Assembly (NCBI GenBank): GCA_963693285.1 | Contig: OY848922.1 | Location: 3,646,923-3,710,922, forward strand | DNA: 64,000 nt | Origin: Xestospongia muta | Lineage: Eukaryota > Porifera > Demospongiae > Haplosclerida > Petrosiidae | Direction of reading: 5' to 3' | Shown here: one piece after another, positions 1-64,000 of the stretch | Layout of the letters: every line of letters begins with the position of its first letter | Numbering within the stretch: position 1 is the stretch's first letter | The notes under the pieces: generated by a model | Databases searched by the model: none | Told to the model about the DNA's origin: nothing | What the model saw: only the letters and a program-made list of their open reading frames with translations | Translations under genes and position numbers: made by a program

Positions 1-101
1 TCACTCTCTTCACTATCAACACTATCACTATCATCAAATTCATCATCACTAAAATCCTCTCCCGATATATGTATTACTTCTTCTGCTCTAAACCTTGCCA
101 T
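1..101 (-). CDS. N-terminus of a piggyBac-like transposase (partial)
   Basis: An open frame starts at an ATG (99-101, minus) and stays open to the window edge for 33 codons. It begins MARFRAEEV and then becomes strongly acidic, rich in Asp, Glu and Ser (FSDDEFDDSD). Acidic N-termini are usual in piggyBac-derived proteins, and the ORF lies about 320 bp inside a piggyBac-like tip, which is where the transposase should start. The DDD catalytic core is outside the window, so activity cannot be judged. A different acidic protein cannot be excluded from 33 residues alone. Confidence 0.45.
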   Translation of the reverse strand, partial: MARFRAEEVIHISGEDFSDDEFDDSDSVDSEES

Positions 102-300
102 TGATAATTACTTCTGCCCACTGATAGTAAATATGCAAATATTGGTACAGCTGGTTAATTTGTGCATTTATATTATTTATTGCAAGCTTATTATTATTCA
201 TAACATTTTGGGCGGGACCATAAATAACTAATAAATGAAGGAGGACCTTCTCTTTGATAAAAAACAAAGGTTATTTGCAAAAACAGTCAACTAATGTAAT

Positions 301-410
301 GTCACAAATTCGTGACAATTGTCTCAATCAATAGTACACGTGTGTCACAAACTTGTGTCAATTGTCTCCATTAAATGTACTCATATGTCACAAATTCATG
401 ACAATTGTCC
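301..410 (-). repeat. Three subterminal repeats, 43-bp period, in the piggyBac-like end
   Basis: Units at 301-325, 344-368 and 387-410 follow the pattern GTCACAAATTCGTGACAATTG with small differences. The starts are 43 bp apart. Each unit holds an imperfect palindrome (GTCAC...GTGAC); units 1 and 3 also hold the perfect palindrome GACAATTGTC (in unit 2 it is imperfect). They look like transposase-binding sites. Confidence 0.65.
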
Positions 411-422
411 TGTAAGGGTTAA

Positions 423-542
423 ACAACAATCACTCTTGAGAAATTTAGAAGGAGGGTTGTTTATGAATTTGAACCATAAATATATGTACATATTAATATT
501 TCTATTTACTTAGCAATGACAGTTTCTATCTCTTTATAAGCT
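423..542. other. Flank between piggyBac tip and duplicated unit
   Basis: A+T-rich sequence with no gene and no match to the other unit copies. It marks the left boundary of copy I of the duplicated unit. Confidence 0.4.
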
Positions 543-2211
543 CAGTATAACTTTACACCAACTTTCAACAGTGTATAAAGGTAATTATATCCAGTATCAC
601 TGTAATCATTTGGTAGAAGGTATCCTGTAACTCACTGTTAAAGTAATCATCAGCTGATCTAAAGAATTACACAGTCAGTATTGATGATGGTGTTGAACAA
701 GTACATCACAGACTTATAACTGACTTTAGTAAGTCTTTATGTCAAAACCAATGTGATATACAAGATCACCACATTACATCATCAAGTTTGAAAAGAATTA
801 AGTTCACAGGTAGCTTATTCCTCTACCTTGATATGGAAAGAGGTCTCTTCAGTGTAAGAAGTACTGAAATGAATTGCTGTAGCAAAGATTGACAAGTCAT
901 CTGAATCCTAGAGATATTATATAGCTATTATTGTTATTAATAACATTATAATTATTAAGTATGTTAAAGATAAATCTACATATATTGTTGCACATGTTAT
1001 TAGCTTATCCTTTATACTTTGCTTAAAAATTCTTTTCATATGAAGTACACTGGTCTCACTAGCCATACCCATTCACTCCTATGAAGTGGAGAGGGTTTGT
1101 TAGACTGTAAGTATGGATTTGTTCAGAAAACTACTGAAAGTTTGTAGACAATAAGGATTATTGTATAAGTCATTGACAAATTAAAATACAAGGAGTCAAA
1201 GGCTAACCATACTTTAAGAGTCAGAAGCTTAAACACTGAGAGGTTATAATTAGTCCAGTACCACCTCCTGAATGATTCCCATACTTACAGTTGATAATTT
1301 ATCCATGATAATAGACAACACTACCTAAAGTTATGTTACATTCACAAACTGTATCATCCTCTTAGGACAGCTTTTAGGGATCAATAATTTGGATAGTAAT
1401 TGAAAAATACAAGACTATTAGCATGTCATTACCAATCACTTGAATTAATAATAAAATACCTTCATTGAAAATTTCTTTGTTTTTCTTGTCATCAAGAGTG
1501 AAGAGAAGCTGTTTCAGTTTAGGCCTATATCTAAGTTCCACTCAAGAATACACAACTGTTCTTTTTTCTAAGTCAGCCAAGTTTTTAATTAGCAAATGGA
1601 TAGTAGTCTCTTCATCTAACCTAATAATAGTTTAGATTTTCATTCTAAACAGTAATAAAGAACCAATTAACGTATGTCAATAATCACAATGTTAAAAGTC
1701 TTATTAATAACTCACTACTTTCCAAATATTCAAAAATGTTTATTGCTCAAGGATTTCCATAACTGGAGGTTAAATATCTATTATCCATTTCCATCTACTA
1801 GATAATGTTCTGCTATCAAAGACTGTAGTGTAGCAAGACAACAGTCTCTTCATTTTTTTATAACACTCCTGTTGTTGTTGTTAACATAATTATCATTATC
1901 TAAATTATCCACGTAGGTACTTGTGTCATTTCCAACATGTTTTGAGGTCTTCCATTGTTTTGGAAGAACCTATTGGTCACATAAATGTCTTTCAAATTAC
2001 CCTGAGAAATGAACAACATCTTCATAGCAAATACAAAATGAAAATTTGTCACACTTACATAACTATTGGAATTAATTTTAACTCTATTCTCTGCATAGGT
2101 TTTAATCTCTTTACAAACATACATTATTGTACTGATCACTTGAAGGGTTTCTTGTATGTACCATTAATAATGTAGAGAAATCTTGAATAATCCTTGTTCT
2201 AATAATCTTAC

Positions 2212-2233
2212 CTGTGGCTAAGACATCATCTGT
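2212..2233 (-). pseudogene. 22-bp micro-exon of an unrecognised minus-strand gene (copy I)
   Basis: On the minus strand a consensus acceptor (TCTTTCCAG) and donor (GTAAG) bracket 22 nt encoding TDDVLAT. Copy III (55849-55870) keeps both splice sites and reads TDEVLAT. It follows the 92-bp exon at 2457-2548 in phase 0. Confidence 0.4.
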
Positions 2234-2456
2234 CTGGAAAGAGAAAGCAGAGGGTATCACAAATGTGTGATGTCAATTTGACATGTAGTACTAAAAGTCA
2301 AGGAACAAGGATTGTCAAATATATATATTTGCTGTACAAACTTCAGTATAGTTGACTGATGATCCAGGTAATTGATGTCAAGACTTTTGTTTTCCTAATA
2401 ATGATAATATAATGATAATTATCATAACAAAAACAACAACAGATCAATTTATTGAC

Positions 2457-2548
2457 CTTCTCAGCAGATATTGCAATTTCTATAATCTTTTATGAGTTAA
2501 CTCTCTCTCCTTGTATTTTCTCAGAAACTTCATTGAGCTGTCCATCAC
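2457..2548 (-). pseudogene. 92-bp exon of the same unrecognised gene (copy I, nonsense codon)
   Basis: Minus strand, with an acceptor ending CAATAG-like and a donor GTCAAT. The frame reads DGQLNEVSEKIQGERVNS, then a stop, then KIIEIAISAEK. Copy III (56094-56185) is open across the whole exon, with Pro-Glu in place of the stop. I do not recognise the family; the segment is helical in character with alternating charge. Copy I is inactivated here. Confidence 0.45.
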
Positions 2549-3630
2549 CTATTCAAAGAAACGTTTAGCCATTGATCGAAAGATTTGGAAGTTGTTCAAA
2601 ACTGTATGGAGGATTCCTTCGGATCATAGAAATCCAAGTAGTCTATCAGCTAATAAATATTCCAAGACAACACTATTTATTGAACAAAGGCTATGCAGTT
2701 GTGATAAAGCAGGTTCAAAATTCCTATTGCGCATGCTCGTATTTTTTTCGAGGGCATTATTTAGAATGTAGAAACTACCGGTATGCTGAATTTGTAGTGC
2801 TGTTATCTTCCTTGTACAAGTAGCCCATGGATCTTGTAAACGTTAAAGTCGATCCGCTATGGTCACTCCTACTACCAAGTGTCATATAATTTTTTAAACA
2901 TATCTGAGAGGTCCATGCACACAGACTCGGCTTCTGTATCAACTGTTGTCTGAGTGGTTCTCAAAAACAATTTAAAACGTTCACAATTTTCGGAAAAGAT
3001 GTGTATGATATCCACACGGAATCTGAATTTGTTCTTCAATCTACTATAGCTTGTACCTTTCAAGACAGAAATCCAGGTGACCCTGATCACTGATTGAATC
3101 TTGAAACTGACTCATTCCATAACATGATGTCACTGTACTTTTAAATGAGTCTCAGCCTTTTCATAACTTGTCTAGAATAATAGAATTGTTTCTGTACACC
3201 CTCCAAGTGATCCTTTGCTGTTTGGAAGATCTACAATAGAGATCAAAAGCAATTCAGGTACCATATTCCTAATTATCCTAAGTACTCATACTGTACTTTA
3301 GAACAATGTTCTACCTTACAACATATGTATACTTTGAATGTATGTAATACTTTATATCTCTGTTATAACAGAGTGGGAGCTTACCAAAAACTAATTTTTA
3401 GTGTAATATTCATACTTCTCACAATTGTTGTACTGTTTCTCTGACATTGTCAACATAATATGACATTGGCTTATTAATGAATACGTAAGGTAAATATTGA
3501 TTTCAAACACTGTAAAATATGTTCTTAGAATACTGCATTTGCTAGTTGTTAGGTACATATGGTTATTAAGTGCATACTGTTTGTTAAGTACACACATTTA
3601 TCTTGGTCAGAACACTTTTTTATTAAATGA

Positions 3631-3861
3631 TTAATGAATTATTAATAAGCAATATGCATAACCGACAATGAATCCATCCTTCATCACAGATACAGCAAAA
3701 TGGTTGTGTTCATTTGCTTTCTCTTTCACTAATAGAAGAACTTCTCCAATTGAAGTGGTCCATATTTTTTTGTAAATGTGACAACCTCGAATTACACTGT
3801 CAAACGAGAACTCAGTAGAAACACCAGCCATATCCTTTATGTGCTCAAGTGAGAACCACAC
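3631..3861 (-). pseudogene. HIRAN-like domain fragment (copy I)
   Basis: A 76-residue open frame contains FSFDSVIRGCHIYKKIW, then GEVLLLVKEKANEHNHFAVS and VMKDGFIVGYAY. The pattern of a small hydrophobic core, a Glu-x-x-Asn-x-His/Tyr-x-(Phe/Tyr)-Ala-Val segment and a final Gly-(His/Tyr) resembles HIRAN-type domains, which in helicases bind DNA ends; in invertebrate genomes similar domains occur in many uncharacterised proteins. An in-frame TGA lies just upstream in both this copy and copy III, so the start is not intact. Copy III carries a further stop inside the domain. The family call is from pattern memory only. Confidence 0.4.
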
Positions 3862-4822
3862 TCAGAAAAGTGTCATCATCTGCAAAGGCTATTTGTTAAG
3901 CACGTATCCTTATTAACTGTATATTTTCCTCCTGTGGAAATACAGGTGCATGTGCTTAATAACCAGCAAATACGGTAAAGTATGTAATTTGTTGTCTCAG
4001 TAGATCGTGCAGTGTTCACAATATACAGCTTACTTACATGTACTTGAGAGTAAAAGTTGAAAATCCATACAATTGTATAGAGATATTCTGCCTACAAAAG
4101 ATATGAGTAACCCCTAAATCCCTTACCATAATATTGAATACAAGAAACATACTTTGATACCTCTTCATGACTAAATCCATTAACAGCATCAATAATAATA
4201 ACACTGCAATTTTCTCATGTTTGTTAATAAACCTTGTTTCTATTCCATCCTTTATGTAGTTGTCTCTGATAGTGTCCAGGAGATAAATACCTTCTAACCC
4301 ATGAACTAATAGAAACAATTTTTGGCAAATCTAGTAAGACAAAGACTTTATTGATTCTGTTTTGATTGTTTCACTGTACCATTACTTCATTATGACTGAA
4401 AGTACTTGTTACCTTATTTTGTTCCCTAGGAATATACCTCATACCTGTTGTTACTTCTTCAATGGTAATATTGGGCAATAGTTGTCACATGACTATGAGG
4501 TCAAATTCATCTTTACATAATTCAGTCATGTCATCTCTAACATTATCAAGGTATTTTTGACTTAAGTTTATGTAGCACATTACTTTACACCCACTTTTCT
4601 GATAAGGTCTTCATATCCAGAACTATTTTATTATAATTATAATTGTCACATGATCATTAGATTATACACTAACTGTGATTATATTAATATATTGTATTAT
4701 ATGTTACTAGAGATACAGCTCAATAAGAGTAGAGAGACTACTGAAATGTAACTTACATAGGCTATTTACAAGAACATGTTATGATTATCATCATGATATA
4801 CTATCTCTTGTTTGTCCATCAG

Positions 4823-5115
4823 GTCAGATTAAATACTCCCATCCAACTCCATGTTGTTCTATTGTCATAACTCCAAATGATCATTTACAATTGGATGGAT
4901 GTGGTTGTCAGTTAAATGATCCTATTATGTCACCATCTTATAATCAAGTTATAAATGGTCAAGATACACCTATAAAAGTTGTGAAAGAGGCAAGAGCTAA
5001 TAAAGTAAGTGTCCCATGTCCATGATATTCTGCACTTACTAACTACTTATAAAGATGACAGTTATGACAATACTATTTTCATACGTTGCCATAGGAACTT
5101 CAAAATGACAAGTAA
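4823..5115 (+). CDS. Last two exons of an unrecognised plus-strand gene (first tandem copy)
   Basis: Exon 4823-5004 follows an acceptor TTTGTCCATCAG and ends at AAA before the donor GTAAGT. It is open for 60 codons, including PCCSIVITPNDHLQLDG, CGCQLNDPIMSPSYNQV and DTPIKVVKEARANK. The next exon, 5095-5115, follows the acceptor GTTGCCATAG and encodes ELQNDK then stop. Phases agree. Cysteines (CCS, CGC) suggest a small disulfide or metal-bound fold, but I do not recognise the family. The upstream exon, still visible in copy II at 51278-51388, is broken in this copy. A degraded relative in copy II keeps the same last-exon pattern (ELQRHK then stop), which supports the splice model. Confidence 0.5.
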
Positions 5116-5309
5116 ATTTAGTAAGTGAAGTAGGTACCCAAACTCCACCCACTTATAATACTGACTATAACTCATCACTATTGCAGGTTGCATAATTAGT
5201 ATAGACCTCTTGAGTGCTAACTATATTAATACATAAACTGTATTTTATCTAATATGTTAGACCCACCCATATAGGTGGAGTTTAAGTTGTTGGCCATTTT
5301 GGAGTCCTT

Positions 5310-5561
5310 ATGGCTATTGGAGGTTCACGTTCAAGTTATATTTCAATGCTTTCTGGGGCCAATAGGACACAATATATCGAAAAAGTGGAACGTTTTAGCG
5401 GTAAAAGGTTCAGTGAGGATCAAAGAGTGGATAGATAAAATAGAGTTGTGGGCACAAGTTGAATTTGGAACAATATACTCGTATTTGAATGACACAGACT
5501 GGACTTATACCAAAGAGAAACTGCAAGCGTACAAAAATCTCGAAGCATACAACTACTATAG
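5310..5561 (+). pseudogene. First exon of a SWIM-type zinc-finger gene (first tandem copy)
   Basis: The frame starts MAIGGSRSSYISMLSGANR and later, after a frameshift near 5405, continues in another frame as IKEWIDKIELW and TYTKEKLQAYKNLEAYNYY. The Tyr-Thr-Lys-Glu-Lys-Leu...Lys-Leu-Glu-Ala-Tyr-Asn-Tyr signature is what I associate with the segment preceding the SWIM zinc finger in invertebrate SWIM proteins. Here the exon runs directly into LTR sequence (TGTGATGTCC at 5562), so its splice donor is lost. Copy III keeps the donor (59271-59274 followed by GTAAAT). Confidence 0.5.
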
Positions 5562-5658
5562 TGTGATGTCCTGATCACTTTATTACACTGATCAAAATTA
5601 TCATAAACAACTAACAAAGAGGTCAACTTAAATACATGTAGAACAATTAAGGTTAATT
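5562..5658 (-). repeat. Partial LTR of the outer Ty3/gypsy element inside the tandem duplication
   Basis: 97 bp identical to the start of the LTR at 6833, cut off at the tandem-duplication junction. It shows that the duplication came after the retrotransposon insertion. Confidence 0.85.
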
Positions 5659-6093
5659 AATTATGACTGAAAGTACTTGTTACCTTATTTTGTTCCCTAG
5701 GAATATACCTCATACCTGTTGTTACTTCTTCAATGGTAATATTGGGCAATAGTTGTCACATGACTATGAGGTCAAATTCATCTTTACATAATTCAGTCAT
5801 GTCATCTCTAACATTATCAAGGTATTTTTGACTTAAGTTTATGTAGCACATTACTTTACACCCACTTTTCTGATAAGGTCTTCATATCCAGAACTATTTT
5901 ATTATAATTATAATTGTCACATGATCATTAGATTATACACTAACTGTGATTATATTAATATATTGTATTATATGTTACTAGAGATACAGCTCAATAAGAG
6001 TAGAGAGACTACTGAAATGTAACTTACATAGGCTATTTACAAGAACATGTTATGATTATCATCATGATATACTATCTCTTGTTTGTCCATCAG

Positions 6094-6386
6094 GTCAGAT
6101 TAAATACTCCCATCCAACTCCATGTTGTTCTATTGTCATAACTCCAAATGATCATTTACAATTGGATGGATGTGGTTGTCAGTTAAATGATCCTATTATG
6201 TCACCATCTTATAATCAAGTTATAAATGGTCAAGATACACCTATAAAAGTTGTGAAAGAGGCAAGAGCTAATAAAGTAAGTGTCCCATGTCCATGATATT
6301 CTGCACTTACTAACTACTTATAAAGATGACAGTTATGACAATACTATTTTCATACGTTGCCATAGGAACTTCAAAATGACAAGTAA
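6094..6386 (+). CDS. Last two exons of the unrecognised plus-strand gene (second tandem copy)
   Basis: Identical by eye to the copy at 4823-5115 (exons 6094-6275 and 6366-6386, same splice sites, same ELQNDK stop). It is part of the 1271-bp tandem duplication. Whether either copy is transcribed cannot be told, since an intact 5' portion is not visible. Confidence 0.45.
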
Positions 6387-6580
6387 ATTTAGTAAGTGAA
6401 GTAGGTACCCAAACTCCACCCACTTATAATACTGACTATAACTCATCACTATTGCAGGTTGCATAATTAGTATAGACCTCTTGAGTGCTAACTATATTAA
6501 TACATAAACTGTATTTTATCTAATATGTTAGACCCACCCATATAGGTGGAGTTTAAGTTGTTGGCCATTTTGGAGTCCTT

Positions 6581-6832
6581 ATGGCTATTGGAGGTTCACG
6601 TTCAAGTTATATTTCAATGCTTTCTGGGGCCAATAGGACACAATATATCGAAAAAGTGGAACGTTTTAGCGGTAAAAGGTTCAGTGAGGATCAAAGAGTG
6701 GATAGATAAAATAGAGTTGTGGGCACAAGTTGAATTTGGAACAATATACTCGTATTTGATTGACACAGACTGGACTTATACCAAAGAGAAACTGCAAGCG
6801 TACAAAAATCTCGAAGCATACAACTACTATAG
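6581..6832 (+). pseudogene. First exon of the SWIM-type gene (second tandem copy), cut by the retrotransposon
   Basis: Same sequence and frameshift as 5310-5561, with Asn changed to Ile in the SYLxDTDW stretch. The exon stops at ..CTATAG, immediately followed by the LTR (6833). The missing exon end (AGCAG) reappears at 14854-14858, on the far side of the retrotransposons, followed by a decayed donor GTTATT in place of GTAAAT. Confidence 0.5.
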
Positions 6833-7072
6833 TGTGATGTCCTGATCACTTTATTACACTGATCAAAATTATCATAAACAACTAAAAAAGAGGTCAACTT
6901 AAATACATGTAGAACAATTAAGGTTAATTTACACATTAACAAAAGATATACAAGAGAAAGGACAATGTAACAATAACAAAGAATAAATGTGCTAATAAGA
7001 AGCAATTAACAAAACTATAATTGTTTAATCCTAATTTACACTAGTTAACACATGTAAAGTTAGTTTACCACA
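6833..7072 (-). repeat. 3' LTR of the outer element (240 bp)
   Basis: Begins TGTG and ends CACA in minus orientation. The inner edge is set by an abutting polypurine tract (minus AAGGGTGAAGGAA, 7073-7085). 6833-6990 matches 14696-14853 with one mismatch. Confidence 0.8.
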
Positions 7073-7085
7073 TTCCTTCACCCTT
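7073..7085 (-). other. Polypurine tract of the outer element
   Basis: Minus strand AAGGGTGAAGGAA directly before the LTR start TGTGG. It is the expected primer site for plus-strand DNA synthesis. Confidence 0.7.
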
Positions 7086-7495
7086 AGCCAATACCAGGTA
7101 TGAATGTTTTTGGTGAATGGCGAATTCGGGTTGAACGACGAAGTTCTACTGGTTGTGTTGTCATAGGTACTTGATGAGTTTCTATTACATCAGGTGGTGT
7201 GTCTGGTTCAGATGAAAGGTCAAGGGGTAAATCATCTTGTATCTCATTAGGTGAATCACATGAACGAATTCTTAAATGATCAAAGTGTCTTCTAGTAATG
7301 GTGCCATCATTCAATTTAATCACAGCAGTTTGTGAACCTTCAAAACCAGTAATACAACCAGGTAGCCATCTACGATGATGAGTAAAGTCTTTAACAAAAA
7401 CTGGATCATGTAACTTAAAAGTACGATCTTTAGTCTTCTTATCATGTTGTTTGTAGTATTTGACGAAGTATCTTTGAATCACTATCACACTTATA
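7084..7495 (-). pseudogene. Integrase C-terminal region of the outer element
   Basis: Open for about 137 codons in the frame that contains YYKQHDKK, KLHDPVFVKDF, RRWLPGCITG and RRHFDHLRIR, ending near the polypurine tract with a basic tail RRSTRIRHSPKTF. The HDP(V)xV...W..G.I pattern is the usual C-terminal beta-barrel region of Ty3/gypsy integrases. It is cut off from the rest of integrase (11157-11459) by the inner element, whose LTR starts at 7496. Confidence 0.8.
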
Positions 7496-7649
7496 TGTCT
7501 CTGTATATATATCTATCTTTTAAATCACAAAATCAGCTACTTAAATAGTACAACATACATTCCTAAGATATAACACATTAGTCCATTGACATAGCACATT
7601 TACACAACTAAGTTAACATATTTACACAATGCTTTATAGTTATGCCACA
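7496..7649 (-). repeat. 3' LTR of the inner element
   Basis: 154 bp, identical by eye to 11013-11166, TG...CA ends. A polypurine tract lies just inside. Confidence 0.88.
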
Positions 7650-7662
7650 TCTCCCTTTCCTT
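7650..7662 (-). other. Polypurine tract of the inner element
   Basis: Minus strand AAGGAAAGGGAG just before the LTR start (TGTGGCATAA). Confidence 0.7.
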
Positions 7663-7667
7663 GGTGG

Positions 7668-8246
7668 TCAATGATAACTGACTACATTGCCGAATCTTTC
7701 TGTAGGACGAATTACTGTCCCAGTTCTTGACCTTGTCATGATAGGCCTTGGTGATGGTTCTTCTACAATGTCACCGTCTTCAGAGGTTGGTGCTTGATCA
7801 GTGTTGTCATCATGAGTTGCTGAGTTCCTTAGCTTCAGGCCGGGAGATGGGTTCAGGTGACGACGATTTCTTCGAAGCAAACCTGATGGTGTCTTGACGA
7901 TATAAGAGCGTGGCGTACCGTGTTGCTTCATAACTCGTCCGGGTATAGTGGTTGTCCCCGTATTAACCCACACTGGTGAGTCATTTGGTATTGGTGGCAA
8001 TGGTCTTGCTTTGTATCGGCGGTCATATTCTTGTTGCTGTTTCTTCTTGAAAGCTTCATTTAATCGGGAGAAATTCCCAATGTATGACCATTGAGGTTTT
8101 AGCTGATCTATTGTCTGAGGGAGGTTTGCTCTGAGTTTTCGACCCATACATAACTCAGCAGGACTTAATCCACACCATGACATAGGAGTGCTTCTATAGA
8201 CTAGTAGTGACATAAATGGGTCATCGGTCTTGTGTAATATATTCAA
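7668..8246 (-). pseudogene. Integrase C-terminal half of the inner element
   Basis: 192 codons. The frame begins after the integrase catalytic glutamate region and holds YRSTPMSWCGLSPAELCMGR, the conserved Leu-Ser-Pro-Ala-Glu-Leu-x-x-Gly-Arg segment following the catalytic core, then a basic region ending RRHLNP and a tail TRSRTGTVIRPTERF. It overlaps the upstream integrase ORF in another frame by 4 bp. The overlap is a 1-nt frameshift, not a designed one, since the core motif is split by it. Confidence 0.85.
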
Positions 8247-8704
8247 TGTCTGGACTGTTCTTTCCGCTTGTCCATTGCTTTGTGGAAAGATGGACTACTG
8301 GTGATGTGGTCAAAACCATATAGCTTTGCAAACTCGGCAAATTCCATGGAGCTATATTGAGGTCCATTGTCACTTCTCACCCGCTCTGGTATGCCATGAC
8401 GAGCAAATACCTTTTTGAGGGCTAAAATTATCCCATGAGATGTAGTTGATGTTAGGCGGGCGATTTCTGGGTATCTGGAAAAGTAATCAACTACTACCAA
8501 ATAAATGGTGTTCTTAAAAGTGAATAGGTCAGTCCAAACTTCCTGCAATGGGTATTCTGGTAGTTTAGTAGAGATTAGAGGTTCATGCTTTAATGTGAAT
8601 TGCTTTGTACATTCTTGACAACTTTTCACTAGCTCAACAATTTCTTTGGAAATTGTTGAGCTAGTGAAATACTGCCATCCTGGCTCTTGCTCGACATCTT
8701 TCAA
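8243..8704 (-). pseudogene. Integrase zinc-finger remnant and catalytic core of the inner element
   Basis: Contains CQEC (end of the HHCC finger), the first catalytic Asp in VWTDLF, the second in RSDNGPQY, and then a frame loss just before the third catalytic residue: the SPSFHKAMDKRKEQ reading is the shifted version of the usual Pro-x-x-Asn-Gly-x-x-Glu segment. The start of this ORF lies in a perfect 21-bp inverted repeat (8624-8669), so the N-terminal residues are probably not original. It is integrase by DDE spacing and neighbours. Confidence 0.85.
8624..8669. repeat. Perfect 21-bp inverted repeat with 4-nt loop
   Basis: Arms 8624-8644 and 8649-8669 are exact reverse complements around the loop TTTG. 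It sits in the integrase zinc-finger coding region, where no such symmetry is expected. Confidence 0.9.
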
Positions 8705-9515
8705 TTCCTTGATGTCCCTGGTGGATTTTGTCTAATGTTTCTTTCTGGAGACTTTTTGGAACTACTATACGAGCATTATATAGAAGTAACCCATCACCAA
8801 TTGTGAAGTGGGCTTGATGCTCATGATATTGTTGTATTTCCATGTCCAATTGAGATTTTCGAGGCCACCCTTGCTGGCAGTACTTGATAACAGCTTGGCA
8901 AATTTGATCAGCCCTTTGTGCCTTTCTGTAGTGATGAAGTCGTTGCTTACTAGCAGGTAAATCGGAAATAACTACTTCCATCAATGACTCAGTTCTGTCT
9001 TGTGAATTCTTGTCTGTTTCTTCCCACAGTGGTGATCTTGAAAGGGTGTCTGCAGTGTATAAGAGTTTGCCTGGTACGTGTTGAATTGCATAGTTGAAGC
9101 GAGTAAGTCGTAGTCTGAACCTAAGTATCCTGGGAGGTAGATTGTCTAATTGTTTCGTTCCCAGTAATGAAATCAATGGTTTGTGATCTGTTTCAATCAG
9201 AAATTGCGTGCCTAATAAGTACGTCGAAAACCTTTCACATGCCCAGGTGATGGCCAGTGCCTCCTTCTCCACTTGGGCATATCTCTTTTCGGTTTCAGAT
9301 AGTGACCGTGAGGCATAAGCAACCGGTCTCCACGATTGTTGATATTTCTGCAGTAGAACTGCTCCTACCCCGTACGAGGAAGAGTCTGCAGCGACTTTTG
9401 TTTCTGCTTCCATGTTGTATGGTGATAATGTTGTGAGCTTTGATAGTTCTTCCTTAATTTGGGAAAATGCTATGTCCTGTGATGATTCCCATCTCCAGAG
9501 GTTTCTTTTTTCTTT
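8661..9515 (-). pseudogene. RNase H and integrase N-terminal region of the inner element
   Basis: The frame starts upstream of the ATG at 9413 (WRWESSQDIAFSQI just after the RT deletion). It contains the RNase H motifs DSSSYGVGAVL, the Glu in EKEALAI, TDHKPL and ADTLSR, followed by the integrase zinc-finger histidines in HQGHQGIERCRAR. The frame ends where the 21-bp inverted repeat begins, so the HHCC finger is broken between its His pair and its Cys pair. RNase H looks complete by motif content. Confidence 0.85.
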
Positions 9516-10124
9516 AATGCTCCCTCTAGTCCTGCCAGGACTTTTGACATCTGCTTCTGGAAGTGTTCTGGAGCGCTTGTGATCCCAAAAGGTAATTTGT
9601 TAAAACAATATGTACCCATTGGCGTTATAAAGATTGTTAATGGTCTTGACTCCTTTTCCAACGGTATCTGCCAGAACCCACTGTTAGCATCTAGTTTACT
9701 AAAAATAGTAGCACCTGATAATTGAGCTAGAAGATCGTCGATTTTTGGAAGTGGGTGAACTTCCCTGAGGACATTTTCGTTCAGCGGTCGTAAGTCGACG
9801 CATATACGAATTGAGCCATTCCTTTTGAGTACTGCAACCATGCCAACACACCATGGTGTTGGTTCGTCCACTTTTGATATGACTCCCAGACTCCATGCGT
9901 TCCAATTATTTTTGGATTTTACTTCGATATTGTAGCGGGACTTGTCTTGGAGTGAACAAAGCATGTGGTTTGGCATCAGCTTTTAATTTGATGGAGTACT
10001 CCTCTCCAAATGATCCCAATCCAGTAAACACTGATGGATATTTCTCGATTAGTTGGGTCTTTTGGTCAATGACAGCATCAGTTCTTGCAGCTAACTTAAG
10101 TGCCATGATTGTTGGTAACCCCAA
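9515..10124 (-). pseudogene. Reverse transcriptase N-terminal half of the inner element, catalytic YxDD deleted
   Basis: Two overlapping frames: 9906-10124 (GLPTIMALKL through RQVPLQYRSKIQK, then TAA) and 9515-9976 (LGVISKVDEPTPWC, RICVDLRPLNENV, SKLDANSGFWQI, LPFGITSAPEHFQ). The first catalytic Asp (SKLDANSGF) is present. After AGLEGAL the sequence jumps to a segment that normally lies just before RNase H, so the palm YxDD motif, thumb and connection (roughly 150 residues, estimated from the family) are missing. RT activity is not possible. Confidence 0.88.
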
Positions 10125-11010
10125 TAAATTGGTCTTGAGCCCCGAACGACAAAAATGAGTTGCTCACATTGTTTCTCTCCATATTTGATCTTTCCCCTAA
10201 ATTGACCAATGGTTTTGAGTGTGTGATGTGACGGTCCATACAAGATCTTAGATGTTGCTTGTAGCTTCACCTTTCCTAGTCCCCGATAATCCTTTTCTGA
10301 CATCACTGTCACCTCTGCTCCAGTGTCTATCTTGAACTGCAGCTTGGTGCCGTTGACCTCTAATCTGGCCTTCCAATGTTCATTGGCATCTGATGTTAGC
10401 GTGTCCAAAAATACCATGTCTAATTCCATTTCATTGGGACTTAAGTGAGTATTAACTTCTCCCACAACTTTAGAGTAACAGCATGAGCTATAATGTCCTT
10501 TCTTGTTACAACGATGACAAGTTACCTCCTTTGCTGGGCACTTGTATTTTTGATGTCCTTTACCGCAACGAGAACACTCTATGTTTCGCGACTTCGTCTT
10601 TTCTCTTCCACTGCGTGGTTCTTTCATTCTACTTATTCTCTTCCCTCCTTTGACTTGGTCTACAGCTACATGAGCGCCAGCACCTTGTCCGTCTTTGTTT
10701 AGTGTTTGCTGCTGCTCCTTGACAGCTTCTCGTTGACGTACAGCTTTCTTAGCTGATTCTAAGGTGAGCTTCGGGTCTAGCTGTAGCCGTTCTGACAGCA
10801 CTTTATCCCTGATTCCTACCACCAGCCTGTCGCATATCATCTCCTCTTTCATTGCTCCATACTCACAGTCTTCTGCAAGCTTGTAGAGCTCCATAATGTA
10901 TTGCTCGGAGGTTTCCCCCGGTGCTTGGTTACACCGATTAAAGCGAGCTCTTTCAAAGATCACATTTTTCCTTACTTTGAAGAAGGATTCGAAAGTTTCA
11001 ATGAATCCAT
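10091..11010 (-). pseudogene. Gag and protease of the inner element, Gag 5'-truncated
   Basis: The frame runs from the LTR edge (FIETFESFFKVRKNV, then VIFERARFN, QYIMELYKLAEDCEYG and ICDRLVVGI), the capsid region of Ty3/gypsy Gag. It is followed by two CCHC-type knuckles (CSRCGKGHQKYKC and CHRCNKKGHYSSC) and an intact aspartic protease site, IDTGAEVTVMS. A 1-nt frameshift near 10135 ends the frame before RT. The N-terminal Gag segment normally upstream is absent. Confidence 0.88.
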
Positions 11011-11012
11011 CG

Positions 11013-11166
11013 TGTCTCTGTATATATATCTATCTTTTAAATCACAAAATCAGCTACTTAAATAGTACAACATACATTCCTAAGATATAACACATTAGTC
11101 CATTGACATAGCACATTTACACAACTAAGTTAACATATTTACACAATGCTTTATAGTTATGCCACA
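11013..11166 (-). repeat. 5' LTR of the inner element
   Basis: Identical to 7496-7649. On the minus strand gag coding follows the LTR within a few bases. Confidence 0.88.
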
Positions 11167-11459
11167 TTGTTCCTTTGTGTCCTCTGTTTATCCAATACTC
11201 TAGAGGAAGTGTCGGGTTGTAACAAGTCAAGATGACATCTAAGCTTTCTACCCATTAAAAGTTCAGCTGGAGATACACCAGTAGTAGAGTGGGGAGTTAT
11301 CCTGTAATGATACAATAGTCGAGCAAGTCTTGTTTCCATATCTCCATCTGTCATCTTTTTCAATCCTTCTTTAAGAATTTGTACTCCACGTTCAGCTAAA
11401 CCATTGCTGGATGGGTGATAAGGTGCAGATCTTAAATGTTGTATTCCATTCTTCTTCAT
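11157..11459 (-). pseudogene. Integrase segment of the outer element, interrupted by the inner LTR
   Basis: Contains the third catalytic residue region (APYHPSSNGLAERGVQILK) and GVSPAELLMGRKLR. The reading frame runs into the inner element's LTR (last residues NVA from LTR sequence, then stop). Upstream it is separated from the first two catalytic aspartates by a nonsense codon at 11466-11468. Confidence 0.88.
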
Positions 11460-11465
11460 GAACTC

Positions 11466-12445
11466 TTAGAACTCACTACTTGTAAAGGCTGTTCCATTAT
11501 CTGAGAAAACTACTTCTGGTAATCCATGAGTAGCAAATAAAGTCCTAAGTGCTCTGATAGTGTTAATAGATGAGGTTGAAGGTACAACAATTACATCTAA
11601 CCACTTTGAATATGCATCAATAACGATTAAAAATATTTTATTTTGAAATGGTCCAGCATGGTCAACGTGGATACGAGACCAAGGTCTTTTTGGCCATTCC
11701 AAAGGGTTCATTGGGACTGCTGCAAGAGATTTCTGGTTATACTGACATTGTTGACAGCTCTTAACCTTCTTTTCTATGTCTTTATCGATTCCTGGCCACC
11801 AAACAGTACTTCTTGCTAGACTCTTCATTCTTACGATACCAGGATGACTTTCATGTAATTGATTTAATACTTGTTCTCTACCTACTTTTGGAATTACTAC
11901 TCGACATCCCAAAAGTATGCAGCCATCATGGACACTCAACTCCTCTTTTCGTTGGGAGAATGGGCGTAAATCATCAGCACTTGAGTTTGTCCACCCTTTT
12001 TGTATACAATTTCGTACTCGAGCTAATATTAGGTCTTTATCTGTCCAAGACTTGATTTTCATGGCTGTTGTTGGTGATGATTGCAAAGTTTCCATGAGTA
12101 GAATCAATTCACCAGGGATAGGAACATCCGAAATAGTTTCCGGTAAGGAAAGTCTACTAAGTAGGTCAGCATTTGCGTTTGCATTTCCTGATTTATAGAT
12201 GATGTTATATTCATAGGCGCTCAAGGTCAGTGCCCAACGTTGGATTCTTGCTGATGCTAATGACGGAATTAGACGATTTTCACTAAATAGATGCTGGAGT
12301 GGCTTATGATCAGAACAAATGGTAAAATGTCGACCAAATAAATACTGGTGGAACTTCTTCATTCCAAATATAATTGCTAAGGCTTCTTTATCGAGCTGAG
12401 AATACTTCTTTTCAGCTGGGGCAAGGGAACGTGATGCAAATTGCT
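11466..12445 (-). pseudogene. RNase H and integrase (zinc finger, first two catalytic Asp) of the outer element
   Basis: RNase H segments DHKPLQHLF and ANADLLSRL, integrase HHCC finger (LHESHPGIVRMK ... CQQCQ), then catalytic Asp in HVDHAGPF and FSDNGTAF. The frame joins the upstream RNase H start (12412-12666) only across a 1-nt insertion near 12444, and ends in TAA at 11466-11468 in the middle of the catalytic core. Confidence 0.88.
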
Positions 12446-12765
12446 ACTGGCTTTTCTGATCCATCCTCCATGACATGAGACAACACTGCTCCTATTCCAT
12501 ACGGAGAAGCATCGCATGAGAGCATTAACTTTTTCTGTGGATCATAATGGACTAACAACTTTGGGGAAGTTAATATCTTTTTAATATCTGAGAACACTTT
12601 CTTCTGGTCTGGTCCCCAAAACCATTTCATATTCTTTTGTAATAGAGTGTAAAGTGGTGCTAACATAGTAGATAGTTAATGAAGGAACTTTCCATAATAG
12701 TTCACTAGACCAATAAATGAATGTAATTGTGCCACATTGTGGGGAGCCGGAGCTTTCAAAATAGC
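12412..12765 (-). pseudogene. RT connection and RNase H start of the outer element
   Basis: In frame with the upstream RT ORF: after the TGA at 12766-12768 it continues as APAPHNVAQLHSFIGLVNYY, then meets a second stop (TAA, about 12676-12678), then MLAPLYTLLQKN, WGPDQKKVF and CDASPYGIGAVLSH (first RNase H Asp). It ends at a frameshift. These are substitutions in an otherwise normal frame, showing decay by point mutation. Confidence 0.85.
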
Positions 12766-14225
12766 TCATATTTTGTCTTCAGCTGGGTGTAGCCCTTCAG
12801 CTGTTATGACATGCCCAAGGTATTCAACCCTTGAGAGCATAAAGGCACACTTGTCTCGCTTTAGCCGCATCCCCTCTGCTTCTAGTTGACTTAACACTTT
12901 GTCCAATGTTTGCAGGTGCTCTTCTTCTGATACACCTGTAATGAGAATATCGTCAATATAGACAGCCATGTTCTTAATACCTCTCAAAATGCCTTCTATT
13001 GTTCGCCGAAAGATTGCTGGTGCTGAGTGGACTCCAAAAGGAAGGCGAGTGTATTGATATAATCCTTTGTGAGGTTCTAGAGCAATCTGGTGGTATGCAT
13101 GTGCGAGGTCAAGTTTTGTAAACTTTTTCCCTCCAGCTAGTTGAGAGAAGAGATCATCATCCTTGGGAAGTGGATATGTATCTAACTTAGCGGCTTGGTT
13201 TATGGTTAGCTTGTAGTCACCACAGACTCTGACAGTTCCATCTCGTTTCATGACTGGGACTATAGGAGCAGCCCAATCTGAAAATTCTACGGGCTCTAAG
13301 ATGCCAGTTTTCTCTAGTCTTTCTAATTCTTCTTCCACTTTACCTCGTAGGGCATATGGAATTGGCCTTGGTCTGAAGAACTTGGGTTGACTGTGTGGAC
13401 TTTGGACTCGACCTAATTCATCCTTGAACAGAATATCCTCTAATTTTAAGGCTTTAGGTCGTACATAGTTTAATTGTAGTTTTTCCCAGTTGAGTTTTAT
13501 CTTGAGTAACCAATCTCTTCCGAGGAGACTTGGTCCAGATCCTTTTACGACTGTAAGCTGCAAAGAATGACATTGGTCTTCATATTTAACTGTAACATTT
13601 ATAACCCCTTTTATAGATAATTTTTCACCAGTATAAGTTTTTAGATTGGTACTGGATGATACGATAGGTGGAGCTTGGCCTTTTTTCCAGTATTTATGAT
13701 ATGTAGACTCGCTGATTATTGAAACAGAAGCTCTAGTGTCTACTTCCATGGTGATGTCTGCACCGTTAACGTTCACGGTCACTTGAATGGGTTTTACATG
13801 ATTGCTATTCATGTTGAACAATGTATACATCGATTCGCTGAGGGAGTGGTCAGCTTCAGAATCAGTGATTTGATGCACTCGTTTTGAAGTGTCTCTCTGA
13901 TTCTTCCTACGGGTATTATGCGTACCTTTGTAAGCATCCTTGTGTGCAGAACCCTGTTTAGCATGACAAGCCCTTGCAATGTGCCCAGTTTTCTTACAAT
14001 GTGAACAAACAACGTCTTTGAATCTACACACAGCTGGGGAATGGGCTCCTCGACATCGATAGCATTCGTTACTAACAACACGATCTCTCGTAATATTAGG
14101 ATCTCGTCGTCCTTTCAGGGAGTTAACCTGAGCTGAGTCTGGCTTCAGTAGATCCTTAGCACTTCGTTCACCCGATTCATGAGCTTGTGCAAGTGTAAAT
14201 GTTTTGTCAAATGTTAGAGGAGGCG
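12766..14225 (-). pseudogene. Nucleocapsid, protease and RT of the outer element
   Basis: Two zinc knuckles (CYRCRGAHSPAVC and CSHCKKTGHIARAC), then a retropepsin with VDTRASVSII where VDTGAS is expected, then LLGRDWL. RT follows with WAAPIVPVMKRDGTVRVCGD, KLDLAHAYHQIAL, LPFGVHSAPAIFRR, the catalytic VYIDDILI and YLGHVITAEG. The RT palm is complete. The Gly-to-Arg change in the protease DTG should abolish protease folding or activity. The frame ends in TGA after AEDKI. Confidence 0.9.
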
Positions 14226-14671
14226 GTTTTGTCTAAGAGTAGACGTTGTAGACGATCATCATTGCATCCACAAATGAGGCGATCTCTCAGCATGTCGTTG
14301 AGTGTGTCGCCAAACTGACAATGTTCCAAAAGTTCTCGGAGGTGGGCAACAAAGTCAGTAATTGATTCTCCGTTCTTACGGTTACGGGAATGAAAAGCGA
14401 ATCATTGAACTGTAACAGATGGCAGCGGCTGATGGTGTTCCTGCACTAACTTCACCAGCTCGTCGAAGGTCTTCTCTGACGGTTTCTGTGGAGATACTAA
14501 GTTACGAATCAGTTGGTACGTTGACGCACCACAAATACTTAAGAGGATAGCTCTTTTCTTTTCCTGGGCTTGTACATCATTTGCCAGGAAATATTGCTCA
14601 AGCCTCTCTGCATAAGATAACCAGGTCTCTTTGCCCGGAGCAAATTCTCCTACAGAACCATGAGTTGCCAT
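14225..14671 (-). pseudogene. Gag capsid region of the outer element
   Basis: Starts at the ATG 14669-14671, about 25 nt inside the LTR, as expected for Gag: MATHGSVGEFAPGKETW, SYAERLEQYFLAND, ILLSICGASTYQLIRNL. A TGA at 14402-14404 follows SVTVQ; the same frame then continues with SITDFVAHLRELLEHCQFG and MLRDRLICG, until a frameshift near 14230. It is recognisable as Ty3/gypsy capsid by these segments. Confidence 0.85.
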
Positions 14672-14676
14672 TGAAG

Positions 14677-14695
14677 TTTTACCCTCGTCGCCAAT
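14677..14695 (-). other. Primer-binding-site region of the outer element
   Basis: Minus strand ATTGGCGACGAGGGTAAAA directly after the LTR end (ATCACA). TTGGCGACGAG at this position is common in animal Ty3/gypsy elements. I did not assign the tRNA. Confidence 0.5.
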
Positions 14696-14853
14696 TGTGA
14701 TGTCCTGATCACTTTATTACACTGATCAAAATTATCATAAACAACTAACAAAGAGGTCAACTTAAATACATGTAGAACAATTAAGGTTAATTTACACATT
14801 AACAAAAGATATACAAGAGAAAGGACAATGTAACAATAACAAAGAATAAATGT
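14696..14853 (-). repeat. 5' LTR of the outer element, truncated
   Basis: 158 bp matching 6833-6990. The outer 82 bp present in the other LTR are missing, and host sequence (AGCAGG) follows at once. The loss includes the outer TG end and probably part of the target-site duplication. Confidence 0.75.
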
Positions 14854-14913
14854 AGCAGGTTATTGCCTTGCCTATTGCATACCTTCAGTTTACTTGTTTT
14901 TCGTAGTGGATGA

Positions 14914-15159
14914 GTATAGACTGTTTATTTGCACATTATGGAGTCAACTGGTATGTATTTGTTGAAAGCAATTGTGACTCCTTACCAGAGGCTCAATGAC
15001 CAGGCACCTGTAGCTTGGGTTGCTGTAGAGAACAACAATCATTGTAGTATTACTACCTGTCACTGTACTTGTATGACAGCATATGTGCATGTGCATTGTA
15101 TAGTGATTTCACTACTTGTTAAGGGACCATGTCACACCTGCTTCCTCATCAAAGTCTAG
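14914..15159 (+). pseudogene. SWIM zinc-finger exon of the SWIM-type gene (copy I)
   Basis: After an acceptor (TTTTTCGTAG) the frame reads MESTGMYLLKAIVTPYQRLN, DQAPVAWVAVENNN and CSITTCHCTCMTAYVHVHC. The Ser/Thr-Pro-x-Gln-Arg-Leu-Asn...Trp-Val-x-Val...CxC pattern is that of SWIM domains (CxCxnCxH). The final CxH is not cleanly present in this frame (VHVHC), and the frame ends at 15159. In copy III this exon is removed by a deletion of about 260 bp after VAW. It should follow the exon at 6581-6832. Confidence 0.5.
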
Positions 15160-15269
15160 TTCACCCAGAGATAACACAGGTGTGCTTCTTCATCATCAGG
15201 GATGGCATCATGACAAATGATACCTTCCATACCTGGTGCTTCAACAACTTGAGTGACTTTATTGTGACC

Positions 15270-15606
15270 ACTATCATCAACTCATCAACTTCATTGTGAC
15301 CACTATCTTTAACTGAATTATTTTGACCACTATCTTCAACATGAGTGTCATAACTGTGACCACTTCGACTACAGTCCATATTTCCAGAATTTGTATTTAG
15401 GCTGGTTTCACTTGCATCAAATGGTACGTTATTAACCTTGTCACTACATTTGCTCTTCTTTTTGTTATGTAATTACAACTTCCTTCTTTTTTGACCTTGA
15501 AACAGCCCTTAAGTAACAGGAGCTATGAGTATCTGCATATCTTTGATCTTTTGTATACACAAACACTGTTGGAGCATAATCAATGAGCCATGGATCATCT
15601 GTGTGC
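15270..15606 (-). pseudogene. THAP gene exon 2 (copy I, disrupted)
   Basis: Matches the 139-codon frame of copy III (59360-59779) but is broken near 15470, where the poly-T stretch of copy III is replaced by GTTATGT. Still readable: CSRSGHSYDTHVEDSGQN, then NSVKDSGHNEVDE, an imperfect repeat of a DSGxN unit. Likely a linker, not a folded domain. Confidence 0.4.
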
Positions 15607-15655
15607 CTTCCCACAATATTTTATTAACACTATTTTTAAGTACATGCTAACTTAC

Positions 15656-15826
15656 CTCTCACAAACTGATCACTACATGCACGAGAATGTTCAGAAGGCC
15701 ACAATTCTCTTGTTTGAGTGCATCTATCCATTTAGTTTTCTTCTCTATATCTTTATGAAATGGATAAAATGATACCATGGCTTTTCCTTGAAGGTTATTA
15801 CAGCCAATAGCACAACAGTAAGGCAT
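15656..15826 (-). pseudogene. THAP zinc-finger exon 1 (copy I)
   Basis: Starts MPYCCAIGCNNLQGKAM, then SFYPFHKDIEKK and KWIDALKQEN: the C-x2-4-C, the basic Phe/Pro segment and the conserved Trp of a THAP domain (a C2CH DNA-binding finger). A 2-nt insertion then shifts the frame. In the shifted frame the end reads CSDQFVRG just before a GTAAGT donor. THAP requires CxxH here; this copy has Gln in place of His. Copy III has the His. The next exon's acceptor is GG instead of AG in both copies. Confidence 0.6.
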
Positions 15827-18197
15827 TGGTTTATTGTGAAAGGACCTTCAATCCAAAATGATGGATTAAAATTTTATTAAATTTTTTTCTCATTAGATAC
15901 AAAATGGTAGCATATGAATATATTTAGCACTCAAGATGTCTATACTATGTAAGTGATTTTGTAAATGATTGTGATGACAATGTATCCTACATTACTGTTG
16001 ATATATAAGACTAACTGATCTGTCATTCAATAGTATGTAGTGTACACAGTCAACACTTCATTGATTCATTTAGAAAAGATGAGATGTCTTCATTAGATGT
16101 TAACTACCTTATACTAAGCTCTTCTGTTCATAATAATTATGTAGTTTCTTTATTCCTGTTAAAAATATAAAATATATCATTTCAATAGATATGTACCTTT
16201 GATCTGTAAGCTTTGTTCAACATGATCATGATATAAACAAATTTTTATCATTATAATAATTCTCATGACCAGCCTTATACATGTTTTAGAAGTACACTTC
16301 TTTTTCTACACATATAATCAGATCTATTATATAACAATTAATAGAGGATCACTGTCCTAGATAATAAAATAATGTATGTTGCCATGACTACCATTGCATT
16401 CGATTTGACAGCCTTGGCTTTCATTATCAGTTTATTGTCATTTTATTACAAAGAGAGATAAACTTAAACTATTGTAATAACTAGACATTACAACAACTAA
16501 TACAACACAATATATGTACATAGTAAAGTTATTATTAAATCACTTGTAAATTAATTGCAGTTATGACAGAGTATACTACACATGTTAGCGAGTTATCTGT
16601 TTGTTGTCATTAGTACTTATCAATACAACATAGTAATAAACCATACAGTGTCATGTATTGATTACTGCAATTATATTAAATGTATGGGGAGAGAGATAAG
16701 TGGATGAATGAATGGATGGACAGATAGAGAATGTTTTAGGGTGAACACATGAAGGAATATTTGAATGAACCAAATTACTAGTGAATAACATGACTCACTA
16801 AAAGTCAAACTATGTATGTTAAGTATGATAATGTCTTCCTTAATGATATGTCCATGTAATAGTGTATTATTGTCACTACTATACATAATACTAGTAGTAA
16901 TTGATCACTTTATTATATTACTAGATTAATTGTTATATATATAAACTTATTTCAAGAGTAAAGAAAGAGACACAAAGTATCATACATATCAGTACAAATT
17001 AATTCAGAGGAAATAGTCATACTTTTGTGCTCAAAAATCAGTAAACTGTTCAACATATTTGATTCCTCTATTTCATACATGTCTTTAATCTATGCCATGC
17101 ACAATGTAACCTTTCATTTATTTGTTTATTACCACATTATGTACACATACATGACTACAACCAATACAGAATTACATAGTTGTCACAATCTTGTCACAAT
17201 TACATAATGTAATGGCAAGCTTTAGAGAACCTTGGTTCTAAATTGTGTTTAAATTATCACTCATTATCTATCTGTCATAAAGTTGTATTAAATATGTCGT
17301 TTAATGAACAACCTTGTATAATGACTTTCAAAAGTGGGAGCTAGGTCCCTATAGGTATATAGTGTATAACATCTTATAATACGTGAAAGTACTAAACATC
17401 AAATACCTTATTTACTTATCTTTGTCTGTAGAGGTTATTAAATGAATGGTTTATTATCATCACATATTAACTCGCAATACATATCATGTAGTATATTTAT
17501 ATTATGTTAATTTTTTCAGACATTGTTATTGTGTACATCGTAATTAACATAATCAAATACGATGATGTAATGTGATGATCATGTATTTTACATTAGTTTT
17601 GACATAAAGACTTATTAAAGTCAGTATTAACTGTGTGATGTACTTGTTCAACACAATAATCAATACTGACTGTATAGTGTTTTATATGTTCTATGTAATT
17701 TGTTGTCTCAGTAGCTCGTATGGTGTTCATAATGTATATCTTGCTTATATATACTTGAGAGTAAAAGTTGAAAATCCTTACACTTGTATACAGATATTCT
17801 GTGTACAAAATATAATGAGTAATCTCTTCATATTTTTTTTTGTACCTCAGGATTATTTTGAATACAAGAAACAGAATGTGATACCTCTTCATGACTAAAC
17901 ACATTAGCAGGTTGTATCCTTTGTTTCCATATTTTCTATATCAATACTAACATAGCAATTGTGTCATGTTTGTTAACAAACATTGTTTGTATTCCATCCT
18001 TTATGTAGTTGTCTTTGATAGGGTCTAGGAGATAAATACCATTCAAGACATGAACGAATAGAAACAATTTCTGGTAAATCTAGTAAAACAAAGAGTTTAT
18101 TGATTCTGTTTTGACTATTTCACTGTTACATATGCATTACTCCATGACAAATGAAAGTATTTGCTACTTATTTGTTCCTTAGGAAAACACCTCATAC

Positions 18198-18317
18198 CTG
18201 TTGTCAGTTCTCCAATGTTCATATTCAGCAGTAGTTGTCGTATGACTATGAGATCGAATTCATCTTTACAAAATTCAGTCACATCATTTTTAATATTATC
18301 TATCAAGGTATTTTTGA
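18198..18317 (-). CDS. Exon of an unrecognised minus-strand gene (copy I)
   Basis: Acceptor CTTCAG and donor CAG/GTATGAG bracket an open frame with NTLIDNIKNDVTEFC, KDEFDLIVIRQLLLN and MNIGELTT. Copy III (62356-62475) is the same by eye. Two related segments at 4410-4570 and 5680-5840 carry a 4-nt deletion and a stop. No family recognised; predicted helical and acidic. Sequence conservation between copies may only reflect recent duplication. Confidence 0.35.
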
Positions 18318-18490
18318 CTGAAGTTTATATAGCACATTCCTTTATACCAACAACCATTACTATAAAAGTTGGCATGAATAATCTTGTTAATCTGTCTTCA
18401 TCTCTCTTTTTATTTGTTTCATTTATCTCACGTGGACTAGTATTTGTAGCAATAATTAGAAGATCTATATCAAAGCAGTCAACATTAATT

Positions 18491-18600
18491 TTATTTAGAT
18501 GATACTAACAATTCATCATCTTCAAATTTTTCTAAGTGACTTGATTCTTCCATTGCATCACCACACTCCTTCTTGTCATTTTTGTTATTAGTTTCTTTTT
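18491..18600 (-). CDS. Possible last exon of an unrecognised minus-strand gene (copy I)
   Basis: Frame KKETNNKNDKKECGDAMEE, then SHLEKFEDDELLVSSK and stop. Strongly charged, a typical disordered acidic tail. The preceding exon is at 18663-18775. The acceptor is weak (TTTAAAAAAG). Identical in copy III. Confidence 0.3.
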
Positions 18601-18662
18601 TAAATTTTATTATTTACAATAAAATTGAAACAATACTCCTCTCAATTCCTTCTTTCACCTAC

Positions 18663-18775
18663 TAGGATTTTGTTGTTTTTAAAGTACTCATCAAATAAAT
18701 TTAAATGCCTATCTTGGTCCTCCTTTGTACTTAGGAAGACAAGGTGTTCTCTCTCTACTCCTGACACTGTAGAAG
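18663..18775 (-). CDS. Exon upstream of the acidic tail exon (copy I)
   Basis: Open frame ASTVSGVEREHLVFLSTKED, QDRHLNLFDEYFKNNKIL between an acceptor AACAG and a donor GTAGGT. Identical in copy III (62821-62933). Family not recognised. Confidence 0.35.
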
Positions 18776-19171
18776 CTGTTATTAAATTAAGTAATGTCAT
18801 ATGAATTTATTGTTATCACAATTATATAAAGTAAATTTCAGCGTCTCAAATTGTCATTTACTCGTATAGTTATGTTTGTCTTGGCATAAAAGGAAGCTGT
18901 ACGTACTACAAGTACTGTTTCTGATTATTTAGTAAAATGGACAAAATTAAATAAATTCATGCTGGTGTTTCGTAACAGGACAATTATATCGTCAACCACA
19001 TCCTTCCTTAACATGTATCAGTTTATATAGTAGTAGTGTGATATTAATCATCATGATAATAGACAATACTAGTAGTAGTAGGAGTACTAGTAACAGTAAC
19101 AATATCAGGATGTGAAATTATAGTTTAAAGTTTCAGTGTCAAAAGAATATGTCTGTCTATATTAGCAGAAT

Positions 19172-19504
19172 ATGAGTTTATTTATTTATTGTCTGATCTT
19201 GTATTTAAGTTTCAAGATGAAACATATTGTTAAACATTTAATAGACAATACATTATTAGGTAAAGGAAATAAATCCTATTACTTTCTTATCATGAACAAG
19301 GATCAACCTATTTTAGAGAAACGTTTTTCACATAATAGCATTTACTCACATCCACAGTCAAGTCTATTCAGTCAATCTCAGTCTTGGCCAAGCTTTGCCA
19401 TTACAGTATTGATTTTGCTCAACTGGTTCTATAAAACACTTTTTGTCATATATATACTAACATTGAATAATAATTACTTTTTTATTTACTTATTTTGTCA
19501 ATAA
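19172..19504 (+). other. ORF conserved between unit copies I and III, function unknown
   Basis: 110 codons; the middle part (KHIVKHLIDNTLLGKGNKSY to QSWPSFAITVLILLNWFYK) is retained in copy III (63330-63629) with a few amino-acid changes. It has a hydrophobic C-terminal segment. The ORF may be chance in a recently duplicated stretch; there is no family match I can name. Confidence 0.2.
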
Positions 19505-20635
19505 CAGTGTTTTTTAGTCTGACTACAAATGAAACAGATCTAGATTATTGTTTTAACCAATTCATAGTCAATTCATACCTAGTTCTACAATATTAGCAAT
19601 ATATACTGTTTCAATTATCGAATTAACTGCTCATATGTTTCAACCAATGACATCACAAATGTTAGTATTGCAAATAGTGGAAAACATTGTAAAATTGACT
19701 ACACTACAGTCTATATTCTCAGGAAATCAGCTTTTGTCATGTGATAGTTATGACAATGTATATAATAAGTAATATTAGTAACTTTTATCATCATCGGTTG
19801 ATATAGCTATTCCTAACATATGCATGATCTGCATGTTTGATACATGTTCTGTAAAATTAAATATGACAGTATGCCTGTTAACTAAGAAATCACTATCATA
19901 TCGTCAGATGAGACAGTGTCCATTGTTTTTATGTGACAAACATACACTTTGGATAATTCTATGAAACAACTAGTACTGAGTTTAGTAAGTAGCTATATTG
20001 GTTACTATATAGTTGGGAGTCAATTAAGAGTTATTCAAAGCAGATGTTGACTAAAGTACTCATTTCCATTAGAAAAAGACTACTCGAGTATAGTATCACA
20101 AGCTAATAACTTAGCCAGCGATTTTGTTATCTGACAATCGCTAAGCGAGTGGGCGTTATACATGAGGCTAACACTTAGCAATTACTTATCGTGCTACATA
20201 GATTTTTATTATTATACAATGTACTGTAATAACTATCAAATGAACTTGTGGCTTGTATGATCTACTGATTGTGGGACTTTTGTTCACTGTATTGTGCTTC
20301 CAGCAGGCCCACTCAAGGCTATCTACCACTATCAAAATGAAAGGTCATTGATCTGACTCTTAATTGCTTCACATGTAACTGTTAATCAAGAAATAACGAC
20401 ATCTAAAAGCTTGTAAACAATTAACGTTTGAATCTTGTTTCTTCGTTGGTTTTACAAGATGTGAAGCATACTTTTATGTGAATTAGTAACTTAATTTAAA
20501 ACCACTTCTCTATAAAATTTTAAATATTCATATTTCAGCGGCGCGCTTCGCACACTTGACCAAATGTATCTTAAGAGCCACTCCGTGTCCCTGGCTACTA
20601 GTGTGTATCTCTTTTCACAAGAAAGGTATGTATCA

Positions 20636-20674
20636 TAGATATTATGATATTTTTTCCAATATACTTACTTTTAG
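20636..20674 (+). other. Possible 39-bp 5'-UTR intron of the beta-helix gene
   Basis: Donor GAAAG/GTATGT and acceptor TACTTTTAG upstream of the ATG at 20710. Very short, but it would remove the hydrophobic pre-leader of the longer ORF starting at 20644. Confidence 0.35.
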
Positions 20675-20709
20675 GTTGTTTACTCGTTAAGATCTCTAAT
20701 ATCACTAAT

Positions 20710-21788
20710 ATGAGCTGGTGTCATATCTATTATACAACATCAGTTATTCTGTATATCTACAGTGGATATGTTGCTGCTTCTGAATATTATGTTTCTGCAG
20801 GAGCGACTTGTCCTTCCATTAATGCACCTTGTCACAATCTCTCCTACTATACTGCTTATTATAGATCTTACTTCACTGATAATACAGTCTTCTACTTCCT
20901 AGAGGGAACTCACACTCTACAAGATACATTGAAGATCATTAATGTAAGTAATATAACACTACAGGGACTTGGAAATATAAAGCAAAGTTTTCATAAGACA
21001 GTTATGCAATCTACCTCAGTAATAATATGCAATTACAGCAGCAACATAGGCATAAAATTTTCTAGTAACAGAGATATTGTATTGAAATCATTAACAATAG
21101 CAAACTGTGGAGGGTTTTACAGTCGTATACAAACAAATGTTAGCTTAATATTTGTTAATGTCAATATTGTCACATTAGAATGGGTTTCAGTCCATAATGG
21201 TTCAGGTTTTGGCCTCATTCTTGTAAATGCTTTTGATGTGTTAATTATGAATTCCTCATTTACAAAAAATCAACCTCTTGAGACATGTACTGATTGTTTA
21301 GGTGGTAATGCATATATACTTTATTATAACCAACCCACTAATAAAAGACTGTACAATGTTTCTATTATACAATCAAATTTCACCTTTGGATTAAATCGTA
21401 AAGGTTGTACCAGGAGAAAAGGCAACTATAACATTCAATCTAGTGGAGGGCTGAGTATATCCTTAATGAATACACAATCATACAAGATAGAGTTTATAAT
21501 TGAAAGTGTCGTGTTCTACAATAACATTGCTAATGTTGGGGCAAACCTTTTTTTTCTGTCAATACTGGTCTTTATTCTTTAATAATGAACAATACCATTA
21601 GCACCTATGGTAAAGCATTGATATCAAGCACTGATAACTATGACTGCACTTTTGGAGCAGGTATGACTGTGCTGCAGCTATACACATCCAACAATAAACC
21701 TGATCTAATTATTGAAAATTGTATTTTTGCAGACAATTTTGCTCAGCAATTTGGAGGAGGTGATACACCTGTAGTTAGAAAGATATGA
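20710..21788 (+). pseudogene. Secreted right-handed beta-helix protein, frameshifted and 3'-truncated
   Basis: After a hydrophobic leader (residues about 1-22) the mature part begins EYYVSAGATCPSINAPC, then CHNLSYYTAYY, TVFYFLEGTHTLQDTL, NVSNITLQGLG, LKSLTIANCGG and FDVLIMNSSFTKN. Repeating short beta-strand/turn units of the form (I/L)xLxxLTIxNCxG are those of right-handed beta-helix surface proteins, a family I associate with sponges. Many Asn-x-Ser/Thr sites fit secretion. One T is missing in a T8 run near 21550; the frame resumes from 21585 (FGAGMTVLQLY, LIIENCIFADNFAQQFGGG). At 21761 coding sequence ends at the boundary of a duplicated unit, giving an accidental stop. I chose the ATG at 20710 because it gives a normal signal peptide; 20644 is the alternative. 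Confidence 0.7.
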
Positions 21789-22853
21789 TAACTCTAAGGA
21801 AAATGGACAGTACTTTGTAATTCTAAAGTAACTCAGAGTTATTATGTATGTACAGTTACTTATATATGTATATGTATTATGACATCACTAAATATTTTGT
21901 TTACTTCTCTAAAGATCTAAACTTAGTTTATGTGTACATAGCTTTTCTTAAATTTAAAAAAATTGATCATTTATACTTACAAGAACTGCAATACACAGTT
22001 CTAAGGTGTAAATATTAGTCTTACAATTACATCCTAAGGATAGAGTTTTAATAGTGTACTGTATGCAAGTATTTCAGTATAACTTTACACCAACTTTCAA
22101 CAGTGTATAAAAGTAAATATATCCAGTATCAATGTAATAATTTGTAAGAAGGTATCCTGTAACTCACTGTTAATGTAATCATCAGCTGATCTAAAGAATT
22201 ACACAGTCAGTATTGATGATGGTGTTGAACAAGTACATCACAGACTTATAACTGACTTTAGTAAGTGTTTATGTCAAAACCAATGTGATATACAAGATCA
22301 CCACATTACATCAAGTTTACAAAGAATTCAGTTCACAGGTAGCTTATTCCTCTACCTTGATATGGAAAGAGGTCTCTTCAGTGTAAGGAGTGCTGAAATG
22401 AATTGTTGTAGCAAAGATTGGCAAGTCATCTGAATCCTAGAGATATTATATGGCTATTATTGTTATTAATAAAATTATAAATATTAAGTATTTTGAAGGA
22501 AAATCTACATATATTGTTGCACATGTTATTAGCTTATCCTTTATACTTTGCTAAAAAATTCTTTTCATATGAAGTACACTGGTCTCACTAGCCATACCCA
22601 TTCACTCTTATGAAGTGGAAAGGGTTTGTTAGACTGTAAGTATGTATTTGTTCAGAAAACTACTGAAATTTATTAGACAATAAGGAGCATTGTATAAGTC
22701 ATTGACATATTAAAAGACAAGGAGTCAAAGGCTAACCATACTTTAAAAGTCAGAAAATTAAACATTGAGAGGTTATAATTAGTCCAGTACCACCTCCTGA
22801 ATAATTCCCATACTTACAGTTGATAATTTATCCATGATAATAGACAACACTAC
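21761..22853 (+). repeat. Partial unit copy (start of the duplicated unit)
   Basis: 21761-22074 matches 53819-54131; 22075-22853 matches both 543-1324 and 54132-54901. It begins exactly where the beta-helix gene loses coding and ends in GACAACACTAC, after which all copies differ. No gene seen. Confidence 0.8.
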
Positions 22854-23052
22854 TTATATATTTTTATAAATCTAATTGATTTATTATTGATATATGTAGC
22901 AGCTTCTAATTGATAACATACATGTGACTTCTAATTACAAGATAATTAACAATATTATAAGTGAATTAACATTGAGTTCACATTGTATTTGCAAATGTAT
23001 TTAATTTGATTATATCAAGAATATGTCTGTTGTTTAGTAAACACAAACATAT

Positions 23053-23104
<52 letters not shown>

Positions 23105-24359
23105 ATATATTGTTTATTCATATGTGCTTTCTCATGCTCCTATTTGATGAATTTCCTGATAATGTATTGTAAGTTTGGTAAATTAGCATCACATGATCAA
23201 TTCTCTGATGACTTGTCAATAGGAGATAACTCTATTGCTGTCCATTGATCAATAATTAGAGAAAATCAGACAGTCTACTTTTATAACTGTAATGACTTTA
23301 TTATAAAGACATACAAGTATTGATTACTAAGGAAAACCGCAGCAACTCTTCATTAGTAGAAATAGCCTGTATTGTTTGCTGTATATTTTTGAATTGGTTT
23401 GGTTTCTTCCATTGTCCTTCTCATCAATGTTTTAATTATTTTATTGCCTCAATGGTAGTTTGATCAGCTTTGTGAGAGTATCTCCCATTGGTTGAAATGA
23501 CTCTACTCTGATCATCTAGAGTGTTTTTGTTAGGATATCTTCTATTGATACATTTCTTCCTGCATGACTGTCCAGCATTTCCACATCTGTTCAGTGTGTA
23601 CTTGTGCCCTTCATGAACCAGAACCAGGTTCCATGTTTGGTCATAACAAATTCATCATTAGAGATATCTTTGCTTTATAATGCAATTAAATGTTCTACAT
23701 TATCCTTTTTCTCCTTCAAATTTTACACTGTGAGTTTTGTTCTAAAGTGCTATAAGTGAAAACATTTGCAAGATTTGTCATCTCTAATTTATATTAACAT
23801 ATTTAATTATTAGACCAATTTGAAAATGCATGCAGGTTACACTATGCAAATATAAACAAATACAGTGTTGTATTTTTATTATATTTTTCAAGTATACATC
23901 AGATATAACCTTCAGTATTCTATTAATATACTCTGTTGCATATTATAAGTATTGGAACATTATCAATAAAATCAAGTGAGTCCTGATTATTTCATATGAC
24001 ATCATTGTATTGTAATGAAATTGTAACTGTTATAAAACAAAATTAATTATTTTATTTATCAATTCTGAAGGTTAATATGTTAGTGGGTATATCTTAACTG
24101 TATACAAATATCTACATGTTTGTATACCATGTGTATAACATTAGTATACTATCTGTATAACATAGTATAAATAGGATATACAGCATGTACCTAGAGGTAT
24201 ATTCCATGGAGTATATATAACTATTATATCTTTTAAGTAACATCCTTCAATAACATGTACAATTGTACGTATATTGAAATTAGATTAAATTGACATAAAG
24301 AATCAAATTATTTTAAAGAAATAAACATAAACCAAACAACATATTGCACATGATGTAAC
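22854..24359. other. A+T-rich intergenic stretch
   Basis: No gene supported. Contains the TA repeat at 23056-23096 and otherwise low-complexity sequence. Confidence 0.4.
23056..23096. repeat. TA dinucleotide microsatellite
   Basis: About 20 TA units. Confidence 0.95.
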
Positions 24360-24469
24360 ATGATGTTACTATCAAAAATACATGTACAAAAGATTAAATC
24401 AAATGTTTTCACCTTAAATTATTTGAGTGAATCAGTTACTAAGCTTTCATTTGATGAGATCATCCATTC

Positions 24470-25790
24470 TTTTACTTCTCCAGGATGTAGACACTTGAGG
24501 GGTGTTCCTAGCACTCGAACTATTCGTGAATGTTTAGATGAATCGAAGGTCTAGTTCATCCATAAATGCATTAAATACTGGTCCTCTCTAATCTGGCCTT
24601 CGTCGCTTGAGACATTGATCATCAACTGTTTCTTCATCAGACATCATAGTAGGCTTTACATCATTCCACTGTTCCATTTCTTGTGGTAAGACATGTTTTG
24701 ATCATCTGTCCCATATCTAAAGTATAAGGAAAATTGGTGTTATTAAATAGTGCAATGTCTTAACAGACATGCATTTATGTAAATAAAAGTCGATAAGTGA
24801 TTGTTGAGGCGTAAATGCACAAACATAATAAGTTCCATACCTGTTGCTGTCTTGAATGTCGAAGTCTTTTTCTTTCTCACTGTCCTTTGGTGTCCTTTTA
24901 AAGTTCTTCTAAATACAGTTAGTACATTTGAGTTTACAATAATGAAGCAATAAAACATCAATGAAGGTATGCTTACTTCTGACTTGATTTAATCTCTGTC
25001 CACTGTCTAGCACAGCAAGTACACTCTGCTCAACTGGCGGTTATGCTGGCTATCAATTCTAAGGATCACAGTCAATAAATTAAATCTTTAGTAGAATATT
25101 ATTACCCTTTATCCAGTTTTAGCTGTTTCTCTTCAGGGAGGTTGTTATACAGAGCTCTGATTTCATTCTACAAGAAAACAGCAAAAGCAATTAGACTGAA
25201 GATCATGAAGTCACTACTTGAAAGTGTGTAGAAATAACATACAAACATGTGCATATAGTGTACCTGAGTTTCTACAGGTATTTTTCGCTTCCTTCCAGAT
25301 CATAACAATTCCTTTGAGATTGAACCTATAGTGTACTGCTAATATGTGATGACAATGTGCATGATGAAGAAGAAGACAATTTGTTTCCACATCAGCAATG
25401 TGCTGATTTAATTGTGAAACTGATTCGTTTATTTTAGAAATTTCATTAGATATTCCATCTTAATAGTTGATATCATGTGTGAAAGGTAGATTTCAATTCT
25501 TCTATTTCAGTGGTGAATGATGGTAAAGTTTCTCCAGGTTGATATATGCAATCATCTCCAGCAACAGTATCACTCATCAGTCCTCCACCACAATTATATG
25601 TAGCTCCATAAAATCTATTAGTCTGAAGACCATGAGCACCAATGATTGATATTTGGTGCATTCTACTTGGTTCGTTAAAGAGAGAACGATGAGCATTTGT
25701 GCATTTCTAATGTAGTATAGGATGTAGTGACTATAACTTACAGTAGTAGGTTTGTTTTCTTTAAAAGATATATCATTAATGATAAACAAT
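24470..25790 (-). pseudogene. Decayed multi-exon coding fragments of an unrecognised, repeated family
   Basis: Minus-strand pieces in order: GISNEISKINESVSQLNQ (heptad-like) with HHAHCHHILAVHYRFN (about 25262-25470); NEIRALYNNLPEEKQLKLDKG (about 25108-25170); a piece with AECTCCARQWTEIKSSQ preceded by a stop (near 25000-25050); TPKDSEKEKDFDIQDSN (near 24850-24900); then QWNDVKPTMMSDEETVDDQ with KRRRPD and a stop, and in a shifted frame SKHSRIVRVLGTPLKCLHPG. The MSDEE...RRP...GTPL order is one I have seen in repetitive uncharacterised proteins of sponges and cnidarians. No function assigned. Confidence 0.35.
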
Positions 25791-25799
25791 CATGTTATG

Positions 25800-26740
25800 T
25801 ATACTTAATAATTTATTTGCTTATATAACACTACTTAATTACATGTCTAGCACTCTGGCTGGCATAGCAAGATCCTCACTATATAGTTTGGTCTGTTTAG
25901 CAATAAAGACTTGTACAAATGAAATGTTGTGGTTTACATATGCAGCCACAAAAAATGATTGCTAAGCTCAAAATTATATGTAAGACCTAACATTTTCCAT
26001 TTATGATAGCTGTTAGGGGAGTTATTAAAGAATCGTCTGTGCAAAATATTGTGAAGGGAAGCCAAAAAAGGATCTTGCTGTCCCTCATTGGTAGAAAAGC
26101 TAATACCATTACCTCCAACAAAGCTGGAGATAACAGTAAGTTCATTATCTCATATATGTTAAAGTAACCAAGTGAAGTTGCTGCTCCCCTGCATGCACTC
26201 TCAACTTGGCCTAACCAACTTTGCCATTTTGAAATATGTGATATCATATATTGAGGAATGTTAGAATTAGCTTCTTAAAAATCTGCTTGGGTCAACCAGA
26301 TTCCAGTAACACTACACAAGTTCTCAATACTAAGCCAACAGGACCCTCTTCCATTTAGTGTGAGGACCTGGCTTATACCAGACTATAGTCGATATGCTAG
26401 CCACATGCATCACAAATATATAATCTGTCTATATATTATTACAAATTAACTAAATTAATTTCCCAACCAATTTAGACACCCACACAGGTCATTTTTTATG
26501 GTACTATACCATGCAAATTTAAGTATGCATTACACATATACAAATAGTGGGAATATACGACAGATCATTTAATAATATGTCTCAAGTTAAAGTGTTAAGT
26601 CTAGCTAATATAGTTGCATCTAGCTAATATATTGGTTTGACGTCCTGATAAAATATCTCGTTGGCTGGAAAGCACAGCTGAAACCTCCAGCTAGAACATA
26701 TGCTCGATAGGCGTGGCTTAGATTTATTCTATTAATACAC
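25800..26740. other. Intergenic stretch with weak ORFs
   Basis: Contains an 86-codon open frame on the minus strand (25987-26247) without recognisable motifs. Nothing else supported. Confidence 0.3.
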
Positions 26741-26769
26741 AATAAAAGCTATAGAAAAGGCTCGACCAA

Positions 26770-27244
26770 GAAGAAAATGTCTTAAATGTGGGCAGACGCT
26801 CTCGTACTCTGCGTATAATAGCTTTAAAAACGCAGCTGTATGTCACGGAAGGGTCACATGTCATTTAGACCAGAGTAATAGTTCCATTCCTCCAGCACTT
26901 AATGTCAACTTTGATGATAGTGTAGCAATACCCATTAACGATGACAGAGGAGGAAACAATGCTGATGGGAGTGAAGAACTAATTCAGAACCAATTGTCAG
27001 GTACGTCTAGTAGTAATGAGTCTGAATCTGAAGCAGAATCAGAGGAAGGGATTGAAGTATTTGAAAACTCTGACAACAATGATACTGAAAACACTACATC
27101 AGATTTCAGATTGCAGCATTCATTATCTGAAGAAAAACAGCACCACAGCAGTGTTGATTGTTCACCTTCAAACTCATTTTTGAAATTATTGTGTTATTTT
27201 ATCACTTTTTTCCAACTAAGTTACCAGCTATCTGACTGTGCTTG
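26770..27244 (+). pseudogene. TNP2 transposase N-terminal zinc-binding and acidic region
   Basis: Cys-x2-Cys...Cys-His pattern followed by a Ser/Glu/Asp-rich linker (SGTSSSNESESEAESEEG). It stops at 27244 after QLSDCA; the continuation is in shifted frames. Confidence 0.6.
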
Positions 27245-27736
27245 ACACTACTTCTATTTCAAAAAGCAATGTTCTTCTGGATGTCTATGCTTGTCCCTCC
27301 CCCAACAAATAACGTTGTTGTAGCAATTGTTCAAAAATGCCTAATAATATGTACTTCCTGAAGAAGCTTTGCAAGGGTCATTGTAATTCAATCTGAAAAT
27401 ATGTTGTCTGTCCATCATGTTCTGCACTCTATACAATGGATGAGTTGTCTACTAAAACCACATCATATATTCCAAAATGCACTCACAGCTTTATTCGCAT
27501 AAGAAAGTTTACTGCAATGCAGTTTTATTGAAAAAAGTAAAGCACTACACACTGGCACCAAAGCATGTGTATGCATACAATTCACTGAAAGGCAGCTTAG
27601 CCAAATTTTATAGTAGAAGTGATTTCCATTAAAAATATGAACACTGAAGAAAAAGGCAGGTAATAGAGGGTCTATACATGGACATGTATGATGGTGCTGT
27701 ATGCAAGAACTTTTATTCCTTGTATTATAAGCTGTT

Positions 27737-28444
27737 TTGCAGCAACCATACAATCTATGCCTTCAACTGAATGTTGACTGGATACAACCATTTGATCATA
27801 CACAATACAGCATTGGTATTATATACTTGTTTGTAGAGAATCTTCCTCGTGGTGATAGATACAAAATGGAGAATGTGATATTGGTTGGTTGTATACCATG
27901 TCCCAAAGAATCCAAAGGTAATATTAATGCCTTTTTGAAGCAATTAGTTGATGAACTGCTTGAACTGTGGACTGGTGTTCACTTAGCTCCGTACAAACTC
28001 ACCATTTGGCTACATATCAGTTTGCTGTGCTTTAAGTTGTATTACTGCTGACTTGGCTGCCACACGTAAGCTTTGTGGTTTTGCAAGTCACTCAGCGCAA
28101 ATGGGGTGCTCAAAGTGCATAACAAATTTAAGTCTAGCGCCTTTGGAGAAAAGCTAGACTACTCTGGATACGACCAAGAAATTTGGCATTTTCGTGATTT
28201 CAACTCACACCTGGCACAGATTGTTGAAATAAAGCAAGGAAAAACACTGACAGAACAAAGAGATTTAGAAAAGAAGGAGGGTGTTTGTTATTCTGAATGC
28301 CTTCGTCTCCCATACTTTGATATTGTGAGATACCATTGTGTAGATGTAATGCATAATCTGTTGCTTGTGGTAAGCATTATGATGAATATTTGGAAATCTC
28401 TTGGACTTTTGACATCATCAGATAAATTAGAACTGATTCAATAA
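27737..28444 (+). pseudogene. TNP2 transposase catalytic core fragments
   Basis: Two frames (27737-28051 and 28073-28444) joined only across a frameshift near 28040. They hold the DWIQPF and VDVMHNL aspartates typical of the TNP2 domain. Confidence 0.8.
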
Positions 28445-28676
28445 ACAGTCAATAACGTACAAGTACCACCACAAATTGGAAGAATTTCTACAAAAAATTG
28501 CACTAACAGCTCCTCTTTTACTGCTGATCAATTGAGAAACTGGACTTGTATCTTCTCCTTATATACTCTACATGGGAACGTTCCAACAACTGCTGGGTTA
28601 TTTTTGCCAGGCATGCTTTCTTCTACTTCAGCCTGTAATAACGTTTTCAGAATTACAAGAGCTGATGAAAAGCTCA

Positions 28677-28755
28677 TTACATTTTGTAAAACATTCCAGC
28701 ACCTATATGGTTCAGAGAAATGTACTCCAAACATGCACCTTCACTGTCACATCAA
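28677..28755 (+). repeat. 79-bp direct repeat, left copy
   Basis: Identical to 29515-29593. It is transposase coding sequence duplicated on both sides of the inserted Roc-COR fragment. Confidence 0.92.
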
Positions 28756-29515
28756 GCAACTATAACAGCTGGAAACACACCCTACAAAAATAGAGAATGA
28801 TGTTATTTTTTATTAATTATCAAAACAAGTTTGCAGAATTATACTAATTTGCAAGAGAATGCTTTTAACACTAACAAAATCAATGATTGTTGAGTTGTAG
28901 AACAGTTACATCACTTACCTGAGGAACGACTTTACTTCTGAATGTAATAATCATTGGATCACATTTTCTTTGAAAAACAACTATGTCTGCCTCTTTTGCT
29001 TGTTTAGGTGGTAATACTACTGGCATAAAATAGCGCTTAACACCATCAGTTGTCGAGAGTGGAGTAATGATATGCAGATAACGAAGCAACATTAAAAAGG
29101 CATGCTTTGTAAAAAGAGAAGAAACAAATGGTAGGCAAACTTTATCAAGTAAAGATTCATCAAATACTCCAAATTCTCGAAATGCTCGCTGAGTGTCTAG
29201 TGTTAAAGACTTACCCTCGAGTAAAATATCCTCTAAGGAGTCTACAAATGACACACGTATCAATGCTGAGAGCAGGTCAAGGAGATATTGAGGATTACTA
29301 AATATTACTTTAGGAAGGACAATTGGAAAATACAAGAACAAGGCCATGATATGTAAGTGGGATAAAGACTTGAGGACATCATTTACATCCATACCAAGAC
29401 TAACTCCAAAACTATGACAAGATTCTAATGAAATTATTCCATGATCCTCGTGTACCAACGTACTGGTATGGGTGCAGCGATGCTAATGTCCTTTTCGTAG
29501 GACATAATGTGCTGT
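28755..29515 (-). other. Captured copy of a Roc-COR gene fragment inside the transposase
   Basis: 761 bp matching 33913-34707 of the neighbouring Roc-COR-Death gene at about 99 percent by eye (some eight substitutions), with one 34-bp deletion corresponding to about 34612-34645. It includes the intron between the COR exons, so it is a DNA copy, not a retrocopy. The copied coding frame is still readable on the minus strand (HGIISLESCHSFGVSLGMD ... CDPMIITFRSKVVPQ). No start codon, GTPase motifs or Death domain are included. Confidence 0.92.
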
Positions 29516-29593
29516 TACATTTTGTAAAACATTCCAGCACCTATATGGTTCAGAGAAATGTACTCCAAACATGCACCTTCACTGTCACATCAA
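29515..29593 (+). repeat. 79-bp direct repeat, right copy
   Basis: Identical to 28677-28755; transposase coding resumes directly after it. Confidence 0.92.
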
Positions 29594-30539
29594 AGAAACA
29601 GTACTTGATTATGGGCCTGTGTATTCTATACATGGTGTTTAGCATTTGAAATATTTAATGGTGTTTTTGAATCTTTTCAGAAAAAATGGATTTATCCTGA
29701 AGTTCAACTGCTGTCTAAGTTTCTCAACTTTCAGAATGTGTTAACTTCAAACTTTCTTTTTTGTTTTCCATCATCTCTTAATGATATTATGCAAATGCAA
29801 TCTGACAAAGTAAGAGAACTTATTTTAGGACATGCATGGCTCTTTACTCGCCACTCACATTGATGGTCTCGCATTGCAAGAGTACAACAAAAAGAAAATA
29901 TGTCAAATTTCCTCAATTGATGCTTCAGAAAAAAATATTCATCATATCCCATCAAAACAATAAGAGAAGTACCTTTCACCTGAAGACGTAAAATGGATTA
30001 ATGAAGTGCACAATAACATAAACCCTACGTATACAGTAAATCATGTCCCAATAAAATGTGAGCTTTTTTATGAAGTAGAAGTACTTGGGAAACATTTTGT
30101 GTCTTCTAAAACCAAGGGTAATGCATCTCCTTACATTCTTGCACAGTGGGCAGCCATGAGAGGTAGAATATGTGGCAAAACATTGCGAGTAGGGAGAGTG
30201 ATGTACTTTATTAACCACTGTATTATACTTCATGAAGCAAATGAAAACCTATGATCTCCAATCAAAATGAGCTAAGTCCTCTAATCTATTTGCCGAAGTA
30301 CAATAGCATTGTAGCCACCTCAGAGAGAATTGGTTTCCATCACCTATTCTTGTTGTTAGCCCTACTTGTGAGGTAGATGCTACTGGCCCAGCAACATTTA
30401 TTCTTATTAGTCGTATATTGAGTCGATGTACTGTTATTTCAGATAGGATTACGTGTGATTTTGGAGAAGATTCCGTTCTTGTCGCTATTCCACTGAAGAA
30501 AAGAATGCACTCTGTTCATTCTAGAAGCCAATTATAATT

Positions 30540-32290
30540 CCATTGCATGTATGAATACTAATAGCTTCATACTTTAGTATCTAATAATAACATTTCTCAG
30601 AGAATATCAATATGTACTGAATTAATCATGTTAAAATATTAAATTTCTTGTATGATAGTATACAATATTGTATTTCAGCTGTGTACATGATAATATACAA
30701 TACTTTTGTAGAACATAAAGGTAACATCATTAATACACAGTGAATAACTACTGCATAACAATGTAGAACAAAAGAATTCATATCAATAACATAAAAATAC
30801 TATAGAGTATCACACTAGTATAGCTGAAGTATACAATTGTCCTGTGTAACGTATGTATAATATCAGAATACACAGTTGTGTAAGGCAATGTATACTCACA
30901 CTTTTGCACAGTGTTAGTAGACTACTAAAGAGTAGACTAACAGAATTGTACCATTGACACTATCGAAATTGTGTCTCATGTTTAATGCCACAATTTTCAG
31001 GTGAGCAGATAACATTGGTGCATATCTCATGTAAAGACGAATGATTAGAGAGTGCAATTTATTTTCAAATATGTAGATGATGTAGCATTTCTCCGTGTAA
31101 AAGTTTTTAAACACACTTCGGTATCCATGGAGGCCAATATATACTCTATCAATTCTATATAAGACACGAGGTATATACCGTAAATAATCAATTCTTTTTA
31201 AAGGTGGTATTGTTGGCAATTTTGTAAGTTGATCATAGAGAGGTGTATGAGTCGTAAAAGAGTCTGTTCTTATTGTATGGAAGAGGTTGCACATACCTCT
31301 TTTTACCATCATCTAAACCATAAGACAGGTGTAGTTGGTCCTGAAAAATGTAATTAATTGGTGCCTTACACTCCCAACGATAAGGCCCGATCAATTGATT
31401 ACGAGAGTGGTATAACACCTGTCCAGTCTCAATGATTCACTGCACAGAGAGAAGCTAGCACAAGCTTATTAATCCAATAAACGGGAAAGTTCTAATGATG
31501 TCGAACTGATAAATCTACAGGAAATGTATAATAATTGTTTATATCCTGCAACAGAATACGATATTGTTGAATCATTTCTGCAAGCAAATATCCGTTAATG
31601 ATTGTCTTTTTCTCAGCAGTAAATCACGTTCTCCAAAATCAACTGCTGTTGTTGCACACTGGCTTAATAATGTCATAGGTATTAATACAAGTAGACAGGC
31701 ACACATCCGAGCTGGATTTATAACTTATTTCTTTCGTCATGAGTTAAAACTAAAATCCAGGTCAAATTTTGTAAAACTACAAATACTAATGTATTAGCAC
31801 ATGTCCAATGGTTGGAATATCACCCATATTGAGATTCATTCTAACAACATTTCTTACTTCAACATCATTTGTGAGAAATTGCTGTCAATTTTATTCCTGT
31901 TGCTAGAATAGTGGGACATTATGCAGTTGCCAAGACTAATGTAAAACTTCATTACAGAATTGACAAAGAGATTGTTTGTGTTCTCTTATTAAAAAGTGCA
32001 TTTGTTTGATATTAGCTGTGTCTTTTGTAAAATCTTATATCATACAGTGCACTTAATTAAATGTATTATTTACAAATTGATTATTATTAATAGTTATGGC
32101 AATAAACATATGATTATATCAAATTGCTTAAAATAAGTCTGTTATAAGCAAGATTATAACAGAATGAGGTATAAGCATCCACACTACACCATCCATATAT
32201 AGACTGTTAGTATAAGAGAACTTATAACAGTCTGATATTACTGTTATAATAGGTGTCAGATAACAGAATATTCTTAGCAATTTACACATC
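30540..32290. other. Intergenic stretch with unassigned ORFs
   Basis: A minus-strand ORF at 30914-31312 (132 codons) and a second at 31233-31418 show no motif I recognise. A plus-strand ORF at 31564-31797 includes NDCLFLSSKSRSPKSTAVVA and RQAHIRAGF, which weakly recalls the His-x-x-Arg box of tyrosine recombinases. No firm feature. Confidence 0.3.
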
Positions 32291-32294
32291 GGTA

Positions 32295-32376
32295 GCGACA
32301 TCATAGCTGGGCCTAAGCTGGCATAGCATTTATAAATAACTTAGAAACTGCAGCGAGGTTACACACTTTTGTGCCT
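32295..32376 (-). repeat. Inverted copy of a small transposon's terminal region
   Basis: 82 bp whose reverse complement matches 36913-36993 at about 85 percent by eye, including TTATTTATAAATGCTATGCC and CAGCTTAGGCCCAGC. Confidence 0.8.
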
Positions 32377-32601
32377 TTCATCTGTATTGCTATTGATATT
32401 ATTTTTATTGCCAAAAAGTATTGTTTGCAAACAGTTTAAAAATATAGAGTATTATGAATTTTATAACTAATATACTAACACAAACTGAATTCACCAATTC
32501 TAAGTTATAGTGCAAAAGAACAGCTAAATTACCATTTTACTCTAAAACAAAATTAAGTACAAGAATGTTAGAAAACATGTATGTTATCTATTCTCTACAC
32601 T

Positions 32602-32660
32602 TCATTTGGTAGTGTCATTTGTAGCCTCAGTGATAGTTGCTGGAATATCAGCAGTTTCAC
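32602..32660 (-). CDS. Roc-COR-Death gene, last exon
   Basis: Acceptor TATTTCAG, then GETADIPATITEATNDTTK and TGA. Short Thr-rich tail after the Death domain. Confidence 0.8.
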
Positions 32661-35600
32661 CTGAAATAAATAAGATAGGGTTATAAATTGTTTGCAAGAT
32701 AATTTTAGAAATATTTTTTTATAAATTCAGATTGTCCTGTGAAATTTAAATTGACAGGTCAGTTTAATGTGTGTATACAGATTCATTGAAAAGTAAATTA
32801 ATAGGAATACTTAAAAAAGTATAATTAAGGTACTGAAACTAAGTCTTCTTTTACCATTTTGTGATAAAATTTCTTGCACAATGCGATTTTCATCAATTGC
32901 TTTTAGAGCTTCAATGACGTTTGCTCTGTTTGCATGACCACCTTTTAACCACTTTACTAACATGTCTTTACGAGATGGTGCAGGTTGATAATGATTGAGT
33001 GCTTTAATATCTTTTATTATGGCATCTTTAACACCCAGATGTATACCCAAAATTTCCCAGTCATCAACATCTTTAACAAACTTTACAAGAGCAGAAAGGT
33101 GACACTCATCTAAAAGATATTTCCTTTAAATAAATCAACGTTGAACTGGTATAGTTACCTAGTGGTCCATTTGGTAGATTTGAGTTAACATGTATAATAT
33201 CTGAATCATGTGCTAATAAGATGAAAATTTTATTCGTGACTTTTTGCATTATAAATGCTAAAATCTAACTGTAGTCTGTGTATTGTACTCTCACCTATAT
33301 TTCTGCTTGAAATATCCAACATCTCCTGATCTAATTCATCTACAGTGAAAAAGTAATAAATATTGGTCAATTGTTTCAATATAATCAATCACAATTATGT
33401 ACCATGTTGTTTAGTTGTTTTGGATCCAGAAGTTGCAGAACAAGGTTCTACACCAGGATAAAATTAATGCCACAAAGTAATATTTCTAACTTACCAATTA
33501 GCCAACAGGTTTGTCTTTCATCAATCAAATGAAGGGTTGGTAGCTGTTTTTCAATACTACATCTCATTAAAGGTGGATCATGATCCCATGATATCAAGAC
33601 TGGGTGTAACTTATATCCACTTTCACTGTGCTCTTGTTTACAAGGGACAGATACTTCAGCTTTGAGTGCCCCTTCATCATATCCCAATATATCAGCACAA
33701 GCTGATATTGCTTCACAGATGACTTTGTGTAATTTAAAACAATTTTTAGTCACACCATTGTAGTAGACCTCAATCCAATAGAATCGATCAACTAATAAGA
33801 CAGAACCAAATAAATCTTCAGAATAAAGTAAAACAGCATAACGAAGCTGTCTTGGAAATGCAATTGAACAACTATCTATATCAAATTGTGGACTTTCTGT
33901 TCTGTCAACTAGAGCAACTATAACAGCTGGAAACACACCCTACAAAAATAGAGAATGATGTTATTTTTTATTAATTATCAAAACAAGTTTGCAGAATTAT
34001 ACTAATTTGCAAGAGAATGCTTTTAACACTAACAAAATCAATGCTTGTTCAGTTGTAGAACAGTTACATCACTTACCTGAGGAACGACTTTACTTCTGAA
34101 TGTAATAATCATTGGATCACATTTTCTTTGAAAAACAACTATGTCTGTCTCTTTTGCTTGTTTAGGTGGTAATACTACTGGTATAAAATAGCGCTTAACA
34201 CCATCAGTTGTCGAGAGTGGAGTAATGATATGCAGATAACGAAGCAACATTAAAAAGGCATGCTTTGTAAAAAGAGAAGAAACAAATGGTAGGCAAACTT
34301 TATCAAGTAAAGATTCATCAAATACTCCAAATTCTCGAAATGCTCGCTGAGTGTCTAGTTTTAAAGACTTACCCTCGAGTAAAATATCCTCTAAGGAGTC
34401 TACAAATGACACACGTATCAATGCTGAGAGCAGGTCAAGGAGATATTGAGGATTACTAAATATTACGTTAGGAAGGACAATTGGAAAATACAAGAACAAG
34501 GCCATGGTATGTAAGTGGGATAAAGACTTGAGGACATCATTTACATCCATACCAAGACTAACTCCAAAACTATGACAAGATTCTAATGAAATTATTCCAT
34601 GATCCTCGTGTGACGCCTCCTCTTTCAAACGCAATTCAAACATGTACCAACGTACTGGTATGGGTGCAGCGATGCTAATGTCCTTTTCGTAGGACATAAT
34701 GTGCTGTCGAAGAGAAGATGATGTCTTCCTTCGATTCCACCAACATAGATTATCAACAGGAAATATGAGCTCTTTTGAATCTTCATTATGAAAAATAAAA
34801 TGGTCATGAAATTCACTAAGAGTAGACAGTAGCTGCTCATTCTTAAATTCTAATGGCTCATAGCTATAAAATGCTTTTCTCAGACCCTTAATCTTATCAT
34901 AGTAAGTGCCAATGATCATAAAAAGTGGTAAGCTTTTCTTTCCTTTTAGAACAATAGTATTTTTAGAAGAAACTATTGAACGTACAAAATGCTCTATTAG
35001 CTCTAGGTTGGTCATCTGTAACTCACTAGGTTGATTGAGCAACTTACCATTCAGTGAGTAGCAAAACTGAGGCTTTTCAAAAAGGCTTTCTGTTAACTTT
35101 GTACAGATTATATTTATGGTATTGCCACGAATAAATGCTCGTGATACATCAGCAAATTGTGGCTGGCCACCACTATCAAGAACATTTATCCATGTGGCTT
35201 TGTGGCGGTTTTGTGTTGTCTTTTGCTCTGCCAAAATTTTTGCTAAATCCTTAGAATACTGATATTGATCTGGATTGGTATTGTAAGTCGAAATTGCTCT
35301 AGCAGGGCTGTTGCTAGAAACTACAGGTCGTGTAGCTTCGTCAGATGACATTGTTGCACTATTTAAAGATATATGATAGCTACTCAAGTCTTTGGTTTCC
35401 TTCTTTGTTAGGCTGCATTTTGTAGATGTAACAATATCTGTATCCAACTCTTTCGAATCATATTCTGATTTTGTTGATGTTATAGCAGTAGGCCACAGGG
35501 AAGCAGCACTGTCACTTTCTACTTTTTGTATAGCTGACCCAGTAATGCTAATGCCGGTTTCATCAGTTCTCAAACATTGGGTCGATTCATTAGCTGGGCT

Positions 35601-36582
35601 GGCACTAGAAATTGCAGGTCTTGTAGCTTTGTCAGATGAGATTGTAGGTTTGCTTGTAGAAATATGAAAGGTTTTCTTCTCTGTTTGATTGGGTTTTATA
35701 GTTGTATCGATATCAGAATCCAACTCATTCAAATCTTTTTCTGATATGGTTGATGTTACTGCAGTAGGCAACGGTACAGCAGCATTGTAACTTTTTATAT
35801 TTTGCTTTGCCAACCCAGTCATGCTACTTTTAATAAGTGTGAATTTTTGAGGTGATTTTGCAGATAATGTTGTACCACTAGCATCTTCTGAAATAGGTTC
35901 ATCAGTTTTTTGTTGTGAATCTTGCTCTAGTGCATGAATTGCATCTGAAAGCATCCTTAGTAAGTTGAGACTGGTAACCTTTTCCCATATCTTTCCTTCA
36001 TTGCGTCCAGCCACCCTCTCTAATGCTCGTATAGGTCTTGTTGCTAATGCTGTACTGTTGTGAAATCTAGGTGCACTCCAGTTGAACAGAAGTGACTTGA
36101 ATGCTGTTTTACCAACACAAGGTGGTCCCATAAGAACAAGTCTCATGTTAGTAAGTTGAACATTGCCTTTGTGGAGTCCACGTTTGAAAAGCCGTTGTAA
36201 TGCTGTAAGGAAGAAAAACAAAAGGATATTAGATTACTTTTAGAATAATGTATTGTGCTAGTAGTATGTTAGCATACTAATCATATTAATAACACAAGGT
36301 ATACTATCTTCTAGTATATGTTTCATACAAAGGTATTATTAAATATATATTTGTCTTAAGATTGGAGATGTATCATTAAATTGACTACAGAATATTAGCC
36401 TATAAAGATGTCTGCATAGAGAAATAGAAGAAAGTACAGTATTGTTTGTTAATTAAGAAACCTCCCTCAATTATACTTCCAATTTTTAATTGTAATATCT
36501 TAATTTGTTAATTGCCATAACTTCAAATTTTGTACTACTATGTGCCATCAATTGGAAAATACTCATATATGTTCTAGTATGG

Positions 36583-36641
<59 letters not shown>

Positions 36642-39600
36642 ACAATAATATAAACTATACAAGGAAAATGAAGTTGTTGTGATATGCATAATTATTGTTA
36701 CTAACTATCAAATACATACCTTCATCTATTAACAGTTTTACAATGTTTCGATAGCCTCTACTCTGAGCTAATTCAGCTGGAGTTCTACCATCCTAAGTGG
36801 AGAATGAATGTATTAATAGAAAACCAAACATAATGTGTAAATTAATATAAAATATAAATGTATATATTATATATACATAAATGTTGTAGCGAGCAAGTAA
36901 TCTTATAATAAAAGGCACTAAAGTGCTGAACCTCACTGCAGTTTATAGTTATTTATAAATGCTATGCCAGCTTAGGCCCAGCGATGATGTTACTAGGTAG
37001 CATTGTAAGAAAATTTAACATTCTAGAAGGTGTTTTCACATTTATCAATATTTCATATAGAAACTTTACTGTAACTTAAAGATGAAACATTCTTTGGAAA
37101 TGTCCTATAGTACAAATATAAATCAATGTATTATCTATTGGTAGCAGTTTCTTCAGTGCTTTGAGACGTTTTCTGAATGCGTCACTTCGCTCCAAGTCAA
37201 TGTACAATCTTGAAAAAACCCTTCAGAAATTTTATGACGATTGCTTCGGCAACTAGCTTCTGTCTTGCTGATGCGTATTCCTCTAAGATTTTCTACAACA
37301 TGCTAAAAATTCTCCACATTTTTTTTGAGAAACGGCACCTTCATATCTGCGGCCTGAATACTCTTTTGCAAGTTTTAAGCTTTCATTTTCCTTGACGATG
37401 TTCTTAATACAACTGTTGTAAGGTCTACAGGTTTTTCTAATCATTGCTCAACGTTGATAGCTGCCAATGCTTCACTTGCCAAGTTATAGCAGTTAAAAAA
37501 CAATCGCTGGTAACAGGCAGTGCAGACACGCACACACTGACAGACTACAGTACCTCACTATGTGCCCATGCACAGTGAGGTTAACAAGAGAAAAAGTGCC
37601 TTTATTACTCATATGAGTGGATATATAAGTCATCAATGTACTATCAGTTTATTGAAATACCATCTCATCATATATAATTGTTAGAATAGATGTATACAGA
37701 GTTTATAATTTAAACAAACTAATAAACTGTTAATAATAATGTTGTTCAGGAAAAAATACTATAAATAGAAGACATAATACTGTTATAGTGAAAGTTAATT
37801 CCTTACATCAAGTAACAAGATTATATATATATATATATATATATAAGAATTAACTAAAAGGCTGCTTACAGAGCAATAAAAATTGATTTTTGATAATTTT
37901 GAAGTAGGCCATATTAACCTGACCACAGGTTTGTTATAATATGTGATTACATCACTCTGAACATGTATATCTGCCTCACTACCATTGTAAGAAAATAGTA
38001 TATGGTAATAAACTTAATTTATGAAGATGCTGTTTTCCATGTAAAGAGGAACCAATAAAAATTGTAGGTATGAGCGTACAACCATAGACTTGTCACTATT
38101 TTTAGATAACTAATGAAGTAACGCCCACACAAATTGAAATTCATGGACACATTCAAATCGAATTTTTGTGCCAAGAAAAAAAATATATATAGCTGGTGAG
38201 ATAAACAAGCCAACAAGAAATTTTACAGGAATTTGACTAGTAAGATGAAAGATCTGTCCTGTTCGTTCATGTGTGGGTGTAGTTCCCAAATGTTTTAAAA
38301 ATAGTAACAACTCAGTGATTCTGGAAGTAGGAAAGTAAATATTTACATGTATGTTGCATGCTCTTATTTTGTGTACATTTAATCTTTTGTTGTAAAGCAT
38401 AGAGAATATATGATATGTTCTATGATGTCTCAATGTATAGAGACAATATCAGATCTTCATCTCTAGTTTAATAGAAGCTGTTGGCTTTAAATTTGGCTGA
38501 TATTTTGGAGTTGAGGTCAGATATTGCATTGTTGCTATACAGCACAGAACAACTTTATCCCTCTCTTGTCAGATCAATACTGATTACTGCTAACAAGTGT
38601 AGAAAGCAAATCTGATAAAGGTATATGTCAAAATTAAAACAATAAAGCACTAGACTTCAAAAAATACCTTGAATAATTTTAAACCAGATCTCATGATTCT
38701 ATTTTCTGATGTTAATATAATTCCCTTTTCATGACATTTGAAATTAATGATAATCTTCTTCATCAACTCATAACAAATTTATAATTTATAATTTATAATC
38801 GACTTATAACAACGAATTAGTCCTATATATTCAGCTTATTCCAATGCATTAATAATAATGTTCATAAAAGTTGTGGAATTTGTTTATGAATATAATCATT
38901 GTGTTAATTTCTTATTTGTATATATGTACTTTGTCTGGTTGCTTTTAATGCACTTGTGATTATGGATAACACTCTTTAAAACATCAAACAATTCAATTAT
39001 TTTTGTTTTACTAAAGTTAAGGTTCTGATTGAGTATATGAAATTATATATTTAATTTTATTGTGAAAAGAAATATGTAAGAAGAAACAATTCACTACTAT
39101 ATGTGGAAAAGATATAGAAGAAATAATACACACACACAAGATACAACAGTCATTCAAATGAGATCTCTGTTTTTTGAGAAACTTTTTCGTTGTGAACATA
39201 TTTGAAGCTATAGTTATTCATAACAATACAATGTATTAACCCATTGATGGGCGGGTCAAATTAATCTTAATCACACGCGTGGGCGGCTACTTTTTCAATA
39301 ATGCTTTTCAAACATAGCAATGCTTTAAAAGCATTATTAGCAACTTATTCCACTGCATTAATAATAATGTTCATAAAGTGGAATTTGTTTATGAATATAA
39401 TTTTTTTGTTAATTTGTTATTTGTATACATGTACTTTGTCTGGCAGCTTTTAATGCAGTTGTGATTATAGATAAGACTCTTTAAAAGATGAAACAATTGA
39501 TTATTTTGCTATACTATAAACTTAAGGTTCTGATTGAGTTTATGAAATTATGTATTAAATTTTATTGTGAAAAGAAATATGTAAAAAGAAAAAATTCTAC

Positions 39601-42600
39601 TAGTATATGTAGAAAAGACATATAAGAAATTATGCCCACACACAAGATACAACAGTATTTCAACCTACATCTGTGTTTTTATGAGTCTTTTTGCTGTGAA
39701 CATATTTGAAGCTATAGTTACTTATTATAATACAATGTATTAAAACAAAGAACATTATTGCAGATATTGTTACATAGTCATGTAAATAGTTAGATATACA
39801 TTATGTTAGATAATTTCTTATTAACTGTCTTCTTAGTCATGTAGGATAAGAGTGGTATGTTTCAAGTTATGAAGTTAATCTTAATTGTGCTTGATAAAGG
39901 AAGAGTGCAATTAATTCTCTTTTAATTTGGATATCAAAGAGAGTCTGATGGCAAGTATTTTCTAATCATATTGTTGTATATTGATGGCAGATACTTAAGG
40001 CATTTCTTTTCTACTGATCATGTGAAACTATACGTATACAGAATTATAACATTATCAAAACATTCTAGGTTAATTTTGTACACTGAACATTATAACTACA
40101 TAGGTGAAGTGATTATGACAGTCTTCACATTTAACAAACAATAACAAATAATATGAAAGAGTGTTTTCACTGGCCAATAATAACATTTTAATACCATACT
40201 CAGCATATTATTCATAACCTTTGACTATTGAAGCAATCATACAATGATCATTTATACCTCATTAACAACAGTAATGTCAGCACCATTAGTAATTAATATT
40301 TTGATGATCTCTGGACGTTTACAGTAGGCTGCCCAATGTAATGCAGTCCAGCCATCCTGTAGCAATAAAACAAAGAAGCATTACATACACAATGTACACT
40401 ATACAGAGACATTTCAACTCAATCTACTAGTAACAATAATATATTTATGATTTTAATTACTGATTTCATTTAAACATTGACTATGTGATGTTGTCAAGAT
40501 GGTATACTTCCTATACAGTTTTGTTAATACATATATGTGTGTGTGTGTGTGTGTGTGTATATAGAGATACTATAATCTATTGTAGACTAATATACTGCAT
40601 TACTAAACTCTTAACAAACAAATATGTCTAAAAACAGTGAATAATTAATATAAATGTGCTGGACAACTTCTACTAATTTTAAGGATAGAATGATTACATC
40701 AGATATAAGGACACAGGTTATTAAAGCTGTAACTACACTAGTAACTCTTTATTGACAAGATTATAGTTCAAGCTAAATGCATGAACTAAATGCTTTCAGA
40801 AATTAAAAATGTATTTCATACTCCACATTATCTCCTATAATGATACAAGAAGCCTTATGTTAAGATAACTTAATTAAAGAGTGTGAAAACTATATAACTA
40901 TAAGTACAATTTTCAGTTTGAGCAGTTATTATAGTATAAATTGAAGACAGTAAGTTTTGGTCTGCAATTGTGGTTATTGATGTTACACAATTAATAGTCT
41001 AGTGTATTGCTTACAGAAGATAATGAAGACTCATTCGAAAGGTTAATACAACACTTGATACACACACACACACATATATACATACATACATACATACATA
41101 CTGTTAATATGTAGGAATAGAAGCGCAAGCACTAACATTTGGAATATTACAGAATAAATTAAAGTAAAGAAATATATGCAACAAATTTATAATTTAAATT
41201 GACCTAAAACATCTAATATGCTTTTAACAAAAGAGAAGGATTCTGTTTGCTATACAGCTGAATTGAGGTAGTCACTTGCTTTGAGTTATATTAACTATGC
41301 TGTTTGCTCATCTCCTGAGTAATACTAAGTGATGTTTAGTCTTAACATAAACTTCCTTTGCTCAAGCTGCTCCCGTGCACTGTATTAAACCTCATCAGTA
41401 ACATCAGAAACATCACTAACTTGCAAGAAGCCATCTTCGCTGACAAAGTCAGAGACCATAATTCCTCTTCCTTTGGACTTTTGCACCATAACTTGTGTCC
41501 CTTTTAACCCCCACTGTCGTTTTTCATCTTCATTGGCTTGAAAAATGGTTTCATCATGAAAAAAACAATTGTTTTTTCAGTGACTTCTTTTGGAGGTTCC
41601 TCAAGATCTTCAGGGAAGGACTGCTTTGCCTCCAATGTTTCAGCATGCTCTTTCCTTAAGAAACCCAATCCTACCATCTTCCTCAGAAACTTCTTACGAT
41701 GGTCAACTACATCACTCCTCTCATGTCCATCAACAAATGACCCTTTCTTTGGAGATAGGTATTCATATCCAACATGATGAAGCCATTTATGAGCTGTTTC
41801 TGTTGAAACATGGTGTGGAAACCCTGGTTCAAGTGTGGAGTTTGGCAGAAGAACATCATTTACCCAAGAGCAAAAGTCCCTTAGTCTCATGTTTGGTTGT
41901 CCTTTGACACAACATTTTTGTCGAACATACTCACACACTTTATGATTGAGTTCTTCATTAGACCATAAAATACCTGTCCTCTGGTATCTTCCCTGTTTAC
42001 TCTCACTGATCTCCCCATTATTATCAAAAAAAGCCTTTCTCCACTCTCGAATGGTTCTTTCAGATCGATCAACCAAAAGACCAGCATATTTTGCTGCATT
42101 CATCATTGTGAAACTGAAATACTGCATCAACTGAAAGTGAATAAAAAGTCCCAAAGAGACACGATTATCTTGATCAAGTGACTCAACCCATTCATTGCAA
42201 AACTTATTGACCATCTCCTTTTCGTCGACAATATCCTCCTCCTCTGCTGAATTGTGAAACTGTTCTGAAGTCTCTACCATTGAGTCATCTATTGATGTTG
42301 ACTCATTTAATGAAACCACATCGGCATCTTTAAAAATAAGGAAAAGTCTACTTTTACCATCTAAATCTTAAATTTACCTTCTACTGGTTCTTCTAAGCGT
42401 TTATACTTAGCCTGTCTGGCTAAACTTGCTGCAATTTGTAGTTTCTGTAAGCGTTTGGGTTTTCTAGGCATTTTCCTTCAATCAGCTGCTTAAAATTCAC
42501 GATGAAATTATGGTAGATGAATATTATTAAAAACGGAATTATTGTCAATGAATCTCATTACGCGTACTAATCATTCTTTAAATTATACTAACTTAGTTTT

Positions 42601-45600
42601 CATGAATCATAGGACTTTAATTTTAATAAAATTGACTTCTCTATTCAATAAGAATCATAACAGTATAAAATTTGTCGAAAAAATGTAAAAAAATATAGAC
42701 GATACAAAACTTTAAAAAAGTGGAAGCTTATGCCTTGCTGCACTATAGAGACACTGTAAATATTACTTTAGTAGAATAACTTAATACTTAACTTATGATG
42801 AAGTACAACATGCTTTTTGAATGGCTTCTAGAGTAAAATTTGATTCTTAAATAGATTATGTAATTGGAATTTTGTTTTACGTGTTATGCATGGATAGGTG
42901 CTTGAGTGGCTACACAAGGCAAGTGGCTGTATCAATTTTAAAAACAAATTGATCAAAAGTTCTTGTTCACATTTGGCAAGCTTTGATTCCTTTCATCGTT
43001 CATCATGTTTAATCTAGTGTGTTTTTTGTAATAAGCATTCCACTTTTTTCGTCAACTCCAATAAAGACTTACTTTAATGTTATCTATTATATGTTATGTT
43101 TGAATTACATATCTGACATCATCATGTAATACACTTTCAACTAATATTCTATACTCCAACTCCAAAGAAAAAATAGTAATGTTTATAAAAGGTGTGGCAT
43201 TTTTATTTGAATGTACTCATTGTGTTCACTTCTGAACAGTATATGTGTAGTTTATTTGTCTGCTGTTAATGTATACTTGTAATTGTTGATAAGACAATGA
43301 CAAAATCAAACATTTTATTTAATGATTGGCTATACTAAGGTTAAGCTTCTAATTGAGCTTATGAAATTGGCCATTACATTTGTTGCATATGTGTTCTGAT
43401 GATATAAAATGAGAAAGCAATTTTATCAGTATATGCTGGAAAGGCACACAAGAAATTAATGTTGCTACACAAGCCTCAATAGTCTGTCAAATTAGGATAC
43501 ATGTCACTATATTGTATTGCATATTTCAATTATACATGTACTAATTTATAAAACAGTATATTGGCTTATAATATTGTAAAAATTGTTGTATAGCCATGTA
43601 AATAGTCAGATTTGGCACTATGTTATATCATTTCTTATTAAATGTGTTCTTAGTGATGTAGGATAAGAGGAGGATGTGACAATTCAGGAGAGGTACTGCC
43701 TGTTCTTCTTATTGACATAGACCTGGAATTCAGATACAAACCCATTTTTGCTATCTGCTCTTGTCCAAACATTGAATCCATGATTTATATATATATATAT
43801 ATATATATCGGATGTAATGTTTCGTACTGCTTGGTCCTTTGAATGGTATCATTGCCTCATCAATACTACAGCCTCTGTTTTGGTGAATTGTCCAGATAGG
43901 TGCTCTAAGACTTTTGTCACTTTGCCAAGGTGGTCATACCATTTGATCCTGGTGGTATAAGTACTACTAATGTTGAATTGTCTACAAACTGTAGGTATCT
44001 CCAAAATTCCATAAAGTTATCTCTAGAGATTCAATTTGAAATTGGTCCGTAATGATAGCAAGGATCTTTTTTCCAGTAGTGATACAAAGATGGTAGATGT
44101 ATTATCCTCATGAGTATCTAAAATCCAATGTATGCCTCTAATTCACCAATTACCACCTTTGTCCATTTTATATACTCTTCCACTCCTATATAGGTTTATG
44201 CATATCTGTTTGTTTCTACATTAGCCATTTACTATATTCTCATATCATCAGCATTTGAAGGGTACTTATGTGATAAGAACAGAGCTATTCCAACTCTGTC
44301 ATTGGTTTGCATTCAACATTGGGGCATCATTTTGAGTCATACCACTACTCAATTGCATACAAACCAAGTACTAAAACTCCACACACAGATACATTCAAAC
44401 ATCTACCCCAAGAGTCGTTACTGACTGCTCAGATATTTCTCTTACACGAGTGACTTAAATTCAGTATTGTTGTTACAAGTCAAAAATTATACGTCTTGTG
44501 ATCCACTTCTGACTACACTAATGATGTACACACAGTAAGGTTGGCCTGATAAATTTGATTTTAGGTGCTTAAGCCTGTACTACTCTAGGCACCTTGAGTC
44601 AATAGTAATAGATAATTATTTACTCTGGGGTTCACGTTCAATTATCTGCCAAAGCAACAGAAAGCCTTATTAAAAAAAATTACATGAAGCTCACATTGGT
44701 ATTGTTAAGATGCAGGCAATAGCTCGAAGCTATGTATGGTGGTCATCCTTAAACAGAGATATAGAAGAGATGATACAAACTTGTGTTGTATGTCAGGTTC
44801 ATACTACAGCACCAGCAGTAGCACCTCTCCACCCATGGGAGTAGCTAAGTCACTCTTGGACCACGCTTCACTTGGTCTATGGAGGAATGTTTAATGAAAG
44901 AATGTGTTTTATCCTAATAGATGCACACTCTAATTTGCAGTATAGTTCCTGGAGACCATATTATCAAGATTTTTCTTTACATACTATTTAACTCTTCATG
45001 CTACAAACCCTCTCAATCTTATCTTATTACTTAAATGTTGTTCTTGATCACAATTATATGTTTTCTTTCCTAATCTTAAGAGCTATCTAGGCCTAACTAC
45101 AATATGTAACACTGTTAGATTGATATTGATCATGATAACTGTCAGAAATATAAATCTGATGATTGTTTCTTGTATCCAACATTAAATAATGCTAGAGTAT
45201 ATACACGGTTGAATATTTTCATGTTTGTATTGAGTCTAATTTCTATGTTAAAAGAGATGTTGTTTCACTGTTATGTTTAAAAACCAAATATACACTGAAC
45301 TTAAATAGGAATTAGTATGTTCATGACTGACATAAATTGTACAAGATGGTAACAAACAAAAGATTGACTTACAAAGACTAAACATAAATAAATACTGATG
45401 TCTAATTTATTACATCTATTATTAGGACAACTATTTTAATTCTTCAAGAGGGTTACCTATACAATTAGACTGGACTACTGGAAACATAAACCAACACAGA
45501 ATGGCCCCTCTGTTATTTAGAATCTTGATAACTGTTAAAAACATAACTCAATTCTAGTTTGAATTGTTTCCTTTTATTCTCGTTATTTAGAGGCCACACT

Positions 45601-48600
45601 ACATCTGAATACTGACTTTACTGAGCACAAATGGAACCACTAAGTCCAATCAACTACATTTTACTACTGTAATCTTGTACTACATTGTAGAATGCTAGTA
45701 GTGAGCATTGATAGTAGCCTTGTTTATTTTAAGTAGTAATAGACTCCAGCTAGCCATAGCATTCAATTGATAGATTGTGTTCACATTGGAAATCTGATAT
45801 TGTTTAAATTTGTCTCTTCACTTTTCTTAGATTCATATTGTTATTTCATATATTATGATATTTTTGAAATATATTCTCTCGTGTTATTTAATACTTAAAC
45901 AATTACCCTTGATAATTGACACTATAAATTAATGATAAAAGAAATGGTTTTGAAAAGAAAAGTGAAGAGTGACCATTTGATGACACTTTCATTTACGTAA
46001 TATGTACTAGAGGCTACATCAATATACATACATATATATACTAACCTCATCAGTGTGATTGATATTGACATCATGCTTAAGCAATAAAACAACGACATCT
46101 AAGTGGCCATTTGATGCTGCTATTATCAGTGGACTCCATCCATACTACAATCAATAAGAACAAAATGTAATTAGAGCGACACATTAAGTATCAATTTTTA
46201 ATTACATGTTACTATATTTAACATAATGTATATGTTATGTACATAACATGTACGTATACTTGATATACCGTATAGCGGGTATTATTGGTGGTGAATTTAA
46301 TTTGGTGTACTATACGGTTTGCTACAAGATCGTCAAATCAAAAACCGTCAATAACGTTTCACACTTCATGATCCCAATCTGCCACCCATTTTGTAAATGG
46401 CGTTACTTAGGTATTTTACAAAAAGAACTGTCCTGCCTAATGAAGAACAGTGTGCATTCTTATAACGAAAAGAAATAAAAGAAGCCAAAACGAGAGTTGA
46501 TTTGTGCTTTACATTTGAACTCTTCGCCGAGTATATGTACTCTCTTATATATATGGTGAACTCGCACACAATTAGCAAATGAGAGTTCAAGTGGCATTAT
46601 ATAGTACCCAAAGTACCACCCATCATTAATTATTACCACCCACCTTAGTTACAACAATTATTTTAATAAATCACCAAATTTAAATTTTGTCAAATTTTAA
46701 TTTTGCTTATTTTGATGGCTAACCATCAAATATTTTGACAGCCAATAATATCCACTATATGGTACTGGTCAAATAAAGACTGGTATGCTCACTTTTAAAA
46801 AAATTTAAATGATTATATATAATATGATAAAATGTATGTTCAGAAAAAAGTATGATCATTTCATAAAAAAAAGAAATTTTTAATTCTTTGTCTCAATGTT
46901 GAGTGACTATTGTGGATTTGTTATGTCTTGCTATCAATTTACAAACACTATCTTGACTTAACACTAAAAGTATAATAATAACACACTTACTTCATTAGGT
47001 ATATTAGCATCTGCTTTAGCTTCTAACAGACACTGAACTACATCTGCGAATCCACCACGTGACGCCCAGTATATACTAGTATACATGTACTACATGTAAT
47101 GATAAAAGTAACAGCATAATTATTCATCAATACATAAATAGTACAATAATGACATAGACACATACATTGATATATGTGTATTTACATGTATATGACTATA
47201 ATGATAAGTGATATAATACTAATATGTATTATAAAAATTGTGACCTAATTGGGACAACACATTGCGCCAAAAAATTTTGAACTAGCAGTTGCATATATGC
47301 AGTTACTATGCAGCCGCTTTGTGGATGATGTATACCATCCATGGTATCCAGGAAGATAAGTCATTAAAGTATTTGGATTCCAAAGTCGGTAAATATCCTC
47401 TATAAAATGGCCACATAGCAATCCCATATATGGAACAGTTTAGTCAAATGCTGTGCGACAATATTTTGTACTTTTCCCAAATAATGTCACATTCAGTGAT
47501 ACAAGCACATGTAAAATATGACATAACATAATTAATTTATATCTCATTGAGTAATGTTATCATATCATTAGCTAAATAATATGAAGTGACAACAAATAGA
47601 CTCTACACACAGTGAACAATAAATATATATAATCTGGTCCAGGAACCAATGACCACATAAAGGAAGAAGGAGCATACAACTATGTAAAGACAGTGTTACA
47701 TGAACACGGTTATTGACAATGACCATAATTATAATGATATATTGTAATTATATTCATAGCAAGTGAATCAGATTCATAATTTTACAAGTCTTTCAGATTC
47801 AAAATATAGTCACGACAAGAGTACTGTCAATTTTATAATGAAGTTTGGCTTTTGTATGACAGTAACACACTCCTTCCTCTTTTGTGAAGATACAGGTTCC
47901 CATATAGTGACTTCAAATGTTCAAAAAGCTAATCACTACTATATTAACTAAAGTCTTATTGCGAAATATTTTTGAAATTGTATTACAAAAACAACCTAAA
48001 AGTCAACCATCAGTTTGAAAAAATGGCTCTAATACAATGTGAAGGGTCATTAATGAAAGAATTGACCACACCCCAACAATTGAATAAACAATCAGTGAAC
48101 ATTTTAGCACATTTTGTACACCACATCCAAACATTACAACAAATCTACAAGTTGTACTTGATTATAAAATATTAATACTAATACTCTAATTCATTTTCAT
48201 TTCAATGTAGAGCAATAATATAGATGACTATAAGTGGCCAGACAAAAAGAAAATAGCTAGAATGTCAAACAAAATTGCCATAATGACACCAATAATGACT
48301 TTGTCAAGTTAATAAACATTCAAGCCCCACCCCTTAGCAATAGAGTAAACTATTTATAATATATGCTGTGTCCATTCATTCATATATCTCAAATGTTATA
48401 GATAAAATGTTTTAACTACATGATTAAACTTTGATAAAGACTTTGTAACACACACACATTAATTTATACTAGGTTGATTTAAAGGATATATTGTGATTAT
48501 TATTATAATAACTATAACACTTGTATATCATATATGTAGACAAGAACTCTTATCATAAGACAATATCATCTCTGAATAGTACTATATTGTGACACACTAA

Positions 48601-49732
48601 CGTACCTCATCTTGAGCATTGACATTTGCTCCTTCTTGTAAAGCTCCTTTAATGTCATGTAGTCGTCTATATCTAGAACAGTGAATCAGTGAGTCATCCT
48701 AACAAAGATATCAAAGTTGATAAAGGTAATATTACACATAAACAAGATCATATACAACATAGTTTATAATACAGTAAACATAACATGTGATCTGATTTGC
48801 AAAAAGGGATCACTTCTATCAAAATATTTGTGACCAGATTTGTTAGAAAACCACTGTTGAAACTCATCAAAAAAAGTTTTGCATACATATAGAATAGTTA
48901 TGCATACATAGCGACCGCATGTATACAAAACTGAGATGTTTGAGATGTTTTAACAATGGTTTGTTCACAAAACAAATCACAAATATTTTGAAAGAAGTTG
49001 TCCCTTTTTGGAAATCAGGTCACATATTATAGAAGACATACTATAACAAGAGTACAGTAACTAATAATATAGTATATTGTACTAAGTATAATGGACATGA
49101 CCAATACAAACTAGGAAGTGGATATTGGTCTGGCAGCTGGACCGCTTCCACACGGCTATCTGTCCAGCATTAGCAGTCACATGATTCAAACGGGGTGGGG
49201 CTGGGCTGGGCTTGGCATCAACAATGGCAGCTGAACATGTGTCACAGCGTGATGCAGTTTTTTTCTCCGTTGGTGACATCTTTTCGTCATACACAAGCCT
49301 GAAGGAGAGAATAAAGCAATATGAAGTAGAAAGATCAGTGCAATTTACCCATCGTGATTCGAGAACACTGGAGATAGCAAAGAAACGTGTTCCTGTCCAT
49401 GTTGCGTGTGCAAATAGCCGTGCAGAAGTGATCCGGTTGCCGGACCAATATCCACTTCCTACAAACTATAGGGTCAATTACATATGTTACTTATATTAGA
49501 TCAGATAACCTAAAGTAATCCACCAGGTCATGTTTAGTTTAGACAGAGGGAATATCTTGAATCTGGCTGGATTAGTGAGTGGACAGGACAAAGATGACCA
49601 ATCTTATTAAGTGTTAGTGAGCAAAATCTTTATTTTAGTATATTTAGTATACTTTATAAGTTACTGAACGAATTCGTTATTTTAGTTTATTTAGTATATT
49701 TTATAAGTACTCACCAATCTTCTTTGAGACAT
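32602..49732 (-). CDS. Ankyrin-Roc-COR-Death domain protein (13 coding exons, 1169 codons)
   Basis: Minus-strand gene assembled from splice sites: 49715-49732, 48606-48698, 46991-47089, 46046-46144, 40258-40356, 36720-36792, 34077-36202, 33495-33939, 33403-33447, 33295-33339, 33159-33212, 32855-33109 and 32602-32660. Exon lengths total 3510 nt, phases agree throughout and no stop intervenes. Order: ankyrin repeats (7-160), Ras-of-complex GTPase (about 165-620), COR region (about 620-1017), Ser-rich linkers, Death domain (about 1066-1150). This is the DAPK1-like arrangement without a kinase. Roc-COR proteins are GTP-regulated dimers, and Death domains recruit partners in cell-death or immune signalling; that role is inferred. 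The 6-codon first exon is the least certain part. Confidence 0.85.
32855..33109 (-). CDS. Roc-COR-Death gene, Death-domain exon
   Basis: 85 codons: HLSALVKFVKDVDDWEILG, GVKDAIIKDIKA, RKDMLVKWLKGG and VIEALKAIDENRIVQEIL. The Trp in DDWEILG, the Leu-Gly and the Trp-Leu in helix 5 are typical of Death domains. Donor GTAAAAG, acceptor ATCTTTTAG. Confidence 0.85.
33159..33447 (-). CDS. Roc-COR-Death gene, three small linker exons
   Basis: Exons 33403-33447 (45 bp), 33295-33339 (45 bp) and 33159-33212 (54 bp) are all phase 1 to phase 1, so each can be skipped without a frameshift. They encode EPCSATSGSKTTKQH, DELDQEMLDISSRNI and AHDSDIIHVNSNLPNGPL. No fold expected; a flexible link to the Death domain with possible splice variants. 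Confidence 0.75.
33495..33939 (-). CDS. Roc-COR-Death gene, COR C-terminal exon
   Basis: 148 codons from acceptor TTTTTGTAG to donor GTAAGTT. Contains RQLRYAVLLYSEDLFGSVL, YWIEVYYNG, VICEAISACADILGYDEG and DERQTCWLI. The pattern matches the C-terminal part following COR in invertebrate ankyrin-Roc-Death proteins, as I remember them. Its first 27 bases are the start of the segment copied to 28755. Confidence 0.8.
34077..36202 (-). CDS. Roc-COR-Death gene, GTPase and COR exon
   Basis: Walker A is GPPCVGKT (residues 186-193); the switch II motif DSGGQPQF starts at residue 503; the guanine-specificity loop is probably GTYYDK near 590. Between Walker A and DSGGQ lie about 310 residues, against some 50-70 in ordinary Roc domains. 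The insert is Ser/Thr-rich and contains a duplicated block of about 97 residues. COR follows (PVRWYMFELRLKEEA, HSFGVSLGMDVNDVLKSLSH, PQYLLDLLSALIRV, KVCLPFVSSLFTKHAFL, PLSTTDGVKRYFIP). It is the longest exon by far. Confidence 0.9.
35301..35806 (-). repeat. Duplicated block of about 97 codons inside the Roc GTPase domain
   Basis: 35301-35515 and 35592-35806 are related with a 291-bp offset. Repeat 1 holds PTAVTSTISEKDLNELDSDI and SSDKATRPAISSASPA; repeat 2 holds PTAITSTKSEYDSKELDTDI and SSDEATRPVVSSNSPA. Confidence 0.85.
36585..36636. repeat. TA dinucleotide microsatellite
   Basis: About 25 TA units, in the intron between the last ankyrin exon and the GTPase exon. Confidence 0.95.
36720..36792 (-). 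CDS. Roc-COR-Death gene, ankyrin exon 5 (shortened repeat)
   Basis: DGRTPAELAQSRGYRNIVKLL then IDEA, with the alanine codon completed in the GTPase exon. First and second helices of an ankyrin repeat without the loop; 73 bp, phase 0 to 1. Confidence 0.85.
36905..37606. mobile_element. Small inverted-repeat element (MITE-like), about 700 bp
   Basis: Left end TAATAAAAGGCACTAAAG...AACCTCACTG and the reverse complement of the right end TAATAAAGGCACTTTTTC...AACCTCACTG agree, so the ends are inverted repeats of some 40 bp. The interior on the minus strand has short open pieces (ENESLKLAKEYSGRRYEG, DAFRKRLKALKKLLP) that may be remains of an ORF. Related end at 32295-32376. Class unknown. Confidence 0.6.
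38831..39240 (+). repeat. Dispersed repeat module, copy 1
   Basis: Matches 39341-39760 (about 85-90 percent by eye) and, more weakly, 43160-43675. Ends at GTATTAA; the next bases CCCATTGATGGGCGGG give TTAACCC as in piggyBac-type tips. Confidence 0.7.
39341..39760 (+). repeat. Dispersed repeat module, copy 2
   Basis: Second copy 510 bp downstream of the first; here the sequence continues past TATTAA into AACAAAGAAC, which shows where copy 1 is interrupted. Confidence 0.7.
40258..40356 (-). CDS. Roc-COR-Death gene, ankyrin exon 4
   Basis: 99 bp, phase 0 at both ends, one 33-residue repeat: DGWTALHWAAYCKRPEIIKI then LITNGADITVVNE. Consensus TALHWAA and NGAD are clear. Confidence 0.9.
40536..40558. 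repeat. GT dinucleotide microsatellite
   Basis: About 11 GT units in an intron. Confidence 0.9.
41058..41100. repeat. CA and CATA simple repeats
   Basis: A CA run followed by about six CATA units. Confidence 0.85.
41290..42471 (-). pseudogene. DDE transposase (IS630/Tc1-like superfamily), N-terminal half with intron, then frameshift
   Basis: Exon 1 (42378-42471) starts MPRKPKRLQKLQIAASLARQ; donor GTAAAT; exon 2 from 42327 (acceptor TTTTAAAG). Exon 2 holds a helix-turn-helix-like region (RTIREWRKAFFDNNG), then SWVNDVLLPNS, TAHKWLHHVGYEYLSPKKG and SFVDGHERSDVVDHRKKFL, a signature of large Tc1/IS630-like proteins in sponges and fungi. A T is missing near 41560. In the other frame the sequence continues with the first catalytic Asp (FHDETIFQANEDEKRQWG), KGTQVMVQKSKGRG and VSDFVSEDGFL. 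The remaining catalytic residues are not found; a degraded tail (YYSGDEQ) reaches about 41290. It lies in an intron of the Roc-COR gene on the same strand. Confidence 0.65.
42480..43160. other. Intron sequence without recognised features
   Basis: A+T-rich; no coding or repeat signal that I can support. Confidence 0.4.
43160..43675 (+). repeat. Dispersed repeat module, copy 3 (diverged)
   Basis: Related to 38831-39240 and to 39341-39850, including the downstream part (CATGTAAATAGT, GATGTAGGATAAGAG). Confidence 0.55.
43680..44230 (-). pseudogene. piggyBac-like transposase relic
   Basis: Minus strand, in order: EEYIKWTKVVIGELEAYIGF, LPSLYHYWKKDP, ISRDNFMEFWRYLQFVDN, CSIDEAMIPFKGPSSTKHY, and after a TA microsatellite, HGFNVWTRADSKNGFVSEFQ. 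SIDEAM(I/V)PFKGR and VWxRADSxNGYV are hallmark segments of the piggyBac DDE core. Several stops and frameshifts. A different element from the piggyBac end at 1-422, as far as can be judged. Confidence 0.8.
43785..43809. repeat. TA microsatellite inside the piggyBac relic
   Basis: About 12 TA units interrupt the coding between PFKG...KHY and NVWTRAD. Confidence 0.9.
44650..44950 (+). pseudogene. Ty3/gypsy integrase fragment
   Basis: Plus strand: HEAHIGIVKMQAIARSYVWW, then DIEEMIQTCVVCQVHT (HHCC zinc finger), then LHPWE, a stop, and MFNERMCFILIDAHS, the segment around the catalytic region. No LTRs or other domains nearby. It is older than and unrelated in position to the elements at 6833-14853. 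Confidence 0.8.
44960..46040. other. Intron sequence without recognised features
   Basis: No coding or repeat signal that I can support. Confidence 0.4.
46046..46144 (-). CDS. Roc-COR-Death gene, ankyrin exon 3
   Basis: 99 bp, phase 0/0: YGWSPLIIAASNGHLDVVVL then LLKHDVNINHTDE. Ankyrin consensus SPLIIAASNGHLDVV. Confidence 0.9.
46991..47089 (-). CDS. Roc-COR-Death gene, ankyrin exon 2
   Basis: 99 bp, phase 0/0: YMYTSIYWASRGGFADVVQC then LLEAKADANIPNE. Confidence 0.88.
47100..48600. other. Intron sequence without recognised genes
   Basis: Short open frames only (47763-47951, 47972-48175), no motifs. Confidence 0.4.
48606..48698 (-). CDS. Roc-COR-Death gene, ankyrin exon 1
   Basis: 93 bp, phase 0/0: DDSLIHCSRYRRLHDIKGAL then QEGANVNAQDE, a slightly short N-terminal capping ankyrin repeat. 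Confidence 0.85.
49111..49461. repeat. Inverted repeat of coding origin in intron 1
   Basis: The reverse complement of about 49111-49162 matches 49411-49461 at roughly 80 percent, mostly transitions. Both arms can encode the same peptide type: DSRVEAVQLPDQYPLPS (minus) and NSRAEVIRLPDQYPLPT (plus). Confidence 0.7.
49224..49499 (+). CDS. ZSWIM3-like N-terminal domain exon
   Basis: Plus-strand frame: MAAEHVSQRDAVFFSVGDIF, TSLKERIKQYEVERSVQF, THRDSRTLEIAKKRVP, then LPDQYPLPTNY. The segment with Lys-Glu-x-Ile-x-x-Tyr-Glu...Val-Gln-Phe...Arg-Asp-Ser-Arg-Thr-x-x-x-Ala-x-Lys-Arg is what I know from the N-terminal domain of ZSWIM3-like and related FAR1-type proteins. I preferred the second ATG (49224) to 49212, but either may be used. 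No splice donor could be fixed, and no SWIM exon follows. It lies in intron 1 of the Roc-COR gene on the opposite strand; probably a relic. Confidence 0.45.
   Translation: MAAEHVSQRDAVFFSVGDIFSSYTSLKERIKQYEVERSVQFTHRDSRTLEIAKKRVPVHVACANSRAEVIRLPDQYPLPTNYRVNYICYLY
49715..49732 (-). CDS. Roc-COR-Death gene, proposed first coding exon
   Basis: ATG followed by SQRRL and a good donor GTGAGTAC, phase 0, matching ankyrin exon 1 in phase 0. It brings the total to exactly 1170 codons including the stop. It is only 18 bp, so a chance match is possible. Confidence 0.55.
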
Positions 49733-49811
49733 TGCAAAACAATGGGCAAGATTGACGGACCACACCCAAGTTATAGAGGTGCGGTTATGACGTTTGCGTG
49801 TGGGATAATTA
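49733..49811. promoter_or_regulatory. Possible bidirectional promoter
   Basis: 79 bp between the proposed start codons of the Roc-COR gene (minus) and a small plus-strand gene, less A+T-rich than its surroundings, containing ATGACGTTTGCG (CRE-like TGACG). Inference only. Confidence 0.3.
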
Positions 49812-50226
49812 ATGATATCTGCTGATCGTGTGGTAAGCTAATCTCTCTTAACTCAAGCTTCTGAACTATCTTCATTATTGTACATACACTATTAACAGCT
49901 GCAGTAACATCTTACTGTCTATGATCTAAAGAAACTCTCAGTAATGTGTAAGCAATATGTCAATATCTGGTATTCACTGTGTAACATATTTCTTTACTCA
50001 GCGGATAATTTCCTATACTTCATAATTCCTATTGGTGTGGTTGTATTGGGATTAAAGTGTTATTTGTTGTGGTGGAGAATACATTATTATCAATAAGTAT
50101 GATGTCATTATAATGTTGTCTGTTAATTAATCCTTACAGAGAAGACAAGCTCAACTTGCTAGGCAAGCCCAGATTAGACAAATAGCAATTACAAGAGCAA
50201 AAAATGCTCTTAATATGAATGTATAG
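49812..50226 (+). CDS. Possible two-exon microprotein gene, head-to-head with the Roc-COR gene
   Basis: Exon 1 49812-49832 (MISADRV, donor GTAAGC), intron of 307 bp, exon 2 50140-50226 after acceptor ATCCTTACAG (RRQAQLARQAQIRQIAITRA, KNALNMNV, stop). Both boundaries are phase 0. The product would be a 36-residue basic, Gln/Arg-rich helix. Exon 2 could instead be the last exon of a longer unrecognised gene. No family known to me. Confidence 0.35.
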
Positions 50227-50229
50227 AAT

Positions 50230-50697
50230 TGTTAACACTCACAGCTGTCCATGTGAGCAAGGGTTACAATACTTGCGCTTTTGTGTCAATATGTCAGTCT
50301 GTTCTAAAAGCATATACAATATGGTAGAGTTTATCACTCCAAAAAATTTATCATATTTACAATACATAATTTTCTATATTATTAACATAGGAATTTTCTC
50401 AAAAATGTGTAATGCAGTTGACTTAAGACCTTACCTTTGTTTATTGTTATACAGACTGACCTGTTAATTAGTGTTAATGTGCTAATTAGACCTTATCATA
50501 TTTAGTCTATACTTCTTTGTTGTCTGGTTACCTTGCTCTTGTTTATTGTTCTTTTATATTGTTCTTTGTTTGTAAACTTTATTTAAGTTCTGTATTTTGC
50601 TATGTGTGTGTGTGTTAAGTCAAAGTTGAGAACACGGAACTCTCTGTTGGTACAGTCGTTGCATTACAAATGCTTCTTTTGAATTTTACTTGCCTTT
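50230..50697. other. Intergenic stretch
   Basis: No feature supported beyond a short GT run near 50605. Confidence 0.35.
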
Positions 50698-53685
50698 TTC
50701 TTATAAGGTCTTCATATCCAGACCAATTTATGAATTATTATATAATTATAATTGTCACATGATCACTTTACTTGTTGAGACTTCAATGAAGAGTGTACTT
50801 TCATGTCTGCTTGTACTTTTTTGTTTCACTAAGAGGTATTTTGTTGGATCTAAAATAATTAATGTTTGATGTTTGTTATGTGAGCTATTTTCTGTAGCAA
50901 ATGTAATTGAGTCAAGTATCTGTACATTCATTATTGTTATGTAGTTATATAACTGAAACAACCACTAGAATGTGTATTGGTTAAAGCATTAATACATGGT
51001 GAGAGGTGTGGTCTTCACTACAACTGTTGTATTAGACAACACCTAAAGTGTATCATTTTGTAAAGAATAAATCTTTAATTTATTTATTCTTGATTGTGAT
51101 CAAAGACAAATTTGTTTAAAGTGTTGACTATATCAAAACATTTGAATTTTAGTGTTAATTTATTATTTTGTTGAATAAATGTATGAATGACTGATGTTTA
51201 CACTTTCATTAATATTATATATACATGTACATGTACCTATTAGATTGTACACTAACTGTGATTATAATAATACATTATATTACATGTTACTAGAACTGCA
51301 GCTTAAACAAGAGCAGCTAGAAGGACTACTTAATCCTACCTTACAAGGATACTTACAAGAACATCTGATGGTATTCATCATATTATAGTGTCTTTAATAG
51401 TCTATCCATCAGGTCAGATTGGGCCAGTACCATCTAACAACTCCATAATGTTCTATTGTTATAACTCCATATGATATTTTACAGATAAATTGATTGATTA
51501 TCAGTTAAAGTGTCCTATTATCTATCATCTTATGATCAAGATATATGATTAAGATACATCAATGAAAGTTGTGAAAGTGGCTGAGGCTAATAAAGTAATT
51601 GGCCCATCTCCAGAATATTCTGTACTTACTACTGCTAATGATGACAATGATGTCTGTTGTTTGTTGTCACAGGAACTTCAACGTCATAAATGAAATAGTA
51701 AGTGAACTAGCTACACAAACTCCACCCATTTCATGTCACTGACTACAACACATCACTATTGTATGTTACATAATTAGTATACTATAAAAGTGACTTTGTA
51801 AATGATTGTGATGACAATGTATCCTACATTACTGTTGATATATAAGACTAACTGATCTGTCATTCAATAGTATGTAGTGTACACAGTCAACACTTCATTT
51901 ATTCATTTTAAGAAAAGATAACCTTTCTTTATTAGCTTTAATTACCTTATACTAAACTCCTCTGTTCATAATATGTAGTGTTTTATTACTGTTAAAAGTA
52001 TAAGTTATGTCTCATGTCCATGTCTTTGTACCTTTGTAGTTTTGTTCAACATGATCATGATATAAACAATTCACTTATCATTGTAGTAATACATAGGGTC
52101 AGACCTATACATGTTTTAGAAAGATGGCTTCATTTTCTACACATATAATAATGTTACTAAACATTATATAATGTGATCAGAATACATACATACATTAGTC
52201 TGTTTGATCAAATTACTGCAGTGATCACTGTGTCTAATTGTTAAAGTAGCATGTGTTGCCATGACAACCATTAAATTGAATTAGACATGCCTTAGTTTTC
52301 ATAATCACTTCATTGTCATTTCACTACAAAGAGAAATAAAATTAACTTACAACTGACTCTGTATGTAATGAGGAGGATATAGTCAAGGTCATAACACCAG
52401 TCTAGTGTGAGTACATGTACATATATTATATCAGTATGGTTCTAATAGTGTTTACAGTTGATATAATAAATTAACCACAAACACTCTAATGATTATCCTT
52501 ATAAGGACAAAATGAATAAGTAATATTCTCAGCTATAAAAACAATGTCAATGCACTACTGCTATATGATATCTGAAAAATACTTAATACTATTGTAATTT
52601 TTTGTATATATCTGTAATACATTGGATGCAATTGCACTTTAATCTCCATGACACATACAATGTTTGCAAATGTCTAATAAGAATCTGAAAAAAATGAAAC
52701 ATATCTGAATAGATTTCAAATATCTAAAGTTCATTGAAAATTGATTGCCAATAGTGGCTATCCTACCTGTCCATAGAACCATAAACCTTAAACTGATAGT
52801 AATCCTAGACATACATATCACAGTTCATGATAGCTTTCCTGGTATTAACAAACATTTGTTTCAAGTAATCTTAGGACAAATTTATGTCCATAACTGATAT
52901 CCTGACCATATGTCAGTTTATATAGTAGATACTAACAGATAGTATTAGTAGTAGTAGGAGTATTATAACTGTGAATAGACATCTATCCATTTATCCATTC
53001 ATTTGTCCCATTCACCCATCAATCTTCAATAGTTTAAGCTATGAGGACACACCTATATTGTCTTGATGATACAGATAGTCACACATTATAAGATTTTAAA
53101 TTCCGCAAATCATTAGTCAAAGAACACAGTACAGACACTACAAACTACTTCAGAGGAAACAGTCCATAGATATGACCACAGCACTAGTACTCATCAATTA
53201 AAAACCACTGACTACAAACAGAATTTGTCCTCATAAATCAGTAAACTATTGTACACATTCAAATACCCTATTTCGTACATTTCCTTATTTAATGTTGCAC
53301 TTAACCTCTCATTTATTTGTCCATCACTACATCCATACTGAAGTTACATAGTTGTCACAATCATATCACAATCATACAAGGTATGACAAGCTTGAGACAA
53401 CCTAGGTTCAGATTTGTGATTAAGTAGTCACTCACAGTCTACCTTGTCATAAAGTTGTAGTGAGTGTTTACTTTTTTGTGAACAACCTTGTACAGTGATT
53501 GTCAATAGTGCTAGCTAGGCGCCTATATATAGCATATCAAATTGTAATCCTAAATCTTTCAATTGACTTAACTTTGTGTATTGTGAAGATTATTAAATAA
53601 TTATCACAAGTCAATACACAATATATATCATGTAGTATATATCTATTCTGTTAATTTTTCAGACTTTGTTTATGTGTATATGAGA
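50698..53685 (+). repeat. Duplicated unit, copy II (partial, most diverged)
   Basis: 50698-50766 matches 4595-4665; after a 470-bp insertion, 51236-51780 continues the match (to about 5200), then 51784-53685 matches 15950-17530. So the left-half and right-half segments are adjacent here too, with the SWIM and THAP genes missing. Confidence 0.75.
51278..51690 (+). pseudogene. Unrecognised plus-strand gene, copy II (three exons, decayed)
   Basis: First piece LLELQLKQEQLEGLLNP, then LQGYLQEHLM (51278-51375) is more complete than in copies I and III. The middle exon (51413-51595) is frameshifted. The last exon (after acceptor TTGTCACAG, about 51671-51690) reads ELQRHK and stop, parallel to ELQNDK in copy I. 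Confidence 0.45.
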
Positions 53686-53818
53686 AACAATACGATGAGA
53701 GTGTCTTGATCCACATGGTGGGCTCTTACTTTATTTAAGACATCGCATACTCAAAGCATCTTCAGTCACTTCTATTGATGATCTAGTACTATGTGTTTGG
53801 ACTAGAACACTCACAAAA
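53686..53818. other. Unique spacer between unit copies II and III
   Basis: No match to other copies and no gene. Confidence 0.4.
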
Positions 53819-55848
53819 TGATACACCTGTAGTTATAGAGATATGATGACTCTAAGGAAGATGGACAGTAGTTTGTAATTCTAAAGTAACTCAAAGTTAT
53901 TATGTATGTACAGTTACTTATATAAGTATATGTATTATGACATCACTAAATATTTTTGTTTACTTCTCTAAAGTTCTAAACTTAGTTTATGTGTACATAG
54001 CTTTTCTTAAATTAAAAAAATGATTATTTATACTTACAAGAACTGCAATACACAGTTATAAGGTGTAAATATCAGTCTTACAATTACATCCTAAGGATAG
54101 AGTTTTTAAATTGTATTGTATGCAAGTATTTAAGTATAACTTCACACCAACTTTCAACAGTGTATAAAGGTAATTATATCCAGTATCACTGTAATAATTT
54201 GTTAGAAAGTATCCTGTAACTCACTGTTAAAGTAATCTTCAGCTGATCTAAAGAATTACACAGTCAGTATTGATAATGGTGTTGAACAAGTACATCACAG
54301 ACTTATAACTGACTTTAGTAAGTCTTTATGTCAAAACCAATGTGATATACAAGATCACCACATTACATCATCAAGTTTAAAAAGAATTCAGTTCACAGGT
54401 AGCTTATTCCTCTATCTTGATATGGAAAGAGGTCTCTTCAGTGTAAGGTGTACTGAAATGAATTGTTGTAGCAAAGATTGGCAAGTCATCTGAATCCTAG
54501 AGATTTTATATGGCTATTATTGTTATTAATAAAAATATTAAGTATGTTAAAGGTAAATCTACATATATTGTTGCACATATCATTAGCTTATCCTTTATAC
54601 TTTTTTTTTTTTCATATGAAGTACACTGGTCTCACTAGCCATACCCATTCACTCTTATGAAGTGGAAAGGGTTTGTTAGACTGTAAGTATGCATTTGTTA
54701 AGAAAACTACTGAAAGTTGGTAGACAATAAGGAGCATTATATAAGTCATTGACAAATTAAAAGACAAGGAGTAAAAGGCTAACCATACTTTAAAAGTCAG
54801 AAGCTTAAACACTGAGAGGTTATAATTAGTCCAGTACCACCTCCTGAATGATTCCCATACTTACAGTTGATAATTTATTCATGATAATAGACAACACTAC
54901 CTAAAGTTAATGTTACCTTCACAAACTGTATCAGCCTCATAGGACAGATTTTAGGGATCAATAATTTGGATAGTAATTGAAAAATACAAGACCATTAGCA
55001 TGTCATTACCAATCACTTGAATTAATAATAAAATACCTTCATTGAAAAGTTCTTTGTCTTTCTTGTCACCAAGAGTGAAGAAAAGCTGTTTCAGTTTAGG
55101 CCTATACCTAAGTTCCAATCAAGAATACACAACTGTTCTTTTTTCTAAGTCAGCCAAGTTTCTAATTAGCAAATAGATAGTAGTCTCTTCATCTAACATG
55201 ATAATAGTTTAGATTTTCATCCTAAACAGGAATAAAGAGCCAATTAACACATGTAAATAATCAGTATTAAAAGTCTTATTAATAACTCACTACTGTCCAA
55301 ATATTCGATGATGTGTATTGCTCAAGGATTTTCATAATTGGAGGTTAAATATCTATTATCCATTTCCATCTACTAGAAAATTTTCTGCTATCAAAGACTG
55401 TAGTGTAGCAAGACAACAGTTTCGTCTTTCTTTTATAACACTCCTGTTGTAACATAGCCACATTTGTTGTTATCACAATTATCATTATCTTAATCATCAA
55501 TGTGGCACCTGTGTCATTTCCAACATGTTTCAAGGTCTTCCATTATTTTAGAGATGGTTCACTAGTAACAGAAAATGTTTTAGAAGCAGCAGTTAGAAGA
55601 TTAAGAAACTATCAGTCACATAAATTATTTTCCAATTACCCTGAGAAATGAACAACTTCTTCATAGCTAATACAAAATGAAAATTTGTCACACTTACATA
55701 ACAATTAGAATTAATTTAACTCTATTTTCTGCATAGGTTTCAATCTCTTTACAAACATACAGTGTTGTACTGATCACTTGAAGGGTTTCTTCTATGTACC
55801 ATTATTAATGTAGAGAGATCTTGAATAATCCTTGTTCTAATATCTCAC

Positions 55849-55870
55849 CTGTGGCTAAGACTTCATCTGT
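55849..55870 (-). CDS. 22-bp micro-exon of the unrecognised minus-strand gene (copy III)
   Basis: Encodes TDEVLAT between acceptor TCTTTCCAG and donor GTGAG. See the 92-bp exon at 56094-56185 for its partner. Confidence 0.4.
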
Positions 55871-56093
55871 CTGGAAAGAGAAAGCAGAGGGTATCACAAA
55901 TGTGTGATGTTAATTTGACATGTAGTACTAAAAGTCCAGGAACAAGGATTGTCAAATAGAGATATTTGCTGTACAAACTTCAGTATAGTGAACTGGTTGT
56001 CCAGGTAATTGATGTCAAGACTTTTGTTTTCCTAATAATGATAATATAATGATAATTATCATAACAAAAACAACAACAGATCAATTTATTGAC

Positions 56094-56185
56094 CTTCTCA
56101 GCAGATATTGCAATTTCCATAATATTTTCTGGCTTGACTCTTTCTCCTAGTATTTTCTCAGCAACTTCTTTGAGCTGTCCATCAC
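56094..56185 (-). CDS. 92-bp exon of the unrecognised minus-strand gene (copy III, open)
   Basis: DGQLKEVAEKILGERVKPEN and IMEIAISAEK, no stop, acceptor TTTCAATAG, donor GTCAAT, ending in phase 0 before the 22-bp exon. Open here but with a stop in copy I, so copy III may be the one closer to function. Family not recognised. Confidence 0.45.
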
Positions 56186-57259
56186 CTATTGAAAGAAACG
56201 TTTAGCCATTGATCGAAAGATTTGGAAGTTGTTCAAAACTGTATGGAGGATTCCTTCGGATTATAGAAATGCAAGTAGTCTATCAGCCAATAAATATTCC
56301 AAGACAGCACTATTTACCATTGAACAAAGATTATGCAGTTGTTGTGATAACGCAGGTTCAAAATTCCTATTGCGCATGCTCGTATTTTTTCGAGGGCATT
56401 ATTTAGAATTTAGACACTACTGGTATGCTGAATATGTCGTGCTGTTATCTTCCTTGTACAAGTAGCCCATGGATCTTTCAAACGTTAAAGTCTATCCGCT
56501 CTGGTCACTCCTACTACCAAGTATTATGTACTTTTTAGACATATCTGAGAGGTCCATGTATACAGACTCGGCTTCTGTATCACCTGTTGTCTGAGTGGTT
56601 CTCAAAAAGATTTTAAAAACGTTCACTATTTTCAGGAACAATGTGTATGATATCCACACAGAATTTGAATATGTTCTTCAATCTACTATGGTTTGTACCT
56701 TTCAAGACAGAAATCCAGGTGATCCTGATCACTGATTGAATCTTGAAACTGACTCATTCCATAACATAATGTCACTGTACTTTTAAATGAGTCTCAGCCT
56801 TTTTCAGAACTTGTCTAGAATATTAGAATTGTTTCTGTACAGCCTCCAAGTGACCCTTTGCTGTTTGCAAGATCTACAATAGAGATCAAAAGCAATTCAG
56901 GTACCATACTCCTAATTATCCTAAGTACTCATACTGTACTTTAGTACAGTGTTCTACCTTACAACATATGTATACTTTGAATGTATGTAATACTTTGTAT
57001 CTCTGTTATAACAGAATGGGAGCTTACCAGAAACTAATTCTTTAGTGGAATATTCATACTTCTCACAACTGTTGTACTGTTTCTCTGACACTGTCAACAT
57101 AATATGACATTGACTTATTAATGAATACATAAGGTAAGTATTGATTCCAAACACTGTAAAATATGTTCTTAGAATACTGTATTTGCTAGTTGTTAGGTGC
57201 ATATGGTTATTAAGCACATACTGTTTGTTAAGTGCACACATTTATCTTGGTCAGAATCC

Positions 57260-57510
57260 TTTTTTTAATAAATGATTAATGAATTATTAATAAGCAATAT
57301 GCATGACCAATAATAAATCCATCTTTCATCACAGATATAGCAAAATGGTTGTGTTCATTTGCTTACTCTTTCACTAATAGAAAAACTTCTTCAATTGAAG
57401 GCGTCCATACTTTTTTGTAAATGTGACTACCTCGAATTACACTGTCAAATGAGAACTCAGTAGAAACACCAGCCATATCTTCCACGTGTTCAAGTGAGAA
57501 CCACACTCAG
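57260..57510 (-). pseudogene. HIRAN-like domain fragment (copy III)
   Basis: Same region as 3631-3861, with an in-frame TAA after VKE and the upstream TGA shared with copy I. Amino-acid changes include Cys to Ser in IRGxHIYKK. Confidence 0.4.
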
Positions 57511-58512
57511 AAAAGTGACATCATCTGCAAAGGCTATTTGTCAAGCACATATCCTTATTTAGTATATATTTTCTTCTTGTGGAGATACAGGTGCATGTGC
57601 TTAATAACTAGCAAATATGATAAAGTCTGTAATTTGTTGTCTCAGTAGATTGTACAGTGTTCACAATATACAGCTTGCTTACATGTACTTGAGAGTAAAA
57701 GTTGAAAATCCATACAATTGTATAGAGGTATTCTGCCTACAAAATATATGAGTAATCCCTAAATCCCTCAGCATAATATTGAATACAAACAGACTTTGAT
57801 ACCTCTTCATGACTAAACACATTAACAGGCTGTCATTCTATATCAATAATAATAACACAGCAATTGTCTCATGTTTGTTAATAAACCTTGTTTCTATTCC
57901 ATCCTGTATGTAGTTGTCTCTGATAGTGTCCTGGAGGTAAATACCTTCTAACCCATGAACTAATAGAAACAATTTTTGGCAAATCTAGTAAGACAAAGAC
58001 TTTATTGATTCTGTTTTGATTGTTTCACTGTACCATTACTTCATTATGACTGAAAGTACTTGCTACTTTATTTTGTTCCCTAGGAACATACCTCATACCT
58101 GTTGTCACTTCTTCAATGTTAATATTGGGCTATAGTTATCACATCACTATGAGGTCAAATTTAGCTTTACATAATTCAGTCATGTCACATCTAACATTAT
58201 GAAGGTACTTTTTAATTAAGTTTATGTAGCACATTACTTTACAACCACAACTATTACTGTTAAAATTATTTGGATTTTACCTCTTTTTGTGATAAGGTCT
58301 TTCTATCCACAACTATTTTATTATAGTTATAATTGTCCATCATCATTAGATTATACACTAACTGTGATTATATTAATACATTGTATTACATGTTACTAGA
58401 GATACAGCTCAATAAGAGCAGATAGAGAGACTACTGAAATGTAACTTACATAGTCTATTTACAAGAACATGTTATGATGTCATCATGATATACTATCTCT
58501 TGTTTGTCCATC

Positions 58513-58812
58513 AGGTCAGATTAAATACTCCCATCTGACAACTCCATGTTGTTCTATTGTCATAACTCCAAATGATCATTTACAATTTGGATGGATATGG
58601 TTGTCAGTTAAATGATCTTATTATGTCACCATCTTATGGTCAAGTTATAAATGGTCAAGATAAACCTATAAAGTTGTGAAAGTGGCAAGAGCTAATAAAA
58701 TAGGTGTCCCATGTCCATGATATTCTGCACTTACTAATTACTCTTAAAGATGTCAGTTATAACAATGATGTCTTCATACGTTACCATAGGAACTTCAAAA
58801 TGACAAGTAAAT
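58513..58812 (+). pseudogene. Unrecognised plus-strand gene, copy III (last two exons, frameshifted)
   Basis: Same exons as 4823-5115 but with an insertion near 58540, an extra T near 58588 and a deletion near 58672. The last exon still reads ELQNDK and stop. Confidence 0.45.
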
Positions 58813-59004
58813 ATACTAAGTGAACTAGGTACCCAAACTCCACCCACTTATAATACTGACTATAACTCATCACTATTGCAGGTTACATAATTAGTATAGA
58901 CCTCTTGAGTGCTAAATATTTTCATACATAAACTGTATTGTATCTAATATGTTAGACCCACCCATATAGGTGGAGTTTAAGCTGTTGGCCATTTTGGAGT
59001 CCTT

Positions 59005-59274
59005 ATGGCTACTGGAGGTTCACACTCAAGTTATATTTCAATGCTTTCTAGGGCCAATAGGACACAATATATTGAAAAAGTGGAACGTTTTAGTGGTAAA
59101 GGTTCAGGGAGGATATAGATCCATACCAGATAAAAGACTGGATAGATGAAATGGAGTTGTGGCCACCAGTTGATTTGGAACAATATATTCATATTTCATT
59201 GACACCGACGGGACTTATATCAAAGAGAAACTGCAAGCATACAAAAGTCTCAAAGCATACAACTGCTATAGCAG
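59005..59274 (+). pseudogene. First exon of the SWIM-type gene (copy III, donor intact)
   Basis: Starts MATGGSHSSYISMLSRANR and continues, across frameshifts, with IKDWIDEMELWPPVD and the KEKLQAYK-like segment. Ends GCAG before GTAAAT, an intact donor. This copy shows the pre-insertion state of the outer retrotransposon's target. Confidence 0.5.
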
Positions 59275-59359
59275 GTAAATGCCTTTCCTATTGCATACCT
59301 TCAGTTTGCTTGTTTTTCATAGTGGATGAGTACAGACTGTTTATTTGCACGTTATGGAG

Positions 59360-59779
59360 TCAACTGGTGTGCATTTGTTGAAAGCAATTGTGAGTCCTTC
59401 CCAGAGGCTCAATGACCAGGCACATGTAGCTTGGACCACTATCATTAACTTCATTGTGACCACTATTTTTAACTGAATCATTTTGACCACTATCTTCAAC
59501 ATGAGTGTCATAACTGTGACCACTTCCACTACAGTCCGTATTTCCAAAATTGGTATCTAGGCTGGTTTCACTTGCATCAAATGGTACGTTATTTACCTTG
59601 TCACTACATTTGCCCTTCTTACATTTTTTTAATGTAATTACAACTTCCTTCTGTTTAGACCTTGAAACATCCCTTAAGTAACGGGAGCTATGAGTATCTG
59701 CATATCTTTGATCTTTTGTATACACAGTCACTGTTGGAGCATAATCAATGAGCCATGGATCATCTGTGTGCCTTCCCAC
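59360..59779 (-). CDS. THAP gene exon 2 (copy III, open)
   Basis: RHTDDPWLIDYAPTVTVYT follows the THAP domain as expected (the DPxxxDYxPTV stretch after the finger), then basic KEVVITLKKCKKGKCSDK and the repeat-like SGHSYDTHVEDSGQND. Open for 139 codons. The acceptor in front is TGTGG where AG is expected, in both copies. Confidence 0.5.
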   Translation of the reverse strand: MGRHTDDPWLIDYAPTVTVYTKDQRYADTHSSRYLRDVSRSKQKEVVITLKKCKKGKCSDKVNNVPFDASETSLDTNFGNTDCSGSGHSYDTHVEDSGQNDSVKNSGHNEVNDSGPSYMCLVIEPLGRTHNCFQQMHTS

Positions 59780-59820
59780 AATATTTTATTAACACTATTT
59801 TTAAATACATGCTGACTTAC

Positions 59821-59991
59821 CTCTCACAAAGTGATCACTACATGCATGAGAATGTTCAGAAGGCCACAATTCTCTTGTCTGAGTGCATCTATCCATTTGT
59901 TTTTCTTCTTTATATCTTTATGAAACGGATAAAATGATACCATGGCTTTTCCTTGAAGGTTATTATAGCCAATAGCGCAACAGTAAGGCAT
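59821..59991 (-). pseudogene. THAP zinc-finger exon 1 (copy III)
   Basis: MPYCCAIGYNNLQGKAM ... KWIDALRQEN, with the same 2-nt insertion as copy I, then CSDHFVRG in the shifted frame before donor GTAAGT. The second zinc Cys (GCNN in copy I) is Tyr here; the C-terminal His is intact. Copy I has the opposite state. Confidence 0.6.
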
Positions 59992-62355
59992 TGGTTTATT
60001 GTGAAAGGACCTTCAATCCAAAATGGTGGATTAAAATTTTATTAAATTTTTTCTCATTTGATACAAAACGGTAACGTACGAATATATTTAGCACTCAAGA
60101 TGTCTATACTATGTAAGTGACTTTGTAAATGATTGTGATGACAATGTATCCTACATTACTGTTGATATATAAGACTAACTGATCTGTCATTCAATAGTAT
60201 GTAGTGTACACAGTCAACACTTCATTTATTCATTTAGAAAAGATGAGATGTCTTCATTAGATGTTAACTACCTTATACTAAGCTCCTCTGTTCATAATAT
60301 GTAGTTTCTTTATTCCTGTTAAAAATATAAAATATATCATTGCAATAGATATGTACCTTTGATCTGTAAGCTTTGTTCAACATGATCATGATATAAACAA
60401 ATTGTTTATCATTATAATAATTCTCATGACCAGGCTTATACATGTTTTAGAAGTACACTTTTTTTTCTATATATATAATCAGATCTATTATATAACAATT
60501 AATAGAGGATCACTGTCCTAGATAATAAAATAATGTATGTTGCCATGACTACCATTGCATTCGATTTGACAGCCTAGCTTACATTATCAGTTTATCGTCA
60601 TTTTATTACAAAGAGAGATAAACTTAAACTATTGTAATAACTAGACATTACAACAACTAATACAACACAATATATGTACATAGTAAAGTCATTATTAAAT
60701 CACTTGTAAATTAATTGCAGTTATGACAGAGTATACTACATGTGTTAGCAAGTTATCTGTTTGTTGTCATTAGTACTTATCAATACAACATAGTAATAAA
60801 CCATACAGTGTCATGTATTGATTACTGCAATTATATTAAATGTATGGGGAGAGAGATAAGTGGATGAATGAATGGATGGACAGATAGAGGATGTTTTAGG
60901 GTGAACACATGAAAGAAAAATTTGAATGAACCAATTTACTAGTGAATAACATGACTCACTAAAAGTCAAACTATGTATGTTAAGTATGATAATATATTCC
61001 TTAATGATATGTCCATGTAATAGTGTATTATTGTCACTACTATACACAATACTAGTAGTAGTTGATTATAATACTCTATTATTAGATTGATTGTTATAAA
61101 TATAAACTTATATCAAGAGTAAAGAAAGAGACACAAAGTATCATACATATCAGTACAAATTAATTCAGAGGAAATAGTCATACTTTTGTGCTCAAAAATC
61201 AGTAAACTGTTCTACATATTTGATTCCTCTATTTCATATATGTCCTTAATCAATGCCATGCACATGTAACCTTTCATTTATTTGTTTATTACCACATTAT
61301 GTACACACACATGACTACAACCAATACAGAAATTACATAGTTGTCACAATCTTGTCACAATTACATAAGGTAATGGCAAGCTTTAGAGAACCTTGGTTCT
61401 GAATTGTGTTTAAATTATCACTCATTATCTACCTTGTCATAAAGTTGTATTAAATATGTCATTTAATGAACAACCTTGTATAGTGACTTTCAAAAGTGGG
61501 AGCTAGGTCCCTATAGGTATATAGTGTATAACATCTTATAATACGTGAAAGTACTAAACATCAAATACCCTATTTACTTATCTTTGTCTGTAGATGTTAT
61601 TAAATGAATGATTTATTATCATCACATATTAATTCGCAATATCATATAGTATATTTATATTATGTTAATTTTTTCAGACATTGTTATTGTGTACATCATA
61701 ATTAACATAATCAAATACAATAATGTAATGTGATGATCATGTATTTTACATTAGTTTTGATATAAAGACTTATTAAAGTCAGTCATAACTGTGTGATGTA
61801 CTTGTTCAATACAATAATCAATACTGACTGTATAGTGTTTTATATGTTCTATGTAATTTGTTGTCTCAGTAGCTCGTATGGTGTTCATAATGTACATCTT
61901 GCTTATATATACTTGAGAGCAAAAGTTGAAAATCCTTACTCTTGTATACAGGTATTCTGTGTACAAAATATACGAGTAATCTCTTCATATTTTTTTCTGT
62001 ACCTCGGCATTATTTTGAATACAAGAAACAGAATCTGATACCTTATCATGACTAAACACATTAGCAGGTTGTATCCTTTGTTTCCATATTTTCTATATCA
62101 ATACTAACATAGCAATTGTGTCATGTTTGTTAACAAACCTTGTTTGTATTCCATCCTTTATGTAGTTGTCTTTGATAGGGTCTAGGAGATAAATACCATT
62201 CAAGACATGAACAAATAGAAACAATTTCTGGTAAATCTAGTAAGACAAAGAGTTTATTGATTCTGTTTTGACTTTTTCACTGTACCATATGCATTACTCC
62301 ATGACGACTGAAAGTACTCGCTACCTTATTTGTTTCTTTGGAAAATACCTCATAC

Positions 62356-62475
62356 CTGTTGTCAGTTCTCCAATGTTCATATTCAGCAGTAGTTGTCGTA
62401 TGACTATGAGATCAAATTCATCTTTACAAAATTCAGTCACATCATTTTTAATATTATCTATCAAGGTATTTTTGA
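62356..62475 (-). CDS. Exon of an unrecognised minus-strand gene (copy III)
   Basis: As 18198-18317; no difference that alters the protein seen. Confidence 0.33.
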
Positions 62476-62648
62476 CTGAAGTTTATATAGCACATTCCTT
62501 TATACCAACAACCATTACTATAAAAGTTGGCATGAATAATCTTGTTAATCTGTCTTCATCTCTCTTTTTATTTGTTTCATTTATCTCACGTGGACTAGTA
62601 TTTGTAGCAATAATTAGAAGATCTATATCAAAGCAGTCAACATTAATT

Positions 62649-62933
62649 TTATTTAGATGATACTAACAATTCATCATCTTCAAATTTTTCTAAGTGACTT
62701 GATTCTTCCATTGCATCACCACACTCCTTCTTGTCATTTTTGTTATTAGTTTCTTTTTTAAATTTTATTATTTACAATAAAATTGAAACAATACTCCTCT
62801 CAATTCCTTCTTTCACCTACTAGGATTTTGTTGTTTTTAAAGTACTCATCAAATAAATTTAAATGCCTATCTTGGTCCTCCTTTGTACTTAGGAAGACAA
62901 GGTGTTCTCTCTCTACTCCTGACACTGTAGAAG
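62649..62933 (-). CDS. Two exons with acidic tail (copy III)
   Basis: Exons 62821-62933 and 62649-62758, identical by eye to 18663-18775 and 18491-18600. Confidence 0.3.
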
Positions 62934-63329
62934 CTGTTATTAAATTAAGTAATGTCATATGAATTTATTGTTATCACAATTATATAAAGTAAATTTCAGC
63001 GTCTCAAATTGTCATTTACTCGTGTGGTTATGTATGTCTTGGCATAAAAGGAAGCTGTATGTACTACAAGTACTGTTTCTGATTATTTAATAAAACTGAC
63101 GAAATAAAATAAATTCATGCTGATGTTTCGTAACAGGACAATTATATCGTCAACCACATCCTTCCTTAACACGTATCAGTTTATATAGTAGTAGTGTGAT
63201 ATTAATCATCATGATAATAGACAATACTAGTAGTAGTGGGAGTACTAGTAACAGTAACAATATAAGGATGTGAAATTATAGTTTAAAGTTTCAGTGTCAA
63301 AAGAATATGTCTGTCTATATTAGCAGAAT

Positions 63330-63629
63330 ATGAGTTTATTTATTTATTGTCTGATCTTGTATTTAAGTTTCAAGATGAAACATATTGTTAAACATTTAAT
63401 AGACAATACATTATTAGGTAAAGGAAATAAATCCTATCACTTTCTTATCATGAACAAGGATCAAACTATTTTAGAGAAACGTTTTTCACATAATAGCATT
63501 TACTCACATCCACAGTCAAGTCTATCCAGTCAATTTCAGTCTTGGCCAAGCTTTGCCATTACAGTATTGATTTTGCTCAACTGGTTCTATAAAACACTTT
63601 TGTCATATATATATACTAACATTGAATAA
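63330..63629 (+). other. ORF conserved with 19172-19504, function unknown
   Basis: Same frame with few changes (Tyr to His, Pro to Thr, Phe to Ser); ends earlier owing to a 1-nt difference in the T run near 63600. Confidence 0.2.
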
Positions 63630-64000
63630 TAATTACTTTTTTATTTACTTATTTTGTCAATTAATAATAGTGTTTTTTAGTCTGACTACAAATGAAACAG
63701 ATCTAGATATATTGTTTTAACCAATTCATAGTCAATTCATACCTAGTACTACAATATTAGCAATATATACTGTTTCAATTATCGAATGAACTGCTCATAT
63801 GTTTCAACCAATGACATCACAAATGTTAGTATTGCAAATAGTGGAAAACATTGTAAAGTTGACTACGCTACAGTCTATATTCTCAGGAAATCAGCTTTTG
63901 TAATGTGATAGTTATGACAATGTAACTTTTATCATCATTGGTTGATATAACTATTGCTAACATATGCATGATCTGCATGTTTGATATATGTTCTGTAAAA

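Follow-up and report, generated by a model that had tools for sequence, protein, structure and literature searches.

The stretch of DNA considered here, referred to as the window, is 64,000 nucleotides long and corresponds to C6:3646923-3710922 in a genome assembly of 158 Mb and 28 contigs. The remnant of a TNP2-like transposase is followed in it by a Roc-type gene on the opposite strand, and the remnant contains a fragment of gene sequence that is bounded on either side by a direct repeat. The features are:

27534..29621, plus strand: decayed TNP2-like transposase remnant (PF02992) with stops, a frame change and the insert; extent taken from low-E tblastn matches
28677..28755, no strand: left copy of the 79-bp target duplication, inside the decayed TNP2 coding sequence; 100% repeat pair, present as a single unit at 4/4 other places returned
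28755..28756, no strand: junction J1, target to donor 33913/33914; microhomology of 1 bp (A); once in the genome
28755..29515, minus strand: copied Roc-type gene fragment with intron 28782-28918, without 34 donor bp at about 29448-29451
29514..29515, no strand: junction J2, donor 34706/34707 to target; microhomology of 1 bp (T); once in the genome
29515..29593, no strand: right copy of the 79-bp target duplication; 100% repeat pair
32811..36233, minus strand: donor gene region with ORFs 34038-36233 (weak Roc match), 33448-33939 and 32811-33125 (Death domain, PF00531)
33913..34707, minus strand: donor stretch in the adjacent gene, composed of 27 bp of exon 2, intron 33940-34076 and 631 bp of exon 1

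Elsewhere in the window, the ORFs at 4711-5025 and 5982-6296, which are 1,271 bp apart, have the same 104-aa translation, and the pair adjoins retroelement-like ORFs at 7084-14713 (a class judged by eye). ORF translations at 18155-19504 and 62244-63629, 44 kb apart, form two near-identical pairs, which suggests that a segment of the window has been duplicated within it. At 38845-39743, units about 80-93% alike are duplicated in tandem, the period being 504-509 bp. We also note a dispersed repeat of ~1.15 kb (31143-32288) between the TNP2 remnant and the gene, many copies of which, 84-93% identical, are found on other contigs.

The direct repeats, found by a repeat search and rechecked, are identical at 79/79 positions. 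The insert between them aligns by BLAST to the donor stretch in direct orientation over 795 columns with 7 mismatches and one 34-bp gap, which corresponds to 99.1% identity across the 761 common positions; a mismatch at 29450 in the MAFFT alignment is an effect of the gap, and the BLAST count of 7 is used here. The A at 28755 and the T at 29515 fit both templates, 1 bp per edge, and the duplicated target accordingly measures 77-79 bp. The limits of the copied intron were read from the GT..AG signals of the donor, with which the ORF limits agree. Since the intron is present in the copied part, the template was DNA or unspliced. The fragment starts and stops within the Roc-type gene, and poly(A) is found at neither edge of the insert. 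TGT is present at both sides of the 34-bp gap, as would be expected from a further slip. The preliminary description had reported a DNA-level copy of about 99% identity with its intron kept and a 34-bp deletion, between exact 79-bp repeats. Alignment of the insert region to the donor region confirms that a copied fragment lies between direct repeats, and a small correction concerns the edges of the repeats. The insert is antisense to the dead transposase gene, and a coding role for it appears unlikely.

The insert was compared with the adjacent gene and with 28 paralogous loci that were fetched, and the adjacent gene is the closest with 7 mismatches, the next best having 15. The loci stem from 42 genome matches to the insert-bearing query, 12 of which were given no locus among those fetched. 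Alignment and tree comprise 20 of the 28 loci (without L020, L021 and L023-L028), less L030, which was left out, and among the resulting 19 paralogs the insert and the donor are sisters with a support of 99/95. Three variants are private to the two and occur in 0/19 paralogs. Judged from these comparisons, the donor is the adjacent Roc-type gene. Three of the seven differences between insert and donor are unique to the insert, and at the other four the donor departs from most paralogs, which indicates that both have aged since copying. The 34 bp missing from the insert are present in all 19 aligned paralogs.

The naming of the donor as a Roc-COR gene in the preliminary description is plausible in that some of the 120 relatives listed carry precomputed PF08477 (Roc) or PF16095 (COR) matches, one of them both; the support is indirect, however, as the Roc match of the donor protein itself (E 0.0046, 17.6 bits) falls below the Pfam cut-off of 27. 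The Death domain match in ORF 32811-33125 belongs to the same gene region. The one relative among those 120 that bears a source name is from Amphimedon queenslandica and shows 54% identity across 52% of the query, which makes a sponge the probable source of the DNA. A PDB sequence search with the 730-aa ORF as query gave no match at E 0.1. Related Roc/Death-type genes form a large array on C6 at about 3.68-6.73 Mb (the window copy being 32600-36300), and of the 42 matches obtained with the insert-bearing query, 35 are on this contig, the window's own two counted; these genes are an expanded family. The gene in the window is flanked by a 49-nt inverted repeat (32293-32341 and 36947-36995, 94% complementary), and 36908-36995 also matches the sister blocks described below, in inverted orientation.

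The target site was returned at four other places in the genome, three on C6 (about 3.89, 4.59 and 4.71 Mb) and a divergent one on C14. All four are without the insert and hold one 79-bp unit, as seen from left and right flank matches that overlap over 79 bases and from the alignment, which agrees. The places on C6 (blocks b2, b3 and b4) are segmental duplicates of the window region and keep its order of TNP2 remnant and Roc-type gene; the third block has the two in separate pieces, some kilobases apart. The flanks at both sides of the insertion site are sequence common to the sister blocks. Because 4/4 other sites returned are empty with a single unit, both the insert and the duplication are derived and specific to the window copy. 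Divergence of the blocks from the window by substitutions is about 5.1% left of the site (three blocks) and 3.1-3.3% right of it (two blocks), against 0.9% between insert and donor, which places the event in the window copy after the blocks had split. Furthermore, both 79-bp units carry C where the three sister blocks have A, and this window-specific base shows that the duplication was made from the local target. At the insert/donor rate of 7/761, the probability that 79 bp show no difference is 0.48, and the ages of the duplication and the insert are compatible.

Two further observations concern the blocks. The window differs from block b2 at 62/998 positions in the kilobase left of the insertion site and at 35/994 in the kilobase right of it (about 6.2% to 3.5%, window 27755-30515; Fisher p 0.0065). 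A sharp recombination boundary at the insert might be considered; the profile is patchy, b2 and b3 also vary between themselves, and no edge is seen. The drop may reflect a conversion tract with its end close to the break, or it may be patchy by chance. In addition, a truncated copy of the Roc gene (L072 431-1271, C6 about 3.8859 Mb) is situated ~4.5 kb upstream of the TNP2 match of b2 and matches window 33477-34318; b3 and b4 have like matches, equally far from theirs (near 4.586 and 4.702 Mb), and the window has none at the equivalent place.

The host element had decayed before it received the insert. Of four TNP2-region ORFs scanned, only 27731-28048 has a PF02992 match over the cut-off (35.4 bits, cut-off 28.6). 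The genome contains 13 PF02992 matches, of which 11 are over the cut-off, and the best of them lies in an open stretch from which 718 aa were read (L071, elsewhere on C6). The window copy matches residues 188-531 of this stretch at 35.6% identity over 351 columns, with stops present; the part coded by the 79 bp is about residues 507-531. One stop (ELIQ*) is common to the window, b2 and b3, the stretch being missing from b4. As this stop is shared with b2 and b3, the element was broken before the block duplication and hence before the insertion. The element had been introduced as CACTA-type: the tnp2 match holds, whereas the CACTA class is assigned only through Pfam tnp2 matches. An Rfam search of 26000-37000 gave no match.

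Both junctions are precise and no target bases were lost. Each of them is present once in the genome with up to 3 mismatches allowed, and this junction search, which answers the earlier proposal to look for further copies of the chimera, returned no second locus; the chimera shows no sign of movement or spread. Single junctions and empty related sites together speak for a structure that did not come about as a chance resemblance. The microhomologies of 1 bp are uninformative because 1 bp or more is expected at 47% of random junctions here. In terms of copy number, the pattern is that of a duplication (79 bp), a normal stretch (4.3 kb) and a duplication (795 bp), with two junctions.

These features are probably best explained by one break-repair or template-switching event. 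A DNA break or a collapsed replication fork inside the already dead TNP2 element would have been repaired in one step, in which synthesis would have passed over the 79 bases of the target and then jumped 4.3 kb downstream into the neighbouring gene (33913). After copying 795 bp as far as 34707, it would have gone back to where the same 79 bases begin. The product would be a cis templated insertion, that is, a copied fragment between two 79-bp copies (duplication-normal-duplication). As to the pathway, MMBIR/FoSTeS-like switching and a ~79-nt staggered break with copied filler may both be envisaged, with products alike. The earlier suggestion of template-switching repair or a wide stagger is thus upheld as a possible cause. 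Among the points that stand against this reading, the microhomology is at chance level, and a duplication followed by a deletion gives identical bases. Another is that the gap-filling model of Tan et al. 2021 starts from an element with a gap, whereas the present target has been duplicated without loss.

The alternative of duplication and deletion invokes a 5,193-bp tandem duplication (unit corresponding to 29515-34707), after which the first unit would have lost 4,319 bp (corresponding to 29594-33912). The apparent target duplication would then be the stub remaining on the left side of this deletion and the apparent insert the 795-bp stub on its right side. This sequence of events reproduces both junctions exactly, and it demands a donor close by downstream and in direct orientation, as is the case here. 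It would have taken place in a region rich in duplicated blocks, where another truncated copy of the gene is present in the sister blocks (L072 431-1271), and the remnant has also lost 34 bp. Nevertheless, two events are needed, and the intermediate is found at 0/4 related sites. If both deletion breakpoints are taken as uniform, the probability of a left stub no longer than 79 bp is 0.030, and that of either stub being so short 0.060, which is a weak argument. We regard this two-step history as possible but rather unlikely.

An assembly artefact, in which a misjoin has placed gene sequence in the transposase, is very unlikely. The region is repetitive and is represented by an assembly alone. 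On the other hand, the 7 differing sites and the 34-bp gap are as expected after independent ageing of insert and donor, 3 of the differences occurring in no aligned paralog and 4 where the donor departs from most paralogs, and both junctions are precise.

The preliminary description compared the locus to Pack-CACTA capture, in which an active CACTA element would have acquired the fragment and could move it. The TNP2 match in ORF 27731-28048 and the 13 genome matches, with the best in an open stretch of 718 aa, are in keeping with such an origin, and as in the Pack-CACTA and Pack-MULE elements of plants, a gene fragment with an intron is found within transposase sequence. Here, the host element is dead, with no sign of mobility or spread. 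The stop common to b2 and b3 and the stretch missing from b4 argue against an active element, as do the empty related sites, the block sequence shared on both flanks and the single occurrence of each junction. In 24500-31500, no long, well-matched flanking pair that could represent terminal inverted repeats is present among 25 of 42 inverted pairs. CACTA motifs in the window are at chance level (188 vs 180.9 expected). A target duplication of 2-3 bp is expected for CACTA elements; the duplication of 77-79 bp flanks the insert rather than the element, around which no target duplication was identified, and the statement that 79 bp is too long for ordinary transposition is supported. Capture of this kind is extremely improbable and is rejected on the dead host element, the single chimera and the ends that were not seen among those pairs. 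Retroposition or LINE-mediated insertion of a transcript, which direct repeats around the insert might call to mind, has a next to negligible probability and is contradicted by the retained intron and the missing tail, as well as by the repeat of 77-79 bp and the fragment ends inside the gene.

Coming back to the one-event reading, a scan for candidates was made in 73 sequence records, many of which overlap, with a total of 348,308 bases; it was confined to repeats 16-400 bp long. It gave 38 repeat pairs, 31 of them testable, and 20 had an apparent single-copy match. Five of the 20 are the same event in overlapping records, and the other 15 (one in L048, seven in L065, one in L068 and six in window 38845-39720) resemble repeat arrays. 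No second such event was recognised among these 73 records, with the 15 array-like candidates taken collectively, and so nothing shows a recurrent process. Patch repair of staggered breaks is said to be a recurrent source of gene fragments in plants. By analogy, the germ line might copy pieces of the neighbouring Roc/Death array between long target duplications when repairing breaks and thereby have a recurrent source of gene fragments, which we consider unlikely.

Close parallels are available in animals. In the study of Tan et al. 2021 (PMC8277862), 160 out of 281 unique animal Pack-TIRs have their parental copy no more than 15 kb away. The authors attribute most single-copy Pack-TIRs to transposition-independent gap filling and report microhomology in excess of chance in most human cases tested. 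The cases described there share with the present locus host sequence inside a DNA transposon, a parent at <15 kb, a single copy and related sites that are uncopied; here, the donor is 4.3 kb off on the same contig, the junctions are single and 4/4 returned sites are empty. In contrast to that account, the present locus shows no terminal inverted repeats among the pairs inspected, its target has a 79-bp duplication instead of a gap, the microhomology is at chance level, and the empty sites are paralogous blocks and not orthologues of other species.

Cis templated insertions between target duplications have been described in tumours (PMC10482687), for which replication restart (microhomology-mediated break-induced replication) is proposed, and template switching and duplication-normal-duplication (DUP-NML-DUP) in people (PMC5120786, PMC11658439). 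These accounts also have a copied segment between target copies and two low-homology junctions, and the same elements are observed here: two junctions, a copied segment between two target units, and little homology. The present case differs in being found in a reference assembly and in its far smaller target duplication (79 bp). Moreover, in the tumour cis events of PMC10482687 the copied segment is described as always shorter than the flanking duplication, whereas here it is ~10x longer. In mouse and human cells, breaks whose ends protrude give rise to small tandem duplications (PMC5730883, PMC8355091), and patch-mediated repair in rice (Vaughn and Bennetzen 2014) is summarized in PMC7407515. 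The duplication of tens of bp at a break is similar in these reports, and the rice study also has ectopic donors, but here a 761-bp filler parts the two units. Among the templated sequence insertions of people in PMC5110952, the class with target duplication is given as LINE-mediated with poly(A) and the break-repair class as being without target duplication; neither, as described there, fully fits the present insert. In our literature search, no account of such a case in sponges stood out, which is no proof of absence.

Most likely, then, a piece of the neighbouring gene was copied into a dead transposon, probably by faulty repair of broken DNA. The result is a clean but ordinary repair scar, a new case of an already known kind. 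It is an unusually well-polarised natural example, in which the donor, four empty sites, both junctions and the relative age can be read in one genome. A gene fragment inside a transposase may mimic transposon capture and yet be a repair scar, and a long apparent target duplication is possible without a transposase.
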